From positions 1 through 64,000 of the IMG/VR virus record IMGVR_UViG_3300042373_001362: a stretch of DNA of 64,000 bases; one strand, written 5' to 3'. This document shows positions 1 through 64,000 of the stretch, piece after piece. Origin of the DNA: a virus. The stretch's first letter is position 1. Each line of letters begins with the position of its first letter. The notes under the pieces were generated by a model. That model ran no database searches, was not told the DNA's origin, and saw only the letters and a program-made list of their open reading frames with translations. The translations under genes and the position numbers were made by a program.

Positions 1-388
1 GCGAGACACTCTTGCAACCCTGTGGGCAAGTTAGTTGCGATATGAAACTGACCCAGTTAGATGGCCTGAGTTTCTGTGATACCTGCAATCTTCGCATTTT
101 GTAATTTGCTTTTGTAATTTTGAAAATTGAAAATGGGCTGGAAAAGTAAGTTTTTCCGACTTCTTTTTGAAGCTGTTAAGGGCAGAAACTTCTTTCTGCT
201 GGTTGCAATCCCAGAATCACCCCCGTACAATTCTCTGTACCCATCCAGTAGGTATTAAGTTCACCAGAGAAAAGGCTGAACTGCTAACGGCTATCTACTG
301 GGTGGGTTTTTACATTCTCAGTATTTAGTAATCATGAACAGAATGCCGATAATACAGCTAATCATGATGATGACTAATGCGCCTTCCA
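1..388. other. Non-coding left edge with hairpins
   Basis: I see no convincing coding sequence in these 388 bases. There is a perfect 7-bp hairpin at 182-199 (GCAGAAA, loop CTTC, TTTCTGC), and right after it a T-arm-like stretch at 198-214. The surrounding sequence does not fold into a full tRNA cloverleaf. A longer terminator-like structure at 239-311 is listed separately. The rest is AT-rich and unassigned. Confidence 0.5.
239..311 (+). terminator. Long-stem terminator-like hairpin
   Basis: Arms 239-251 and 295-307 pair over 13 positions with one G-U wobble, and a run of T (307-311) follows. Inside the loop a second perfect 6-bp stem (AGTTCA 258-263, TGAACT 277-282) can form. This looks like a rho-independent terminator with an unusually large, structured loop, or the 3' end of a small structured RNA from the left. 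No rightward gene to terminate is visible inside the window. Confidence 0.5.
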
Positions 389-721
389 TTACACCCCCCA
401 CATCTGAGCAAGAGTCGGCCTTATCGGCTTTATCCCTCTTCTTCTCTGTTCAGCAGCTAACTGTCTACTAGTCAATCCGGCCCATACTCCATGCATATCC
501 GCTGCCGGAAACTCAAGTGCATACTCTAAGCACGGTTCCTTAACAGGACAGTTACTGCATATCCTTCTAGCCTCCGCTATATAAGTAATATCCTTATGTT
601 CTTTAGGGAACATTAGATTGGTCAATCCCTTACAAGCAGCGTGTTCAAACCAGTCCTTTCTGCCAATATACAATCCATTTAATGGTTGACTATTATTATT
701 GGTAGATTTTTCTTTGGTCAC
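389..721 (-). CDS. whiB: WhiB-family iron-sulfur transcription factor
   Basis: WhiB proteins are actinobacterial regulators that hold a 4Fe-4S cluster and act with the primary sigma factor. The protein (110 aa from the chosen start) has the four expected cysteines at 30, 55, 58 and 64 (C-x24-C-x2-C-x5-C). It also has the GVWAGLTSRQ turn near the C-terminus and a basic tail (AEQRRRG). I chose the GTG at 721 because AAGAAAGG lies about 9 nt upstream; a longer frame starting at GTG 871 has no support. WhiB genes are common in actinophages, where some block host WhiB function. The gene is transcribed leftward and alone, divergent from the small gene at 821. A palindrome sits on its start codon. 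Confidence 0.93.
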   Translation of the reverse strand: MTKEKSTNNNSQPLNGLYIGRKDWFEHAACKGLTNLMFPKEHKDITYIAEARRICSNCPVKEPCLEYALEFPAADMHGVWAGLTSRQLAAEQRRRGIKPIRPTLAQMWGV

Positions 722-729
722 TATAGTGA
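718..729. promoter_or_regulatory. 12-bp palindrome on the whiB start codon
   Basis: TCACTATAGTGA is a perfect 12-bp palindrome that covers the GTG start codon (719-721) and the spacer between it and the ribosome-binding site. The position would suit an operator or a block to translation, possibly autoregulation. Function is inferred from position and symmetry only. Confidence 0.4.
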
Positions 730-820
730 GCCTTTCTTGATAGGTTTCATTAATTACAGCACACAAAAATAGGCAACCGTGATACCGTTTTAGTAAACTC
801 GAATGTGTAATAATTGCTGT

Positions 821-1066
821 ATGCCAGTTACCTATGGACACCCACAAGACATGCCGTTTAACCAGTCTCACGACATAGACCAGTACACAAAATGGTTTAA
901 TCTCATGAATATGGACTTCGAATTACTGCATATCGGTAATAGCTGGATATGTAACGCTTGGTCACGGGAGAAGAACACGGAACTAGTGAGCAGTTCGGGG
1001 GCTAAGCAGACAATCTCTGAAGCACTACAGCAGTGTTACTCAGACATACGTGCTCTTACTAGGTAA
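821..1066 (+). CDS. Hypothetical small protein
   Basis: I do not recognise this protein. From the ATG at 821 it has 81 residues; an ATG at 803 would add six. The C-terminal half looks like a folded small domain (WICNAW around residues 42-47, then ISEALQQCYSDIRAL). No Shine-Dalgarno sequence precedes either start. An AATAAT box ends 6 nt before the ATG at 821, so a leaderless transcript is possible. It is divergent from whiB, and the 821 start leaves 99 bp between the two start codons. It could be spurious: the evidence is an open frame with protein-like composition and a sensible place in the layout. Confidence 0.4.
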   Translation: MPVTYGHPQDMPFNQSHDIDQYTKWFNLMNMDFELLHIGNSWICNAWSREKNTELVSSSGAKQTISEALQQCYSDIRALTR

Positions 1067-1139
1067 GTTGTTTCTCCCCTATGGGGATTCCTAAGCTTTT
1101 CGAAACTACATGGCACCTTAAAGAAGGCGGCCTTTGTTA

Positions 1140-1778
1140 TTAGGCTTGTTTCTCTAAGGTTTTACGGTATGGGGCTTCCTGGACAAAAGTCTGGAAAGGT
1201 GAACCCGTATAAGGGTCAAACTTAGAAGCGACGGTAAGTGCTTTTGTGCAGATAGACCTAGCTTGGGTCAGTGTTGGACGCTTATTCCCTACCAGAGAGT
1301 ACAAAGCTCCTAAGGCATAGGAAGAACCAGTACCCGTAGAGTAGAGATAATTTGCCTCTGTTGTCCAGCTGTAATCGGACTCAATAATGTAGATTGCGCC
1401 GTTTACTACGACTACTACAGAAGAACCCTGTTCAGCACGATGCTCTTTGGAATCCCCGGAATCTGGAGGAGAATAACCTTGAGAATCAAAGCAAGCTCTT
1501 AAACTTGGGATAAATTTACCCGTAATAAAGGCATCGAGCTTCTTTCCCCTTAGTCCTGGGGTTATAGGAGGAGGTTGGAATACATGGTGCAATATGTTAA
1601 TTGCACGCATTTCGCCAGCCGCACCGAGCAAATATTTTCCATTTGCGGCGATTTTGGACGAGCCATTGCCTAGTGTCGATACCTGATAGGCGCTTCCGTC
1701 GTCGCCAAAGGATGAGATACGAGTATCGCACCCCACCACGGCAAAGCCGTCCCCCTGGATTCCGACGATAGTTGTCAT
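1140..1778 (-). CDS. Proteasome-beta/HslV-like Ntn hydrolase
   Basis: This 212-aa protein resembles proteasome beta-type subunits, proteases that use the N-terminal threonine as nucleophile. It begins MTTIVGI, so removal of Met would expose Thr2. It keeps the acidic and basic pair in CDTR (Asp18, Arg20), a lysine in the SSKIA segment (Lys42) and the late GTGSSYALGAL loop. There is no long propeptide. Its ATG overlaps the stop of the upstream metallophosphoesterase by one base (TAATG), so the two are translationally coupled. Actinobacteria have proteasomes, so it might act on or mimic the host particle, or be a stand-alone peptidase. The substrate is unknown. Family assignment is fairly secure; function is open. 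Confidence 0.8.
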   Translation of the reverse strand: MTTIVGIQGDGFAVVGCDTRISSFGDDGSAYQVSTLGNGSSKIAANGKYLLGAAGEMRAINILHHVFQPPPITPGLRGKKLDAFITGKFIPSLRACFDSQGYSPPDSGDSKEHRAEQGSSVVVVVNGAIYIIESDYSWTTEANYLYSTGTGSSYALGALYSLVGNKRPTLTQARSICTKALTVASKFDPYTGSPFQTFVQEAPYRKTLEKQA

Positions 1779-2968
1779 TATTCCGCTATGTACTCAACTC
1801 CACGGAACATGCACCAGCCGTTGTATATCGGTGCCACTTCATAGGAGAACTTGTGCTTGCCAGTATCTTCGTAGGTAACTACACCAATACCCTGTTGCCA
1901 GTTTTCGTGTCTTGTGAGCGGGCGACCATCGAGGTCTACACCACCACGGGTTGAAGGGATAGCCCCATCTATACGGCAAAGGCATCCTGGGGACGCAGCC
2001 ATAATAGTGCGAGCACCGTCAAAGTCTTCACGGGTCTTGAATGCTGTCTCGATACGGTGAATATGGCCGTAAATGACAGAATGCTTCTCGTTATTTAGAT
2101 ATACATGGGCAGTTGAGCCGGAAGACTTAACGCGGTCTCCGTGAATAATGCGCAATTTCTTATTTATCCACAGGTCTGCTGCCGGATATCCTGGCTTATA
2201 CTCAATTCCATAATCGTCCATTCGGCACAGATAAGGAACAGACAGCACGGGCCATGAGTCTGGGGTGTTGCCTTTTCTGAGTCCATATGCCGCTCCGGCA
2301 TTCTGGACAAGATACTTAGGCATTCTTTCCTCATGGTTTCCTGCCAACCATACGATTCTGGCATGGGGAGCAGCCGACCGCATTTGAGCGCAAAACATTG
2401 CGGCCCTATCAATAGAAGCCTGGGTGGTCTGGGCATATGCTGGGTAGGTAACGTACTTACCCATCTCTGGAAGGTCAAGATTGTCTCCAACACAGGCAAT
2501 TAGCTCTGGTTGAAGCTTCTTTATCATTGCCAGCACGATGTCTAGGGCCTTGTCATCATGTGATGGCTCTAGTTCGCCTTCCTTATTACGGAAGAAACCT
2601 ATCTGTATATCAGGCACCACAACGCAGGTTTTGAAGGTGGTTGGGGCTTTCGGTTTTGTCGTTGTCTTTTGTAGTTGTATTGGCTTGCTTTGCTGGACAA
2701 TTGGCCACTCTGGGCCGGTATCCCACTTGGGTGAAAACTGAATAGCGACCCTGCTTGAATCTCTTGTTTCTAAAGGATTGTCTGGGTTCTGAGTAGAAGA
2801 CTGATTAATTGAGATTTTTTTGATTTCTCCTACATCGTCTAAGCTGATATCCTTAAGACGGAGCATCTCTGCAATTGAGTCAAGAACCTTTTTGTTTTGC
2901 TCAGACTGCTTTTTGTCCTTCGTAATAGAACTAAGGGCTGAAGATAGTGGTTGTTTTTTAGCGGTCAT
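1778..2968 (-). CDS. Calcineurin-like metallophosphoesterase
   Basis: The 396-aa protein has an approximately 110-residue polar N-terminal extension and then the metal-binding motifs of the family in order: D120-x-Q, His137, GDNLD (161-165), GNHE (210-213), HGD (276-278) and GHIH (301-304). Enzymes of this fold hydrolyse phosphodiesters or phosphomonoesters with two metal ions; the substrate cannot be told from sequence. It is the middle gene of a leftward three-gene operon and shares single-base stop/start overlaps with both neighbours. The N-terminal extension has no recognisable domain. A nuclease, cyclic-nucleotide or protein-phosphatase role is equally possible. Confidence 0.9.
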   Translation of the reverse strand: MTAKKQPLSSALSSITKDKKQSEQNKKVLDSIAEMLRLKDISLDDVGEIKKISINQSSTQNPDNPLETRDSSRVAIQFSPKWDTGPEWPIVQQSKPIQLQKTTTKPKAPTTFKTCVVVPDIQIGFFRNKEGELEPSHDDKALDIVLAMIKKLQPELIACVGDNLDLPEMGKYVTYPAYAQTTQASIDRAAMFCAQMRSAAPHARIVWLAGNHEERMPKYLVQNAGAAYGLRKGNTPDSWPVLSVPYLCRMDDYGIEYKPGYPAADLWINKKLRIIHGDRVKSSGSTAHVYLNNEKHSVIYGHIHRIETAFKTREDFDGARTIMAASPGCLCRIDGAIPSTRGGVDLDGRPLTRHENWQQGIGVVTYEDTGKHKFSYEVAPIYNGWCMFRGVEYIAE

Positions 2969-3252
2969 TATTTGCCCTCATTCTTTGCTAGACATGAATC
3001 GATTGTTTCTCGGATGCAGCAGTTAAAAGAAGGGTCTTTGAAACACGCTCTTTTTGTTCCTACAACATCTCTTCCGATAGAGTGACCATCAGCACATAGT
3101 GCTCTTGTGATGTCCATTGTTGATGCTTCACTAGCCATAGCTACTATTAGTGCATCTTTTGTTTCACTATCTAAAGAGTTTGTTATTGAGCCAAACTTGC
3201 ATATCTTTTTGCTTTCGCCACTGGCTACAGCTTTTAACGCATCTTTTAACAC
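2968..3252 (-). CDS. Small helical protein, possible HTH
   Basis: This 94-aa protein opens the leftward operon with the phosphoesterase and the Ntn hydrolase. A segment around residues 43-70 (STMDITRALCADGHSIGR and onward) has the spacing of a helix-turn-helix. Five cysteines occur, but not in a clear zinc-binding pattern. The start is a GTG preceded by GGAGG four bases away, a strong ribosome-binding site. Its TAA overlaps the next ATG by one base. I do not recognise the family; a DNA-binding role is only a guess. Confidence 0.7.
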   Translation of the reverse strand: MLKDALKAVASGESKKICKFGSITNSLDSETKDALIVAMASEASTMDITRALCADGHSIGRDVVGTKRACFKDPSFNCCIRETIDSCLAKNEGK

Positions 3253-3303
3253 GTTTCCTCCACGGCAATAACGACACCTACGGCATCACTTCTGTCAACA
3301 TGA

Positions 3304-3336
3304 ATACTACACTATTGCCACAGGGTGATGTAGTAT
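3304..3336 (+). promoter_or_regulatory. Inverted repeat overlapping a leaderless promoter
   Basis: ATACTACA (3304-3311) and TGTAGTAT (3329-3336) are perfect 8-bp inverted repeats 17 bp apart, in the gap between divergent genes. The right half contains TAGTAT (3331-3336), a -10-like box that ends 6 nt before the ATG at 3343. This would give a leaderless transcript. The mirror half could serve as a -10 for the leftward operon. A short open frame (ATG at 3335, stop TGA overlapping the next ATG) also fits here. The repeat is a plausible operator for the adjacent winged-helix protein. Confidence 0.45.
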
Positions 3337-3342
3337 GAGCGC

Positions 3343-3798
3343 ATGAAGGTCGACAAATCTGCAGAAGTAAAGAGGGCCCTAGAGGAAGCGCTGAGTTCTT
3401 CTGTATCTAGCGACTCCGGTGACATCGTTGATGCTGTTCTTAAAACACTTGACAAACAGAAGGTTTTCAGGTATCACAACGAAAATTCAATAAATCTCAT
3501 ATCTACGTCCGGGCGAGTGTTGATTGCCTTGATGGAAGACCCGACAATGACTCAGCGTGCTCTTTCTGTTTATTTAGATTTAAGCGAAACAATGATTGAC
3601 AAAACGGTCAAATTGCTCATACAAAATAAGCTCATTACAAAGACAAAAACACAACGACAAAATATTTACAAAGTAAATTTAGAAGAAGTGAAAAAACACC
3701 CTGATATACAGCACCTAAAAGAAGCTATAGCAGGAATATTCGATGCAAAAACTATGCCGAATAAGAATAAAAACGGGTTTGAAGAGTCTGTTTTCTAA
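3343..3798 (+). CDS. Winged-helix transcriptional regulator (MarR/ArsR-like)
   Basis: The 151-aa protein has a central winged helix-turn-helix at about residues 50-110. SGRVLIALMEDPTMTQRALS leads into a recognition-helix region (SETMIDKTVKLLIQNKL), and a basic wing follows (TKTKTQRQNIYKVN). The N-terminus is helical and may dimerise; the C-terminus is charged. No Shine-Dalgarno precedes the ATG, but a TAGTAT box ends 6 nt upstream, which suits a leaderless mRNA. It lies divergent from the phosphoesterase operon across an inverted repeat that it may bind. The exact subfamily is uncertain. Confidence 0.75.
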   Translation: MKVDKSAEVKRALEEALSSSVSSDSGDIVDAVLKTLDKQKVFRYHNENSINLISTSGRVLIALMEDPTMTQRALSVYLDLSETMIDKTVKLLIQNKLITKTKTQRQNIYKVNLEEVKKHPDIQHLKEAIAGIFDAKTMPNKNKNGFEESVF

Positions 3799-3811
3799 GT
3801 AAACTGTCGTT

Positions 3812-4105
3812 ATGAAAATTCGTGACGACCTAAGTGTCATCTTCAAAGAGAACTCGTGCTCTCATTATGTGTTGAAGTACGTAAAGTTCAAGGGTGGCAA
3901 AGCAGACGTAACAGAGTCTTCATCACTGTTTAAAGGAAAAGTACAGGATAAGAACAAGGCTAGGAAATCTGCCCAGGTTCTAGTGAAGGATGGATGCCTT
4001 CTTTGTATATCAGGTGATACCCATCAAATAACCGCAAAAGGTTTAGACGTTATTATGTCTATTGGTCGGAGGAACTCTCACCTAAAGCCAGACCCCCGAG
4101 ACTGA
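3812..4105 (+). CDS. Small protein, possible winged helix
   Basis: The 97-aa protein follows the winged-helix regulator by 13 bp. Its second half (KARKSAQVLVKDGCLL, then THQITAKGLDVI) has the helix-plus-beta-hairpin pattern common at the end of winged-helix domains, so it may be a second DNA-binding protein. No ribosome-binding site is visible, but TAAACT (3800-3805) ends exactly 6 nt before the ATG, again compatible with leaderless expression. The last 47 bp overlap the 3' end of the convergent gene at 4059-4412. Confidence 0.6.
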   Translation: MKIRDDLSVIFKENSCSHYVLKYVKFKGGKADVTESSSLFKGKVQDKNKARKSAQVLVKDGCLLCISGDTHQITAKGLDVIMSIGRRNSHLKPDPRD

Positions 4106-4412
4106 CTAGCCAAGCGCTAAACACTTCGTCAGCTATTGGCATGAACCATACTTGACAGGATTCAATGTCTCTAGGATTTCCAGATAGCGTCCAGCATATA
4201 TCCAAAGATTTATCTGCATAACAGGAGCCAACATTGCATTCCATGCCAAACCTGTTGGCAAACCATTTGACCGCACACCCATAGTCTTCCACGAAACATG
4301 CGCCCTCGTTACCGTGAGGACAGTAAACAGATTCTATTTCTATTTCGGATTTAACGATTTTAAGAATTAGCTTGTGACCATCGTTGTGCCACATCATCTC
4401 GTCGATTGCCAT
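4059..4412 (-). CDS. Cysteine-rich hypothetical protein
   Basis: This 117-aa protein has seven cysteines (in CPHGNEGAC, DYGCAV, MECNVGSC, DICW and ESCQ contexts) and many aromatic residues, suggesting a compact, perhaps metal-binding fold. I do not recognise the family. The ATG is preceded by GAGAG. It is a monocistronic leftward gene whose end overlaps the rightward gene before it. Two terminators separate its promoter side from the lysis operon. Confidence 0.65.
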   Translation of the reverse strand: MAIDEMMWHNDGHKLILKIVKSEIEIESVYCPHGNEGACFVEDYGCAVKWFANRFGMECNVGSCYADKSLDICWTLSGNPRDIESCQVWFMPIADEVFSAWLVSLGGLALGESSSDQ

Positions 4413-4438
4413 CTATAACTCTCGTTTGGATAAATTTG

Positions 4439-4477
4439 AAAAAATTAGCTCAGCTCTTAACAGCAGCACTGAGCTAA
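4439..4477 (-). terminator. Leftward terminator after lysis operon
   Basis: TTAGCTCAG (4445-4453) and CTGAGCTAA (4469-4477) are perfect 9-bp inverted repeats with a 15-nt loop. On the minus strand they are followed by six T (4444-4439). This is a textbook rho-independent terminator for leftward transcription from the lysis genes. Confidence 0.85.
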
Positions 4478-4487
4478 CTACAAAATA

Positions 4488-4532
4488 GCACTACACCTAG
4501 GCTCTCAGGCGCTAGGTGTAGGTGCTTTTTTT
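4488..4532 (+). terminator. Terminator overlapping the end of a holin gene
   Basis: GCAC plus TACACCTAG (4488-4500) pairs with CTAGGTGTA plus GTGC (4512-4525), a 13-bp stem with one bulged base. Seven T follow on the plus strand. It would stop rightward transcription from the 3343-4105 genes. The right arm encodes the last residues (APTPSA) of the leftward holin-like protein, so coding and terminator functions overlap. Confidence 0.8.
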
Positions 4533-4810
4533 CTAGGTGTTTTCTGTGCTGTTTCAGAGTCTGCAACTGCTCCTTTTTTGTCGAATCTAGAAAACACTGT
4601 GTTTATTTCACTGACAGTAAGTTTTCCGTCATCAAGGAATGCACGGGAGAGGCCCTCGATAACAGTGGCAACTCCTGCTATACCAGCCATCATTATGGCT
4701 TTAGTCATGCTGACGCCAGCGATTGCGCCAGCACCTACAACTCCGAGACCGGAGGCTGCAAATGTTGCAAATATTCGAAGAAGAACGTTAAGAAACAGTT
4801 CTTTCTTCAT
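4505..4810 (-). CDS. Holin-like membrane protein
   Basis: The 101-aa protein has two hydrophobic segments (about residues 15-33 and 36-55) that are rich in Gly and Ala, a short charged stretch (FLDDGKLTVSEIN) and a basic C-terminal tail with KKAPTPSA. This layout fits actinophage holins, which form the membrane lesion that lets the endolysin reach the wall. It is last in the leftward lysis operon and overlaps its upstream neighbour by one base (TAATG). Its C-terminal codons form one arm of the rightward terminator. A second candidate holin is encoded at 5598-5846, so the two may form a pair. Confidence 0.75.
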   Translation of the reverse strand: MKKELFLNVLLRIFATFAASGLGVVGAGAIAGVSMTKAIMMAGIAGVATVIEGLSRAFLDDGKLTVSEINTVFSRFDKKGAVADSETAQKTPRKKAPTPSA

Positions 4811-5058
4811 TACGACTCAGGTGTCTCTTCGGCCTTCTCTGCTTCAGGTTCTGCGACAACTTCTGCTTCTGCAGGTGCTTCTTCTACCTTTGGCTCTTCG
4901 GCAACTGGCTCTTCAGCTTTCACTTCTTCGACAACTGGGGCCTCTTCCTGCTTCTTCTTCTTTGCAGGCTTTTCTTTGATTTCAACAGGCTGAGAGACAG
5001 GAGCTACTGCTTCTGCTGCCTTCTTTGCTGCTCTTTCTTCGGGGGTAAGTTTTCTCAC
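4810..5058 (-). CDS. Acidic low-complexity protein (lysis operon)
   Basis: This 82-aa protein has a basic N-terminal half (ERAAKKAAE, KPAKKKK) and an acidic tail made of Glu, Ala, Val and Pro (EEPVAEEPKVEEAP and similar). It is probably disordered. The start is a GTG whose last bases overlap the stop of the preceding gene (GTGA); AGGAAATACT upstream is the ribosome-binding site. No family is recognisable. It sits between the holin-like gene and another acidic protein of similar style. Confidence 0.65.
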   Translation of the reverse strand: MRKLTPEERAAKKAAEAVAPVSQPVEIKEKPAKKKKQEEAPVVEEVKAEEPVAEEPKVEEAPAEAEVVAEPEAEKAEETPES

Positions 5059-5351
5059 AGTATTTCCTCGTCTTCGTGTGTGGTTTCTTTTACTTCTTCT
5101 GGCTGAATTGCCTTGTTTTCAAGAACAGGAGGGAAAGATTCTTTCACTGGTTCAGGCTGAACTTCTGGCTGTACTGGCGCTTCGACCTCTACTTCAGCTT
5201 CTACTTCAGCCTTTTTCTTGGACTTTGCTTTTGATTGCTCTTTTTCTTCCTCGAGCGAATCATTTTTTTCAGCAACAAAAGAAGGGGTAACGCCCTTGTT
5301 TTTTTTCACCAGTTGAGCCTGGCGTGCCCTGTAAATTGGACTATCGTTCAT
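5055..5351 (-). CDS. Low-complexity charged protein (lysis operon)
   Basis: The 98-aa product starts at the ATG at 5351 (MNDSPIYRARQ). A strong AGGAG lies about 10 nt upstream, inside the previous gene, which it overlaps by 11 bp. A longer in-frame start at 5402 would overlap that gene by 62 bp and lacks such a site. The protein is rich in Lys and Glu, with a VEAEVEVEAPVQPEVQPEPV tract; it is probably disordered. Function is unknown. Its composition matches the next gene, suggesting a shared origin or joint role. Confidence 0.65.
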   Translation of the reverse strand: MNDSPIYRARQAQLVKKNKGVTPSFVAEKNDSLEEEKEQSKAKSKKKAEVEAEVEVEAPVQPEVQPEPVKESFPPVLENKAIQPEEVKETTHEDEEIL

Positions 5352-5598
5352 CTTTTTCTTCTCCTGAATCTGTTTGGACCATTTTAAACGATTGTTCAGC
5401 ACATCTGATTGAACAAAAGCTTTCTTCTCCTCTAATCCTTATCATTCCTCGGACGGACTGCCTTGAGCAGTACGAACAGACGGAAGGGGAGTTCTTGGTT
5501 CCAAAAACTTTGAACAGTGTTCCATAGATAGAGGGGTCGAGAATCTGTTGGACCTTAGACTGGCCCGCTACTGGTTTTGCTGGTTTCTTGCCTGCCAT
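5341..5598 (-). CDS. Small zinc-ribbon protein
   Basis: The 85-aa protein contains two cysteine pairs, VCSYCSRQ (41 and 44) and FCSIRCAEQ (62 and 66). They are separated by a short beta-like segment with RGMIRIRG, the pattern of a treble-clef or zinc-ribbon knuckle. Tails are basic at the start and acidic at the end. It overlaps the upstream holin-like gene by one base (TAATG). It has no recognised role in lysis and may simply travel with the operon. Confidence 0.7.
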   Translation of the reverse strand: MAGKKPAKPVAGQSKVQQILDPSIYGTLFKVFGTKNSPSVCSYCSRQSVRGMIRIRGEESFCSIRCAEQSFKMVQTDSGEEKDER

Positions 5599-5846
5599 TA
5601 GAGGTCTCCTTTTGCATGGTCACGAATGTGCTCGTCAATTTTTGCTTCTGTACGCTCTACGCCTTTTTCAACTCTGTCAATTGATATTCCAAGAGTTTTG
5701 CCCATTGTGTCGATTTTGTCCACGACAAAGTTATGGTCAGCCTTGTTTTCTTCCCAGCGGCTTTTGTCTGAACGTCTTCCGTGCTCCATAAAGCCAACAA
5801 TGACCATTCCAATCATGCTGATTAAAGCAATGATTATCTCGTTCAT
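5598..5846 (-). CDS. Membrane protein with coiled coil, holin-like
   Basis: The 82-aa protein has one N-terminal transmembrane helix (about residues 3-20, IIIALISMIGMVIVGFM) followed by a charged helical region with heptad-like spacing (FVVDKIDTMGKTLGISIDRV). Single-span proteins of this type accompany endolysins in many actinophages and are annotated as holins or holin partners. It directly follows the endolysin gene with a one-base overlap, supporting a role in lysis. Confidence 0.7.
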   Translation of the reverse strand: MNEIIIALISMIGMVIVGFMEHGRRSDKSRWEENKADHNFVVDKIDTMGKTLGISIDRVEKGVERTEAKIDEHIRDHAKGDL

Positions 5847-6379
5847 TATGCAGCGCCAGGCTTAGGAATGGACCTCCACGCTGCTTCCATTTTTGCAGCG
5901 TCTTTTGCAAATTCAGGCTCGAGTTCTATGTGTATCCACTTCCCTCCGAATGAGCCAGCATTATCTTTTTCGTTATAAATTTTCACCCCTGCAGCGCCCT
6001 CGCCGCGCGAGCACCTGAAACCGCGACCGAAGCCGGGCTTCTTGTCTGTTGCGTTTGCATCGAATGCGTAGTCGTGAATTTCCACAATGCCAAGAGCTTC
6101 TGCGTTTGCAAGGAACCAATCCCACATTGCTACGCCGATTTTGCGGTCTGTGTAGCCGATGTCTGCTGCTGCGCCAGTTGCATGGACGCTCAGAAACTTC
6201 TCCATGCCTGGGTCGCCAATTTTCTTGCCAGCAGTCTTCGAATTTCTCATCAATCGATTGGAATAGATTCCCATGTTCGTCGTTTTCCATCTTCTGGAAC
6301 AAGCATTAACAAACCAGACAGTTCCGTCTCCAGCCTTTTTTCCGTCAAAAGCGGGGAAATATGGGTACTTTCTTGTCAT
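5846..6379 (-). CDS. Endolysin, peptidase M15 (VanY-like)
   Basis: This 177-aa protein carries the zinc peptidase signature of the M15 family, S-x-H-x2-G-x-A-x-D (Ser64, His66, Gly69, Ala71, Asp73), and the closing WIHIELE (His150, Glu152). Such enzymes cut peptide bonds in peptidoglycan stems or cross-bridges. No signal peptide or separate wall-binding domain is seen, so export should depend on a holin. It is first in the leftward lysis operon, with GGAGG upstream of the ATG and a TATAAT box about 63 bp before the start. A second M15-like domain sits in the tape measure protein. Confidence 0.88.
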   Translation of the reverse strand: MTRKYPYFPAFDGKKAGDGTVWFVNACSRRWKTTNMGIYSNRLMRNSKTAGKKIGDPGMEKFLSVHATGAAADIGYTDRKIGVAMWDWFLANAEALGIVEIHDYAFDANATDKKPGFGRGFRCSRGEGAAGVKIYNEKDNAGSFGGKWIHIELEPEFAKDAAKMEAAWRSIPKPGAA

Positions 6380-6441
6380 TTTGGTCCTCCATAAATAGGT
6401 TGTGGGGCGTGCAAAACTATGGCAAGTTAAAACACACCAAT

Positions 6442-6464
6442 ATTATACCTCATCAAAAATGATG
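6442..6464 (-). promoter_or_regulatory. Promoter of the lysis operon with dyad
   Basis: Read leftward, a perfect TATAAT (6447-6442) lies about 63 bp before the endolysin start. CATCA and TGATG (6451-6455, 6460-6464) form a dyad right behind it, overlapping the -10/-35 spacer, and may bind a regulator. No good -35 box is visible. The 114-bp gap (6380-6493) holds nothing else recognisable. Confidence 0.5.
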
Positions 6465-6493
6465 GGTAATAAAGGAGCTATGCGGCAGTTGGT

Positions 6494-7930
6494 TTATTTT
6501 TGTTTTGCTTTTTTGAAAATTATCAAAAAGAAGCCAAAGCAAATTGCATAAACACTTAACAGCACCCTGTACAGGAATTGAGCACCAGTTTGTGGAAGAT
6601 TTGGTTCGTGGCTATGAGAACTATGGTCATGAACTGTGGTTGTAGTGATAGGTGCTTCAACAACAACGCTAGTAGTGCTTGATTGTTCCGTGCTCGGCAC
6701 TGGGGGTTGTGTTGTTGTTATAACTGGCTCAACAGTTGTACTAGGAGCAATAGTCGTAGTTGGAGCAACTGTAGTAGTTGTAGGGGGAACAGTGGTTGTA
6801 GGAGGATTCCACGTTACGGTTGCAGAAACTGTCTTAGAAACACCACTAACAACAGCCGTAGCTGTATATACGGCTGAACCTGTTGAGCTTGTGCGTACAA
6901 CTATTGTTGCCACACCGGAAGCGTTAGTCACGGCAGTGAGTGTTTGACCAGCATCTGGCCCACTGCTAACCGTAACTGTAACTGTAACTCCAGGCTGGGC
7001 AACGCCAGAAATAGTCTGTGCCGTTGCCGTGATTGTGAGGTCCTCACCTGCGTTTGGGTTCTGGGGAGAAACAGCAAGAGTAAATGAGCTAGGCAAAGAG
7101 ACAGAGCCTCCACCGATAGATACAGCTTTTCTTGTGCTAGATGCTGATGGGTACGGATAATCGGCCAAAACTTTTAGCGTTCCCACATTCCCAGTAAAGT
7201 ATCCGTGCCAGCAGGCGGCAACCATTGTGTTTGATAAACCGAAATCCGAAATTCCATCTGCTGCCGCATCTGGTCCACCATTGCATCCGCCATCGTTGAA
7301 TGTTGCAGTTGGAAGAAGAGCCGTTAACCAGCCGTATGGGTTGTAGCTAGAAAAAAGTCCACCTCCAGAGTTAACAAAGTCTGCAATTTTTTCAGCATTT
7401 GTTGTAAACAATCCATTTATGGCAGAAGACCGACTCCAGTCGTCTGGTATCCAAATCATTTTTGGAGGATTTGATGTTATCCCAGAAGAAAAAAATGTGT
7501 TTAATTGCGCTGATGTCGATATAAATTCAACGCTTGGTTGAAGACTGGAAGACGCATTACCAAATTGTGTTAAAAATTTTGTAGAAAGAAGAGTGTTCCA
7601 GTTATTGCCACAACCGCCAGCACTGTTTGCATTATCTATGCCAAGAATTGCAATTTTTCCATTATTTCCAGGAATTATGGATTGGTCGTAAACGCTTTTA
7701 ACAACCTTGGCAATGTATTGGTCTGTATTCTCGCCCATTGCAGCGTGACAAACTGGGTCCATGCCGTCAAGAACAATAGGTCCTCCGCCAGTATTTGCAC
7801 TTGCTGGATTTCCCCACGTTAAAGAATTTTGATTCTTGGAATAATCAAGGGGAAAGATGCTAATTCCCAAAACAACACAAGCAACAGCAATTACTTGAAC
7901 AATCCTGTAGTTAAATTTATCTAAATACAT
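6494..7930 (-). CDS. LPQTG cell-wall-anchored surface protein
   Basis: The 478-aa protein has all parts of a sortase substrate: an N-terminal hydrophobic signal (about residues 8-27), an extracellular region, a Thr/Pro-rich stalk (about 378-440), LPQTG at 445-449, a transmembrane helix and a basic tail ending KKAKQK. The ectodomain first has a roughly 220-residue domain (with GGGLFSSYNPYGWL) that recalls ThuA/glutamine-amidotransferase-like folds, then a bacterial Ig-like domain. Host sortase would link it to the wall, so it acts on the infected cell surface rather than in the virion. It may modify the surface or exclude other phages. It is last in a leftward operon of three membrane or exported proteins, one base after the preceding stop. 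Confidence 0.85.
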   Translation of the reverse strand: MYLDKFNYRIVQVIAVACVVLGISIFPLDYSKNQNSLTWGNPASANTGGGPIVLDGMDPVCHAAMGENTDQYIAKVVKSVYDQSIIPGNNGKIAILGIDNANSAGGCGNNWNTLLSTKFLTQFGNASSSLQPSVEFISTSAQLNTFFSSGITSNPPKMIWIPDDWSRSSAINGLFTTNAEKIADFVNSGGGLFSSYNPYGWLTALLPTATFNDGGCNGGPDAAADGISDFGLSNTMVAACWHGYFTGNVGTLKVLADYPYPSASSTRKAVSIGGGSVSLPSSFTLAVSPQNPNAGEDLTITATAQTISGVAQPGVTVTVTVSSGPDAGQTLTAVTNASGVATIVVRTSSTGSAVYTATAVVSGVSKTVSATVTWNPPTTTVPPTTTTVAPTTTIAPSTTVEPVITTTQPPVPSTEQSSTTSVVVEAPITTTTVHDHSSHSHEPNLPQTGAQFLYRVLLSVYAICFGFFLIIFKKAKQK

Positions 7931-7931
7931 T

Positions 7932-8105
7932 TTAGTCTTCTTTCTTTATTACTATTCCAGTGAGATGAACCAATAGGGCAATGCCGGAAATCCACATGCC
8001 CATTGTTCTTGTTTCTCCGGAAAGGGTTATTAATACGGTCACCGCTCCGGCGAGAGTCCATGCAAGAGCATGGAATTCTTTGATTACTTTTTTAAAAGCT
8101 TTCAA
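7932..8105 (-). CDS. 57-aa two-helix membrane protein
   Basis: This small gene starts with TTG at 8105, with AAGGAG five bases upstream. Its first four bases overlap the stop of the PA14 gene (TTGA), and it stops one base before the ATG of the LPQTG gene. The product starts MKAFKKVIKEFHALAW and has two short hydrophobic helices (about 13-28 and 36-53), with charged ends (VIKKED). Tight coupling on both sides and the strong ribosome-binding site make it convincing despite its size. It could be holin-like or help export or anchor its neighbours; no family is recognised. Confidence 0.72.
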   Translation of the reverse strand: MKAFKKVIKEFHALAWTLAGAVTVLITLSGETRTMGMWISGIALLVHLTGIVIKKED

Positions 8106-10012
8106 TTTATTCTCCTTCTATTAGAAGTGTTTTTGTTTTCAGATGGGCCTGCACCGCCGCCGCCACCGCCACTATTCCCACTCGGAGAAGATGGAGAAGA
8201 TGGGGCACCGGCCGACATGGTTATGCTTGTTGCGGCAATGGCAGCTGCGACAACGACTCTTCTTGTTCCAACATCCACGGCAGAGCCAAGCGGAACATAT
8301 GTGTCGATTGCTCCGTCAAATACGTTGATTTCAGATTCCATTGCTTCTCTGACTTCAGTTGGGGCGTCTTGGGCAGCTTCAACCAGCTCTGCTGCTTCTT
8401 CCGCTGTTACGTTTGAAATGTCAACCGCGTCAAAGATTTCTGTTGCCTGTTCGCCGTCAATGCTCTGCAAAACCTTTTCACTTGTAGCAAGTTCGGTAGC
8501 TTGGTCCTCGTTTACACCAGCTTCCAGAACAGAATCAACTGCGCTCGCAACCTGCTCTTCTGTGACGCTGTCGTTTTCAAGGACGTCCACCACTGCAGAA
8601 AACTGTTCATCAGTTAGTGGTTGGTCTAAAACTTGAGAAATAACTTCGTCAAACTTTTCATCAGACAAAGGCTCATCAAACACGGCTTCAAGAACATTCG
8701 TTAATTCGTCTGTTGAAAGAGGTCGTGAAAAAACTTCATCAATAACAGCAGAAAACTGTTCTTCGGTCAGCGGTTTATCAAGAATGTCGTTTACGGCCTC
8801 ACCCAAAGCGTCCGGATTTGTAATTTCGTCAATAATTTCAGAAACTGCATTTGACAAAGCTGTAGTAGATATGTTTTCAGTATCCAGATTGTCAATTTCG
8901 TCTTGTTTTTCTTCTTCTAATTCTGGCGCATCCGGCGTTGTTGGCGTTTGTTCTTCGGCATATTGTGGTATCTCGGGGGCGGGTTCATCGCTTTCGGGAT
9001 TACTCGTGCTCGGGGGTGTCTCAAGTGGTACCTCTGTTTCTGGGGCGACCGTTATTACGGTAGGAACATCGATTTCTTCTGGAACGGTTGTAGTGGTTGT
9101 ACTAGTTGTGGTTGCGCTGGTTGTAGTAGTAGGTAGTGTTACGCCGTTAACTTCATTACTCCAGCTGGAGTAAACGGGAATTGAGTCGTTATCTGCCCTC
9201 ACTTTGAACTGACAAGACTGTTCAGGCTCAAAATTTTCAATTACAGCAGAAGTTATTGGCGAAGCTATGGCAAATCCAGAAGCCCAATTATCACAAGACC
9301 AAAAAACCGCATATCTTTCGACACTGGCATTTGACTCTTCTGGGGCATCCCAAGATAAATAGACCTTACTTTCATTGGTTGAAGTCACCATAAGGTTTTG
9401 CGGACTGTTTAGATATGGAGCAATTGTTGTAGTCGTAGTAGGTGCTACTTGTTGAGTAAATGCACTGTCTGGGACCACGGCCCAACCTGAACCAATGTCC
9501 CAATAAAGCGTGGTCCACGCACCTCCACCGTTTTCGTAGAACCACATTTCAAATTTCTTAGATACGCCAGCCTCAAAATCAACATAACTTGACAGTGTTC
9601 CACCGCCACCTTTGTCTCGCCAGTCGTCTTGTATGCGTACATCGTCTACATAGAGCTGTGTTCCGTCATCAGCCTGAGGCCAAAATCTAAAAGAACCAGA
9701 AACAGGAGAGGTTATGAAACCCTCATATCGGACAATAAAGTCTTCATACATCCCAAATGGCGGACTTTGGTCAAAGTTTTGCTCCACCCTTGACACCGTT
9801 GTTTGACCCACGGACGGTCTGCCAGAAACTGTAGGAAGCGGCGGATTGGAGTTGTAGCCAAAATTGTTATAAACGGTCATTAATAAACCGGGGTCAACAT
9901 CAGCTCTAGCGAAGCCAGAAAATGTGCTAACTATTGACAATATTGCTACAGGGAGGGTCAACCATGCTGAACGTCTAAATTTAAACCTAGTGTTCCCAAA
10001 AAATGACACCAT
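8102..10012 (-). CDS. Exported PA14/FN3 surface protein
   Basis: With the ATG at 10012 the product has 636 aa and begins with a signal peptide (FKFRRSAWLTLPVAIL, probable cleavage after FARA). A PA14-like domain follows (about residues 45-200, with FRFWPQADDGTQLYVDD), then a fibronectin III domain (about 200-290) between Thr-rich linkers. Next come an acidic Pro-rich stretch, several helical repeats of the type PLTDEQFSAVVDVL, a hydrophobic helix (VVVAAAIAATSITM) and a Gly-rich basic tail. PA14 domains often bind sugars. It looks like a host-style surface protein, not a virion part. The start is not certain: GGGG is very close to this ATG, and an earlier ATG at 10090 would precede the signal. 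Confidence 0.8.
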   Translation of the reverse strand: MVSFFGNTRFKFRRSAWLTLPVAILSIVSTFSGFARADVDPGLLMTVYNNFGYNSNPPLPTVSGRPSVGQTTVSRVEQNFDQSPPFGMYEDFIVRYEGFITSPVSGSFRFWPQADDGTQLYVDDVRIQDDWRDKGGGGTLSSYVDFEAGVSKKFEMWFYENGGGAWTTLYWDIGSGWAVVPDSAFTQQVAPTTTTTIAPYLNSPQNLMVTSTNESKVYLSWDAPEESNASVERYAVFWSCDNWASGFAIASPITSAVIENFEPEQSCQFKVRADNDSIPVYSSWSNEVNGVTLPTTTTSATTTSTTTTTVPEEIDVPTVITVAPETEVPLETPPSTSNPESDEPAPEIPQYAEEQTPTTPDAPELEEEKQDEIDNLDTENISTTALSNAVSEIIDEITNPDALGEAVNDILDKPLTEEQFSAVIDEVFSRPLSTDELTNVLEAVFDEPLSDEKFDEVISQVLDQPLTDEQFSAVVDVLENDSVTEEQVASAVDSVLEAGVNEDQATELATSEKVLQSIDGEQATEIFDAVDISNVTAEEAAELVEAAQDAPTEVREAMESEINVFDGAIDTYVPLGSAVDVGTRRVVVAAAIAATSITMSAGAPSSPSSPSGNSGGGGGGAGPSENKNTSNRRRIN

Positions 10013-10158
10013 TTCCCCAAATGTGATAGTCGATTGCCCCAAAGACAAAACAATTTTACCATTTTTACAAACATTAAAAATCACGGACATTAATATTGTT
10101 AGCGCCAAATTAACAAAAGCACTGTGACTTACTTGCTACTCAGGTGTTTTCTCTCAAC

Positions 10159-10169
10159 TACAATAAATA
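10159..10169 (+). promoter_or_regulatory. Candidate promoter of the fibre block
   Basis: TACAAT (10159-10164) inside TACAATAAATA lies about 30 bp before the first fibre gene, leaving room for a short leader with AGGAG. The ten bases ACAATAAATA recur at 48446-48455 upstream of the other isolated rightward structural gene. No clear -35 is present. This may mark a late promoter class. Confidence 0.35.
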
Positions 10170-10193
10170 CTGGAGAATCTCTAGGAGTTGGCC

Positions 10194-10559
10194 ATGATTG
10201 CAGGCATTTACAACATATTTTGTCAGCAGGGTGCTACCTTTACGCGAATCATCGACCTCCAGTATCCCGACGCCGTTGACCCCACAATTTTTTACCCGTA
10301 CGACCTTGAAGGTTTTACTGCGAGGATGCAAGTAAGAAGAACTATTTCTTCTACAACAAAAATAGTTGAGCTAACTACTGAAAACGGAAGAATAGAAATA
10401 GTTCCAGAAGACGGAAGAATTATTCTGAATATGCCACCATCAGTGACCGCGGCGATAACAAGCAGCGGAGTCTATGACCTAGAAATTCAAAGCACTGAAG
10501 GGGTCGTGTCAAGAGTTGTTCAAGGAAGCTTTACTCTTTCCGAGGAAGTAACAAGATGA
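10194..10559 (+). CDS. Baseplate- or fibre-associated structural protein
   Basis: The 121-aa protein starts at the ATG at 10194, six bases after AGGAG; a TTG at 10188 would place the start next to that site and is rejected. The sequence alternates beta strands (FTARMQVRRTISSTTKIVEL, RIEIVPEDGRIILNMPP), as in small beta-sandwich proteins that attach fibres to baseplates. It opens the rightward fibre block and overlaps the next gene (ATGA). Structural role is inferred from fold pattern and position. Confidence 0.7.
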   Translation: MIAGIYNIFCQQGATFTRIIDLQYPDAVDPTIFYPYDLEGFTARMQVRRTISSTTKIVELTTENGRIEIVPEDGRIILNMPPSVTAAITSSGVYDLEIQSTEGVVSRVVQGSFTLSEEVTR

Positions 10560-10873
10560 GCAATGTTCCGAACCAGGTAAATATTCATGAGGACACTCCA
10601 AACCAAGTAATAATTAATCAGGATTCACCGAATCAAGTAATTGTTAGAGGTGGGGGTATCGGAGGAAACTCCGCCAATACGAGTAGACACGTACATGCTC
10701 AGAGTGTTGCTTCAGACGAATGGGTAATTACTCACACTCTTGGTGGCTACCCTTCCGTATCCATTGTTGATTCTGCAAAAACAGCAGTCTTTGGTGAAGT
10801 ACAATATGACAGTACGACACAAGTGACAGTGTACTTCACCGTGCCGTTCTCTGGATTCGCATACCTAACATAA
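10556..10873 (+). CDS. Small tail fibre/adhesin-tip protein
   Basis: The 105-aa protein has three tandem N-terminal repeats of the form PNQVxIxxD (residues 5-32), a Gly-rich hinge, then a compact beta domain (SDEWVITHTLGGYPSVSIVD and onward). That second domain recurs in many phage fibres as a short trimeric module. It is translationally coupled to the gene before it and precedes two larger fibre genes, so it is probably a fibre or connector subunit. Confidence 0.7.
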   Translation: MSNVPNQVNIHEDTPNQVIINQDSPNQVIVRGGGIGGNSANTSRHVHAQSVASDEWVITHTLGGYPSVSIVDSAKTAVFGEVQYDSTTQVTVYFTVPFSGFAYLT

Positions 10874-10886
10874 GGACAAAGGGCTG

Positions 10887-12191
10887 ATGGCAACTAAATT
10901 TCTTACAAATATTGACCTAAATCAAAACCAACTGGTCAATGCCACCTTTGAGGTAGTCGGCACAGACCCTAACTCCGGCAACTTTGAAGGCCGGATGATT
11001 TACAACAGTACCACAGACTCAATCAAAGTCTACGGCAATGGTGCGTGGCGTTCATTTGTAAATGGCATATCTTCTGGTGGCGGAGCAGGAATTTCTGAAG
11101 CCCTTACTGTTTCTGAATCAAACGGCGTCGTAACCCTTACGCTAAATGTTGCCGATGTTGATTCTGCTGGTTTACTTTCTTCAACATTTTGGGGATTGCT
11201 TAACGGTGCAACTTCTGATGCGACAGTTTCCACTCTTGTAAAAAGAGATAGCAGCGGCAATATTAAGGTTGCCACTCCTACCGACGCTGCTCATGCTGCC
11301 ACCAAGGGGTATGTAGATGCAGCTCGTCAGGGCCTCGATGTTAAGCAGTCAGTTCGTGCTGCTACTACTGGTCCAGTCAACCTTTCAAATGAACTTGAGG
11401 CTGGAGACACGATTGACGGCACGGTAACCCTCGTTGCTGGTGACCGCGTTCTCGTTAAAAACCAAGGAACAGCATCACAAAACGGTATTTATGTTGTTCA
11501 AGAGACTGGTGCACCAGTTCGTGCAACTGACGCAAATGGCACTGCCGATACGGGAACAGTATCTGGTGGAACATTTACCTTCGTTGAAGAAGGTACTGCA
11601 AACGCCGACTCTGGTTGGGTGGTTTCAAGCAACGGAGTCATCACTGTTGGCACCGATGCAATGAACTGGGTTCAGTTCTCTGGTGCTGGTGCAGTAGTTG
11701 CTGGTGACGGTCTTACAAAAGATGGTGCAACAATCAATGCTGTCGGAACAACCGACCGTATCTCAGTTTCTGCTAATGCTATTGACATTGCTTCCACGTA
11801 TGCTGGTCAAGCAAGCATTACAACTCTTGGCACAATTACCACAGGTACATGGAATGGCGTAGACATTGCAGTTGCTGACGGTGGTACCGGTGCTTCAACA
11901 GCAGCAGATGCTCGTACAAACCTTGCAAGCACTTCAACTTCTGGTCAGACAACTTCTACTGCAGTTCTTGCAAGAGTTGTACATCAGGCTTGTGCCGCTT
12001 CTTCGGTTGGCGTTTCGACCACAACAGTTACGCACAACTTTGGCACAAAGAATGTGACTGTTCAGGTTTACCAAGTATCAACTGGTGAAACAGTAAACTG
12101 CGATGTTGTTCGTTCAAGCAATGACTCAGTTGTTGTTACAATGAACGGAACAATCTCGTCTGACGATTTCCATATCGTAGTAACAGGCTGA
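10887..12191 (+). CDS. Tail fibre protein
   Basis: The 434-aa protein begins MATKFLTNIDLNQNQLVN, a common start of phage fibres. It continues through Thr/Ser/Gly-rich beta repeats, including AAHAATKGYVDAARQGLDVK, a recurrent phage-fibre motif, and VADGGTGASTAADARTNL, found in many fibre stalks. The C-terminal domain (about 365-434) ends DDFHIVVTG and resembles the tip domain of the preceding gene. AAGGG lies seven bases upstream of the ATG. Its role in host recognition is inferred. Confidence 0.82.
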   Translation: MATKFLTNIDLNQNQLVNATFEVVGTDPNSGNFEGRMIYNSTTDSIKVYGNGAWRSFVNGISSGGGAGISEALTVSESNGVVTLTLNVADVDSAGLLSSTFWGLLNGATSDATVSTLVKRDSSGNIKVATPTDAAHAATKGYVDAARQGLDVKQSVRAATTGPVNLSNELEAGDTIDGTVTLVAGDRVLVKNQGTASQNGIYVVQETGAPVRATDANGTADTGTVSGGTFTFVEEGTANADSGWVVSSNGVITVGTDAMNWVQFSGAGAVVAGDGLTKDGATINAVGTTDRISVSANAIDIASTYAGQASITTLGTITTGTWNGVDIAVADGGTGASTAADARTNLASTSTSGQTTSTAVLARVVHQACAASSVGVSTTTVTHNFGTKNVTVQVYQVSTGETVNCDVVRSSNDSVVVTMNGTISSDDFHIVVTG

Positions 12192-12219
12192 TAGTCCGCC
12201 CTGAGGGGCAAAAATGTAG

Positions 12220-17250
<5,031 letters not shown>

Positions 17251-17251
17251 T

Positions 17252-18394
17252 ATGCCAGTTCTCCCTGGTGCAAGCACTCCAAAACTGCTACCTACTATAA
17301 GCATTTCTCCAGTTACGAATTTTAACGAGAGCCTTGCAACATTAAATGCGGTAGTTTCTGCAAACAAATACCCAACTACTGTTCATTTTGATTATTCAAC
17401 AAGTTCGTCTTTTACTACATTTACGACAGTGACACTCGGCTCTAGTGTGAATGGTCAGATTTCAAGCGTTTTTCATAACATAACTGGTTTAGCAGTTGGT
17501 ACTGCTTACCATGTTCGTTGCCGTGCGACAAATGCAATTGGGACAACAACAAGTTCAAGCGAATCATTCACTACATGGTCGCTAAAGACGTTTACGCAAA
17601 CCACTGCTGGGTCTTTCTCTGTTTCAATACCATCAGTTACCCCCACTGGCGGAAGTGCTATAGCCCCAACTGTCTATGAAATGCTTCTCTATGGAGGCGG
17701 AGGTGGCGCAAACTATGGCGGCGGCGGCGGCGGTGGCTATCGACTATTCTCTTCCCACACATCATCTTCTGCTGGAACACAAACAATCAGTGGAACTGTA
17801 GGGGCAGGTGGTGCCGCAGGAAATGGCGGTGGCGGAGTCGGAACTGCGACAACAGGCGGAAGTACAACACTGACAGTTGGTTCTACAACATGGACTGGTG
17901 GAGGCGGAACAGCAGGAGAACATCCAGGCGCAATAGGTAATCCGTTTGGTCGGGGAGGAACTGCTGGTTCCGGAACGAATGCATCCAATCTTGGTGGAAC
18001 AAATGCTTATGGTTATTACTACGTATCTGGGTATGTGCAGGTGTGTACAGCTTTTGACAAGAATGGAAACTGCACCGCATTCGGCCCAGACTATAACCAG
18101 CCAATCTATGCATGGGATGCTGGGTATTATGCTTGTGGTGGTGGCGGTGGTACCGACTCTGCTGGTTCAAATGCGTCTGGCCACACAACAGCATCGCAAG
18201 TCGGTGGAAACGGCGGAACTGGTGGTGGTGCCTACGGTCTCCGCGGTGGCAACGGCGGAGGTGGTTTCGGAACACAGGGAACAGGTTCTGCTGGTGGTTT
18301 CTCTGTAGGTTCTGGAACAGTTGTAGGTAGTGGTGGAACTTCATTTGCGGCAGGCCTTGCTGGCGGCATCACATTCAAGTATTATGGCCCATAG
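17252..18394 (+). CDS. Glycine-rich adhesin-like fibre tip
   Basis: The 380-aa protein starts one base after the collagen fibre's stop. Residues 20-110 form a fibronectin-like domain. The rest is very Gly-rich, with many loops such as YGGGGGGGYRLF, GNGGGGVG and GNGGTGGGAYG. This recalls receptor-binding tips built from polyglycine II sandwiches (as in T-even gp38-type adhesins), where variable loops stick out between Gly-rich strands. Insert residues 250-300 hold a Tyr- and Cys-bearing loop. It is a good candidate receptor-binding protein; the analogy is by composition only. Confidence 0.78.
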   Translation: MPVLPGASTPKLLPTISISPVTNFNESLATLNAVVSANKYPTTVHFDYSTSSSFTTFTTVTLGSSVNGQISSVFHNITGLAVGTAYHVRCRATNAIGTTTSSSESFTTWSLKTFTQTTAGSFSVSIPSVTPTGGSAIAPTVYEMLLYGGGGGANYGGGGGGGYRLFSSHTSSSAGTQTISGTVGAGGAAGNGGGGVGTATTGGSTTLTVGSTTWTGGGGTAGEHPGAIGNPFGRGGTAGSGTNASNLGGTNAYGYYYVSGYVQVCTAFDKNGNCTAFGPDYNQPIYAWDAGYYACGGGGGTDSAGSNASGHTTASQVGGNGGTGGGAYGLRGGNGGGGFGTQGTGSAGGFSVGSGTVVGSGGTSFAAGLAGGITFKYYGP

Positions 18395-18402
18395 GAAAAA
18401 TT

Positions 18403-19497
18403 ATGATTACAACACAACCATTCACTATCGATGCCATTAAAACACACAAGCTGTTTTATGTATTAGACAACATTTCTGATTCTTCTGTAGAACTGTATCG
18501 CCGTACTCCTGCCGGAGATGACCCATTTGAGGATGCAGAAGTTTTTTCTATGCAGGATGGTCATCTTGTTGTTGCTTTACGGCACCCGTTTAAGTATGCA
18601 GGCAACAATTGTTTAATTGCCAAATTGGGAGACATTGAGGAGATTGTTAATCTAACTCCTTGGGAGCGTCTTGTCGACGTCTATGACACGAATATCGACA
18701 ATACAGACCAAGGATTTTTTGCTTTCTCTGATTCGCATGCCGTATTTGACCCTGATGTTGAGTGGCGTTGTGACAACACCTTGTATGGTCCTCGCACCTT
18801 TATTAAGGAAGACGGGCGAATCGCCCCAACCATCAACAATGTAAAAGCCTACGAAACAATAATGTCATTGCCTAGTGTCGGCTATTTGGTTTATATACAC
18901 CTTCATGACGATACTGAAATACGCGAAAAATATAAGAACAACTCAGAGGTTCCATGTGTTGGGTTAACCTTGTCTGAAGCCTTCAAGTTAATGCATGAAT
19001 GGTCGGAAGTAGCCAAAGAACCATTTAACAACACAGAAGACATTGCTCTTAAAGCAAAACAATTTTTAGAAACCTTCGGATTTTCATACGACCTTATTGA
19101 TGGCCAAACCGACATGCAGGTGGCTAATTATTTAAAGGGAAGCAATAACGCACGGCTTAGACCGTTAGGTGTTCAACCAAACAAAGAAGAACTTATTAAG
19201 TTTGTTCAAAAAAGAATGGCTTCAAGTTCGCTGGCTTTTATTCACCACCTGTATCCAGAATTAACTCAGCTAGAAGGAATTATCGTTCACGAAAAAGAAG
19301 AATTAGACGCAGGAATACTGAGGTTTAAAGAGTTCTATCAAATACCTCTTGATTGGTTAATTGAAGATACTGAGCGTATTGTCGAACACTGTGAGTTGTA
19401 TTTCAACCCAACAATTGGCTCGTATATTCACAATCAGCTTCGTCTTTTTAAGAACAAAAAACACATTTTGGATAAAGTTGCGAACAACGAACTCTAA
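18403..19497 (+). CDS. Hypothetical protein in the fibre block
   Basis: I do not recognise this 364-aa protein. It has a mixed alpha/beta look, normal globular composition and no signal peptide or membrane segment. Residues 15-130 look beta-rich and residues 175-360 helical. It follows the adhesin by eight bases in the same operon and is followed by an AT-rich hairpin. Unlike its neighbours it has no repeats, so it may be a chaperone, a modifying enzyme for fibres, or a virion protein. Confidence 0.75.
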   Translation: MITTQPFTIDAIKTHKLFYVLDNISDSSVELYRRTPAGDDPFEDAEVFSMQDGHLVVALRHPFKYAGNNCLIAKLGDIEEIVNLTPWERLVDVYDTNIDNTDQGFFAFSDSHAVFDPDVEWRCDNTLYGPRTFIKEDGRIAPTINNVKAYETIMSLPSVGYLVYIHLHDDTEIREKYKNNSEVPCVGLTLSEAFKLMHEWSEVAKEPFNNTEDIALKAKQFLETFGFSYDLIDGQTDMQVANYLKGSNNARLRPLGVQPNKEELIKFVQKRMASSSLAFIHHLYPELTQLEGIIVHEKEELDAGILRFKEFYQIPLDWLIEDTERIVEHCELYFNPTIGSYIHNQLRLFKNKKHILDKVANNEL

Positions 19498-19520
19498 GAA
19501 AAACAATAGGGTTTTTCTTT
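19496..19520 (+). terminator. AT-rich hairpin after the fibre genes
   Basis: AAGAAAAAC (19496-19504) and GTTTTTCTT (19511-19519) form a perfect 9-bp stem with a 6-nt loop directly at the stop codon, ending in T. The stem is AT-rich, so termination may be weak. A separate promoter follows at 19579. Confidence 0.5.
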
Positions 19521-19578
19521 AAATTCTCTATATCACTAAACACTTCCGATGGGGATAAACACACAAGTCATCCTGGGG

Positions 19579-19584
19579 TATAAT
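19579..19584 (+). promoter_or_regulatory. TATAAT box 7 nt before an ATG
   Basis: A consensus TATAAT ends 7 nt before the ATG at 19592, and no ribosome-binding site lies in the gap. Transcription from this box would start at or next to the ATG, giving a leaderless mRNA. No -35 box is evident. Confidence 0.6.
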
Positions 19585-19591
19585 TATCGTC

Positions 19592-20068
19592 ATGGCCATT
19601 GATTTCCCAAACTCACCAGCAGAAAATGACAACTATACGGTTGATGGAAAAACATGGACCTTCAGCGATGGCAAATGGGCCTTAAATGTTGGCGCTGCAG
19701 GCGTTCAGGGTCCAACCGGTCCAACCGGTCCAGCAGGGGCAACTGGCCCAGCGGGAACGTGGGCTACAACTCAGGAGATAAACGGGCAGACCGGAACTTC
19801 CTACACTCTTGTTTCTGGAGACCTGGGGAAAATGGTTATGCTTAATAACTCATCTCCTGTCACCGTAACGGTTGGCACGTCTCTCAATCTTTCTGCCGGT
19901 CAAAGTATTGACTTATTGAGCATGGGTACAGGTCAGGTGACTGTCAGTCCGGATGGAGCGACTCTTGATGGAACACCAGGACTCAAACTTCGTACACGCT
20001 ATTCTTCCGCAACTCTTTTTTGTGTAGGAGAAGATAGCTATGTTCTTATTGGCGATTTGAGTGCTTAA
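19592..20068 (+). CDS. Short collagen-like fibre protein
   Basis: The 158-aa protein has an N-terminal domain (DNYTVDGKTWTFSDGKWAL) seen in many phage fibre starts and a short collagen tract ([18 protein letters not shown], about residues 38-55). Its C-terminal domain (56-158) is clearly related to the end of the 1671-aa fibre, sharing LSAGQSI and TPGL-LR-YS-ATL-CV patterns. It begins with a likely leaderless start and overlaps the next gene by one base (TAATG). It may form mixed or alternative fibres with the larger protein. Confidence 0.8.
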   Translation: MAIDFPNSPAENDNYTVDGKTWTFSDGKWALNVGAAGVQGPTGPTGPAGATGPAGTWATTQEINGQTGTSYTLVSGDLGKMVMLNNSSPVTVTVGTSLNLSAGQSIDLLSMGTGQVTVSPDGATLDGTPGLKLRTRYSSATLFCVGEDSYVLIGDLSA

Positions 20069-21657
20069 TGCCAATTCGCAGAGGAACAGTAGCAAGTAGC
20101 GTTTTATTTACGGAGCCTGGTGCGCCTACATCCGTATCGGGAACCGCAGGGAATGCTCAGGTCTCTCTTTCGTGGACAGCACCAGAATTTACCGGGTTCA
20201 CTAGCATTACTGATTACACAATTCAGTACTCAACGTCTGCTACTTTCGCTTCGTCCATAACTACATTTACTGACTCGGTTTCTTCAAATACTTCAGCAAC
20301 AGTTACCGGATTGACTAACGGCACAACTTACTATTTCAGAGTTGCGGCAGTAAATACGATTGGGACTGGACAGTATTCGTCAATATCAGCAGGCGTAACA
20401 CCAATAACTGTTCCAACAGGAGTGACGAGCCTCACTGCTTCTGCTTCAGACAGGACAATATCGGCAACGTGGTCTGCCCCCTCAAGCGATGGTGGCTCGG
20501 CAATAACTTCATATACGGTAGAAACTCAACTCAACAGTGAGGCATGGGTTAACCGAGGCTCTCAATCAAGTGGTGTGTCTTTTACCGTTAGAAACAACTC
20601 TGCAGTAACCGCTCGTTCTTACAGAATAAGAGTGACTGCAAACAATGCTGCTGGAGCAGGAACGGTCGTAACCTCTTCATCTGTAACTCCAAATTTCGGA
20701 ACGCCAGCAACTCCTGTGCTTACAGCGGTTATGCCAACTCAGCCCTCTTCTGGTAATGGTACAGGACACAGGCAATTCACCGTAGCCTACGACCCGTTGG
20801 CTTGCAGTGCTTTTTCTAACACACAAACCTTTATAAAGCTTTCAGGATATTCATATACAAATACTGCAAATAGCACAGCATTAAATACAACAAACTCTGC
20901 TGCTGGAAAATCGTGGACAATCAGCACCCTTAATGCTCCAGAGTGGAATTCTGATAGAAATCTTCTTGCAAGCGAAACATATTTTGTTTTTACAAGAACA
21001 TGGAATACCGATGGTGACTATGTAGATAGTGCTGAAGCATCCGTAACAACAACGGCAACACAGTCTTATAATGTTGTTGTAGATACCTCATACTATGTAA
21101 CTGTTGATACAAGCAGCTGGGGTGGTAATGAGGCATACAGCGACCAAACCGGAACATTTACGGTAACAGGAAACACATTCAGCCAGACTTCTGGTTACGC
21201 AATACCTGGAGTTACTGCGACTGGAACCACATGTCCTGGTTGTCCTGATGGAACAAGAAGGTACTCTATTAACCATTTAACGATTAGGGCCCGAGTTGTT
21301 GTTACTGGAATAAATATCACCACTTCTTCTAGAAACTTTATTGTTGATTTCTCAGGCACATCAACATCTGCCGGAACAGGCGGAGGAACAATAGATTGTT
21401 TGCGAGCACCTTTCTCTACAAGCTCAGGAACAGCAGAGCAATCTCTTCAATGGAACTCCCCCAGCGTGTCCATGGGTGCAGCCGCTGGCGGCGGACGCAT
21501 AAGAATTAGGGGCGCAGGTTCTATCGGTACAGTTTCAACCAACCCTGACCAAAGAATTCGAGTGATAGTCAACATATCTGGAAACCAGCAACGATGGAAC
21601 GTGAGCAGCAGACAGGACCTCGTCCCAGCTTCCAGAACTGACACTTACTATTACTAA
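20068..21657 (+). CDS. Fibronectin III tail fibre
   Basis: The 529-aa protein has two fibronectin type III domains (about residues 15-110 and 112-210; TVTGLTNGTTYYFRVAAVN is typical) followed by a unique distal region. Its end, GRIRIRGAGS then STNPDQRIRV, is shared with the fibre encoded on the opposite strand at 22965-25061. FN3 domains are common in phage tail proteins and may bind carbohydrate or lend length. It is coupled to the short collagen-like gene before it. A role in adsorption is inferred. Confidence 0.82.
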   Translation: MPIRRGTVASSVLFTEPGAPTSVSGTAGNAQVSLSWTAPEFTGFTSITDYTIQYSTSATFASSITTFTDSVSSNTSATVTGLTNGTTYYFRVAAVNTIGTGQYSSISAGVTPITVPTGVTSLTASASDRTISATWSAPSSDGGSAITSYTVETQLNSEAWVNRGSQSSGVSFTVRNNSAVTARSYRIRVTANNAAGAGTVVTSSSVTPNFGTPATPVLTAVMPTQPSSGNGTGHRQFTVAYDPLACSAFSNTQTFIKLSGYSYTNTANSTALNTTNSAAGKSWTISTLNAPEWNSDRNLLASETYFVFTRTWNTDGDYVDSAEASVTTTATQSYNVVVDTSYYVTVDTSSWGGNEAYSDQTGTFTVTGNTFSQTSGYAIPGVTATGTTCPGCPDGTRRYSINHLTIRARVVVTGINITTSSRNFIVDFSGTSTSAGTGGGTIDCLRAPFSTSSGTAEQSLQWNSPSVSMGAAAGGGRIRIRGAGSIGTVSTNPDQRIRVIVNISGNQQRWNVSSRQDLVPASRTDTYYY

Positions 21658-21664
21658 ATAACGT

Positions 21665-21673
21665 TGCTAGTAT
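21665..21673 (+). promoter_or_regulatory. Extended -10 box of the glycosyltransferase
   Basis: TGCTAGTAT has the TGn extension plus a -10-like TAGTAT (21668-21673) that ends 7 nt before the ATG at 21681. No Shine-Dalgarno is present, so a leaderless transcript is likely. The same TAGTAT box serves the gene at 3343. Confidence 0.55.
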
Positions 21674-21680
21674 TAGCTGC

Positions 21681-22751
21681 ATGAGATTTCATGTGGTTTC
21701 CCTGCCTCACACAAATACAACCGAAGACTTTACGGCTTGTGCTTATACGGAAAAAATCCGCAAGTTTTGCATCATGATGAAGAATCTGGGCCACACGGTT
21801 TTTCTGTATGGCGGGGAATTCAATGAGGCTCCTTGCGATGAGCACATTAAGTGCATTACAGAAGAGCAGCGTCTAGAGGCCGTAGGAAACAACCACTATT
21901 CGGCTGCCTCCTTTAACTGGAATCTTCCGCATTGGGTCGAGTTCAACGGAAACGTCATAAAGGGGATTCAGGAACGCTTAGAGCACAAGGACTTCATTTG
22001 TCTTATTGCTGGGCATGCTTCAAAGCCAATTGCCGACGCCTTCCCCAGTGAGTTAAGCGTGGAGTTTGGTATCGGATATGGTGGCTCTTTTGCGCCATTC
22101 AAGGTTTTTGAGTCCTACGCATGGATGCACTCCTGTTATGGCTCCAAGGTAACTGACCCGCATGCTCTTGATGGCAAGTTCTACGATACTGTAATCCCAA
22201 GTTATATCGATATTAAGGATTTCCCTTTACAGGAAGAACCAGACGACTACTACCTCTTTATAGGACGCCTTATTGAGCGCAAGGGCTATCAGATTGCAGT
22301 TGACGTCTGCAAAGCCCTAGGAAAGCGTCTGGTAGTCGCTGGGCAGGGTTCTGCGCCTAGTTATGGCGAGTATGTAGGCGTTGTTGGGACGGAAGAACGA
22401 GCCAAACTCATGGGTGGAGCAATCGCCACTTTTACCCCAACTATCTATGTGGAGCCATTTGGGACTGTAGCCATCGAAGCCATGGCCTGTGGTTCCCCAA
22501 TTATCTCTACTGACTGGGGCGCGTTCACTGAAACCGTTATTGATGGAGTGACCGGATTCCGTTGCCACACAATGCAAGAATTTGCTGACGCAACAGAAAA
22601 CGTAAAATCTCTTGACAGAGCATTAATCAGTAAGTACTCAAAAGACCGTTATGGGCTAGACACGGTTGGCTTGATGTACGAGAAGTACTTCATCCGCCTG
22701 CAGGGACTATGGGGTAAGGGCTTCTACGAGCTTGAATTACCACTTGCCTAG
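21681..22751 (+). CDS. Glycosyltransferase, GT4-like
   Basis: The 356-aa protein has the two-lobed GT-B outline of retaining glycosyltransferases. The C-terminal lobe contains LFIGRLIERKG and the E-x7-E motif in EPFGTVAIEAMACGSPII (about residues 257-274), which binds the sugar nucleotide. The N-terminal acceptor lobe is divergent. It lies between two FN3 fibre genes and near collagen-like fibres rich in Thr, so decoration of fibre proteins is plausible. Modification of host surface glycans or of DNA is also possible. It appears to have its own promoter. The last 15 bp overlap the convergent zinc-ribbon gene. Confidence 0.87.
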   Translation: MRFHVVSLPHTNTTEDFTACAYTEKIRKFCIMMKNLGHTVFLYGGEFNEAPCDEHIKCITEEQRLEAVGNNHYSAASFNWNLPHWVEFNGNVIKGIQERLEHKDFICLIAGHASKPIADAFPSELSVEFGIGYGGSFAPFKVFESYAWMHSCYGSKVTDPHALDGKFYDTVIPSYIDIKDFPLQEEPDDYYLFIGRLIERKGYQIAVDVCKALGKRLVVAGQGSAPSYGEYVGVVGTEERAKLMGGAIATFTPTIYVEPFGTVAIEAMACGSPIISTDWGAFTETVIDGVTGFRCHTMQEFADATENVKSLDRALISKYSKDRYGLDTVGLMYEKYFIRLQGLWGKGFYELELPLA

Positions 22752-22955
22752 CGGACATACTGCGTGATTTAGTTTCACTTTTAGATTCATAAAGCAACCG
22801 CATTGTTTGCACTGCTTCGTTACTTTTGTTAATTCAGGGCAGGCTTTACAAATAGAAAAACGTTCACGTTGTAATGCAGTTGATGCAAACTCGGTGTCAG
22901 ACTTTAAAAAGTCAGTAGGACTAGATTTCTGGTTTTTCCCAATTTCTTCACGCAT
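22737..22955 (-). CDS. Small zinc-ribbon protein
   Basis: The 72-aa protein has four clustered cysteines (SICKACPE and KQCKQCGCF) plus a terminal VCPLGKW, forming a zinc-ribbon-like module. Proteins of this kind (RERFSICKACPE to CPLGKW) recur beside fibre genes in diverse phages. Their function is not known to me. It is the last gene of the long leftward run; its 3' end overlaps the glycosyltransferase. No strong ribosome-binding site was found, and it starts ten bases after the preceding stop, so coupling is likely. Confidence 0.75.
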   Translation of the reverse strand: MREEIGKNQKSSPTDFLKSDTEFASTALQRERFSICKACPELTKVTKQCKQCGCFMNLKVKLNHAVCPLGKW

Positions 22956-22964
22956 GTTTGAACG

Positions 22965-25061
22965 TTACCATGTAATGAGTGCTGGCGTAGTGCTTATTCT
23001 CGTCCGCTTAGTACCTTTAGCTATTATAGTTACGTCAATTCTTTGGTCAGGATTAGTGCTGTAGGTTGTACTGCCTAGTCCCCGTATTCTAACTATTCCA
23101 GCCCCAGCGTTTCCATATGCTATGTCCGTAATATTCCATGTGTATGACATGGTGTTATTTGAAGCGCCAGGCCATAGATTACTTGGGTCCGATGTCTCGG
23201 AAGCCGTGAACGTTGTGCTTGTGCCACTGTGTTCTAGATAAAAGGACCTTGACGTTGTTGAAGCAGAGGTAACCGACCTTCCTGTAGCTGTAACCCTGAA
23301 GGACGTAATGGTGTATTGAACACTTCCTACGGTTGTAGCATTTGTTCCAGGCATACCACTGCTTGTTTTTATATAGGAGCTTCCACTAACAAGAGCTGTC
23401 ATTGTGTAGACGTCAGCAGCACCGTTATCCTGCCAAGACTCGACATTTGGTGGCTGACGGCTTTGTAGCCCTATAACAGCCAAGTTTATCCATGATGTTC
23501 CGACAATGTATCCAGTGTCCTCAGAAGAAAACTGCTCCGCTCGAATACGGTACTGTTGGTCGCGTTCAACGGTACCCGAGGTTGTAAAGCTTGTGCCAAA
23601 ACTTCCATTTGCAGCATTTCCAGTATAAGTAGCAATAAGTTGCTCAGCATGCGATGGGTTTGACCATGTGCCGTCTGCAGTCATACGCTGAAGATAAACT
23701 CTTGTTGTTGTTCCAGCACTGGAAGTAGAGCTCCTAACGTCTGTCGGGTCCACGCTCCATGTAATTCTTCTTACATTTGGCTCAGATTCTGAGTTATAGC
23801 TTGCATTGGCAGTAAGAACAGGAGCGGCGAATACGGGAGTTCTTGCAGTTGACGCAGAGCTGTACGCCCCATTGCCGACAGCGTTTGTTGCTAAGACTCG
23901 ACCAACATACGAGACTCCGTTGTTCAGAACCCATGATTTTGTGCGGTTTGTAAATTCGGTTGAACCAGAAGAGAAAGTTTCTGCAGTAGACCAAGATGAC
24001 CCGCCATTTGAAGAATATTGAACCGTGTAGCTAGTTATGTTGCTTCCGTTACTTGCCGGAGTAGACCAAGATATTGTAAAAACTCTGTCTCCAGAAGAGC
24101 TTGTTGGTGTTCCTACTTGAGAAGGTACTCCAGCTGTTGTTGCTGAAACAACCGAAGACCAGCCACTTTGGCCAACCTGATTAACTGCAGCAACCCTAAA
24201 ATAGTAAGTAATTGATGCTGATAGACCCGTAACTGTTGCAGAAGTATTGGTAGATACGCCGTCTGGAAAAGTCACAACATCTTCTGAAGGAAAGTTAGGA
24301 AAAATAGAACGTTGAATTATGTAGTCGGATATAGGCGAGCCATTGCTTTCCGGAGCGGTCCACGAAAGTGGGGATTCAGATACGCCATTACTCCCAGCAC
24401 TTAGAGAAATCGGAGCATTTGTTAATCCTGCTGTAATACCAACCAACATATTGCTGCTACTGCTTGGACCAGCAGCGTTTACGGCTCTGACACGAACGTT
24501 GTAGCTCGTAAAGTCAGCAAGACCAGTTATAACGTAATCCGTAGTTCCGGACTGTGTCATAGATGTCCAAGAAGTTCCGTTATTTGTTGAAAACTCATAA
24601 TCGGTTATGGCGCTACCACCGTTAAATGTAGGTGCTGTAAATGCAACAGTTAACTGTCTGTATCCGCGTGTTACAGAAGAAAGTGTTGGGGCATCGGGCG
24701 TAGTTCTTGGTGTTGTTGTTGTATTCCAAACATTTGACTCCGGACCAGGGCCCATACTATTTACGGCTCTTATTTTTACATAATAAGCCTGGCCATTGGT
24801 AAGTCCACTTATTGTTACTGGAGAAGTGGGTGGAGATGTTGAGGAAGAAGCCAAAGCCCATTCACTCCATGTGGAGTTGTTTGTTGAGAAAGCCTGCTCA
24901 TATTTTGTGACTGTTATGCCACCATTGAATGTCGGAGCGTCAAAGGCAATAGAAAGAAAAGACGCGCCAGGTGTTGAAGACGTTATTGTCGGCGCTCCCG
25001 GTTTTTCCTTTTCGCCAAAATAACATCTAGATGCAGTAGCTCTAGCTCCAATAAGAGGCAT
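22965..25061 (-). CDS. Multi-domain fibronectin III tail fibre
   Basis: The 698-aa protein contains about four fibronectin type III domains (roughly residues 18-115, 118-208, 212-308 and 310-405). A distal region follows whose last 60 residues match the end of the oppositely oriented fibre at 20068-21657 (VRIRGLGS, STNPDQRIDV). The two FN3 fibres therefore share a C-terminal part and form a head-to-head pair around the glycosyltransferase. It follows the fibre gene at 25064 by two bases. It probably assembles on the baseplate as an adsorption fibre. Confidence 0.82.
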   Translation of the reverse strand: MPLIGARATASRCYFGEKEKPGAPTITSSTPGASFLSIAFDAPTFNGGITVTKYEQAFSTNNSTWSEWALASSSTSPPTSPVTISGLTNGQAYYVKIRAVNSMGPGPESNVWNTTTTPRTTPDAPTLSSVTRGYRQLTVAFTAPTFNGGSAITDYEFSTNNGTSWTSMTQSGTTDYVITGLADFTSYNVRVRAVNAAGPSSSSNMLVGITAGLTNAPISLSAGSNGVSESPLSWTAPESNGSPISDYIIQRSIFPNFPSEDVVTFPDGVSTNTSATVTGLSASITYYFRVAAVNQVGQSGWSSVVSATTAGVPSQVGTPTSSSGDRVFTISWSTPASNGSNITSYTVQYSSNGGSSWSTAETFSSGSTEFTNRTKSWVLNNGVSYVGRVLATNAVGNGAYSSASTARTPVFAAPVLTANASYNSESEPNVRRITWSVDPTDVRSSTSSAGTTTRVYLQRMTADGTWSNPSHAEQLIATYTGNAANGSFGTSFTTSGTVERDQQYRIRAEQFSSEDTGYIVGTSWINLAVIGLQSRQPPNVESWQDNGAADVYTMTALVSGSSYIKTSSGMPGTNATTVGSVQYTITSFRVTATGRSVTSASTTSRSFYLEHSGTSTTFTASETSDPSNLWPGASNNTMSYTWNITDIAYGNAGAGIVRIRGLGSTTYSTNPDQRIDVTIIAKGTKRTRISTTPALITW

Positions 25062-25063
25062 TG

Positions 25064-25924
25064 CTATTCCTTAAATGCAGACTGGCTAGCAAAAACGGCA
25101 AATTGGTTATTTCCAGTTTTTACCACAGTTATCGTATAAACGTCAATCGAAGAAGCGTTACCAGAAGGATACGCAGAGCCACCAAACCAACGAACAGTTA
25201 CACCAGATGTCAACTCATCAATAGTGATAGCGGAAAGCCTTCTGGCTGTTGTTCCCTGTGTACAAAAAGCAACAACGGTAATAGTTTCATGTGTTGCCAT
25301 GTCTGTATTCAGAGAGTTTGTTGATGTGATTTTAAATTGAAAATCAGCTGATGAGTTGCTGGAGTAGTAATAAATTGCACCGTTGTCTGTATTTAACGTA
25401 TGAAGGCCATCAAGGCCGGTTCCAGAATGTACAGCTTTTTCTATTAGTTGCTGTATTTTCCCGGTACCAGAAAGTGTTGTTATCCCAGAAAGAGTAAGAT
25501 TTGATGCCAATTTCCCGGAAGTAACAGCGCCTGCTCTGATTTTTGCCTCAGTAACCGCCTCTGAGCCAGATGTCCCATCGAGCTTGTCGGTGGTTACAGC
25601 TCCAGTTCTTATCTTTGCTGTAGTAACTGCCTCTTCGCCGACAACGTCGCTTTTAAGCTGTGCGGCCCCAATTCCATTGTCAGGAATGGTGAACTGACCA
25701 GAGTCGCTCCAGCTGACACCGTTGTAAAACTGTATTTTTTTCGTGCTTTGCAAATAACAAAGACGCCCTTCAGAAAGGGATGGTTCATTAGCCCCACCAA
25801 ACGCGGAGTCCCTTGCGGCAGCGTTGACAAAAACAGGGACTGTCTGGTCCATGAGATATTCGTTTATTTCTTTATCCGAAAGGGTTTCCCCCACCGTGAA
25901 CTTCTTTATTCCTGCGCCAGCCAT
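25064..25924 (-). CDS. Tail fibre protein
   Basis: The 286-aa protein starts MAGAGIKKFTVGETLSDKE, with a short attachment region containing VFVNAAARDSAF. Repeats of the form EAVTTAKIRTGAVTTDKL (about residues 95-150) follow, typical of fibre stalks, and then a beta-rich C-terminal domain ending in DVYTITVVKTGNNQFAVF. This last domain type occurs at the tip of many phage fibres. It lies just downstream of the baseplate tail-protein-I-like gene, the usual place for fibres. Confidence 0.8.
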   Translation of the reverse strand: MAGAGIKKFTVGETLSDKEINEYLMDQTVPVFVNAAARDSAFGGANEPSLSEGRLCYLQSTKKIQFYNGVSWSDSGQFTIPDNGIGAAQLKSDVVGEEAVTTAKIRTGAVTTDKLDGTSGSEAVTEAKIRAGAVTSGKLASNLTLSGITTLSGTGKIQQLIEKAVHSGTGLDGLHTLNTDNGAIYYYSSNSSADFQFKITSTNSLNTDMATHETITVVAFCTQGTTARRLSAITIDELTSGVTVRWFGGSAYPSGNASSIDVYTITVVKTGNNQFAVFASQSAFKE

Positions 25925-25974
25925 TTTTCCTCCGTTATTGCTCCAATTTTACCATCTAGGGTAATTTGTATTCG

Positions 25975-27657
25975 CTATGTAAGGCTTATCCCGTCTTCGG
26001 GGGTCCCTGTTATGTCGTTAGGGACAACGTTGCCCAGTGGATACATGCCGTCAACAGTGTCTCCAATTGGATTTCCTGAAACAGGTGTTCCGTCTGGCAG
26101 TATGCCCGCAAGAGTGTCTCCAACTTTGAATTCAACATCTTCTACGGCTCGGTGATAAATCTTAAAACCCATTGGCTTCGCCATTTCGACAGCGTCAAGT
26201 ATTGCATAACTTTCGTCACCGTCTTCTTTGCAATCAAATGTCTCATTAACAAGCGTCTCAATGAGAATCTTAAATGGGTCACTTTGGTAGTGGGGAATTA
26301 TGAAAATATAATATGTTGAATCTTCTCCATCTTTTGTGTAATGGAGAACCTGTTTAGTGGCTTCTTTGATTGCGTCTGTTGTTCCAGCCGCTCTTCCGTA
26401 GTATCCGGTAGAAAGCTGCCACTTGACAAAAGATTCAATGGCTCCATTGGATGTAAACATATCTTGCGGAGTTTCGTATGTTTCATCTGTTAAACCATTA
26501 TAGAAATATTTAATATTTTTCTTTAGCTTATGACCGTTGAACTGAGATAGCCAAGGCGCATTTTTTGAGTCGACATATTTTGGATTTACTAAAGTGCTGT
26601 GGGTGTTGTTCGTTGTGTATTGGTCGGAAAGAACAGCAAGCTGACGAGGTTCGTAGTGGTAAATACGATGATACTCATCAAGCACATCCCTGGCACCGGT
26701 CATCAAGCAGTCCATTAGCCTGTGTAGCGGAGCAGATGGGTTTGTTTGCGCTAAATCTATGTCCCAGTAAAAGTCGGGCATTGAAGAGCGGGCATCATAA
26801 ACGTAGGGATTTGAGTAATAAAGAAAATCTTCTATCAAATGCGGGGACGTAACATAAACGGGTTCTCCACCATGCCCTGTGAGGGTGATTGATATATCAA
26901 AGTTGTAAGTATCTTCTTCATCAAGGGGAAGCATTTCTACATTGCTTCTAAATGCAGAAAATCGTCCAGGGTAAATAACAGAAACAGACGGCTCTGTGGA
27001 TTCTATACCAACCCATCCAGAATAAACTAAAGAGCATGTAACAGAAGTTTTGCTGTTGCAGTAAATTTTTCCATTAAAAGAAAAATCTTTGCCATTATCC
27101 CCAAGAAGCATTGGTGTTTTTTCCAAAAGGCTCAGCACTACGGGCTCTGTACCACTAGGATTAATTTTAATTGAATACCTAGATGTGACATCATATATTT
27201 CCGAAGTTGTAGAAATTGTTCCACCACTACACGTCCACTGATGTGGATATGGGTAGTAAACAACGCAGTCTGTAGAGGAAGAAGTTATTTCTCCCATTGA
27301 CCACGAAAGCTCTGTTTCAACGTGTATGTAGTAATAGCCCCCCGATTGACTAACATACACAATGTTGTATGTGTCATTTAGTGAGCTGGGATTACTATCT
27401 GTTGGTGTTGGCGCATATCCAGTAAGGTCTGAGATAGATATCCCGTCTACTCTTATTGGGTCACCAACTGATGGCAAGTATGAATTTGACACTTTTAATA
27501 TTAAATTGTTTATGCCTGCTGGATACGAAACGTCTTCATCAATTCTCCATTCATGCACAGTAAATGCATCGCTAGACAGAGGTAACGCAGCACCTGTTAA
27601 TCTGTTTTTTGATTCTAGGCCATTGTATTGAGAGAGTCTGTTAAAAGTTTTTGCCAC
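25975..27657 (-). CDS. Baseplate protein, tail protein I (gpI)-like
   Basis: The 560-aa protein has a long beta-rich N-terminal part (about 1-290) and then a helical core, RLMDCLMTGARDVLDEYHRI through AMEMAKPMGF-type sequence, that resembles P2 gpI/tail protein I. In contractile tails this protein forms part of the wedge and carries the fibres. It follows baseplate J by two bases and precedes fibre genes, exactly the order seen in P2-like baseplates. It is longer than P2 gpI because of the N-terminal beta domains, which may be extra attachment modules. Confidence 0.8.
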   Translation of the reverse strand: MAKTFNRLSQYNGLESKNRLTGAALPLSSDAFTVHEWRIDEDVSYPAGINNLILKVSNSYLPSVGDPIRVDGISISDLTGYAPTPTDSNPSSLNDTYNIVYVSQSGGYYYIHVETELSWSMGEITSSSTDCVVYYPYPHQWTCSGGTISTTSEIYDVTSRYSIKINPSGTEPVVLSLLEKTPMLLGDNGKDFSFNGKIYCNSKTSVTCSLVYSGWVGIESTEPSVSVIYPGRFSAFRSNVEMLPLDEEDTYNFDISITLTGHGGEPVYVTSPHLIEDFLYYSNPYVYDARSSMPDFYWDIDLAQTNPSAPLHRLMDCLMTGARDVLDEYHRIYHYEPRQLAVLSDQYTTNNTHSTLVNPKYVDSKNAPWLSQFNGHKLKKNIKYFYNGLTDETYETPQDMFTSNGAIESFVKWQLSTGYYGRAAGTTDAIKEATKQVLHYTKDGEDSTYYIFIIPHYQSDPFKILIETLVNETFDCKEDGDESYAILDAVEMAKPMGFKIYHRAVEDVEFKVGDTLAGILPDGTPVSGNPIGDTVDGMYPLGNVVPNDITGTPEDGISLT

Positions 27658-27659
27658 GG

Positions 27660-29111
27660 CTAAACCACCGTATATGAAATTGTTAAATTATCAGGAGTGA
27701 TTCGTGGGGACCAGCCTTTATTTGCAGGTTCCAAATTCTCGTCAATTTGTGGAAGCCAGTTTGAATCACCTGGGTCTAAAGACAGAGAAGAAACGTATTT
27801 AACTCCAGGAATAGAACTAATTAATGCAATTATTTGATTAACCCTAACTGCATCTTCTGAGATGGGGTAAGAACTAGGGCTTAGATACTCGATAATGGAG
27901 TTTTCTACTGTTTGCTGAAGCGGCTCTTGGTCATAGTTTGAGTCAAGAACGACAGAAGCTGTAATGTCTAGTGACAATAACTCGACATTGCTTACGCTAA
28001 CTATAAGACCAGGAAGGGACTTTTTTGTAACCTCAGATTGAATGTCATTAAGCTGTGGTTCGATTAAAAAGTTTCCATTTCCATAAACAAAAACAGCAAT
28101 GTATCCAATAGCGTCAATACCTTTTGCAACAGTCCCCGAATCAGCAGTGGAAGACTGAATAGAACCACTGTTTGCATAAGAGATGGTTGTTGTACCGACT
28201 TCTGTTAATTCGTATGTTCCGTTGTAAGCAGTATTTGTTAAACCAGAAACAGTAACCATATCTCCTACCTGAAACTGATGACCAGAACCAACAGTTACGG
28301 TTGCGATTTGACTTGGTGAAGTAACCCTAGAAACGTTTGTAATTGTTCTGGTTTTACTTGTTGCGATGTCTCCAGTGTCTGGGTCTCCATCTGTTAGGTC
28401 ATAGGTACGAACCCTGCCAACCAAACCTGAATACCCATTTGACACAAAAGAATCAACCTGGGATGCTTTAACCAAGGTTGAAGAAAGAGAAGAAAGATAA
28501 GAAACAGCCCTAGATAAAAACTCTGGAGAGGTTTCATCATTTAGACCATTTTGAAAATCTCCACCAGCTTCCACGCTGAGAATTGATGTTGATGGGCTCA
28601 AAATAGAAAGAGCGGTCCCCTCGTTGACGAAAGGAATAACGCCAGGGGTAAAACACTCCGTAAGAACCTGACCAGATGGGAATGGGTCACCAGGGGATGG
28701 GGATTCATCGGAAGGAATTTCTAGCGCTTCAACCGTATAGAATACGTACTCAAGAACTTCGTCTTCAAACTCAACCGTATATCCGAAAATTGTTCCAGGA
28801 GGTATTGTTGCACCCTCATACGAGTCGGCCGTAACCGTAACAGACATCTGCGCTGAAGAAGACAGGTTTATTGTTACTCCCATCATCGACAGAATTCCTG
28901 ACATTAACCTGTCTGGAATTCTGTTCATGGCGCTAGCGTTTACCCAGCCAATCCATGACATCGCTTGAAATATCGCGTCTTCTACGGTTCCCGCCCTGAG
29001 CGTGAACTCTGGCATGGTCAGTCGAGCCATCTCTATGGCCTCAAGGTACATGTCGCCGGGCTGTTTGTCGTAGACAGTAAGGTCTACGTATTCTGAAAAA
29101 TCTGCTGCCAT
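27660..29111 (-). CDS. Baseplate J-like wedge protein
   Basis: The 483-aa protein has the layout of baseplate J/gp6-type proteins: a helical N-terminus (MYLEAIEMARLTMPEF, AGTVEDAIFQAMSWIGW), a beta region with IPPGTIFGY, then NDETSPEFLSRAVSYLSSLS and a C-terminal helical and beta domain with NQIIALISSIPGVKYVSSL. Residues 250-325 hold an inserted small beta domain (GHQFQVGDMVTVSGLTNTAY). These proteins link wedges around the hub. It sits between the gp25-like and gpI-like genes, as in P2. Confidence 0.9.
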   Translation of the reverse strand: MAADFSEYVDLTVYDKQPGDMYLEAIEMARLTMPEFTLRAGTVEDAIFQAMSWIGWVNASAMNRIPDRLMSGILSMMGVTINLSSSAQMSVTVTADSYEGATIPPGTIFGYTVEFEDEVLEYVFYTVEALEIPSDESPSPGDPFPSGQVLTECFTPGVIPFVNEGTALSILSPSTSILSVEAGGDFQNGLNDETSPEFLSRAVSYLSSLSSTLVKASQVDSFVSNGYSGLVGRVRTYDLTDGDPDTGDIATSKTRTITNVSRVTSPSQIATVTVGSGHQFQVGDMVTVSGLTNTAYNGTYELTEVGTTTISYANSGSIQSSTADSGTVAKGIDAIGYIAVFVYGNGNFLIEPQLNDIQSEVTKKSLPGLIVSVSNVELLSLDITASVVLDSNYDQEPLQQTVENSIIEYLSPSSYPISEDAVRVNQIIALISSIPGVKYVSSLSLDPGDSNWLPQIDENLEPANKGWSPRITPDNLTISYTVV

Positions 29112-29115
29112 GAAT

Positions 29116-29412
29116 TTAATCTTCCGTTATTACAAAAGAAAACTGAACATTCACTGTGTCAATTTCTTCCGATATGTTTAATGATGTTATTTCAACTTCT
29201 GGTACAAAACGAGAAGCATTTAAAACAAATAGACCTTTATCGATTGTTGTGAATGTCGGGTCGCTAACCCCAAATCTTGGGGTGAATGGATGAATGTTCG
29301 GCTCTGTAAGCAAGGCAACTGTCAATAGTTGTGAATAAAAATCATATGTACCATCGATGAGTTTTTCAACACCGTTTGCATTGAACTTAAGTGGGAATTT
29401 AATTGTATTCAT
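29116..29412 (-). CDS. Baseplate wedge protein, gp25/gpW-like
   Basis: The 98-aa protein is the size of T4 gp25/P2 gpW. It shows the family pattern of an N-terminal strand (IKFPLKF), a middle helix (YDFYSQLLTVALL), then GVSDPTF and a final pair of strands (VEITSLNISEEIDTVNVQFS). gp25 family proteins join sheath and baseplate and start sheath assembly. Position between the spike gene and baseplate J supports the call, though sequence similarity is modest. Confidence 0.82.
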   Translation of the reverse strand: MNTIKFPLKFNANGVEKLIDGTYDFYSQLLTVALLTEPNIHPFTPRFGVSDPTFTTIDKGLFVLNASRFVPEVEITSLNISEEIDTVNVQFSFVITED

Positions 29413-29471
29413 GCTTAATTATCCCACAATCGAGCCATAGTGGCGTAGGCAGGAATGAGTTAAACAACATT

Positions 29472-30533
29472 TTAAAACCTCCTTATTGGAATAACACCCA
29501 TTGCTGTGTTTTTTGCAGTTCCCACGACAGTGCTTGTAAAAACAGAAGCACTTCTTGCTGTGGAGTTGGTGTACTCGGTTGATGACCAAAAACTGTCAGT
29601 GACATTCACCGACAAACCTAGTTGTTCATAAATAACACTAAGCATAATGCGCATTTCACCTATCGAACCAAGGTACCAGTCTGTTTTCCCACCATAAACA
29701 AGCTCATGACAATACCCAGCAGCAGAGGTAGACGTATTCCCTTGTGCAACAATATCTAAAGTGTTTTGATATCCGGAACCAAGACCTCTTAAATCTGCAC
29801 CAACTACAGCCGTTGATGAGTAATTAACTGGGGCAGTAGAACTCCATGTTATAAAATAGCTACCGCTGTCTGGGAAGAAAAGTTGCGGGCCAGCTTCAAG
29901 GTATGTAAAATCTGCATATTCATTGAATCTGTCAACAAAAAATATAATTCCCCCACCGGGTCCAGTGCTACCAACTTTATATTCAAAAGATGACTCAAAC
30001 GACGGGCCCGTTGCCCCAGATGGTCCAGTCGGTCCGATTGAACCAGGCGCACCAGAAGGTCCAGATGGTCCGGAAATACCTGTTGGTCCTGTCGGTCCTG
30101 TCGCGCCAGTTGTTCCACCCGTTTGCACCCAAGCAGAACCGTCCCAATACTCAACGACAGAAGTTCCGGTTATATACGTAAATATGCCGGTATCTGGTGA
30201 AGCGCCAAGTGAAACCGTTCTGTCGTCTTCTGTCGCAAAAATAAGAATAGAGGAGCGATTTGTAGTTTTTGTAGAGCCAAAAATAACAAAACTTGTCATT
30301 GCTGAAGTTAAGAAAGTTCCTACAAGAGTGTCGCCAATTTTGTATTTTTTTGTTAGGTCGACATCAAGGGGCATGACTGGACCTATGTCTGTGCCGAGTT
30401 CAGGGACATGAACATGAACGCGCCCGTCATTGCTCGTCATTGTTACGATGCAGTTATATATTTCACCAGGCTGTTTGGGTATGGAAAATGCATTATCTCT
30501 ACGTATTGTCCGTACTTGTGGAGGTGTAAGCAT
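29472..30533 (-). CDS. Spike-like protein with collagen linker and Lcl/DUF1566-like tip
   Basis: The 353-aa protein has three parts. Residues 1-95 look like the OB-fold of gpV/gp5-type baseplate spikes (GEIYNCIVTMTSNDGRVHVH, GDTLVGTFL). After a short display-type segment (VVEYWDGSAWVQTGG), a collagen tract ([20 protein letters not shown] and onward) spans about 140-175. The C-terminal 170 residues resemble the Lcl/DUF1566 domain, with GPGGGIIFFVD, GKTDWYLGSIGEM and SFWSSTEYTN. Such lectin-fold domains often bind ligands. A spike that ends in a lectin-like head through a collagen linker is unusual. Confidence 0.75.
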   Translation of the reverse strand: MLTPPQVRTIRRDNAFSIPKQPGEIYNCIVTMTSNDGRVHVHVPELGTDIGPVMPLDVDLTKKYKIGDTLVGTFLTSAMTSFVIFGSTKTTNRSSILIFATEDDRTVSLGASPDTGIFTYITGTSVVEYWDGSAWVQTGGTTGATGPTGPTGISGPSGPSGAPGSIGPTGPSGATGPSFESSFEYKVGSTGPGGGIIFFVDRFNEYADFTYLEAGPQLFFPDSGSYFITWSSTAPVNYSSTAVVGADLRGLGSGYQNTLDIVAQGNTSTSAAGYCHELVYGGKTDWYLGSIGEMRIMLSVIYEQLGLSVNVTDSFWSSTEYTNSTARSASVFTSTVVGTAKNTAMGVIPIRRF

Positions 30534-32134
30534 TACTCGCTCCCCGGTGTATTGACGTATTTCCCATTAGGAAATTTTTTTATTAGTATTTCTTGTTGCT
30601 GTCCGCTTATGAGTTTTCCATAAACACTGGCGTTGGCAATAGATTCTTTTCCTGTTTTGCCCCTTACCTTGGCCAAAAATTTTCCATCCGATTGATACTT
30701 GGCGATAGCCTGGTTTTGCGTTAACTCAACTGGGGCTCCATTAACTGTCCATATTGGAGTAAGAAGAAGCGAGAATGGTTTTCCACCATTTACGCCTGTT
30801 TCTCTCCATGGATAAATAGTGATTGAATAGGTTGTTTTTGGTTCAGAACCGGACATGAGCAATGGTCTTCCGTAAAGGTCTACGTTCCCTGTTGCAAAAA
30901 CGCCTTTTGTAGCTAACGGGTAGCGATTGGTTCTGTTTTCTGCATCAGGCAATGGGAATATGCCTTTGTATGCTCTGTCTTTAAAAAAAATTGAACCGGC
31001 GCGAGTAACTTCATATGCCCTGCTTGCTCCAATTATTCCAACTTGTGCATCCACATCGATAACCTGTGGCCCTCTTGCGCCGATTGCCAAGTCTTTTATT
31101 TCTTTAGGTTGCTTTTCTGGTTTTTTAAAAGAAATATTTACCGCTTCAGGGGATATGTCGGGAAAAGAAACATCGGATATTAGGTAGTATCCATCGTATT
31201 CAGACATGCCGCCAAGCTTTATAGTCATTCCAGGCCTTAGACGAACTGCATTAAATCTATCTACTCGTGCTGTTCCGGAGGCTTCCCATGGGTTGTTGTC
31301 TGATATAGAAATACTCGGAATTTCCATAAGCTGAAGGTCTTCTCGCAGGTCCGCAGAATCAAACTTTTTGTTTTTCCATGTGAGTGGAATGTATTTATTT
31401 TTTGTTTTTTGATTTTTGTCTTTGCTTTTTTTCTGAGCAGCAGTTAAAGGAGCTTCGTGGGTTCCCCATCTTTTTAAAATAAATTTTTCTGATGCAAAAA
31501 TTAGGTATCCATCAACTTCGTAAACAACAAACTTTGCATCACTAGCCAGTTTTGTGATTACGTCCCATAGTGATTCTGCTTTATTTCCCGATGAAGCCTT
31601 GCTTATGTTTTTGGACTTAGAAGTAGCTTCGCCCCAAAATTTAAGTCCATATTTTTTTGCAGCTCTTTTTACAAACTCTGTTCCTGAGCCACCAACAGTC
31701 CCAGGCTTTCTGTCTCTTTTCATCTGCTGAATAGCCCTTGAGTAGCAGGTAACAGTTATTGTTGGATTTTCTCCAGGACCCTGGGAAACGCCAACATTCG
31801 CTATTTCAAAAAGCTGAAGCTGTCTTTCAGATATGTCTGGAAGTGTTGTTTTTTCAATTGTTCCAAAAGTTTCACTCATATAAGCAACTACTCGGCCTAT
31901 TTTAAAATAATTTTTAGAAAGCATTCCGAGCTCTTCATCTAGAACGGAAAAAGTAAGCTCACTAGACATGTTCATCGTGTAGCTAATATCAACACTAATT
32001 AAACGTTCTCTTACTTCTGCAATTTCTTCCCTTTTTTCGTCCATGAAGAAAATAACGCCACCATATTGGCGTTCGAGAGAGCGGGGAATTTGCTTCCATA
32101 ATTCAATTGGAATCCTGTTATCTGTATTACTCAT
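30533..32134 (-). CDS. Tail hub protein, gpD/XkdQ-like
   Basis: The 533-aa protein has the features of hub proteins of contractile tails (P2 gpD, XkdQ, T4 gp27). An early strand-rich domain (ISVDISYTMNMSSELTFSVL) is followed by VTCYSRAIQQMKR and a helical LysM-like middle with SLWDVITKLASDAKFVVYEVDG. A later region has RPGMTIKLGGMSEYDGYYLISDV. The C-terminal 150 residues are additional. The hub forms a trimer at the tube tip and holds the spike, which is encoded next with a one-base overlap (TAATG). Confidence 0.75.
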   Translation of the reverse strand: MSNTDNRIPIELWKQIPRSLERQYGGVIFFMDEKREEIAEVRERLISVDISYTMNMSSELTFSVLDEELGMLSKNYFKIGRVVAYMSETFGTIEKTTLPDISERQLQLFEIANVGVSQGPGENPTITVTCYSRAIQQMKRDRKPGTVGGSGTEFVKRAAKKYGLKFWGEATSKSKNISKASSGNKAESLWDVITKLASDAKFVVYEVDGYLIFASEKFILKRWGTHEAPLTAAQKKSKDKNQKTKNKYIPLTWKNKKFDSADLREDLQLMEIPSISISDNNPWEASGTARVDRFNAVRLRPGMTIKLGGMSEYDGYYLISDVSFPDISPEAVNISFKKPEKQPKEIKDLAIGARGPQVIDVDAQVGIIGASRAYEVTRAGSIFFKDRAYKGIFPLPDAENRTNRYPLATKGVFATGNVDLYGRPLLMSGSEPKTTYSITIYPWRETGVNGGKPFSLLLTPIWTVNGAPVELTQNQAIAKYQSDGKFLAKVRGKTGKESIANASVYGKLISGQQQEILIKKFPNGKYVNTPGSE

Positions 32135-33792
32135 GGGTTTACAAAATTACCATTATCAAGAATTTCGTCAAAATTCATAGTCGGATTTTGTTTAGCTCTA
32201 GCGTAAGCAGCTTCGCGGCCAGTAACCACAATAACAGAATTGCATTTTGCATTAAATTCTATAAATCCTCTTGCAGCAGCTCGAGTTAAAAAGTCAATCG
32301 TAAGTCCTGTCCTTAATGCCAAACTTGTACTTGGTTTGGTTCTGCTACACAGCGTTCCTTCTCTTGGAGTACGTGGCGGTAACTCTACAATTGGCGTAAG
32401 TTTTGGAAACTCAATAAGTTTTATTAGTTCTTTCGGATACTCAGTCAATGTTATGTCGCATGAAGCCCTGCTTATTGCCCCAGTTGAACTTCTGTACACA
32501 GATGTAACGCTAAAGTCAGCTATGACAAACAGTGAACCGCTACCCGAGTCTTTGTTAAATGGGTATCTAACGGGTTCTTGTAAGAGTTTGTCAAAACCCA
32601 TAAACACAACAGGGAAAGGGCTTGAGGCCATTTGCCTAAGTGTTTTCAAATCGTTATCTACACTTGTTGTTATTACACCGTTGTCAAGCGCCCTATCAAG
32701 ACTTCCCTCAGCGTTTGGTGCAACTAAAAAGCTAAACGAAACACTCATTAGCTTGTAAGACTTCCAATCAACCATCGGCCTATTTGCAGCGCGGTCAATT
32801 GGCGACCATTCAGAACCAATGCTTGTATAAGAAATTTGGTTTGGTCTATGAAGAAACTCGTATGTGAGCTGAGGCTGTCCAGAAGTTGTTGTCTGTACAA
32901 GTTTTGGCGCTTGGGAAGCAGAAATAGTTACAGAGCCAGCATTAACTGTTCGACTTAAAGCAGGTGAGGCGACAGTTACCGCTATGTTTTGACTTCTTGG
33001 TGTTTGCCTGGCAATTCTTGCACTTGGCATAATTAATGAATTTGCTGCTCTTGTTGAAAGTGCAGCAGCTGAATTTGCATTTACAAGAGCAATTGCCTCA
33101 GCTCTTGTGTTCCCTCTGGCTATTAGTTCATCAATTTTAGCAAGCCTAATTGATTCTGCAACGTTAGCCATTAAAGATTCGTTGCTTTGACCAGATGTGT
33201 CTCTTGTAAATAAACTGTCAATCAAATATTGACTGTCGGTAAACCCAAAAGTTTCTAAATTTCCAAATGTATAAAATCTATTGTCAAACGGGTGATACCA
33301 ATATGCAGGAATAATTAGGTTGCCGTTATCATCGTATGTGTTTGTGTACGTTTGAGGGCTTTCAATCCAAACCTGAATATTATTGTAAGAATATGGATTT
33401 GTTGACGCAGGAAGAGATGCAGAAACAGGGTATAGCTTTGTTCTGCTTGTTGCAACAAAAAGCTTTGTTCCATAGTACTTATGTGTATAAACACTAAACC
33501 TGTCGGGGTAGTACCTGCGGGTTGGTTTTATGCCTATTTCTGTACGCGGTTCGTATCTTGTTCTTTCGGCGGGAACGTTTTCATCTCCAGGCATATATTG
33601 CTTGTACGCAGTGAGGGCAGGAAGAGGAAGCCAGTATTCAATTTCATTAATTCTTAAATCGGTGCCATTTAAGATGCGTTTGTATAGATGAAAAATTGGA
33701 TACCCAGGGTACACAACACCAGGACCGGGTTGAGTTTTTCTGACTTCTTTGTAGTAATAGGTTTCTTGAATTGGCTGAGGAGATATAGACAT
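32131..33792 (-). CDS. Tail/baseplate structural protein near the hub
   Basis: The 553-aa protein lies between the tape measure and hub genes, where tube-initiator or LysM-type adaptor proteins are found. The N-terminal 190 residues are Tyr- and Pro-rich, then a helical part rich in Ala (ANVAESIRLAKIDELIARG and onward). A beta region follows (YEFLHRPNQISYTSIGSEW, MSVSFSFLV, FSVTSVYRSSTGAISRAS) that resembles phage tail-tube-adaptor domains. It overlaps neighbours at both ends (ATGA and one base). I cannot name the family with certainty. Confidence 0.65.
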   Translation of the reverse strand: MSISPQPIQETYYYKEVRKTQPGPGVVYPGYPIFHLYKRILNGTDLRINEIEYWLPLPALTAYKQYMPGDENVPAERTRYEPRTEIGIKPTRRYYPDRFSVYTHKYYGTKLFVATSRTKLYPVSASLPASTNPYSYNNIQVWIESPQTYTNTYDDNGNLIIPAYWYHPFDNRFYTFGNLETFGFTDSQYLIDSLFTRDTSGQSNESLMANVAESIRLAKIDELIARGNTRAEAIALVNANSAAALSTRAANSLIMPSARIARQTPRSQNIAVTVASPALSRTVNAGSVTISASQAPKLVQTTTSGQPQLTYEFLHRPNQISYTSIGSEWSPIDRAANRPMVDWKSYKLMSVSFSFLVAPNAEGSLDRALDNGVITTSVDNDLKTLRQMASSPFPVVFMGFDKLLQEPVRYPFNKDSGSGSLFVIADFSVTSVYRSSTGAISRASCDITLTEYPKELIKLIEFPKLTPIVELPPRTPREGTLCSRTKPSTSLALRTGLTIDFLTRAAARGFIEFNAKCNSVIVVTGREAAYARAKQNPTMNFDEILDNGNFVNP

Positions 33793-36700
33793 TAGATTCT
33801 CTCTCTTATTCTCTGCTCAGTAGTCTTTATCTTTGCCATTACCATGTTTGCTATCTCTTCAGGGTTGTTTTGTCCACCGTTTATATGGAAAGTAAACGAA
33901 TTTCCTCCTGATGTAACAGTAGCCTGAGTTGCTACACCCATTTGGTTAGAAGCTGGAGTCAATGTGTCGCCAAGTGCGCCTGGCCCTGGAACTGCATGAA
34001 GATGTCTACCCGCTCCACTTCCATGGAATTCGGCAAACCCACCAGCATTACGTGTTGCCACGGCGTAGGAACCAAGGTTTTGACCAACAAGGTCGATTGC
34101 CCTACCCGTTACATGGTCAGAGTTGAGTGAACCAAGACCATATGTTCTATACGAAGAGGTGATTGACCTCTTCCCAGGAATAGAGCTGTTAATAGCCTTG
34201 TGCCTATCCATTGTTTGGCTAAGTCGTGAAGAAGTGGTATCACCGACAACGCCACCACGAGGGGTTGTCGTGTCCGTCTGCATTATTTCTTTCATTGCTT
34301 CTTTTGACCACCACTCAGGTTTGGCTGCTTCTGGACCAAAAGCGGTACTCATATCTCTACTGAATTTTTCAACGGCCTCTTTAAACGTTGTTGATGCTGT
34401 TTTCATTTCTTTTGCAACAGCGTTTGTTTGGTCAGTATCTTGAGCACGAACTATAAGGCCAGCGTTTGTAACCCCATAATTAGCGAACTGTTGATTGAGA
34501 AGCATTCCCTGATAGTGTGCTTTGCTCTTGGCTCCTTTAGAGGTGTACAATTTCTTTGCTTCTGCGTCCGTCATGTTTGCAAACGGGTCCGTTATTTGGA
34601 AAATTCCACTTTCAACGTCGCTTAGGAATCTTTCTCTATTTTCAGCACTCATTTTAGAAATTGCTTCGTTCATCTTTGTAGTGTTGCCGTACCTCCCCAT
34701 TCCGCCAAGCATTCCCTGCACTTGAGCGCTAGCGTTGGATATGAGTCCTTTTTCGGTTTCTGTAGATGTTTTAGTGAGAGCCTCAGTAACTTCCGGTGTA
34801 AAAAAATCAGCTGGGTTAATATCAGCAAATGCGCCACCTGGCTTAAAAAGGTCACCAGGGTTAGCAAGTGTGCCTATCTGTCTCTGTTGGGCATAAAAAT
34901 CCGTTATCGGGTTGTCTGTCATTCCTATGGATGACTCTTGAAATGCCCTTAAAGCATTGAGTACAGATAATGTGTCTCCTCCACCCCTAATGGTGTCACC
35001 AAGCGCCGTACCTCTTTCGTCATATATTTCGGGCGCTTGAACTCTTTTTATTATTTCGTCAAAACCAGTAGCTATAGCAGAAAGCGATACGTCTATATTG
35101 GCCTCTTTCATTTCTTTTGCAGTTTTAACCATTGTTAAGCCAAGTTTTTCAACTATGTCAGAAGTCTTGAGTGTCGCGTCGTATAGGTCTACACCCATCT
35201 TCTTGGCAAGAACTTCTATTTCTGCTCCAGACTTTCCGCTCATGTCTTTGAGCAGCTCCATGCGTGCACCTTGCTGCTTGCTGATTGTGTCTGCTGCTTT
35301 AAGCCTTTCAGGAAGCTCTTTAGAAAGCTTTGTAAGTCCAGCGCCTTTGTCTTTGCTTATGGCTGCCATTTCTTCGGGCGTAATAATTCCTTTAAAGGCT
35401 GGGTCTTCGCTTATTTCTTTGAGTATCTTGTAATCTTTTTCTTGTTTTTTCTTTCTTTCACCTCTACCAAAAAGACCTTTTGTTAAACCTGTAATTCCTC
35501 CCACGACTCCACCGAGAACTGCACCAATACTTCCAAAGGTAGCTGCTGTTACTAAAGAGCCGATAGGTCCGCCGACGCTTCCCGCTATCGCGCCAGTCGC
35601 GACTCCAAGTCCTCCGCCTATTGCTGCGCCAGTACCCATGCCGCCCTTGGTTTGCTCCCATGTCGACTTTCCGTAGTCTCCGCTAAATCCTCGCTCTTTT
35701 AGTGCTTTGCTGAGGTTTCCGTAAGCTGCAGCAGTTTCTCCAGCTATCCCTTCATATGCTCCCGTGCGCCCAGTCATATCTACACCTGCAGCTGCATCTG
35801 CCTCTTGTCGAAGTACTTTGTCTTTGGCATTCATGATTTGACGAGTAGCTATGCCATCAAGAAATGAGCCCATCGCTTCTTTTGATTCTTTTGCTCTTTG
35901 TCTCATTCCTCCAGCAAAACCAGCAACTGCTCCAGTTATCGCACCAAGAGCTGCACCTACAGCAGTACCAATTCCTGGGGCAATCATTGTTCCAATTGCT
36001 GCACCCGCACCAGCACCGGTCATTGCTCCGCCTGCTGCCGTTCTAGAGTTAAGTGCTGCTCCACCGAGACCAACAGCAAGACCGGCTAGTGGGTTGAATT
36101 GACCAACCATTGCACCCATAGCCATTGCCCCCTGTGCTTCTGGTGCCATGTACTGAGACGCAACTCCCATGCCTAGGCCAACGCCCATTTTTGCACCCAT
36201 GCTTCTGTTAACTCCGCTAATACCTTTTTCATCGTTACCGAGAATTGCGGAACCAAGGGCGCTGTTTCTGCGTGAGCGTGAAGTGAGGCCTGCATATTTA
36301 ATTTTGTTTCTAAAGGTTTGACCTTTTGTGTCTACAAAACCTGTTTGTGCGTCATATCTAGCGCCCACCGTGGCTATTCTTTGACCTGTAACCGGGTCTA
36401 TCTTTCTACTTAAATTAAGCACTTCACCAGTAGATTCATCTAGTGTCGCAAATCGACGGCCAGTAATTTTTCCTCTAAATAAATCTTGACCAACTCCTGT
36501 ATTACCCTGTGCTTGTTGTCTTGAGCCATCGAATATGCGACCCAAAAAGCCTCTGCGGCTGTACGCGCCTTGCGTTCCTGGTCCGCCAGCACCAGGAGGA
36601 GCTGTTCCTGGACCTCCAGGACCGGGCATGCCACCGCCACCACCTGCGCCACCACCTGTTGCGCCGCTAGAAAATCTCGCTGCGTCAATTGGGGAACTAG

Positions 36701-38903
36701 GGCCTGCTGGAGTCGAGTCGATAAACTGATAACCTCGTTGGACCATCATTATTGGTCTAGTGCTGCTTCCGGCAGTTGGTGCAGGCGGGTAAGGTGCTCC
36801 ACCCTGCCCTGTTCTTCCAACTTCTCCGGTACCCGGAGTTTTTGCAACAAAAGCTCCCGGATTCCAGTACCGTGTACCGTCTTTTTTGGTTACCCAGTTA
36901 CCTCTACCGACAAGCTTTGCGTCAGGGTTAGGGTAATCCTTGCCCCAGGTAATTGGCCTTCCACCCGCATCAACTTCTCCGGTGCGTGTATCTCCAGGCC
37001 ACCTACGTCCTCCATACAAGGGACTACCGTGCGGGTCATAAAGTGGTTTACCCCCTCTTCTTACGGTAACGGGGACGCCTGGTGGAATAGCTGGCGGTCT
37101 TTGTGGGCCGATAGGAACAGGTCCGGTGGGTATTGGTCTTGGTGGAGTCCCCGGTGGTGTTCCTGGTGGTGTTCCAGGTGGCGTTCCCGGTGGCCCGCCC
37201 GGTCCACTTGGTCCTACTGGTGGACCTCCAGGCCCTCCTGGTCTTCCACCATTAACAATAACGCTTCTAGCTGTTACGGTCATCGTATTTACTGGTGCGC
37301 GCTCTCTGCCCAAAAAACCACCAGTATTGCCCTTCATCTGACGGCCCAATATCAAGAGAGCCATATACGCCATTGGCCCTCCGAGAATGCTGCTGAATTT
37401 AGAAAGCAAGCCGGTCATCATTCCAACAACCTCGGTAATACCTTTAATTACATCGCTCAAAAATGGAAGAGCATCAGAAAATGCTTTAGTAAAAACATCC
37501 TGCAATTTAAATAGTTCTGTTATTAAAGAACCGAGGTTGTTGCCTATTTCTACAAATGTTTCTTTGTTACTGATGGCTCCTTCATTAAAATCTTTGAAAG
37601 AATCCAAAAATCCAGATTTCAATGCTGAAAGAATTGGTTTGAATATTCCTTCTACGGCCCTTGCGCCTTCAATAAAAGGCCTAAGCTCTTCTCTGGAATT
37701 TTTAAACCATCTAGAAAACTTCTCCCATCCGCCAGCCATGTTTTTGAAAAATCCATCAGTCTTTGGAAGCCACTCGCGAATAAGCTTTACAAAGAAGTTT
37801 GACATTTTTTCGACTCCGCTTACTATTCCGTCGAAAAAAGAATCATTTCCAAAATCAGAAAGCGCCCCACTTACGCGAACAAGGTCTGTTCTAATAATCC
37901 TAAAAATCTTTTGCATTGCAACTTTGGCTGGCTCAAGAAACTGTTGACCAAAGTCTCCGAACTCAATTTTTAAAAGATTAAAAAATGATTTTGCCTGTCC
38001 AATGAGTGTCGAGTTAACAGCTTCAAATTGACCAGCAACTCCACCAGCCTTGGCGAGTTCGCCAGACATGATAAGTTCCTTCATCTGCTTCTTGCTGGTT
38101 ACTTTTGCATCTTTGAGCGCTTTTTCCATTTGTGGACCAAGCGCTTTTGCGGCTTGTTTAACGCTAGCCATGCTTGTCTTAGAGTTATTGAGAGCCTCAA
38201 TAAGAGCCCCAACTTTGTCAGCCGCCGCTGCTGGGTCTTGACCCGCTGCTCCAAAGTCCATGAGGTTCTTAATCATGGCTCCACTTTGTGCAATTTGCGA
38301 GGACTTCATCGACTTAGCCATTGATGCGTAAGCTTTGTTAAGTGCATCAACACCAAGGCCTGCCAGCTGAGCATCGGCTTGAAGGGTTCGCATTGCAACA
38401 CGAACCTGGTTTGTTCCTGTTATGTATTCCCCTGCTCCACCTGCCGTGTACGCATGCATTGCGGCTTGTTGTTCGCGAATAGCGGCAGTGGCAACTCCAA
38501 TTGCAATCGCTGCGCTTGCGGCCGCACCGGCCATGGCTGTCATGCCCCAGGAATAGGCTTTGTGCAACCACTTTCCTGCAATAAATAGAGCATGAATTCC
38601 CATTAAAGCAGCAGAAAATAAACCAAACTGAAGAAGCGTTGATTTAAGAGCAAGACCCAGGACTTTAGTTAGTCCTGTGCCCATCATTTTTATGCCCTTG
38701 TCTACAGAGTCGAACACTTTGCGTGTTGCCACGCTGGTGGTTACCAAGCTTTTTGATACAGTTGCTACCGACCTAGCACCACTGCTTAGCTTTTTTCCTT
38801 GCCTATCAAGCCTGTCGATGGCTTTGCTGAGAGTCCTGACTTCAAGAGCACCCTGAAGGGCACCCTTTACCTCAATATTGACTGTTGCTTCAGCCCTGGA
38901 CAC
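33792..38903 (-). CDS. Tape measure protein with M15 peptidase domain and RFSSG site
   Basis: The 1703-aa protein sets tail length and is normally ejected ahead of the DNA. Residues 1-530 are helical with hydrophobic stretches (about 78-140). A Pro/Gly linker (about 555-790) includes repeated PPGT units and RFSSG at 743-747 (36663-36677). Gly-zipper-like hydrophobic segments follow (about 950-1010 and 1085-1145), which may insert in membranes. Near the C-terminus an M15-like peptidase has SDHVTGRAIDL and RHLHAVPG (about 1570-1640), fit to open peptidoglycan during entry. The start is GTG with GAGG upstream. RFSSG matches the repeated motif in the protease polyprotein at 55537, so the tape measure may be cut by it. 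Confidence 0.9.
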   Translation of the reverse strand: MSRAEATVNIEVKGALQGALEVRTLSKAIDRLDRQGKKLSSGARSVATVSKSLVTTSVATRKVFDSVDKGIKMMGTGLTKVLGLALKSTLLQFGLFSAALMGIHALFIAGKWLHKAYSWGMTAMAGAAASAAIAIGVATAAIREQQAAMHAYTAGGAGEYITGTNQVRVAMRTLQADAQLAGLGVDALNKAYASMAKSMKSSQIAQSGAMIKNLMDFGAAGQDPAAAADKVGALIEALNNSKTSMASVKQAAKALGPQMEKALKDAKVTSKKQMKELIMSGELAKAGGVAGQFEAVNSTLIGQAKSFFNLLKIEFGDFGQQFLEPAKVAMQKIFRIIRTDLVRVSGALSDFGNDSFFDGIVSGVEKMSNFFVKLIREWLPKTDGFFKNMAGGWEKFSRWFKNSREELRPFIEGARAVEGIFKPILSALKSGFLDSFKDFNEGAISNKETFVEIGNNLGSLITELFKLQDVFTKAFSDALPFLSDVIKGITEVVGMMTGLLSKFSSILGGPMAYMALLILGRQMKGNTGGFLGRERAPVNTMTVTARSVIVNGGRPGGPGGPPVGPSGPGGPPGTPPGTPPGTPPGTPPRPIPTGPVPIGPQRPPAIPPGVPVTVRRGGKPLYDPHGSPLYGGRRWPGDTRTGEVDAGGRPITWGKDYPNPDAKLVGRGNWVTKKDGTRYWNPGAFVAKTPGTGEVGRTGQGGAPYPPAPTAGSSTRPIMMVQRGYQFIDSTPAGPSSPIDAARFSSGATGGGAGGGGGMPGPGGPGTAPPGAGGPGTQGAYSRRGFLGRIFDGSRQQAQGNTGVGQDLFRGKITGRRFATLDESTGEVLNLSRKIDPVTGQRIATVGARYDAQTGFVDTKGQTFRNKIKYAGLTSRSRRNSALGSAILGNDEKGISGVNRSMGAKMGVGLGMGVASQYMAPEAQGAMAMGAMVGQFNPLAGLAVGLGGAALNSRTAAGGAMTGAGAGAAIGTMIAPGIGTAVGAALGAITGAVAGFAGGMRQRAKESKEAMGSFLDGIATRQIMNAKDKVLRQEADAAAGVDMTGRTGAYEGIAGETAAAYGNLSKALKERGFSGDYGKSTWEQTKGGMGTGAAIGGGLGVATGAIAGSVGGPIGSLVTAATFGSIGAVLGGVVGGITGLTKGLFGRGERKKKQEKDYKILKEISEDPAFKGIITPEEMAAISKDKGAGLTKLSKELPERLKAADTISKQQGARMELLKDMSGKSGAEIEVLAKKMGVDLYDATLKTSDIVEKLGLTMVKTAKEMKEANIDVSLSAIATGFDEIIKRVQAPEIYDERGTALGDTIRGGGDTLSVLNALRAFQESSIGMTDNPITDFYAQQRQIGTLANPGDLFKPGGAFADINPADFFTPEVTEALTKTSTETEKGLISNASAQVQGMLGGMGRYGNTTKMNEAISKMSAENRERFLSDVESGIFQITDPFANMTDAEAKKLYTSKGAKSKAHYQGMLLNQQFANYGVTNAGLIVRAQDTDQTNAVAKEMKTASTTFKEAVEKFSRDMSTAFGPEAAKPEWWSKEAMKEIMQTDTTTPRGGVVGDTTSSRLSQTMDRHKAINSSIPGKRSITSSYRTYGLGSLNSDHVTGRAIDLVGQNLGSYAVATRNAGGFAEFHGSGAGRHLHAVPGPGALGDTLTPASNQMGVATQATVTSGGNSFTFHINGGQNNPEEIANMVMAKIKTTEQRIRERI
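36663..36677 (-). other. RFSSG motif in the tape measure protein
   Basis: These 15 bases encode Arg743-Phe-Ser-Ser-Gly747 of the tape measure protein, between SPIDAA and a Gly-rich run. It is the same five residues that recur in the protease polyprotein. The codons used (AGA TTT TCT AGC GGC) differ from those in the polyprotein copies. I infer a shared protease site. Confidence 0.6.
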
Positions 38904-38971
38904 GGTTAGACCTCACACGCTATCTGACGATTTTTTTTAGAAATCGCGTGAGTGTAGGAAGGGAACCTAGC

Positions 38972-39675
38972 TCATTGCCTAGATTTGCGTTCCTGCTCTT
39001 CGCGGTCGTTACTTATTACTTTAGCACAAGCAAGCCTTATGAGCCATTCAGTTTCTGTTGAATCCAGAAGCCTAATGGGGTCGGTTCCGAACAGTTCACC
39101 TAGTCTGGCCGCAGATATGACCAGAGGGTCTTCAACTAGTTCGTCGAAGACCCCTTCGTAGGGTCCTCTACGTCAACCGAGTCTGAATATCCTGCGGCGT
39201 CAAGGATTGAGAGAGCTGCTGCCTCGATGTGCGGGTCAACACCGAAAAACTCTTTAACGCAGTCTGGGAGTGGACGGGTTGTCCCTGTCATCTCCAAAAT
39301 AACTGCTGAAGCAAAAGTTAATTCGTGTCCAGCATCATCAAACACTTCTTCGTCATCGAAAAGTATTCCGATAGTCGTGTGGCCGATAACTGAACAAGCA
39401 AAACGTGTTCCGTCCATGCCGTTACGAGTATCTTCACCAGCTTGCTTACGCCAGTTCTTCATCTGGTTCTGTGTAATGTTCGGGCTAATCTTGATTTTTA
39501 CACCAGGACGCTCAGGAACAGGAATAAGAACAACAGGGCGTTCAACTTTGCGCTTAACAACGCCGGTCAGCTTTTGAAGTGGTGTTTCCTCTACGGAAGC
39601 AGCAGCTTTAGCCTGTCTGGCTTTCGGAGAAGAATCTTCTGTGGATGTTGTGTAGAGTTCAGAGTTTTCTGTCAT
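38972..39675 (-). CDS. Tail assembly chaperone, frameshifted long form (GT)
   Basis: A -1 frameshift near AAGGGG (39156-39151) extends the short form by 59 residues to a stop at 38972, giving about 234 aa. The extension reads DELVEDPLVISAARLGELFG then TEWLIRLACAKVISNDR and is well formed. The only open stretch where frames can be switched is the eight or so codons between an upstream -1-frame TGA and the TAG at 39136, so the site is tightly bounded. This is the classic G/GT arrangement before the tape measure gene. The exact slip base is inferred; I place it at the GGG codon 39153-39151. Confidence 0.82.
39136..39675 (-). CDS. Tail assembly chaperone, short form (G)
   Basis: The 179-aa short form lies between the tail tube and tape measure genes, the expected place for the chaperone that coats the tape measure while the tube grows. 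Residues 1-40 are polar and probably flexible. The core contains IKISPNITQNQMKNWRKQAG and a helical end (PHIEAAALSILDAAGYSDSV). The last codons carry the slippery sequence for the long form. Confidence 0.82.
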   Translation of the reverse strand: MTENSELYTTSTEDSSPKARQAKAAASVEETPLQKLTGVVKRKVERPVVLIPVPERPGVKIKISPNITQNQMKNWRKQAGEDTRNGMDGTRFACSVIGHTTIGILFDDEEVFDDAGHELTFASAVILEMTGTTRPLPDCVKEFFGVDPHIEAAALSILDAAGYSDSVDVEDPTKGSSTN

Positions 39676-39732
39676 GAGAGAAAACCTAGCACATCATTTA
39701 TGCTAGCGATGGAACTCAGTAAAGAAGATTTA

Positions 39733-40212
39733 TCAGCCAGCTGCGCCAGCGCCGGACTCAACGTCCGAGATGGCAAATGTTAGCGAGAAAGTTGCAGGTG
39801 CGCCCGAAGATGAGTCACCGTCTGGCTCGGTAATGCCAACCAGAAGGGCCTTGTAATAAACTCGGTCTGTGCCTGGAACCTTAAGGTCGCAGTCAGTCGT
39901 TTCGATGGTTATGTCATAAGAAGCGCGACCAACCAATGGACGAAGTGTTGCAATCTTTTCTGCAATTCCGGTAGGGCCGTCTGCTGCAATTCTGTCGTCA
40001 TCATAATGAGCGGTTAGGGTGATGTCGCCAACCTCAGATGGAGCGCAAAGAACTGTCGGGCGGAGCTTGCCACCTTCGTAGATTTTTTCTACAGATGCGG
40101 TTATTTCTCCACCAGAAACTTGGGCGAAATAGAAACCGGTCCATTTCGGGTGCTTTGTTGGCTCTACTGGATTAATAGAGGCGAGTACTTGGCGTTGAGA
40201 TACCTTTGGCAT
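39733..40212 (-). CDS. Tail tube protein
   Basis: The 159-aa protein follows the sheath gene by 14 bp and has the beta-rich profile of tube subunits (FYFAQVSGGEITASVEKIYE, VGDITLTAHYDDD, RASYDITIETTDCDLKV, ATFSLTFAISDVE). Tube proteins stack as hexamers inside the sheath. Size and order sheath, tube, chaperone, tape measure are standard for contractile tails. Confidence 0.88.
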   Translation of the reverse strand: MPKVSQRQVLASINPVEPTKHPKWTGFYFAQVSGGEITASVEKIYEGGKLRPTVLCAPSEVGDITLTAHYDDDRIAADGPTGIAEKIATLRPLVGRASYDITIETTDCDLKVPGTDRVYYKALLVGITEPDGDSSSGAPATFSLTFAISDVESGAGAAG

Positions 40213-40226
40213 GTTTATATCCTTCT

Positions 40227-41759
40227 TTAGACGACGCTGGAGGTCAGATTCGACTTAATGATGTCAACCTCAATCTTGTCACCGACGCTGCTGGTTCGAA
40301 CACCAACTTTTGCCTTGACAGTACCGCCAGCAAGCTGGGTTACCGGATTGAGAGCTGAGTCGCATCGTACGGTGTAGCCATTGTCAACCTTCTTGCCATT
40401 GGCATCAAATGCCTGGAAGAGAGCGCCCTGCTCACGGAGTGGAGCAAGGATGGCTATCAGTCTCGATGTGATTGCAGAGAAAATAGTGTCTCTACCGTCG
40501 ATTACACCGAACACAAGGTCTTCAAGTGACCTTTGTGACTCAACAACAATGTGGTTGATGATTTCTTGAGTTGTGATATAACGGAAGTTTTCTGTATCGA
40601 TAGAAAGCGAACGAGCACCGTAGATTCTGACAGAGTTTTGAATTATTCTAATTGCATTGATATTTTCAGAATCAAGAGAATCACCAACGGTCTTGTTGAT
40701 GTCCAATGCTGTTCCGGATACATATCGTGAGTTAGAAATCAAACCAGCTGCTGGAATATGTGCTCCACCCTGGTTGTGTGCCTGGGCACGCTTAGCAGCA
40801 ACGTAACCATCTGGTGGGATGGTCTTGCTAAGGCCATTGGTTGATGTTGGAACGGTAACCCATGGGAAGTAGATAGCTGCATGCTCAAGGCCCTCAAGGA
40901 GCTTGATGTCATCAGCCTTAGAAATTGCATTGGCAGCCGTATCAGCAACGCCACAGTGCAAGATTGCTATTCTGTTGTTTGCATTTGCGTGCGCAATAAG
41001 AGCAGCAGAAACTTCAAAGTCTGATTTAAGTGTTCCGTCGTAGTCTGTTGCTGGGCCTCCCGATGAGGCGAGGGTTGCTGTTTCTCCGTCTGGAATTGCA
41101 ACAGCTCCTGCACCAAGAGAGTCATTGAAGGCTTCAAGACCAGCAATCAAAACAGCATCGTCAACACCAGCAAGGTCATCGGAGCCTGTTGAAAGAGCTG
41201 TTAATGAAATTGCTGCCGGTATCTGGCTTACGCCAACTGCTCCTGCATCTGGGCCCAGTTCAGCAACTACATAACGTGAAGCGACACTGCTTGAGTTGAT
41301 TCGCCCAACAGCCTGTGCAAGAGATGTAACAACACCAGTGTTATATACAGGGTTGCCATCATATTCAATAATTACAGCGAATGCTGAACCTGGATTGGTA
41401 ACAGTCACGCCAACTTCGGCGCTCCAGTTTCCAGGACCAGTTGCTTTAAGGATAAGCAAAGAGTCTTCGTCTTCGTTTTCAAGAACAAGCTCTCCTACTG
41501 TGGCGTCTTCGCCAGCAACCCTGGAAACATAGACCTGGGTGCCACCCTCTTCAAAGAACGTCTCTACCGTTGGGTGAAGGTATGACCAGGCTACATAGCC
41601 GCCAAAAATGTTTTCAAATTCTGTGAGGCTCTGAACAAGAACTGCTTCACCTACTGGTCCGCGTTCTGCTAGTCCGACAACAAAAAGCTGCGAAGATTCG
41701 CGCACTGTCGCGGAAGATGGGCCTGTTCTGACTGCTGTGGAGATAACTACGCCTGGCAT
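40227..41759 (-). CDS. Tail sheath protein
   Basis: The 510-aa protein is a typical contractile sheath subunit. It begins MPGVVISTAVRTGPSSATVR and has the VYVSRVAG strand. In its C-terminal domain it has RTDS-like RIIQNSVRIYGARSLSID followed by the ITTQEIINHIVVESQRSLED helix and a final strand pair (VGDKIEVDIIKSNL). Sheath subunits exchange strands with their neighbours through the two termini and contract on infection. AGGAAGG precedes the ATG. This gene proves that the virion is a myovirus. Confidence 0.95.
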   Translation of the reverse strand: MPGVVISTAVRTGPSSATVRESSQLFVVGLAERGPVGEAVLVQSLTEFENIFGGYVAWSYLHPTVETFFEEGGTQVYVSRVAGEDATVGELVLENEDEDSLLILKATGPGNWSAEVGVTVTNPGSAFAVIIEYDGNPVYNTGVVTSLAQAVGRINSSSVASRYVVAELGPDAGAVGVSQIPAAISLTALSTGSDDLAGVDDAVLIAGLEAFNDSLGAGAVAIPDGETATLASSGGPATDYDGTLKSDFEVSAALIAHANANNRIAILHCGVADTAANAISKADDIKLLEGLEHAAIYFPWVTVPTSTNGLSKTIPPDGYVAAKRAQAHNQGGAHIPAAGLISNSRYVSGTALDINKTVGDSLDSENINAIRIIQNSVRIYGARSLSIDTENFRYITTQEIINHIVVESQRSLEDLVFGVIDGRDTIFSAITSRLIAILAPLREQGALFQAFDANGKKVDNGYTVRCDSALNPVTQLAGGTVKAKVGVRTSSVGDKIEVDIIKSNLTSSVV

Positions 41760-41809
41760 AAGACCTTCCTATTGGTTATGTTGAGTGACAATGCCGCCAA
41801 CGATTTATA

Positions 41810-41865
41810 TTGTACAGATGATTTGTTGTTGATTATTGCAACTGTTACAAAAGAATGCTGTACAA
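41810..41865. promoter_or_regulatory. Inverted repeat upstream of the sheath gene
   Basis: TTGTACAG (41810-41817) and CTGTACAA (41858-41865) are perfect 8-bp inverted repeats 40 bp apart, in the 126-bp gap (41760-41885) between the connector and sheath genes. The palindrome TTGTACAA occurs again at 48249-48256 upstream of the long leftward run. It may be a regulator-binding site; nothing else was found in this gap. Confidence 0.35.
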
Positions 41866-41885
41866 ATAGAATACGGCAAAAAGGT

Positions 41886-42506
41886 CTACAAAACAGGAAG
41901 TGTTGACGCCGAATTGCCGGTTCCATCTATTTCTAGTTCAATGTTTGACACTGTTCCGATTGGCTTGCGTGAAACAACTTCATCTATCTCCATGTTGTAG
42001 CCGATGTAGGCTCCAGCCATGATTCTGTCGCCTTTTAGTAGTGTTAAATCCGAGAACTCTTCACGTATTGAGCCTTCGTCAATCATCGCTTTAAAAGAGT
42101 TTCTTTCGTCATAAGCTTTTAGACACGGATAGTCAAGGAGCGCTGAGCGCAAAACCGTCGTAAGCCTGTCTCTCATTATCGTGCACTCTTCAGAACCTTC
42201 TGTTCTGACCCAAACGTATGTACGCATTGAATAAGAAACGCGGTAAAGAGGGTCTCGTCCATCAAAGCCAATCCTGTTAAATGCCGTCGAAGATATTACG
42301 ACAGTTATAACGAGCGGCCATGTATCGATGGCAAACGGCTCGTATGTTGTAAAGCCTTCAGGGGTAGGGAGGGTTATGTCGTCAACATTCCATCCGTTAC
42401 GGTAGTCAATAATCCTGACAGGAATGTCGTTTGATAGGTAGTCCGTAACATACTGTTTGGCGAACTGGGCACCGTGCATTAATGGATATCCGGGTGGAGT
42501 TGTCAT
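41886..42506 (-). CDS. Tail terminator/completion-like protein
   Basis: The 206-aa protein lies directly before the sheath gene in transcription order, after the morphogenesis protein, with a one-base stop/start overlap upstream. Its alternating strands (WPLVITVVISSTAFNRIGFD, LYRVSYSMRTYVWVR) and a helix with CTIMRDRLTTVLRSALLD match tail-terminator or neck proteins that cap the tube. Function is inferred from position and fold pattern. Confidence 0.7.
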   Translation of the reverse strand: MTTPPGYPLMHGAQFAKQYVTDYLSNDIPVRIIDYRNGWNVDDITLPTPEGFTTYEPFAIDTWPLVITVVISSTAFNRIGFDGRDPLYRVSYSMRTYVWVRTEGSEECTIMRDRLTTVLRSALLDYPCLKAYDERNSFKAMIDEGSIREEFSDLTLLKGDRIMAGAYIGYNMEIDEVVSRKPIGTVSNIELEIDGTGNSASTLPVL

Positions 42507-42985
42507 TATGCCGTAAGCCCTTCATTTCCTTCAACAATGTAATTGGCAAGCTTTTCAGCAAATTCATCAGCAAACGACTGAGGTATAAAGAGTATTTGTC
42601 TTTTAGGCATTTTTGATGTCCCATACTGATGAAATCCTGCGTATTTAACGCCAGTTCCAAAAGTAGCACTTAACCTATTTATTTCATTGACAGAAGGGTC
42701 GGAGAGTTCTGAGATGCTCCTAAATAGTTCCCCGCTACGAACAAGTGTTGGCCTTCCGGGGAGGTCTCTTGCTTTCCATGCCGCATATTCGGCATCAAGT
42801 GGTGACCATCCACCAACGGCAAGACCTTGAGATGTAAAGTTTTCTGCGAATGTTTTCTTTAATACCTGTTGAGCCCACCTAAAAACAGGCCGAGCATCAA
42901 TACATCTTTCGTTCACATCGTCGATAAGGTTTTGGACTTTTTCAACCCTTACCTCAACATCAATCCTTACTGGAGCCTTTGCCAT
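42506..42985 (-). CDS. Virion morphogenesis protein (Mu gpG/HK97 gp10-like)
   Basis: The 159-aa protein contains the family pattern GGWSPLDAEYAAWKAR, LVRSGELFRSI, then KYAGFHQYGTSKMPKRQIL near the C-terminus. These are hallmark segments of the phage virion morphogenesis/tail completion family. Such proteins sit at the neck and help join tail to head. It is two bases downstream of the connector gene and overlaps the tail-terminator gene by one base. Confidence 0.88.
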   Translation of the reverse strand: MAKAPVRIDVEVRVEKVQNLIDDVNERCIDARPVFRWAQQVLKKTFAENFTSQGLAVGGWSPLDAEYAAWKARDLPGRPTLVRSGELFRSISELSDPSVNEINRLSATFGTGVKYAGFHQYGTSKMPKRQILFIPQSFADEFAEKLANYIVEGNEGLTA

Positions 42986-42986
42986 T

Positions 42987-43634
42987 TTAAGACACTCTGC
43001 TTCGTCTGTACTTCCTTAAAGACATCAGTTCAGTGTCTAGAAATCCAGTAACAAGAGGACCGACGTTTCTTGTGGTCAAGTCTTTTAAGCCAACAACATC
43101 GTCGTGCATGTTTTGCATTTCTCTTGACGCAGCCCTGAGTATCAAAAGCTTAAACATGGGAATATTTGTTCCGTCGAGTCCTGCCGTATATGTGACGGTG
43201 ACAACATCTCCGTCCAGGGCATAGAAATAGTCGATACCAAACCTGCGAACAACATAGTCATGCTCAACGACCAAAGTTCTTGGTTCGCCGTAGAGCGGTT
43301 TAACCACTACTTCAGATACCTCTACAACTGGAGAGTTTCGTAAATAGATTGTGCTCGGTGGGGTCGCCCAGGTTGTGCTGTCAACCATGTTTGACTGAAC
43401 AAAAGAGTCCGTGTAGCTGTGGGGAGGGGCGCTCAAGAATGTACCCATAGGTACTCCGTGATACGTTCCTTCAACAGTGTGGTCTTCTTCAAATTCTTCT
43501 ACTTCAACTGGTCGACGGAGGTATGCCTCCATCTCGGACTGAAGTCCTGCAAGAATCATTTCTGCAGCATCCTGCTGGCGAAGCGTGAACTTCACGTCCA
43601 TATAGTTAACAAGGTCTGCTTGTGTGACTAGCAT
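42987..43634 (-). CDS. Head-tail connector (gp6-like adaptor)
   Basis: The 215-aa protein has the helical adaptor layout: VTQADLVNYM, then QQDAAEMILAGLQSEMEAYL, a beta middle section (TIYLRNSPVVEVSEVVVKPL, DVVTVTYTAGLDG) and a final helix (FKLLILRAASREMQNMH). This matches HK97 gp6-type connectors that bind below the portal. Unusually, it is on the opposite strand from, and about 10 kb away from, the portal gene. Confidence 0.82.
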   Translation of the reverse strand: MLVTQADLVNYMDVKFTLRQQDAAEMILAGLQSEMEAYLRRPVEVEEFEEDHTVEGTYHGVPMGTFLSAPPHSYTDSFVQSNMVDSTTWATPPSTIYLRNSPVVEVSEVVVKPLYGEPRTLVVEHDYVVRRFGIDYFYALDGDVVTVTYTAGLDGTNIPMFKLLILRAASREMQNMHDDVVGLKDLTTRNVGPLVTGFLDTELMSLRKYRRSRVS

Positions 43635-43674
43635 GTGTTACCTCCGTAAGGATGACAGGTCGACTATTTTCGAC

Positions 43675-44331
43675 CTATCTCCTTTTCTGTGGTGCCTTCT
43701 TGGCTGGAGCCTTCTTAGCTGGAGCCTTCTTTGCTGCGGCTTTTTTAGCGGGGGCCTTCTTAGCTGCGGCCTTTTTGGCTGGAGCTGCCTTCTTGGCTGC
43801 AGGAGCCTTCTTGGCTGCAGGAGCTTTCTTGGCTCCAGAAACTTTTTTAGCTGTTTTTTTGGCTTTGGTTCTTGAAGCTTGCGCTGCAGTTCTTTGAGCC
43901 CTTATGCGACGCATCGTCTCATTAGCCTGAGCTTTTGTTGTTGCAGACCTGTATAGGTCTGAATGTTCAGTCTCTTTACGAGCCTGGAAGCCTTGTTTGC
44001 GACCAATCTGCTGACTGCGACGGCCAGGTGTGGCGGGGAGGCCGAGTGGTCCTTTGCCCTGGACTTTTGCGTATCTTTTGGCCCCAATAGCTTTTACTTC
44101 CTCGGGGGTCATGTACCCCTGCCTTCTGACAGACTCGCGTTGTAGCTTTCTGGCATTGGCTCTAGAACCAAAAACTTCTTTAATTGCCTTGTTTATAAGT
44201 TCTCTTTGCTTAAGAAGCTGCTCTCTTCTTCGACCAGTTGCAGTCGTAAGTTGATTTTTGATTCTACTTTCATCCAGCAACAAGGAGTCTGCGTCGTCAG
44301 TAATGTCTGGGCCATATCTTACTCTGGGCAT
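43675..44331 (-). CDS. Basic protein with histone H1-like tail
   Basis: The 218-aa protein has a structured, basic N-terminal half (ESRIKNQLTTATGRRREQLL; MTPEEVKAIGAKRYAKVQGK) and a C-terminal tail of about 65 residues built from AKKAPA/AKKAAPAKKA repeats. Such tails are typical of eukaryotic linker histones and of some actinobacterial DNA-binding proteins (HupB, HrdB N-terminus), and they bind DNA. It is the first of the connector-tail genes, with AAGGAG 11 nt upstream. It may coat DNA, bind the genome end at the neck, or be a capsid-associated protein; its location favours a virion link. Confidence 0.75.
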   Translation of the reverse strand: MPRVRYGPDITDDADSLLLDESRIKNQLTTATGRRREQLLKQRELINKAIKEVFGSRANARKLQRESVRRQGYMTPEEVKAIGAKRYAKVQGKGPLGLPATPGRRSQQIGRKQGFQARKETEHSDLYRSATTKAQANETMRRIRAQRTAAQASRTKAKKTAKKVSGAKKAPAAKKAPAAKKAAPAKKAAAKKAPAKKAAAKKAPAKKAPAKKAPQKRR

Positions 44332-44412
44332 AATGAGCCAACTCCTTTAAGAAATACTTTAAAGAAGTTTACCATATGGCGCCAAGCTATTGATAAATAG
44401 CCACGCCAATGC

Positions 44413-44967
44413 CTACCTGTCAGCGTTTGGTGGGGATTCTATTGTTGGTCCCTTGTCGACAGTTCCTGGAGGTGCCTCAACCGGAACCCATGCTCTTGAG
44501 TATGTGTATTCTTTGATATTTCTTGACTTCAATATCGTTCCGTCAATCATCAAAGAGTATTCATTTGGCTTCATGCACAATGTTCTTTCTAGGCTTTTTT
44601 CATTAGCCGCTCTAGCTCGAACAAGTTTTTTAATTATTGAGGACATGGGTTTGGCGACTACTGAACCTCTTCCTCTATTGAGACGAAGGTGCATCTCCAT
44701 TGCTTCCATGGTGCCAATGTCATGTTTTATAACTGGAATTGTTCCACCAGTTATTTCCATTATTTGCTTTACATTGGTAGCCAGCAGGTACCGCTCAGAG
44801 CCGTCAATTATCTCTCCGCTTCTGGCAGATACGTGAATTGGTTGAATAAAACCAAAATCAGCAAGAGACGCAGAAAGAACCAAAAGGTCTGGCCTCAATA
44901 TGTAGGTTGCTCTCCATGATGGAACCACAAGCGTTGATGGGTCGACTTCTTCAATTTCATACTTCAT
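44413..44967 (-). CDS. ParB-like nuclease domain protein (IbrB-like)
   Basis: The 184-aa protein has the ParB/sulfiredoxin-type fold: an N-terminal VDPSTLVVPSWRATYI, LSASLADFGFIQPIHV and the motif GEIIDGSERYLLA (about 50-62), which in ParB-like proteins binds nucleotide. It overlaps the PAPS-reductase-like gene by 11 bp. In bacteria and phages a ParB-like protein next to a PAPS-reductase-like protein is called IbrB/IbrA, linked to gene regulation. A second ParB-like gene lies at 46486. Biochemical role is unknown. Confidence 0.82.
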   Translation of the reverse strand: MKYEIEEVDPSTLVVPSWRATYILRPDLLVLSASLADFGFIQPIHVSARSGEIIDGSERYLLATNVKQIMEITGGTIPVIKHDIGTMEAMEMHLRLNRGRGSVVAKPMSSIIKKLVRARAANEKSLERTLCMKPNEYSLMIDGTILKSRNIKEYTYSRAWVPVEAPPGTVDKGPTIESPPNADR

Positions 44968-46096
44968 ATGTTGAATCTATTTCTTCTTCTTGGTTTCTTA
45001 CTGTGTACGCCCTGGTCCTTGGTCCAACGGGCGAAGGCGAGCCACCATCTATCTCATTTAGAACAAGGGTTCTAATTAATAGGCTGATTGGATATGCTCG
45101 TTGGTCTTCTAGGTGTTTCTTGCGAAACTTGGACACATACGCTTTTGCTTCCATTTGTCTACGTTCACCAATAAGGTACTCCTCAATAAACATAGAGGCA
45201 CCTTCTAGACCGAGTGCTGAATATTGGTCTATTAGTTTTTCGATGTCAAACTCTGGCCACCATCGACGCTGGGCATCTATGTAGGGGAAGCACTCAAAAA
45301 GTTTGTCGTAGAACTCTGGTTCAGTAGCAACCACATCACCAATTCTGCGGATAGCAATACTATGGAGTGGAATACCGATTCTTGTGTTGCTCTCTGTTTG
45401 GGCGGCAAGGTCGTAGTACTCACAATATTCAGAACCGTGCTCTTCAATTAGAAACTTAAAAACATCGTTTGTATTCCAGTCATAAATGACCTTTGCAAAC
45501 TTCATCGGAATTCCGGTTTTCAGCTTGTACGGAGTGACGATGTAGTTTTCGTGAAGCTTCTGCACGCATGAGCGATAACGAACCATCGACTCGCTAGCCC
45601 TAACTCCAGTGATGAAGGCAACATTGCCTTTCTTTCCCTGCATTGTGTAGTAGTCGGTTTGCTCGGGCAAAGAGACGTCATGTGTCAAGCCAAAGTCTTC
45701 AGCAGTAATTGCCCATGGCGGAATATCTCTAACGAGCCTTCCTTGGTTCTTGCGCGTATTGCTCCAAAGAACCGTGGTAACTCTTTGTCCAAGAACCCAA
45801 ATCTCTGCAGGGTATGGAAGGCAGTACCACTCCATGTCAACCCAGTCGTAGTTTCTGACCTTCTCGACGTACTTGATGGTTGCCGGGCTAACCATTTCTT
45901 CATCTCTAAAGATGACCTTTACAGGGCCAAGTCCTCGCTCTTCATGGACTTCTTTGGCAAGGTACATAACAGCAGAAGAGTCTTTGCCACCAGAGAATTG
46001 AACACACACGGTGTCAAAGGTGTCGTATACGTGGCGAATTCTTTGACGAGCTGCATCGATGCAACTCATGTCAAGAAACATTCTTTGTCTAGTCAT
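44957..46096 (-). CDS. PAPS reductase-family protein (IbrA-like)
   Basis: The 379-aa protein has the PP-loop ATP-pyrophosphatase motif SGGKDSS (residues 35-41) and the family segments KVIFRDEEMVSPATIKYVEK, WYCLP, TGVRASES-RYRSC and a helical C-terminal extension of the IbrA (DUF3440) type. PP-loop enzymes adenylate substrates and often take part in sulfur or nucleotide chemistry. Here it sits among late genes, flanked by two ParB-like genes and two tiny genes, all closely packed. It may modify DNA or RNA or act as a regulator with its ParB-like partner. Confidence 0.88.
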   Translation of the reverse strand: MTRQRMFLDMSCIDAARQRIRHVYDTFDTVCVQFSGGKDSSAVMYLAKEVHEERGLGPVKVIFRDEEMVSPATIKYVEKVRNYDWVDMEWYCLPYPAEIWVLGQRVTTVLWSNTRKNQGRLVRDIPPWAITAEDFGLTHDVSLPEQTDYYTMQGKKGNVAFITGVRASESMVRYRSCVQKLHENYIVTPYKLKTGIPMKFAKVIYDWNTNDVFKFLIEEHGSEYCEYYDLAAQTESNTRIGIPLHSIAIRRIGDVVATEPEFYDKLFECFPYIDAQRRWWPEFDIEKLIDQYSALGLEGASMFIEEYLIGERRQMEAKAYVSKFRKKHLEDQRAYPISLLIRTLVLNEIDGGSPSPVGPRTRAYTVRNQEEEIDSTYEV

Positions 46097-46275
46097 TAAT
46101 ATTTCGCAATCTGAGAAAGCCTCTGATTTTCTGCTCTAACATTTTCCAACTCTATGCGCAAGCGTTCAATCTCATCGGCCGCTTCCCAGCAGGCAACGGG
46201 AACGACTTTGCCGCTCATGTCGCCACGCAGGGATGCTATGTCTCGCAGTCGGGTCAGAATATCATTTTGATTCAT
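46096..46275 (-). CDS. Small coiled-coil protein
   Basis: From the ATG at 46275 the product has 59 aa; AAGGAAA lies a few bases upstream. An earlier in-frame ATG (46326) would overlap the membrane protein gene by 65 bp. The second half is a helix with heptad-like spacing (AADEIERLRIELENVRAENQ). Many phages have small proteins of this kind; function is unknown. It overlaps the PAPS-reductase-like gene by one base. Confidence 0.7.
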   Translation of the reverse strand: MNQNDILTRLRDIASLRGDMSGKVVPVACWEAADEIERLRIELENVRAENQRLSQIAKY

Positions 46276-46486
46276 TGTATTTCCTTGTGTTTTTGGCATT
46301 CCTTGCATAAACCGCAGCATAGGCAATCGCCATCAATATGAATCCATATTGCTTGGTTCTTATTGCGTAGACAATCCAAAGAATTTCATTAACGAGGTTT
46401 ATTAACCAACCCCACCAAACCCTATTGCCAGCGATTAGGAGACCAGTAACTCCTAAAATGCCCAGCACCCATGACCATGCACTCAT
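46262..46486 (-). CDS. Small membrane protein
   Basis: The 74-aa protein has two to three hydrophobic helices (about 3-20, 25-42 and 49-63) with many Trp and Ile and a basic tail (ARNAKNTRKYNESK). The NRVWWGWLINLVNEILW segment recalls part of PnuC-type transporters, but the protein is far too short to be a full transporter. It overlaps both neighbours. Function is unknown. Confidence 0.7.
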   Translation of the reverse strand: MSAWSWVLGILGVTGLLIAGNRVWWGWLINLVNEILWIVYAIRTKQYGFILMAIAYAAVYARNAKNTRKYNESK

Positions 46487-47292
46487 TAAATCTCCGAGTG
46501 TTGGCCGATGAAGTCCATCAGTCTTTCTGCTGTTGTGTTTCCAACAATTGCAGGGTCGCTACGAAGCCATCTAACAAAGTCATACCAGCGAGACTGCTGA
46601 GCAGGGTTATCAAAAACAATCGTAAACTGAACCACGGCCTGCTGTGCGGCTCCGTTTGCCATTGTCGAACCTCTAACGGCAATGTCATTCTGGTCGGATG
46701 AAGGTGGGGCAACGATTCTTTTTTCTCCATCGCTATCACGAGAAACAGAGAACTGTTGTTCTGGCAATTCTGGGACATCATTGAATCCCTGTATTTCTGT
46801 GTTGCGGTCGATTAGAACAGGCGGAACATAGGAACCAGTTGTAGACATCTCGCTACTGTTCCTGTATGCCTCTTGCTCATACTCGGCAATCTCAAACTCA
46901 TCCCAACCGAGTCCTTCTAAAAGTTCTGGGTAGTCATCGCTTACTGCGGTAATCAGTTCATAAAGAACTTCTGGTTCTGAATAACCTAGTTCAACAGTTC
47001 TATTGTCTGCCAACGCAAACGCAACTGCACGGGAATCGTCACCGTCAAGATAAACAACAGCAACTTTGTCCCACCCAAGCATCTTGGCTGCTTCAAGTTG
47101 GTGGTTTCCTGCGATAACCGTGGCTGTACCATCATCGTTTTTCTTTGCAACAATTGGCTTTACTTGTCCGAATTCAGCATAGGAAGCGGCAATTGCATCA
47201 ACGTCGCCAATTCTTGGATTTTTTTCAAGCGGCAAAAGAGTTTCTATATCTACTGCCATTCCTAACAGTGACTCATGAATTCCATTACTCAT
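46486..47292 (-). CDS. ParB/Srx-like nuclease domain protein
   Basis: The 268-aa protein has an N-terminal ParB-like domain (LLPLEKNPRIGDVDAIAASY, FGQVKPIVAKK, ATVIAGNHQLEAAKMLGW, ALADNRTVELG; about residues 17-105), of the kind often seen fused to or beside DNA methylases in phages. The rest is acidic and flexible, ending in a small domain (FTIVFDNPAQQSRWYDFVRW) that may bind nucleic acid or protein. It is coupled to the gene upstream (ATGA) and is the second ParB-like protein near the PAPS-reductase-like gene. Confidence 0.82.
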   Translation of the reverse strand: MSNGIHESLLGMAVDIETLLPLEKNPRIGDVDAIAASYAEFGQVKPIVAKKNDDGTATVIAGNHQLEAAKMLGWDKVAVVYLDGDDSRAVAFALADNRTVELGYSEPEVLYELITAVSDDYPELLEGLGWDEFEIAEYEQEAYRNSSEMSTTGSYVPPVLIDRNTEIQGFNDVPELPEQQFSVSRDSDGEKRIVAPPSSDQNDIAVRGSTMANGAAQQAVVQFTIVFDNPAQQSRWYDFVRWLRSDPAIVGNTTAERLMDFIGQHSEI

Positions 47293-47630
47293 ACTTGATG
47301 TCTCACATTGGCGTTGAGGGTTCTCATAGCATCAATAGACGTACGAAGTGAAAGTAACTTCTCTCTCTTTGACTTAACCAATGCTTCAGATATTTTGTAA
47401 TCGAAAGAAGATGAGTCAAGCTTGTAGTCAGCCCATGCTTCACGTTCTTTGATTGAGCCTTTTGCAGACAAGTATTCTTTCGCCCAATTAGACTTATGAA
47501 GTGCTTCCTTCTTGGCATTGTCTGTGGCCAAAACCTCAAAAGCTTCTGTCTCTTCTTCAAGCATCTCTATAAGACGAAGAAGCTCGTTTTCGATGTCTAC
47601 CTGGCTAATTGGCTTATTTCTATGTTGCAC
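47289..47630 (-). CDS. Coiled-coil hypothetical protein
   Basis: The 113-aa protein is almost wholly helical and charged (IENELLRLIEMLEEETEAFE, then SALVKSKREKLL-type helices and LRTSIDAMRTLNANVR). I recall similar short proteins near recombination or RuvC genes in actinophages, but I know no function. It overlaps RuvC by 11 bp and the ParB-like gene by four, in a tightly coupled string. Confidence 0.7.
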   Translation of the reverse strand: MQHRNKPISQVDIENELLRLIEMLEEETEAFEVLATDNAKKEALHKSNWAKEYLSAKGSIKEREAWADYKLDSSSFDYKISEALVKSKREKLLSLRTSIDAMRTLNANVRHQV

Positions 47631-48162
47631 TTACGCTCCTCTTATTATCCAGCGGCGACCAATCTATCTTCTCCAGAGAAGATAGTTGCACCGATGTCCA
47701 ATCATATGAACTTTTACCTAAATATGCAAGTCCCATTTGTTCAAGAATCCATGCGTCGCATTCGTCGTCGGCTCCAGCGCCAGAAAAGATAAGACCGGTC
47801 TTTGATGAGATTGCAGAGATAACTTCCGTTTTTCCCGCATTGCCTTTTCCAGTGGCAAATTTAGCCCTGGATGTTGGAGGAACCTCTACATATGCAATTC
47901 CACACTCCCAGAAAGTCATCCTGATACACCCACCAAGCTCTCCAATGCTGTGGGCCTGTGAGTTGCGTGATGCAAACGAGTAGCCCTCAATGATGGCGCA
48001 GTCAATTTTATCGTCAAGACATGTCTGAAGAACGGTCTTATTTATATAAGACAGCCTTTCAGGGCCCTTAGTTTTAGTGGAAATAATCGACGTTTTGCCA
48101 TTTATTGACACTCCGGTGGAGGTCAGTGAAAGGTCTAGTCCTATTAGCTTCAAATCGGGCAC
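47620..48162 (-). CDS. RuvC-like Holliday junction resolvase
   Basis: The 180-aa protein has the RNase H-like fold of RuvC with its acidic residues: Asp10 in GLDLSLTSTG, Glu59 in AIIEGYSF, and Asp133/Asp136 in DDECDAW. A VPPTSRAKFATGKGNAGK segment matches the loop preceding the third motif. Phage enzymes of this type trim branched DNA before packaging. It starts with GTG at 48162 with AGGG nearby and begins the long leftward run of late genes. A hairpin lies only about 20 bp upstream. Confidence 0.88.
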   Translation of the reverse strand: MPDLKLIGLDLSLTSTGVSINGKTSIISTKTKGPERLSYINKTVLQTCLDDKIDCAIIEGYSFASRNSQAHSIGELGGCIRMTFWECGIAYVEVPPTSRAKFATGKGNAGKTEVISAISSKTGLIFSGAGADDECDAWILEQMGLAYLGKSSYDWTSVQLSSLEKIDWSPLDNKRSVSAT

Positions 48163-48530
48163 AAACAGACCCTACTACACAAAAATCGGGCAGGATTTCT
48201 CCTACCCGACTTTTGCCTATAACGGTCACAAATCTTGTGCTGAAACAATTGTACAACAATAACAAACTGAGCTGATACAGCAAACAACCGCTTATCCTGC
48301 AGAGACAAGCGGTTGTAGAGAAATTAAGAAATAAATCTCCGAATTGCCGTGGTTAGGCCACTAGACATTGACCACCGTCCTTTCCTTTCCGACAGCAGGT
48401 TTGTAGGTACCTGGTATCAAGAATACACGCATGAATAATAAACGAACAATAAATAATTGCCGAAATAATGCAAAGAAGAAAAACTTCTGATGCTATTATT
48501 GTTTCATACCCCCTCACTCAAGGAGAAAAT
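48163..48530. promoter_or_regulatory. Divergent control region with hairpins
   Basis: This 368-bp gap separates the long leftward run from a rightward gene. It holds a 10-bp hairpin (48185-48194 with 48199-48208; GAAA loop on the minus strand, short T runs on both sides), the palindrome TTGTACAA (48249-48256), a perfect 9-bp hairpin (CAACCGCTT 48285-48293, AAGCGGTTG 48307-48315) and ACAATAAATA (48446-48455). The first hairpin lies too close to RuvC for a promoter to fit in between, so it may act as an attenuator. No open frame here looks real. Confidence 0.5.
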
Positions 48531-48884
48531 ATGTCAACAGCAGCATTGGCCCCAACAACGGTCACACTCACGATTCCCGGAACCCTTTCGACCTCAAGCC
48601 TTGTTTCCGTAGCTTTGCCTTTCAATGGCAGAATCACTGGAGCATACGTTGCAGTTACTGGTGCACCAGCAGGTTCGGCACTTACTGCAGACCTCAAGGT
48701 TGGCTCAGATGTCGCAGCAGCCTTCTCAATCGCAGCAGGCGGTTTTGTAGACGCAGGAACGCTTACAGCAGCCAACACGGACTTCGTTGCAGGCGACCTT
48801 ATTAGCCTTGATGTTTCAGCAGTTGGTTCTGGTACCGCCGGTTCAAACATGACTGTTGCTTTTACGGTTCAAGAAGGCCGTTAA
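48531..48884 (+). CDS. Small beta-sandwich virion protein (decoration/fibre-like)
   Basis: The 117-aa protein starts at the ATG at 48531, preceded by AAGGAG; an upstream in-frame ATG at 48468 lacks such a site. It is made of Thr/Ser/Ala-rich strands with no charged core (VTLTIPGTLSTSSLVSVALP, FNGRITGAYVAVTGAPAGSA, AGDLISLDVSAVGSGTAGS). This pattern is common in small capsid-decoration or head-fibre proteins made in large amounts. It forms its own transcription unit with a strong terminator, consistent with high expression. Confidence 0.75.
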   Translation: MSTAALAPTTVTLTIPGTLSTSSLVSVALPFNGRITGAYVAVTGAPAGSALTADLKVGSDVAAAFSIAAGGFVDAGTLTAANTDFVAGDLISLDVSAVGSGTAGSNMTVAFTVQEGR

Positions 48885-48910
48885 TTAAAAATTAACCAAA
48901 ATCTGATTAA

Positions 48911-48935
48911 AGCGCTTCTTCGGGGGCGCTTTTTT
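48911..48935 (+). terminator. Strong UUCG-loop terminator
   Basis: AGCGCTTC (48911-48918) pairs with GGGGCGCT (48923-48930) through eight pairs including two G-U wobbles, closed by a TTCG tetraloop and followed by a run of T. It ends the single-gene rightward unit at 48531 and keeps transcription from running against the leftward HNH-terminase genes. Confidence 0.9.
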
Positions 48936-48960
48936 CATGCCCAATATAGAGCCGTAGGGC

Positions 48961-49335
48961 TTATTCGTCGTATGAGTGTTTAGATAGTCCAAGGTCAAAG
49001 GCAAGCTGGGGATAGTTCCCTATCCGTGTATGGCACTGACGGCAGACACACATAAGGTTTGACTCATCAAGAATAGAACCACCCTGTGAGCGTCTCACTA
49101 GTTCATGCACATCAACAGATGGTCTTTGCTGATAAACGGCAAGGCCATCATACTGGGCAAAAACAGGACATGCCTGACACCATGGTCGCTCCTCTAAAAG
49201 CTTTTTTACCAAAGGTCTGCGAAGTTCGTACTTTTCTTCCGTCTTCTTGGAACGCTGATTTATCTTCTTGGAAGAGTTCTTAATCGGAGTTCTTTTTAGC
49301 GGTTTATCTGACCGCTTGAGAGGCTTGCGCTTCAC
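48961..49335 (-). CDS. HNH endonuclease
   Basis: The 124-aa protein has the beta-beta-alpha metal fold of HNH nucleases: Cys53/Cys56 (WCQAC), the Asp75-x-His77 pair (VDVHELVRRSQGG), Asn93, and a second cysteine pair plus His (CVCRQCH, 98-102). The N-terminus is very basic (LKRSDKPLKRTPIKN) and should bind DNA. HNH proteins near terminase often assist packaging in phages; free-standing homing activity is the alternative. It is last in the leftward terminase-recombination run. Confidence 0.88.
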   Translation of the reverse strand: MKRKPLKRSDKPLKRTPIKNSSKKINQRSKKTEEKYELRRPLVKKLLEERPWCQACPVFAQYDGLAVYQQRPSVDVHELVRRSQGGSILDESNLMCVCRQCHTRIGNYPQLAFDLGLSKHSYDE

Positions 49336-49850
49336 TCTGCAGGGAATAGGCTTGACTCATCGATTGAGTCAAAAAGCCATTCATTGTCAAGAACAGCCCA
49401 CAGCGCCCTATCGATTGAAGTCTCTTCAAGGTCGAATTCTCGCAAGAGGGTCCGATGCTTGATAATTGCCTTTTTGAGAGTTTCCATCTCTTGCCAACCG
49501 TTTGACTCAGGGGCCTCTCCAGTATCAATCATTGCTGAGATTTCGTCAAGTCTCTTGTTTACATGAAACCTAAACCTAAGAATCTTCTTCTTGCGTCCTT
49601 CGTATGCACGAGAAGCCTCTTGGGCAAGAATCTTTCCATCTCTGCCCATCCTTTGGAATCGCTCCAGGTCTGCATCGTTGTCCATGTCAATGTCTTCGAT
49701 TTGGTCATCAAGGTTGTCAACCAAAGCCTGCAGATTGTCTCTCCATCTTTCCCAGTTTTCTCTTTCCATTAAGAGGTCTCTCTGGATTGGGGATAGTTTG
49801 TTTTTTACTTCCTCAGCAACCATTTGTGCGAAAGTATTATCGTCAATCAT
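49332..49850 (-). CDS. Hypothetical charged helical protein
   Basis: The 172-aa protein is helical and rich in Glu, Asp, Arg and Lys (WERWRDNLQALVDNLDDQIE, RRKKILRFRFHVNKRLDE-like segments). It overlaps the HNH gene and the Cas4-like gene by four bases each, so it is co-translated with nuclease genes. I do not recognise a family; I recall similar proteins in actinophage recombination modules. Confidence 0.7.
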   Translation of the reverse strand: MIDDNTFAQMVAEEVKNKLSPIQRDLLMERENWERWRDNLQALVDNLDDQIEDIDMDNDADLERFQRMGRDGKILAQEASRAYEGRKKKILRFRFHVNKRLDEISAMIDTGEAPESNGWQEMETLKKAIIKHRTLLREFDLEETSIDRALWAVLDNEWLFDSIDESSLFPAE

Positions 49851-50638
49851 TTCTTACCACCAAACATTGGGCATATCTCTTGGTAACTACACCAGTTACA
49901 CAGTATTGATTTTCTTGCTTCAAATTCACCGGTTCGACAGCATTCGTCGACCTGCTTTTTTGTATCGATTACATGCTCAATCATGTTCTTAGCTTCTCTG
50001 CTGTTTACATGTTTTTTGAGCCTTACGCCATCTTTGAGATAAAGAAGTTCAAGCTCTTTAGCAGTGCCTACTCCCATTTTCTCTAACATGTATGCGTAGA
50101 CATAAAGTTGGAAGAACTTGTCACCCTGATACTGAGGGCGAGGTGTTTTGCCTGTTTTATAGTCGCTCACGATGAGTGATTCTCCGTCTCTAAGGGTTGA
50201 ATATCGGTCGATAAACCCCTTGATTACGACACCCTCAATGTCTCCTACGACTTCAAACTCAAGACCGTCAGGCTCTAGTTCCTGAGGGTTTTCCAATCTC
50301 CATAGGTTCTCAATACAGAACCATGAGCGCCATCTAAAGAGGCGTACTTCTTCTGAGTTCTTTACAGAGGAAGTTGCTTGGTCAACCCAAATCTCTTCCC
50401 ATACTTGCTTTGCAAGAACCTTTGCATTATCAAGCGTTCTGTCTTCCGCAGGAAGTTTATAAAGCTCCTCAAGAACATCGTGAACAAAGTTTCCCATGAC
50501 GGCAGCTTCACCTGAAACATCTGGAATTTTGTCAATTTTGTTATATCTGAACTTAAGTGGACATTGATGAAATGTGCCAATAGAAGATGCAGAAAGATGA
50601 GGAGGAGGTGTTAGCTCACTCTGAGACAAGTGTGCCAC
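49847..50638 (-). CDS. Cas4/RecB-like exonuclease
   Basis: This PD-(D/E)XK nuclease has a first cysteine in SIGTFHQCPLKFRY, His in GNFVHDVLEELY, the catalytic GFIDRY and LIVSDYKTGKT segments, and a terminal cysteine cluster CNWCSYQEIC. The four cysteines suggest an iron-sulfur cluster as in Cas4/AddB-type enzymes. In phages it serves as the 5'-3' exonuclease partner of an annealing protein, here the Rad52-like gene just upstream. The start is uncertain: I use GTG 50638 (263 aa, 23-bp overlap), but a TTG at 50665 is possible and neither has a good ribosome-binding site. Confidence 0.85.
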   Translation of the reverse strand: MAHLSQSELTPPPHLSASSIGTFHQCPLKFRYNKIDKIPDVSGEAAVMGNFVHDVLEELYKLPAEDRTLDNAKVLAKQVWEEIWVDQATSSVKNSEEVRLFRWRSWFCIENLWRLENPQELEPDGLEFEVVGDIEGVVIKGFIDRYSTLRDGESLIVSDYKTGKTPRPQYQGDKFFQLYVYAYMLEKMGVGTAKELELLYLKDGVRLKKHVNSREAKNMIEHVIDTKKQVDECCRTGEFEARKSILCNWCSYQEICPMFGGKK

Positions 50639-51272
50639 CAAACTGAATGCGGACAATCTCTGCAATCAAGTCGTCAAGGTCTTGGTCGGTTGCATTTGAC
50701 TTTGTTGGCTTTGGTCGACCACCTGCATGCTTCTCCCAAAACTCATTGAGTTCTGTCTTTTGTTCAGCGTTGAGCGACTTAGCAAGGCCAGCAAACTGCT
50801 CCCACTTGTCAAGTCGTTCTTGTTCCTGTGGAGAGATGCTCATTGCTTCTTCAACATCCATTGCCTCTTCACTGCGAGCGAGATACAAGCCAACTCCAAG
50901 AGTTTGGGCTGCTTTCTTGAGCGCATCAGAAACCGCACCCTTCATCTCGTCACCGAGGTCAACAATGTCGCCAGTCTTCGTGCGCTTGATTTTTTGACCA
51001 CCAAATCCATCACGAACAATGACGCTTTCTGGACGTGTTGCATCTGTGTGCCACATTAAACGCACATGGGCGACAATGTAGTCAGGGTCAAGAGTGTCAC
51101 GCTCGCACGAAAGAATATTGAATGACCACGCTTCAATTCCAAGAACTTTGTTTAAGCGAGTAATCACTTCACTTACCGGAATGTAGGTAAGAGATGCTCC
51201 ACCTTTCTTGAGGATTTTTTCCATTTCTCGTGGAAATGGTTCGCTTAACTGTTGCATAACTGTGTTGTTCAT
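50616..51272 (-). CDS. Rad52-like single-strand annealing protein
   Basis: The 218-aa protein starts at the ATG at 51272, which overlaps the preceding stop (ATGA) and has AAGGG upstream. The N-terminal 150 residues carry the Rad52/22 family pattern: LTYIPVSEVITRLNKVLGIE, WSFNIL, then EMKGAVSDALKKAAQTLGVG and LYLARS. The C-terminal 60 residues are flexible and end in an acidic patch (DQDLDDLIAEIV), as in other annealases that bind partner proteins. It should anneal single strands for recombination or repair together with the Cas4-like exonuclease. Confidence 0.88.
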   Translation of the reverse strand: MNNTVMQQLSEPFPREMEKILKKGGASLTYIPVSEVITRLNKVLGIEAWSFNILSCERDTLDPDYIVAHVRLMWHTDATRPESVIVRDGFGGQKIKRTKTGDIVDLGDEMKGAVSDALKKAAQTLGVGLYLARSEEAMDVEEAMSISPQEQERLDKWEQFAGLAKSLNAEQKTELNEFWEKHAGGRPKPTKSNATDQDLDDLIAEIVRIQFGGTLVSE

Positions 51273-51766
51273 TCTGTGTCGCCCTTTCTGACGATGATGC
51301 TTGTTTTTAGTACGCCTGTTTCGCAATACATATCTGGGTTGATACCGATGTTGTTGAGTTCTTTGATTCTCCAGTAAGAAGGAGCGCAGTAAGTCATTAA
51401 CTCCATAGCAATATCCTCTGGAGACTTTACAACCTCGCCCGTGTCCATGTCAACGGACATCTGACCAAGTCGGTCAACTACCGCTTTGGCAAGGTCTTTA
51501 TGTTGCCAAGCTTTTCGTTCGTATGAAGACTTCTTTTCAATGATTGCGTTTCCAGGAAGTGGAACAGCAGACTCTTTGTCCATCATTTCTCCAAAACGAT
51601 TCGCAACAGAGTCATAAACAAGAGACATGTCTCGTTTGGCTAGATTCATCTGAAGAAGCATGTTTCCCGCTTCTTCAAGAGTTGCTCCATTGTTCATGGC
51701 TTCAAGAACTTCTGCTTCGAGTTGAACCATGAGGTAGCGAATCTCAACAATTTTTTCTATGGTCAT
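51269..51766 (-). CDS. Hypothetical protein of the recombination module
   Basis: The 165-aa protein has a helical N-terminal half (IRYLMVQLEAEVLEAMNNGA, LEEAGNMLLQMNLAKRDMSL) and a mixed C-terminal half (MELMTYCAPSYWRIKELNNI). It is coupled to the annealase gene by a four-base overlap. I recall its type beside recombination genes in actinophages, but no function is known to me. Confidence 0.72.
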   Translation of the reverse strand: MTIEKIVEIRYLMVQLEAEVLEAMNNGATLEEAGNMLLQMNLAKRDMSLVYDSVANRFGEMMDKESAVPLPGNAIIEKKSSYERKAWQHKDLAKAVVDRLGQMSVDMDTGEVVKSPEDIAMELMTYCAPSYWRIKELNNIGINPDMYCETGVLKTSIIVRKGDTE

Positions 51767-51801
51767 TAGTACCGTCCTAGTTAGTAGCTGGTCTCCCAGT
51801 G

Positions 51802-53118
51802 CTAGATAACGATAGCAATCCTTCTTCTTTGTTGCAACCCGAGTCCGGCCAAATGTGTAAAAGCCCCAACAGCAGAGTCCACTTGGTCGTCATGGTCGCA
51901 TGCTTCAGGGAAAGAAGAAAGTTCATCAAGCCATTGAGTCAGCCATGGACCCCTAACTACCCTTACGTTTCCATTTGCTACTGCTGCGGCAAATGGTCTA
52001 GCCCTAGTGACCTTGTCTCCGGTTGCCCTAACTCCAGAAAAGTTATAACCGGGAAGAACGTATCTGGCGTACTGGTCGACAAGCGCTTTACCGCTTGAGC
52101 CGGGCTCCATTTCCATAAGAATCGGGGTATCTAGACCGTCTTCGTATGCTGTTTGAGATATTAATTGCTCGACTTTTTCCCCACGAACCCTGACTCTCTT
52201 GACGTCCATGATGTAGGCAATGCCTTGGTCAAACATCATCAAGGTTCCAACCGTGTAGTCAGGGTCAGGGTTGTTTGAACTTGGTTCGGTTGCTGCAAGG
52301 TCCCAAAACCTAACAACTCTTGCTGTGTTGGATATTGTTGGAACTTCAGACTGGTCAATAATAATTACCGACTCTCGTTCAAAGAGGCTTCCGAGAGTCG
52401 TGCTCCACCAGTCACCTTCTTCAAGTCGTCTACGCTCGATTGGGTCAAGGGCTTGCAGAGCCTGACGATACGAATCAGCGTCAATTCCGGGGTTGTCCGT
52501 AAGTTTTGAAGGTACGAATATTCTTCCTTCAGACAATCCCTCAACAATGAATCTCTGCCTTACCCAGTTGGGCGCAGGGTTAGATGCGCAACGCATTCTG
52601 AGGGGGACTTCCGATAGAGGGCCAGAGTTGGGTCGACGCAAGCGGGAGAACATGTAGCGATAGTCGGATTCCCGGATTTCGGTGACTTCGTCCATTCCGA
52701 TGAACTGGAATTCAGAACCTTTGTAGCGAAGATAGTCGGACTGGTTGTTTAGATATCCAAACGAGATTCTTGCCCCCGAAGGGAAGGTAGCCACGAAGCT
52801 GTTGTTGTTCCAGTGGACATCGTCATAGTTGGACATCCACGACTTAAAGCGGTCCATGAGCGCTCCAGGGAGCGACAAGTCTGCGAATGTTCTACGAAAA
52901 AGAATTGCAGAATAGTTGGGAATATCTACAAACTGAAGGGCGGACATTAGAAGCGCAGAAGACTTACCACCGCCAGCAGCACCCCCAAAAAGGGCCTCAA
53001 TGCCGTTAGTTCTTAAAAACACCTTTTGAGGCAAAGACGGCTCTTCTGGGCAGTAATCGGACATCTTTGGTTGGAGATACTCAAGAACTTGTTCCCAGTT
53101 CGTAGGTTGTTCTGACAT
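51802..53118 (-). CDS. terL: Terminase large subunit
   Basis: The 438-aa packaging motor has the Walker A motif GGAAGGGKS (45-53), Walker B IGMDEV (140-145) with Glu144 as the likely catalytic base, and a C-terminal RNase H-like nuclease with Asp273 (RFWDLAAT), Glu336/338 (MEMEPG) and the DHDDQVDS cluster (408-415). It cuts concatemers and pumps DNA through the portal. GGAGA precedes the ATG. It is transcribed away from the portal gene, which is uncommon, and no small terminase subunit was recognised in the window. Confidence 0.95.
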   Translation of the reverse strand: MSEQPTNWEQVLEYLQPKMSDYCPEEPSLPQKVFLRTNGIEALFGGAAGGGKSSALLMSALQFVDIPNYSAILFRRTFADLSLPGALMDRFKSWMSNYDDVHWNNNSFVATFPSGARISFGYLNNQSDYLRYKGSEFQFIGMDEVTEIRESDYRYMFSRLRRPNSGPLSEVPLRMRCASNPAPNWVRQRFIVEGLSEGRIFVPSKLTDNPGIDADSYRQALQALDPIERRRLEEGDWWSTTLGSLFERESVIIIDQSEVPTISNTARVVRFWDLAATEPSSNNPDPDYTVGTLMMFDQGIAYIMDVKRVRVRGEKVEQLISQTAYEDGLDTPILMEMEPGSSGKALVDQYARYVLPGYNFSGVRATGDKVTRARPFAAAVANGNVRVVRGPWLTQWLDELSSFPEACDHDDQVDSAVGAFTHLAGLGLQQRRRIAIVI

Positions 53119-53174
53119 ATATATCTCCGGGTTGTTTAGTCTGATGATACTCCAATGCGCTAGGCTGTGAGCAT

Positions 53175-53354
53175 ATGCAAAAGTTATGGCTACGAGTTAA
53201 AATCAGACTGAACAGGTCTTTGTTCGCTTATTTTTTCATGGTTTCATTTATAATACTATCTAGTATTGGTGCAGCGCTTATATACCCCCCAGCTGGTTTG
53301 CTGGTTGGAGGGGCTACATGTGGCTTCTTCGGATTTTTGTTAGGTCGTGAGTAA
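53175..53354 (+). CDS. 59-aa membrane protein before portal
   Basis: This small gene starts at ATG 53175 and ends six bases before the portal ATG. The product has two hydrophobic helices, FAYFFMVSFIILSSIGAALI and a Gly-rich AGLLVGGATCGFFGFLLG, and ends in RE. Its size, coupling to the portal gene and glycine-zipper-like second helix support a real gene. No Shine-Dalgarno is present, but TAGGCT ends 8 nt upstream, so it may start a leaderless transcript. Function is unknown; similar short membrane proteins occur near portal genes in other phages. Confidence 0.7.
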   Translation: MQKLWLRVKIRLNRSLFAYFFMVSFIILSSIGAALIYPPAGLLVGGATCGFFGFLLGRE

Positions 53355-53359
53355 AAAAT

Positions 53360-55438
53360 ATGGCATGGAACGCTTCAACGAACAAGTCGCTGAATAATCA
53401 AGCACAAAAAGACATTGGACCTGGAGCACCAGTAGCCCAAAATCCTGGCTATGCAGGCAAGCCGTACAGGGACTCCTGGGATATTGAGCGTGCCTATAGA
53501 GAAGGCATGCAGAAGGTTACATGGGTGTCTAGGTGTATCGATGCCATTGCTGGAAACCAGGCAAGACTGCCGATAATACTCAGAAAAGACAACTCACCTA
53601 ATGGTGAAATTCTTTCAATCAGAGAGTCAAAAAAGACAAATCTTCTTAATATTCTAAACTCAAAGTCTAATGTTGGAGAAAACTCCTACATTTTTAGGTA
53701 CAGGCTTTCTGCTCAGCTGATGCTTGGTACTAGGGGTGCTTTTATTGAAAAAGTAAGAGGACGAGACGGCGGAATAATTGGCCTCAACCTATTACCTCCT
53801 CAGTCAACCTCCCCAATACCAGACCCTAAAAAGTTTGTTTCTGGCTACGAAGTTCAAATGCCCACAGGAAACAAGGTCTACCTGAAGCCAGAAGACGTTT
53901 GCTGGGTGAGAAGACCTCACCCAATCGACCCATACTTGTCACTGACCCCATTGGAGGCCTGTGGCGTTGCGATTGAAATAGAAAACCTGGCAAAGCTTTA
54001 CAACAGAAACTACCTATTAAACGACGGTAGACCGGGTGGTTTGCTTGTTCTTCGTGGAGAAATCGACGACGACGACAAAGAAGAATTGAGAAGCCGTTTC
54101 CGTGGAAACCTTTCACGCGCTGGATATACCTCTGTAATCGCTTCCGACGACGGTGTTGACTATGTTGACACTTCAGCAAACCCAAGAGACGCTGCGTACA
54201 TACAGATGCGGCAAATAACAAAGGAGGAAATCCTTGCTTCATTTGGTGTTCCAGAGTCGGTTATCGGTAATGCTGCTGGTAGAACTTTTAGCAACGCTTC
54301 GGAAGAAATTCGTGTCTTTTGGATGGAGACGATGCTTCCCCATTTGGAGATTCTTTCACGGGCTCTAGATGAACTAGATGAAGACAACTATGTTGACTTC
54401 AATGTTGACCAAGTGCCCATTTTGATGCTTTACGAGCAGGAGCGCCACCGCTACTTGATGGACGAATTCAACGCAGGTCTTATCAGCAATAACGAGTACA
54501 GAATAGGCTCAGGTCGCAAAGAAACAGAAAGCGACCTTGCTGACTCGCTCTTGGCTAATCCAAACCTTATTCCTATTGCAAATACGAAGAAGAAGATGGA
54601 AGAGCCTTCTCAAGCTCAGGTTCCAGGTGCACCAGGACAGCCTGGAATGCCCGGAATGCCCCCTGGGGCACCCGGAATGCCCCCAATGCCCGGAATGCCT
54701 CCAGCACCAGGACAACAGCCACCGCTCGACCCAAATACGATGGCTGGGGCAATGGCAGAAGTATCTGGAGCACAGCCAGGCGGAGAACTGGCGCAATCAC
54801 CAATTCCAGGAATGCCTCCAGGAATGATGACCGGAGCAGAGCCAGTACCTCCAGGTGCTACTTCTGCTGAGTCGCCAACCATAATGACAAAAGATGCTCT
54901 TGAAGCGATTTCCCAAAAGCAAGAAATCGAAAGATGGGAAGAGATACTTGTCAGAAGCATGGAAAGAGTCATGGAAAGACAGCAGCGTGTTGTTCTTGAG
55001 AAGTCAAGTGGAGCAAAAGCAAAGAAGGCTTTGTTTGCTGGAACCCTAGATATCCCATCCGTGCTTCACTCGGAGACATGGGACAGACAATTTGATGAAG
55101 ACATTAGGCCAGTAATTACAGCCATCGTCAAAGAGTCGTTGAAAGCATCTACATCAATCGAGAAAAAGTCCGCGAAAAGTTGGGAAGTAGAGTCTGACAT
55201 CATTGCTCAAGTCGATTCTCAAATGTTACGAATCAAGAGCTTGAACCAGGATTTGACAGAGGAAATTACTTCCCTCATGTTGTCTTCTCTGAATGTTTCT
55301 GACGAAGACCAGCGAGCTGGCGCTTTTAGGTCAAACATCGTGTCTTTGTATACAAATGTGTTGGCAAAACGGCTTCCGGAGATAGCTAGCGAGGAATCTA
55401 GGCGTGCCTGGACTTACGGAAAATTCATCGCTAGATAG
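53360..55438 (+). CDS. Portal protein with long C-terminal extension
   Basis: The 692-aa protein has the HK97-type portal core in residues 1-410: VTWVSRCIDAIAGNQARLPI, then PEDVCWVRRPHPIDPYLSLT, a YNRNYLLNDGRPGGLLVLRG clip-like region and the EILASFGVPESVIGNAAGRT segment. Residues about 415-510 are a Pro/Gly/Met-rich linker with repeats of the PGMPGMPP type. The last 180 residues form a charged helical domain, making the protein longer than usual. Twelve subunits form the DNA channel in the capsid. The extension may reach inside the head and contact internal proteins; the next gene's product has the same kind of linker. Confidence 0.93.
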   Translation: MAWNASTNKSLNNQAQKDIGPGAPVAQNPGYAGKPYRDSWDIERAYREGMQKVTWVSRCIDAIAGNQARLPIILRKDNSPNGEILSIRESKKTNLLNILNSKSNVGENSYIFRYRLSAQLMLGTRGAFIEKVRGRDGGIIGLNLLPPQSTSPIPDPKKFVSGYEVQMPTGNKVYLKPEDVCWVRRPHPIDPYLSLTPLEACGVAIEIENLAKLYNRNYLLNDGRPGGLLVLRGEIDDDDKEELRSRFRGNLSRAGYTSVIASDDGVDYVDTSANPRDAAYIQMRQITKEEILASFGVPESVIGNAAGRTFSNASEEIRVFWMETMLPHLEILSRALDELDEDNYVDFNVDQVPILMLYEQERHRYLMDEFNAGLISNNEYRIGSGRKETESDLADSLLANPNLIPIANTKKKMEEPSQAQVPGAPGQPGMPGMPPGAPGMPPMPGMPPAPGQQPPLDPNTMAGAMAEVSGAQPGGELAQSPIPGMPPGMMTGAEPVPPGATSAESPTIMTKDALEAISQKQEIERWEEILVRSMERVMERQQRVVLEKSSGAKAKKALFAGTLDIPSVLHSETWDRQFDEDIRPVITAIVKESLKASTSIEKKSAKSWEVESDIIAQVDSQMLRIKSLNQDLTEEITSLMLSSLNVSDEDQRAGAFRSNIVSLYTNVLAKRLPEIASEESRRAWTYGKFIAR

Positions 55439-55536
55439 TTTTAGTATTTAGTTTTAGTAAACGACGCTAAAAACCTGAATACTTGCGGTTTCCATTGGTA
55501 TTTTCGTTTATTATCGAAGAAGACACAAGGAGTCAC

Positions 55537-58500
55537 ATGTCCTCTTCTAATAAAAAATCCGACATTCAGTACAAGGCTGCACCGCAAGGAATGGTGAATT
55601 TAGACGAGGCCCAAGGCATCGTCGAATGTTTTGTCGCTGGGATAGGCAACAAAGACTCTGTTGGTGACGTTTGCGCACCAGGAGCTTTCGGCAAGAGCCT
55701 TACCAGAAGGAAGCCACGAGTCGTATGGGGACACAACTGGAACGACCCCATTGGCAAGGTCATCGATATGTACGAGGTTCCACCCAACGACCCTCGTTTG
55801 CCAGCAAAGATGAAGGCTGCAGGAATTGGCGGTCTTTATGCTCGCGTTCAATTCAACCTTATGTCGGAAAAGGGTCGTGAGGCGTTTGCCAATGTTGCTT
55901 TCTTTGGTGAAGAGCAAGAGTGGTCTATTGGTTACAAAACAATCAATGCAAAATTTGACCCACAGATGCAAGCAAACATTCTTTATGAAGTAGAGCTTTA
56001 TGAGGTGTCTCCAGTTCTTCATGGTGCAAACCAGTTGACAGGAACAATTTCAGTAAAGTCGGAAGAGCAGCCATCTGGCGTTTCAGTAATTAATGCACCA
56101 AGCATTGATGGATTAAACGTAAATGAGCTTTCTTCTATTCTTGATGCACTCAAGGCTATTTCTTCTTCCGTTTCAGAAGACGAAAAGTGTGGACCAGGAA
56201 TGATGCCACAGGGAATGCCAGGAATGCCTTCTGGTGGACCAGGCATGCCTTCTGGGCCAAAGCCAATGCATACACATACCCCTGGTGCAGCACCAAGAGA
56301 AGTTGTTAAGCCACAAATTCCATCCATGCCAGAAAACCCAATGACCGTAGCGCTTCGCCGCGAACTTGCGACTCGCACCGGCTCAAACGTAATCGTGCGT
56401 TCAGCAAGCGACAGTGTCGTTGTTTTTGACAGAGTGCTGGCTGACGGAACGTCAAGCACATACAGACTGCCTTTCCATTATGCCGGTGGAGAGTTTATGT
56501 TTGGCAAACCAGAAAAAGTTCAGTCTCAAGCAAACTACGTCCAAGATTCTCCTTTGTCTGAAATCATGGTTGAAGCGCTTCTTTCTGGCCCCACTGCAGG
56601 CGCAGAAAAGTCTTTAATCTCTTTTGATGACCAAGAGTGGGGTGAAGGATTTGGGCAATCAATTCCGTCACAGCAAGTTGATGCTTCAACTTTGAATAGC
56701 GTTATCGCTAATCTTCAAAAAATAATCGAGCAGAAATCTGAATATGTTGTTCAAGTTGCTCCAGAACATGCTTTTGAAGTAAAGCAAGCGATAGACCCAA
56801 TTCTTGATTTCTACAAGGTTGACGCAACCATCAATGAAGATGGAATTGTTGTTAAGTCACTCAATGAAGACTTTTTGAACGCTCTTGACATCGCCACAAA
56901 AGGCGTATTACGCAGTCTTGGCAACCTTGCGGGTAGAGCAATAGACCGCCCTAATATTGGCAGAAACAGAAGAGACAGAACACCCAACCTTGCATCACGA
57001 GGCCCTGGAATTGGTTCACGAGGAGCGGTAGTAAGACTCCGTGATGGAAGCATGTGGGACCCAAAAAACGCACCGGATAGAAACCGTAATGGCATTGTAG
57101 GTGAAGGCCTCTTTGACAGTAGCGGAAGGTCGTTGGCACAGCCAGACCCAACACCAGAGGGGCCAGATTCTATCCGGGGAGCAAAGACACCAAAGTCACC
57201 GCAGACCCCTAAAAGGCAAGCAGCGGCTGCCGCAAAAAGAAACGCTACTGTAAAAAGAACTTCTGGGCAGCCCCAGAAAGCAAGGCAGCGTCTTTCTTCA
57301 GGCGGAATTGACCAAGAAGTTGACGATACACCAATGCTTGAGGAGAAGTTCAAGAAGGAAGTCTCTGGCTTTTTGTCTGAAATAGGAACAAACCGTAATG
57401 AGATAGAAAACATTCTTGACCTGTGGGAAAACAACGATGCAGACCATGACAAGTACATGGAAGAGCATGGAGCTGGTTCAAAAAACTTTGCTGAAAACGT
57501 GGCTTATGCAGCGTCAGCAATGTACGAAGACTACATCTCTGATGCGGGAGATAGGCAGGCTGACCGTCGTGCCGAGGGAGGGCGTTTCTCGTCTGGCGAG
57601 TGGACAAAAATTCCTGGTGTTGGCTATGAGATGGATGCCCCAGACATCGAAGGTGCTTACGAAATCCAAGAAGGCCTTGATGGGAAGTTCTATGTAGTTA
57701 GATTCTCTGATGGCAACCGCAACGGTGGTCAGGACATGACCGAATACGAACATGACAAGCCTTTCTCTACTCTTGCAGCAGCAAAGAAGTGGGCTGAAAA
57801 AGACTATGCACAAGCAGCGGACGAGTACATGCCAGATGAAGAAATGCCAGATGGTGATGCATCCGAAAGACTGAATAGCCTTGTTGCTCCAGAACTACCA
57901 AGCCTTGACGGCATGGACGAGTCTGAAGCAGATGAAGCCTTGCAAAACTTTAGTGACGAAATGTTCAGCTTTGTTAACGAGACAGAGAACATTGCCAGAG
58001 AAGTACTAGGTGACGACGAATACAACAAGAGATTTGGCGGAGCAGTGCCCCTCATTGAAGAGATTTCAAAGAGGCACGATGGAAGCATTGAGCAGCGTGA
58101 TATTGCTCTAGAAAATGCCTTTGACCAAGCAGAGAGGTTTAACAACTCTGTTAACGGTTCACTTGGCGGCGGAAGATTCTCTTCTGGTCAAATCGACTTC
58201 GACAAGATAGGTGAATCAGGTCTCAGGGAAATGCGCCATGTTGAGCGCAACCCTCTTAGATTTGATACACAGGCAGACAAAGATGCACGCGCTGCGTACG
58301 AACGGGTTGTAGCAAACTTTAGAGCAAACAACGGTTTCTTCCGTGAAGTGCCCATGTATGCAGGTGATAAAAAGTGGCACAGCGAAGACTGGTTCCGTGG
58401 CCGCGAGATGGCAGAAAACGTTGCCACCTTGCGATTTGGCGACCCGATTGACCAAATGCCGTTCTTCGATAAACCAGGAAAGCCATCAAAAAGAGAATTC

Positions 58501-61500
58501 TTCGAGAGAACTACGGCTGTTGATTACAAGTCCTGGTATATGACCAAAATTCCAGCCATGACGCAAGAGCTGGACAGAGTGCTTGCTTCCGACGCCTATT
58601 CAGATGAATACAAAGAAGCATTCCTAGAAGGAATGAGGACATTCTTCTACGTGAATAGGCCAAACCTTCAGTACGCTCCGAAAGATACACAGGCGCAGTA
58701 TGAAGAGTGGCTTCAGCGGTCAGGTCTCGGCTGGAAGGGTAGATACTCTACTTCTGGTCCAAAATTTGAAGACCTTGACGACACGGGAAGATTTTCTTCT
58801 GGTGCTAAAGACAAAAAAACAATCAATTCGTATGACAACTCGGAAGACCTTAAATCGGCGATGTTTAGCGCATTGTGGACAAACGGTTCACGTGACGAAA
58901 TAAACAACATGACAGCTGAAGAGCTGGCTGAAATACTAAGCGTAAATCCAGAATGGGTTGAACCTCTTCTTGAAGACACTAAAAAATACACAATCGAGGC
59001 AATGGACGATTATGATAAGTATTTATCTTCTCTTCCTGAGCCAACTGATGAAGAGATAAACCAGGAGTACCAAGAGTGGTTGTCGCGACAGGCTGGCGCA
59101 GACTACGCACAGGGCATGACTGTTAGAGACAAATTCCAGGACATGACCGACGAAGAGGCTGCAGACTACGCTGCATGGCTCGACGAAGAAACATGGAGAG
59201 ACAGAGACGATAGGTTCTCCTCGGGAGGAGGCAAAACACCTGAAGAGCGTCTTGAAGAATACAACAGAAGAAGTGCAGAAAAGAACGCAGTTCTTGAAAA
59301 GATGACTCCCGAAGAGCTAGAAGAATACGCTCGTGAATGGAATGAAAGTCATGTTGAAGATGTTCGTCTTTCATCTGGTTCAACAAATAGACCAAAGTCT
59401 ACAAAAACCGGAGAAGAATTTATTGGCCGTAGCTATGGTCTTCATGATTTCTTTGTCTACGACGAAGAAGACGATTTTGAAAACATCGACAAAGCTATTG
59501 TAGATTCGCTTCTTAAGAACGAAAGAATAACCCTTGATGACCTTTTGCTTGAAGTGCGAGGTATTAAGGACCCTGACCTTAGCGGAGAGGCATTGGTCCG
59601 CAGGCCGGACTATATGGGCGCAAACGCAAGGCGTGTTGCTGAAGCCGTTGCAAACAACACATCCGTTAATCCATCGCTGGCCAACCAGAAAGCCGGAAGA
59701 GAAGACATACTTCACTTTAGGTACAACGGTAAGCAGCGCTCCATATACCCAGAGACTTTTTCAACAAGCAAAAAGGGTGTTGGTTATTTTGTTGGATGGG
59801 ACGAAACCGCAGATAACGGCAACGGTGCATACAGAAGTTTCAATGTAGACAAAATAGAAGGTCTTATATCTAGCGCAATACCTCCACATGTAGACAGAGC
59901 AGCAAGGTATACCGATTATTCATGGAACATAACTGACTTCTCTGATGAAGATAATCAAAAAATTCTTGAACAGATGCGACGCACTAAAGAGTTCAGGGTT
60001 CTTGATGACGCGCAAGACCTGATAGACGATGAGGTGAGCGCAGGAGGCACAAGAGTTGCAGGCTCGACTCTTGATATTGCGGAAAAAGAAGCCCAAGCAG
60101 CTTTCCAGGATGCTCGCAATAGACAAATCGACAAGATGGTTGCCGACGGCAAAATTAAGCCGCTATCAAGAGATAGTAGATTCTCTTCAGGAATGGTTAA
60201 CGACGGTCTTCCAGACGGATACTGGGACACCGCAGACGACATGGCAGATTCTTATGGTGATAGAGAAGACTATACAGACGCAAGATTCTCCTCTGGTGGA
60301 ATGCCAAGCACCAAAGAGCAAGCAGACCTAATAGCGTTTGCTAGGTCAAAGCCTGGCACTTTTACAGACAGTGTTGTTTCTCAATTTGACAGAAATAGAA
60401 GACTGTCAGAAAAGCAATGGGACGCAATACGCAGAATGATGCGCGGCGCATCTGGTGGTAAGGCTGCTCCAAAAGCAGATAAACCAACTGCTCGTTTTTC
60501 TGGAAAGCGTCGTCAAATTGTAGATATTGCCGATATTGAAAAGTATGACTACCCAGAGCTTCCTGCAAAGATAAAGCCAACACCGGAACAAGACAGAGCT
60601 ATCGATGCGATGATGACTGGTGCAGACGTAAAGATTGGTGCTTTAGCAGCAACAGGAAAGACGACAACCGTTATCAACTTTGCTAACCGTCTTAAGGCTA
60701 AAGAGCCAGACGCAAGGGTTGTCTATCTCGTGTTTAACAGAAACGCAAAAGACGACGTAGAAAAGCGTGGAATGCCAGGAAACGTTTCTGTCTCAACGAT
60801 GGACGGAATTGCTTACAGAGCAATGGACGCTATCAACCCAGAAATGACCAAGAAGAGCTTTGACAAAAAAGAGGGCCACATAAAGCCAATCAACTCTTTC
60901 AAAGATAGGGCTAAGTATCTTGGTACAAAGGGAATGGTTTCCCAAGGCGAAGAATTGACCGATGTTGATGTTTATAGAATCGTAGCTAAAGCGATAGATG
61001 CCTATTCAATAAGCGACGACAAGGAAATTGGACCACAACACTTTACTGGCCCATACAACGGTTCATACAGGGTGACAGACACTTCATTGCTTCCTGAGTT
61101 GCTTAAGTATGCAAACAAGATGTGGGAAGACATGAATCTTCCTAGAGTCAATGGTGCCACCAGGAAAGACCAAAAAGGAATGCTTCCTGTAAACAACACA
61201 CATCTAACAAAGATGTGGGCATTGACAAATCCAGACATAAGCGAAATTGCTGAAGTCAATGTGGCAATGGTTGACGAAGCTCAAGACATGAACCCAGTTT
61301 TTGCTGGAATATTGAGGAACTCAAACCTTCAGAAAATCTACATTGGTGACACAAACCAGGCAATTAACGCATGGCGTGGAGCAGACGGAACAACGCTTGC
61401 AAATGTAGAAGCAACATACGACATGCCAATTACTGATTCGTTCAGATTCGGCAAGAACGTAGCGAACATGGGCAACAGATTCCTTTCGCTTCTCAATACA

Positions 61501-64000
61501 AAAGAGCGCATGACCGGAAGAAAGACAGACAAGTCTGGAAATCCTGTTGACGGAAGAATTGGACAAGTTGATAACCCAACAATGATTTTGACACGCTCTA
61601 ATGGCGGAGCTATCGCTGCAACCATGGAAGTGTTTGCAGATGGTGGAATTGTTTACGGAAGCCAAAACTTCAAGAGAGATTTGGAGAACTTCTTAAACAA
61701 CATCGAATGGATGCAGAATGCCCAAAAGGGCAAACCGTTCTATACAGACGTATATGGAAAGAAAGTATTTTCAGCTCCTGAGTTCAGTCAAGACCTTGAC
61801 GGAATTACAAACATTGCAGACTTCAATAAGGCTATTGAAAAGGGCGATGACAACAGACTGAACATGCTTTCTAAGCTGATGAACGAATACTCGCTTGAAG
61901 ACTTGAGAGAATCTCTCAATAACATCATTACAGACAAAAACAAGCTTCCAAAGAATCGTGACGAGTATGTCCACATCCAGACAGCCCACACATCAAAGGG
62001 CCTCGAATCACCACGAGTGAAGATTTGGTCAGACTTTAGAAAGCCAAAGAAACTTCCAAACGGTGAATGGGAATACCCGAACGAGCAGGAGATGAGGCTT
62101 TCCTATGTTGCTGTAACAAGAGCAGAGGAAGAACTTGACCTAGGTTCACTTAGTTGGATTCTTGACCACACAACAGAAGAGGACGGTATGCCGAATACTT
62201 TCTCTTCTGGAAGAAGCAAGGCAAGAGGCAACAGAGGTGATGGCAAGGGAAGACAAAAACCATGGTCGGCAGAAGATAGGCAAAGATTTGCGGACAGGGA
62301 CATTCTTCGTTCACAAACACGCCCAGGAAAGCGTCGTCCAGGTCCTTCAGCAAACGAATTCTCGTCTGGTGCTGAATTTGATTTCACTCCAGAAGAGCTC
62401 AATAGGTGGCAAAAAGCTAGCGAACATGCCAGCGCGTATGGCGATTGGGAAAATCTTCCAGAAAACAGAAAAAACGGATATCTTCGTAAATTCAACGGAG
62501 ATGAAAATCTTGCTCGCGAGCAATTTAACGTGGAAAGAGATTTGGCAGACTTTGCTGCAGATGCACAATTTGACAAAACAGATTCACGATTCTCTTCTGG
62601 AGGCCGCTTCGCAACACCACTGGATGCACCAGAGGGCTGGGAAATGCCAGAAATTGGTGATGACGGCGAAATAAAGAATGGACCGCTTAAGGGTTACTAT
62701 GTTCGTGGCTTCGGGGACGATTACGTACGAGGAAGAAAATACGTAAGCTATCGTGGTGCAGACTACAGTAGTACTGATGAGCACAAAAATAACTTAGTTG
62801 ATTGGGGTGATTACGAAGCGGGATACACCCTCGACAGAAACATAGGCTCTGACGAGGACATTAGGAGCATTTCTGACTCTTCCGAGCAAGAAGAAATGGC
62901 GCAGTATGGCGACGAAGGTTTGTACTATGGCAATAGTTCACGCGGGCGATACGACCCTCAAAATGATTATGAAACTCCAGTAACCGACGACTCCCATTCA
63001 CCAGAAAACGGTGCAGACCACATCGGTAAAGCCGTATCCGTAACGGATGAAAATGGAAACAAATTCTACGGTGTAGTTGTTAGAGGTTGGGAACCGGAAT
63101 ACGAAGAAGACTTAGATGTTGATGAGGATGGGTGGGCAACCCCGAGCATGAACATACAAGACGGTGGCATGGTAGTTCTCGCTACTCATGATGCTGACGG
63201 CAAAAAACTTGATAAACCAGTAGTTGTTGAGGCAAGTTTTGGTCTTGAAAATGAATACGCCCTCGTATCAAATGTTGAGAGAGGTGGAGACGACTACGAA
63301 GGGCCAAAGGTCAATGTATCAAAAGGCCGTGTAAGTGAAGAAACCCTTGACGAAGCCAAAAAGCTTTATGAAGAACTGGACCCATATAGAAATGGTAAAG
63401 CCGAGGAGTTCAGGCGTCAAGGAGCCTTGATAGATAGAGCATGGAGAATGCCGGGAGGCGAAAAAGAGCGCAGGGAAAAAGCTGCCGAAGAAGCTTACAG
63501 AAGAAGCCCTGAAGGAATACAAGAGCAAAGAGAAAAGCTAGAAGCATCCATATCGGCTATAGAAGACAAGATAAGAAGCGCGGAGTCTTCTCGTGAATCT
63601 CTCATGGAGAGGCTGAACGATGTTTCTGAAAGTGGAGACAATGTCCTTGCTTCAAAAATGGAAGAAATATTAAGAGACAGAGAGGGAGCGGTACGACTCC
63701 TCCAAGAAAGACTTGAAGAAGCAAAAGCTGAACTAGATGCTTTTAATGGCGAAGGAAACAGGCTTTCTTCTGGAAGATTTGCGCCTGATGGACAATCGGG
63801 TTCAAGGCTTCAAAGAAGACTTTCTTCTGGCGATGTTTTTGGCCCACCACCAGGACAGTCGGCAAGGTATGACCGCAAGAAGCAAGTCGAGGCAACGATG
63901 GGTGCATTCCATTCTGACCCAGGCAAGGCTGTTGTGTCGAGCGACACCGAAGGCTTATTGGGTAAAATCCCTTCCGGTAAGAACTCCCATATCCTTAACG
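55537..64000 (+). CDS. Giant prohead-protease polyprotein with [F/L]SSG linkers (3' end outside window)
   Basis: The frame opens at ATG 55537 (AAGGAG upstream) and stays open to the edge: at least 2821 residues. Residues 1-175 are an HK97-type prohead serine protease, with His66 in VVWGHNWNDPIGK, Ser130 in WSIGYK and the YEVSPVLHGANQL strand. A Pro/Gly/Met linker follows (221-250). From 585 on, segments are separated by [F/L]SSG motifs at 585, 683, 880, 1085, 1226, 1277, 1548, 1583, 2221, 2274, 2351, 2742 and 2761 (first residue of each five). Segment 1281-1548 holds a WYL-like domain (about 1391-1445); 1587-2221 holds a complete SF1 helicase. The 2610-2740 part is coiled coil. Codons of the motifs differ, so the amino acids are conserved, not the DNA. 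Probably the protease cuts at these sites. Confidence 0.9.
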   Translation, partial: MSSSNKKSDIQYKAAPQGMVNLDEAQGIVECFVAGIGNKDSVGDVCAPGAFGKSLTRRKPRVVWGHNWNDPIGKVIDMYEVPPNDPRLPAKMKAAGIGGLYARVQFNLMSEKGREAFANVAFFGEEQEWSIGYKTINAKFDPQMQANILYEVELYEVSPVLHGANQLTGTISVKSEEQPSGVSVINAPSIDGLNVNELSSILDALKAISSSVSEDEKCGPGMMPQGMPGMPSGGPGMPSGPKPMHTHTPGAAPREVVKPQIPSMPENPMTVALRRELATRTGSNVIVRSASDSVVVFDRVLADGTSSTYRLPFHYAGGEFMFGKPEKVQSQANYVQDSPLSEIMVEALLSGPTAGAEKSLISFDDQEWGEGFGQSIPSQQVDASTLNSVIANLQKIIEQKSEYVVQVAPEHAFEVKQAIDPILDFYKVDATINEDGIVVKSLNEDFLNALDIATKGVLRSLGNLAGRAIDRPNIGRNRRDRTPNLASRGPGIGSRGAVVRLRDGSMWDPKNAPDRNRNGIVGEGLFDSSGRSLAQPDPTPEGPDSIRGAKTPKSPQTPKRQAAAAAKRNATVKRTSGQPQKARQRLSSGGIDQEVDDTPMLEEKFKKEVSGFLSEIGTNRNEIENILDLWENNDADHDKYMEEHGAGSKNFAENVAYAASAMYEDYISDAGDRQADRRAEGGRFSSGEWTKIPGVGYEMDAPDIEGAYEIQEGLDGKFYVVRFSDGNRNGGQDMTEYEHDKPFSTLAAAKKWAEKDYAQAADEYMPDEEMPDGDASERLNSLVAPELPSLDGMDESEADEALQNFSDEMFSFVNETENIAREVLGDDEYNKRFGGAVPLIEEISKRHDGSIEQRDIALENAFDQAERFNNSVNGSLGGGRFSSGQIDFDKIGESGLREMRHVERNPLRFDTQADKDARAAYERVVANFRANNGFFREVPMYAGDKKWHSEDWFRGREMAENVATLRFGDPIDQMPFFDKPGKPSKREFFERTTAVDYKSWYMTKIPAMTQELDRVLASDAYSDEYKEAFLEGMRTFFYVNRPNLQYAPKDTQAQYEEWLQRSGLGWKGRYSTSGPKFEDLDDTGRFSSGAKDKKTINSYDNSEDLKSAMFSALWTNGSRDEINNMTAEELAEILSVNPEWVEPLLEDTKKYTIEAMDDYDKYLSSLPEPTDEEINQEYQEWLSRQAGADYAQGMTVRDKFQDMTDEEAADYAAWLDEETWRDRDDRFSSGGGKTPEERLEEYNRRSAEKNAVLEKMTPEELEEYAREWNESHVEDVRLSSGSTNRPKSTKTGEEFIGRSYGLHDFFVYDEEDDFENIDKAIVDSLLKNERITLDDLLLEVRGIKDPDLSGEALVRRPDYMGANARRVAEAVANNTSVNPSLANQKAGREDILHFRYNGKQRSIYPETFSTSKKGVGYFVGWDETADNGNGAYRSFNVDKIEGLISSAIPPHVDRAARYTDYSWNITDFSDEDNQKILEQMRRTKEFRVLDDAQDLIDDEVSAGGTRVAGSTLDIAEKEAQAAFQDARNRQIDKMVADGKIKPLSRDSRFSSGMVNDGLPDGYWDTADDMADSYGDREDYTDARFSSGGMPSTKEQADLIAFARSKPGTFTDSVVSQFDRNRRLSEKQWDAIRRMMRGASGGKAAPKADKPTARFSGKRRQIVDIADIEKYDYPELPAKIKPTPEQDRAIDAMMTGADVKIGALAATGKTTTVINFANRLKAKEPDARVVYLVFNRNAKDDVEKRGMPGNVSVSTMDGIAYRAMDAINPEMTKKSFDKKEGHIKPINSFKDRAKYLGTKGMVSQGEELTDVDVYRIVAKAIDAYSISDDKEIGPQHFTGPYNGSYRVTDTSLLPELLKYANKMWEDMNLPRVNGATRKDQKGMLPVNNTHLTKMWALTNPDISEIAEVNVAMVDEAQDMNPVFAGILRNSNLQKIYIGDTNQAINAWRGADGTTLANVEATYDMPITDSFRFGKNVANMGNRFLSLLNTKERMTGRKTDKSGNPVDGRIGQVDNPTMILTRSNGGAIAATMEVFADGGIVYGSQNFKRDLENFLNNIEWMQNAQKGKPFYTDVYGKKVFSAPEFSQDLDGITNIADFNKAIEKGDDNRLNMLSKLMNEYSLEDLRESLNNIITDKNKLPKNRDEYVHIQTAHTSKGLESPRVKIWSDFRKPKKLPNGEWEYPNEQEMRLSYVAVTRAEEELDLGSLSWILDHTTEEDGMPNTFSSGRSKARGNRGDGKGRQKPWSAEDRQRFADRDILRSQTRPGKRRPGPSANEFSSGAEFDFTPEELNRWQKASEHASAYGDWENLPENRKNGYLRKFNGDENLAREQFNVERDLADFAADAQFDKTDSRFSSGGRFATPLDAPEGWEMPEIGDDGEIKNGPLKGYYVRGFGDDYVRGRKYVSYRGADYSSTDEHKNNLVDWGDYEAGYTLDRNIGSDEDIRSISDSSEQEEMAQYGDEGLYYGNSSRGRYDPQNDYETPVTDDSHSPENGADHIGKAVSVTDENGNKFYGVVVRGWEPEYEEDLDVDEDGWATPSMNIQDGGMVVLATHDADGKKLDKPVVVEASFGLENEYALVSNVERGGDDYEGPKVNVSKGRVSEETLDEAKKLYEELDPYRNGKAEEFRRQGALIDRAWRMPGGEKERREKAAEEAYRRSPEGIQEQREKLEASISAIEDKIRSAESSRESLMERLNDVSESGDNVLASKMEEILRDREGAVRLLQERLEEAKAELDAFNGEGNRLSSGRFAPDGQSGSRLQRRLSSGDVFGPPPGQSARYDRKKQVEATMGAFHSDPGKAVVSSDTEGLLGKIPSGKNSHILN
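59701..59871 (+). other. WYL-like domain inside the polyprotein
   Basis: Polyprotein residues about 1391-1445 read ILHFRYNGKQRSIYPETF, then GVGYFVGWDE and YRSFNVDKIEGL. This follows the WYL domain pattern (strand with R-Y-x-G-x-x-R, Pro, then Y-V-G-W-D and R-x-F-x-x-D-K-I). WYL domains bind ligands or single-stranded DNA in regulators and in defence proteins. Here the fragment sits alone between motifs at 1277 and 1548. Confidence 0.6.
60568..62199 (+). other. UvrD-like SF1 helicase inside the polyprotein
   Basis: All SF1 helicase motifs are present in order: Q-motif PTPEQDRAID, motif I ALAATGKTTT (Lys1708), motif II VDEAQDMNP (Asp1913, Glu1914), III GDTNQAINAWRG, IV SFRFGKNV, V VHIQTAHTSKGLESP, VI LSYVAVTRAEEEL. 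With complete catalytic residues it should be an active 3'-5' DNA translocase once released. It is bounded by [F/L]SSG motifs at 1583 and 2221, with a degenerate RFSG at 1653. Confidence 0.9.

Follow-up and report, generated by a model that had tools for sequence, protein, structure and literature searches.

The stretch of viral DNA analysed here (the window; 64,000 nucleotides, positions 1–64,000 of IMG/VR record IMGVR_UViG_3300042373_001362) ends within a very large gene that we call giant protein 1. Its frame opens with an ATG at position 55537 on the + strand, stays open to the window end at 64000 (2821 codons, the length that the first-pass annotation had given as a minimum) and continues to a stop codon ending at 67374. 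The complete product is 3945 residues long. An assembly or frame artefact is ruled out because the counterparts in relatives L022 and L031 are also single unbroken frames, of 4172 and 4736 residues. Giant protein 1 is encoded among virion genes. The portal protein gene (53360–55438, + strand; PF04860, E = 1.4e-48) lies directly upstream, and its product lacks the motif described below. The major capsid gene (85888–87255) lies downstream, about 18.5 kb from the end of the giant protein 1 gene, and a second giant protein of 3490 residues is encoded at 69034–79506.

The head of giant protein 1 is an S78 prohead protease domain (residues 1–188; 55537–56100, + strand), which places the protease between the portal and major capsid genes. 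The domain matches PF04586 (42.3 bits against a curated cut-off of 21; E = 1.1e-10) and the phrog_80 head maturation protease (E = 6e-28), in agreement with the capsid maturation protease first read at this N-terminus. His66 and Ser130, the presumed catalytic pair of the S78 family, are invariant in an alignment of 81 rows (80 relatives and the window; columns filled in over 70 of the rows). Relatives of the protease are encoded by 518 stretches in IMG/VR, and a Pfam S78 match was found in all six of the relatives' proteins scanned. The best 80 of the 518 loci were read; they hold 39 distinct protease-domain sequences and many near-duplicates, so the locus counts given below are not counts of events. 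Among 50,697 deposited phage records there is no relative of the protease at 60% identity or above. Three relatives turned up in a prokaryote genome collection: one matching at 80%, on a contig assigned to the bin of a Phycisphaerae genome, one matching over 38 residues in an Acidimicrobiia bin, and one matching at 27% in a Prevotellaceae bin. All three could be stray virus contigs.

Behind the protease, the chain unites domains of disparate activity. The SF1 helicase proposed earlier is a UvrD-like module (residues 1585–2222; 60289–62202, + strand) with matches to PF00580 (E = 2e-11), PF13361 (E = 1e-9) and phrog_1967 (E = 1.7e-68). The last module is ArdC-like: it matches ArdcN, MPTase-PolyVal (E = 2e-44) and the structure of plasmid R388 ArdC (PDB id: 6i89; E = 9.5e-18, 37% identity), which is a free protein in the plasmid system and one module of a giant protein here. 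The two other domains proposed at the outset fared less well. The WYL-like region (residues 1346–1450; 59572–59886, + strand) has no Pfam WYL match in giant protein 1 itself at E 0.05, but it is 40% identical to a stretch of relative L060 that matches Pfam WYL at E = 5e-4 (20.4 bits, below the cut-off of 21.8). The coiled coil corresponds to weak matches (E = 0.02–0.03). Modules of two relatives include sigma-70 region 4, and the 50,697 phage records contain no match at E 1e-5 to two stretches of cargo, 1443 and 556 residues long.

The most conspicuous feature of this chain is a short repeated peptide. Giant protein 1 contains 15 copies of [F/L]SSG, 12 of them preceded by Arg; the part within the window holds 13 and 11, precisely the numbers originally counted. 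The first, RLSSG at 57289–57303, closes the protease-bearing module. It is followed on the same strand by four copies of RFSSG (57583–57597, 58174–58188, 58789–58803 and 59212–59226), RLSSG at 59365–59379, RFSSG at 60178–60192 and 60283–60297, two copies of FSSG with Thr (62200–62211) and Glu (62359–62370) before them, RFSSG at 62587–62601 and RLSSG at 63760–63774. The thirteenth, RLSSG at 63817–63831, starts module C, which extends beyond the window. In 2000 composition shuffles of giant protein 1, [F/L]SSG occurs 0.165 times on average (maximum 3) and R[F/L]SSG 0.0085 times (maximum 1). Chance is thus ruled out as the origin of the motifs, and such shuffles place their enrichment far beyond it in both giant proteins. 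Synonymous codons vary from copy to copy while the peptide is kept, as had been claimed, and DNA-level repeats or recombination junctions are therefore excluded as the cause of the repetition.

In 17 proteins of 12 genomes, the four-residue core [F/L/M]SSG occurs 195 times, one-position variants are rare, and the residue next most common to Gly after [F/L/M]SS occurs eight times. Positions preceding the core favour Gly, Arg, Ser and Asp. An AlphaFold model of residues 2750–3945 places three [F/L]SSG and one RLASG at pLDDT below 50, between better-predicted modules; a model of residues 575–1600 had a mean pLDDT of 43.7 and was set aside. On a disorder scale, motif flanks are mildly more disordered than random positions in seven of eight sets, the exception being L075, with 2 to 93 of 2000 random placements scoring as high in the seven. 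The preceding residues and the low-confidence stretches of that one model would both suit a flexible linker that nothing reads, one that spread with the modules and was kept for spacing or solubility or as a recombining junction. We regard such a linker as very improbable: near-misses of the core are rare, the codon differences among copies argue against DNA-level recombination, and each phage tends to have its own version of the motif in unrelated genes.

The motif extends past giant protein 1 to other genes. Across all six frames of the 148-kb record (open frames of 60 or more codons), R[F/L]SSG is confined to giant protein 1, giant protein 2 and the tape measure protein. Giant protein 2 has no protease domain of the S78 kind and carries nine motifs; it contains an RNase_T exonuclease, a weak RelA_SpoT match (E = 0.02) and, in its first module, an HEIAH (HExxH) stretch spotted by eye. 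The tape measure protein (33792–38903, − strand), named by eye from its sequence and gene context, carries RFSSG in its central Pro/Gly-rich linker (36663–36677, − strand) and LSSG, as KKLSSG, near its N-terminus (38778–38789, − strand). A pair of sites, the first close to the N-terminus and the second more internal, is present in 10 of the 13 tape measures read, a set that includes the apparent near-copies WIN/G006, G004/G013 and G005/G016; the protein was matched in 13 of 17 records, of which 12 were read together with that of the window, the 132-residue G017 being left out. One of the 13, that of L077, lacks its phage's version of the motif.

These locations change how the locus is to be understood. 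Since the motif is also present in the protease-free giant protein 2 and in the tape measure, whatever reads it must act in trans. Moreover, the tape measure is a tail protein, and a cut confined purely to the prohead is hard to reconcile with sites in it. The first-pass annotation had proposed a self-processing polyprotein with products enclosed in the prohead. A protease-led chain of cargo modules, with motifs at the boundaries and conservation at the level of the peptide, is upheld; action in cis needs to be supplemented by action in trans, and the tape measure sites sit badly with the prohead as the only compartment.

The reader of the motif could be a peptidase other than S78, namely the zincin MPTase-PolyVal of the ArdC module, the HExxH module of giant protein 2 or a host protease. 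Both of the phage's own candidates are present in these chains, and zincin-like peptidases have been proposed to process polyvalent proteins (Iyer and colleagues, PMC5512222, in the excerpts available). We nonetheless consider this improbable. Of the six relatives' polyproteins scanned, four (those of L039, L045, L062 and L075) carry repeated motifs although their own chain has no MPTase-PolyVal, which lowers the case for the zincin as sole processor, although in L062 the ArdC module sits in a neighbouring gene. In addition, R388 ArdC is matched over its full length, so the zincin is explicable as part of an antirestriction protein.

Among the relatives read onward from the protease, [F/L]SSG is present in 61 of 80, or in 61 of the 70 that are at least 600 residues long, a count that leaves out ten loci reading under 600 residues, none of them with the motif. 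Of the nine longer relatives without [F/L]SSG, five have another repeated motif, GLRS[S/T/G] or GLxSST, and in the other four (L067, L068, L074 and L082) the protease is present and k-mer enrichment revealed no convincing repeated motif. The search of related phages suggested at the outset thus finds the motif itself in most longer relatives, a substitute in some and neither in a few. Each phage has its own version (R[F/L]SSG, KLSSG, GLSSG or GLxSS[T]), common to unrelated proteins that include the tape measure: GLSSG in three genes of L062 (Gly in 21 of 24), a GLRSST-type motif in two giant genes of L075 and GLxSST in three giant genes of L070, in each case plus the tape measure. The residue that precedes the core is characteristic of the genome (mutual information 0.754, with 0.398 as the highest null value; 5000 shuffles, 171 sites, 11 genomes) as a preference and not a rule, the K-type L043 having Lys in 9 of 14 and L060, L081 and L086 being mixed. 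It largely tracks the protease tree, with 10 changes against 18.8 in shuffles, a comparison in which several rows labelled as lacking the motif are truncated proteins that inflate that group; shared ancestry therefore accounts for part of the pattern. The major capsid protein, which is the classical substrate, has a partial motif only ([Q/H]L[S/T]SRE in [F/L]SSG phages, GLGSQ in L075, GLERG in L077), and those of L068 and L070 contain nothing resembling it, so a link of the motif to the classical maturation cut is tentative.

Segments between motifs have been lost, reordered or transferred among genes across the relatives. The helicase module is ninth in the window phage, twelfth in L022, fourth in L086 and L039 and thirteenth in L043, and was not seen in L015, L030, L060 and L081. 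ArdC is the last module in the window phage, internal in L043, L060, L081 and L086, and located in a separate gene in L062; the exonuclease module belongs to giant protein 2 in the window phage and to protein 1 in L031. In 68 of 477 cases homology ends no more than five residues from a motif in each of the two partners, where the null gives 1.0 on average (maximum 6); with the motif masked, the figure is 35 of 445 and the null average 0.77 (maximum 6). The motifs thus do lie between unrelated segments, as first described, with homology boundaries falling on them far above chance.

Lineage-specific versions common to cargo and tape measure would also be expected of a docking or sorting peptide that binds a common phage component (the capsid interior, the portal or the tail channel) and loads or orders the cargo and the tape measure. 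Such a peptide requires a binding partner only and no enzyme, and the placement of tape measure sites near the N-terminus and further in would suit it. We find docking unlikely, if somewhat less so than the alternatives above, for motifs at module junctions and motif-bounded mobile modules exceed what docking needs, and a partner in the capsid interior leaves the tape measure unexplained. A protease also heads the proteins found, though the protease was the query with which they were sought.

Several features of giant protein 1 have counterparts in known systems. The HK97 maturation protease is a member of the S78 peptidase family and a small single-purpose enzyme; it stands alone, whereas the S78 domain of the window phage is fused to thousands of cargo residues. 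According to the part of the source available (PMC10275583), the HK97 capsid protein is cut at K103/S104, which in our alignment falls within K-S-L-G, so a cut before S-x-G would be possible in the window phage. In T4, phiKZ and SPN3US the prohead protease cuts several head proteins, ejected ones included, at A-X-E in SPN3US (14 sites in nine proteins) and S-X-E in phiKZ, as given in the excerpts available of PMC10052503 and PMC5694885. The likeness is a short motif common to several proteins that differs between related phages. In those same excerpts, 13 of the 14 SPN3US cuts remove N-terminal propeptides of separate proteins, whereas the sites described here lie between modules of a protease-led chain, and [L/F/M]SSG is unrelated in sequence to [A/S]-X-E; the giant proteins of the window phage are presumed virion components. 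Four cultured phages (Gordonia phages DalanDe and GMA6, Brevibacterium phage Cantare and Streptomyces phage Gilgamesh) encode an S78 homologue at about 38–42% identity, adjoining the major capsid gene. It lies inside a 1633-residue protein in DalanDe, and Gilgamesh has a separate 4624-residue protein upstream. The 17 large proteins read from these four contain isolated single matches and no repeated SSG- or RSS-type motif.

The closest precedent is that of the polyvalent proteins. As far as the accessible text of Iyer et al. 2017 (PMC5512222) goes, these are very large multi-domain proteins whose genes lie amid those for virion components and whose domains include ArdC-N and MPTase; they are believed to pass into the host together with the DNA, and their processing by embedded peptidases was proposed and likened to that of RNA-virus polyproteins. 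Giant protein 1 resembles them in its several unrelated domains in one chain, its virion-gene setting and its ArdC/MPTase content. The interpretation first offered needs revising on this point, multi-domain cargo and embedded-peptidase processing being already published there. In the same text the assemblin-like peptidase is always C-terminal, and we read the N-terminal S78 of giant protein 1 as an architectural difference; that text mentions no repeated inter-module site and no lineage-specific site common with the tape measure. By title, the matches listed in open-licence PubMed Central include no description of an RFSSG/LSSG motif or of a protease-led phage polyprotein, and in the literature searched we found neither a lineage-specific motif common to a protease-led polyprotein and the tape measure nor one protease for head and tail proteins.

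Judging from sequence patterns, giant protein 1 is probably a polyvalent-type polyprotein that strings together modules of virion cargo, headed by the phage's own S78 prohead protease, with the motifs as processing sites that this protease reads. Protease and repeated sites occur in one chain. The cleavage site would have the form [R/K/G][L/F/M]SSG, with GLRS[S/T/G] or GLxSST in sister lineages. The protease would free itself at the first motif, separate the cargo modules of giant protein 1 in cis, and act in trans on giant protein 2 and probably also on the tape measure. Its products (ArdC, the UvrD-like helicase, the exonuclease, the WYL-like region and many modules of no assigned function) would travel inside the virion and reach the host along with the DNA; the cut may take place inside the prohead, as the virion matures or once its contents have been ejected.

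The chances are about even that the pattern is broader still: a virion-wide proteolytic code in a large clade of tailed phages, none of them cultured to date, in which one S78 protease would read one lineage-specific peptide present in the tape measure and in at least two giant cargo polyproteins. Effector modules could then be gained, lost, reordered or moved among genes by bearing the right peptide at their ends, and protease and code would drift jointly, a parallel with the polyproteins of RNA viruses, though the virus is a DNA phage and the code would span separate genes, a tail protein included. Should the motif prove to be a cut site, its presence in the tape measure would imply one protease common to head and tail proteins, and the relatives would supply natural protease–motif pairs of different specificity. 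The packing and release of giant virion proteins could then be put to the test. The motif would also be a simple, readable rule for delimiting each protein that these phages may bring into cells, many such proteins belonging to no recognised family.

The giant gene that begins at the ATG at 55537, which the first-pass annotation proposed to read beyond the window, runs to a stop codon ending at position 67374 of the 148,355-base record and encodes 3945 residues (protein 1). The earlier tally for the window part, 13 [F/L]SSG motifs of which 11 are preceded by Arg, is correct, and the complete protein contains 15 [F/L]SSG and 12 R[F/L]SSG, compared to means of 0.165 (maximum 3) and 0.0085 (maximum 1) in 2000 composition shuffles. 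The codons vary among the motif copies, as had been noted, so the peptide is kept and not the DNA. Segment-by-segment Pfam analysis places an S78 prohead protease at the N-terminus and ArdcN and MPTase-PolyVal domains (the latter being the zincin of the ArdC module) at the C-terminus, and confirms the helicase as UvrD-type. PHROGs are concordant on the protease, the helicase and the antirestriction protein. Apart from these domains, four of the ten segments scanned have no match or very weak ones below the cut-off.

The AlphaFold model of residues 2750–3945 (12-row alignment) has a mean pLDDT of 60, and its ArdC module matches the solved ArdC of R388 (6i89, E 9.5e-18, 37% identity). All four sites in this model (model residues 13, 536 (RLASG), 569 and 817) have pLDDTs under 50 and fall within low-confidence stretches (1–44, 532–574 and 794–820) that adjoin better-predicted regions. 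This placement is suggestive and no more, as 383 of the 1196 model residues are under 50 anyway. A second model (residues 575–1600, five-row alignment) was of too low quality and was set aside.

The motif is also found in two other proteins of the phage. A protease-free giant ORF (protein 2, 69034–79506, 3490 aa) carries nine [F/L]SSG, seven with Arg in front (shuffles average 0.19 and 0.011), together with an RNase_T exonuclease domain and a weak match to RelA_SpoT (E 0.02). The RelA/SpoT-like C-terminal region of protein 2 is related to phage head-morphogenesis families, and the protein also shows, by eye, a HEIAH zincin-like stretch within its first 1443 residues and a GNAT-like stretch. 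The tape measure protein (33792–38903), encoded on the (−) strand, opposite to the giant genes, carries two copies, KKLSSG close to the N-terminus and RFSSG in a mid-protein Pro/Gly-rich linker. When the record was scanned piecewise in all six frames, counting frames of 60 or more codons, R[F/L]SSG occurred only in these three proteins, and [F/L]SSG without the Arg at eight further places, some in frames that are not necessarily genes. The interval separating the giant genes, outside the window (67466–69016 of the record), encodes a 516-residue acidic protein, the C-terminal stretch of which (DGSFPIKN...AKDKEAAKRHI) resembles, by eye, the C-terminal end of the protease protein in Gordonia phage DalanDe (L088, 14635–19536).

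The protease domain, used as a query against IMG/VR, gave 518 relatives, the best 80 of which were kept and read (39 different protease-domain sequences). The search for the motif downstream of prohead proteases in related phages, suggested in the first-pass annotation, finds at least one [F/L]SSG in 61 of these best 80 loci. Of the other 19, ten could be read over fewer than 600 residues, five carry a GLRS[S/T/G] or GLxSST repeat in its place (L064, L066, L070, L075 and L077), and in four (L067, L068, L074 and L082) a repeated motif was sought and none was found. Where an [F/L]SSG protein is complete or long, it usually has 8 to 20 copies. The core [F/L/M]SSG occurs 195 times in 17 proteins of 12 genomes, and variants at a single core position are rare. 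The preceding residue is typical of the phage: Arg in the window group, Lys in L043 (9/14), Gly in L039 (10/10), L045 (8/8) and L062 (21/24), and mixed in L060, L081 and L086. This association is well above shuffles (171 sites, 11 genomes). The preferences are clustered on a tree of 32 protease domains, so ancestry accounts for part of the pattern, yet several switches have occurred (10 changes vs 18.8 in shuffles). A passive linker is an unlikely role for a peptide with such a strict core and phage-specific versions.

One version is used across several genes of a phage. GLSSG is found in three genes and the tape measure of L062, copies of the GLRSST type in two giant genes and the tape measure (GMRSST, GLRSST) of L075, and GLxSST in three giant genes and the tape measure (GLASSS, GLASST) of L070, where another ORF has RLASST. 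A tape measure search gave a match in 13 of 17 records, and 12 of these were read together with the window phage. The phage's own version is present in 12 of the 13 tape measure proteins (in 11 of the 12 relatives, at least once each), six of the 13 being pairs of near-copies, with about ten distinct. The sole exception, the tape measure of L077, is without its phage's version. Within the [F/L]SSG group, the N-terminal sites are mutually alignable and are what the alignment covers; the central sites are in linkers of differing length. A small gene at 83851–84570 of the record seems, by eye and position, to be giant in other lineages (L070, 17490–24110 of the joined stretch, 2206 aa with several GLxSST; L075, 19415–23002, 1195 aa) and to represent a third expandable slot.

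When the proteins are cut at the motifs and the pieces compared, homology covers most of the length of many pieces, and how many there are and in what order differs between proteins. The helicase piece stands 9th in the window phage, 12th in L022, 4th in L086 and L039 and 13th in L043, and was not seen in this comparison in L015, L030, L060 or L081. ArdC forms the final piece in the window phage, is internal in L043, L060, L081 and L086, and is encoded apart, by another gene, in L062. The exonuclease piece belongs to protein 2 in the window phage and L022 and to protein 1 in L031. In proteins not cut beforehand, 68 of 477 BLAST match ends are no more than five residues from a motif in each of the two partners (mean 1.0, maximum 6 with rotated motif positions), although the majority of ends are away from motifs and, stemming from overlapping protein pairs, are non-independent. 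Because a shared motif could itself extend a match, the motif was masked, which leaves 35 of 445 ends (mean 0.77, maximum 6). Sigma-70 region 4 is also found among the cargo (L060, E 1.4e-8; L075, E 6e-10), suggesting transcription takeover modules. A docking peptide recognised by a binding partner would explain the phage-specific versions as well, and also the tape measure copies if the partner resides in the portal or tail channel, but it is a poorer account of motifs at module junctions.

The polyvalent protein paper already describes such proteins, proposes their processing by embedded peptidases and compares them to RNA-virus polyproteins (PMC5512222). In that account, the assemblin-like peptidase invariably sits at the C-terminus, unlike the N-terminal peptidase of protein 1. 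In T4, phiKZ and SPN3US, the prohead protease processes a number of head proteins, some of which are ejected, at a short motif common to the substrates and different between phages (PMC10052503, PMC5694885). In the open-licence literature searched, no description was found of cargo modules strung behind a prohead protease and separated by its site, or of a protease site common to cargo and tape measure. The motif-bearing clade appears to be uncultured, since the repeat is absent from 17 large proteins read in four cultured phages with a homologous protease, and 50,697 phage records contain no protease relative above 60% identity and no match to two cargo stretches. Gene 48 of Streptomyces phage Gilgamesh (L090, 764–14638), located between the portal and protease genes, encodes a 4624-residue hypothetical protein without a repeated SSG motif. 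An 80% protease relative is found in a contig (L135, JASLZV010000001.1) binned with a Phycisphaerae genome, an uncertain host link.

A phage-specific peptide with a strict core that bounds mobile modules and is common to unrelated genes needs a trans-acting reader. The S78 protease heading protein 1 is the obvious candidate because the relatives were found by this domain, Pfam finds it again in all six proteins scanned from relatives, and the zincin that the polyvalent protein paper would favour is missing from four of them (L039, L045, L062 and L075). Another peptidase might instead read the sites. What is shown is the sequence patterns; from them, we infer that the motifs are most likely S78 cut sites, and likewise infer the cutting, the enzyme, and the packaging and delivery of the products. 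A cut before SSG would, by analogy, resemble that of the HK97 capsid protein at K103/S104 (PMC10275583), which lies in the sequence KSLG. The capsid protein of the window phage has QLSSRE, short of the full motif, and the relatives are variable, so this classical substrate provides no clear support. The S78 protease would cut protein 1 in cis, and protein 2 and the tape measure in trans. An enzyme acting solely inside the prohead does not account for the tape measure sites; a cut made as head and tail join, or one that follows ejection into the cell, would suit them better.
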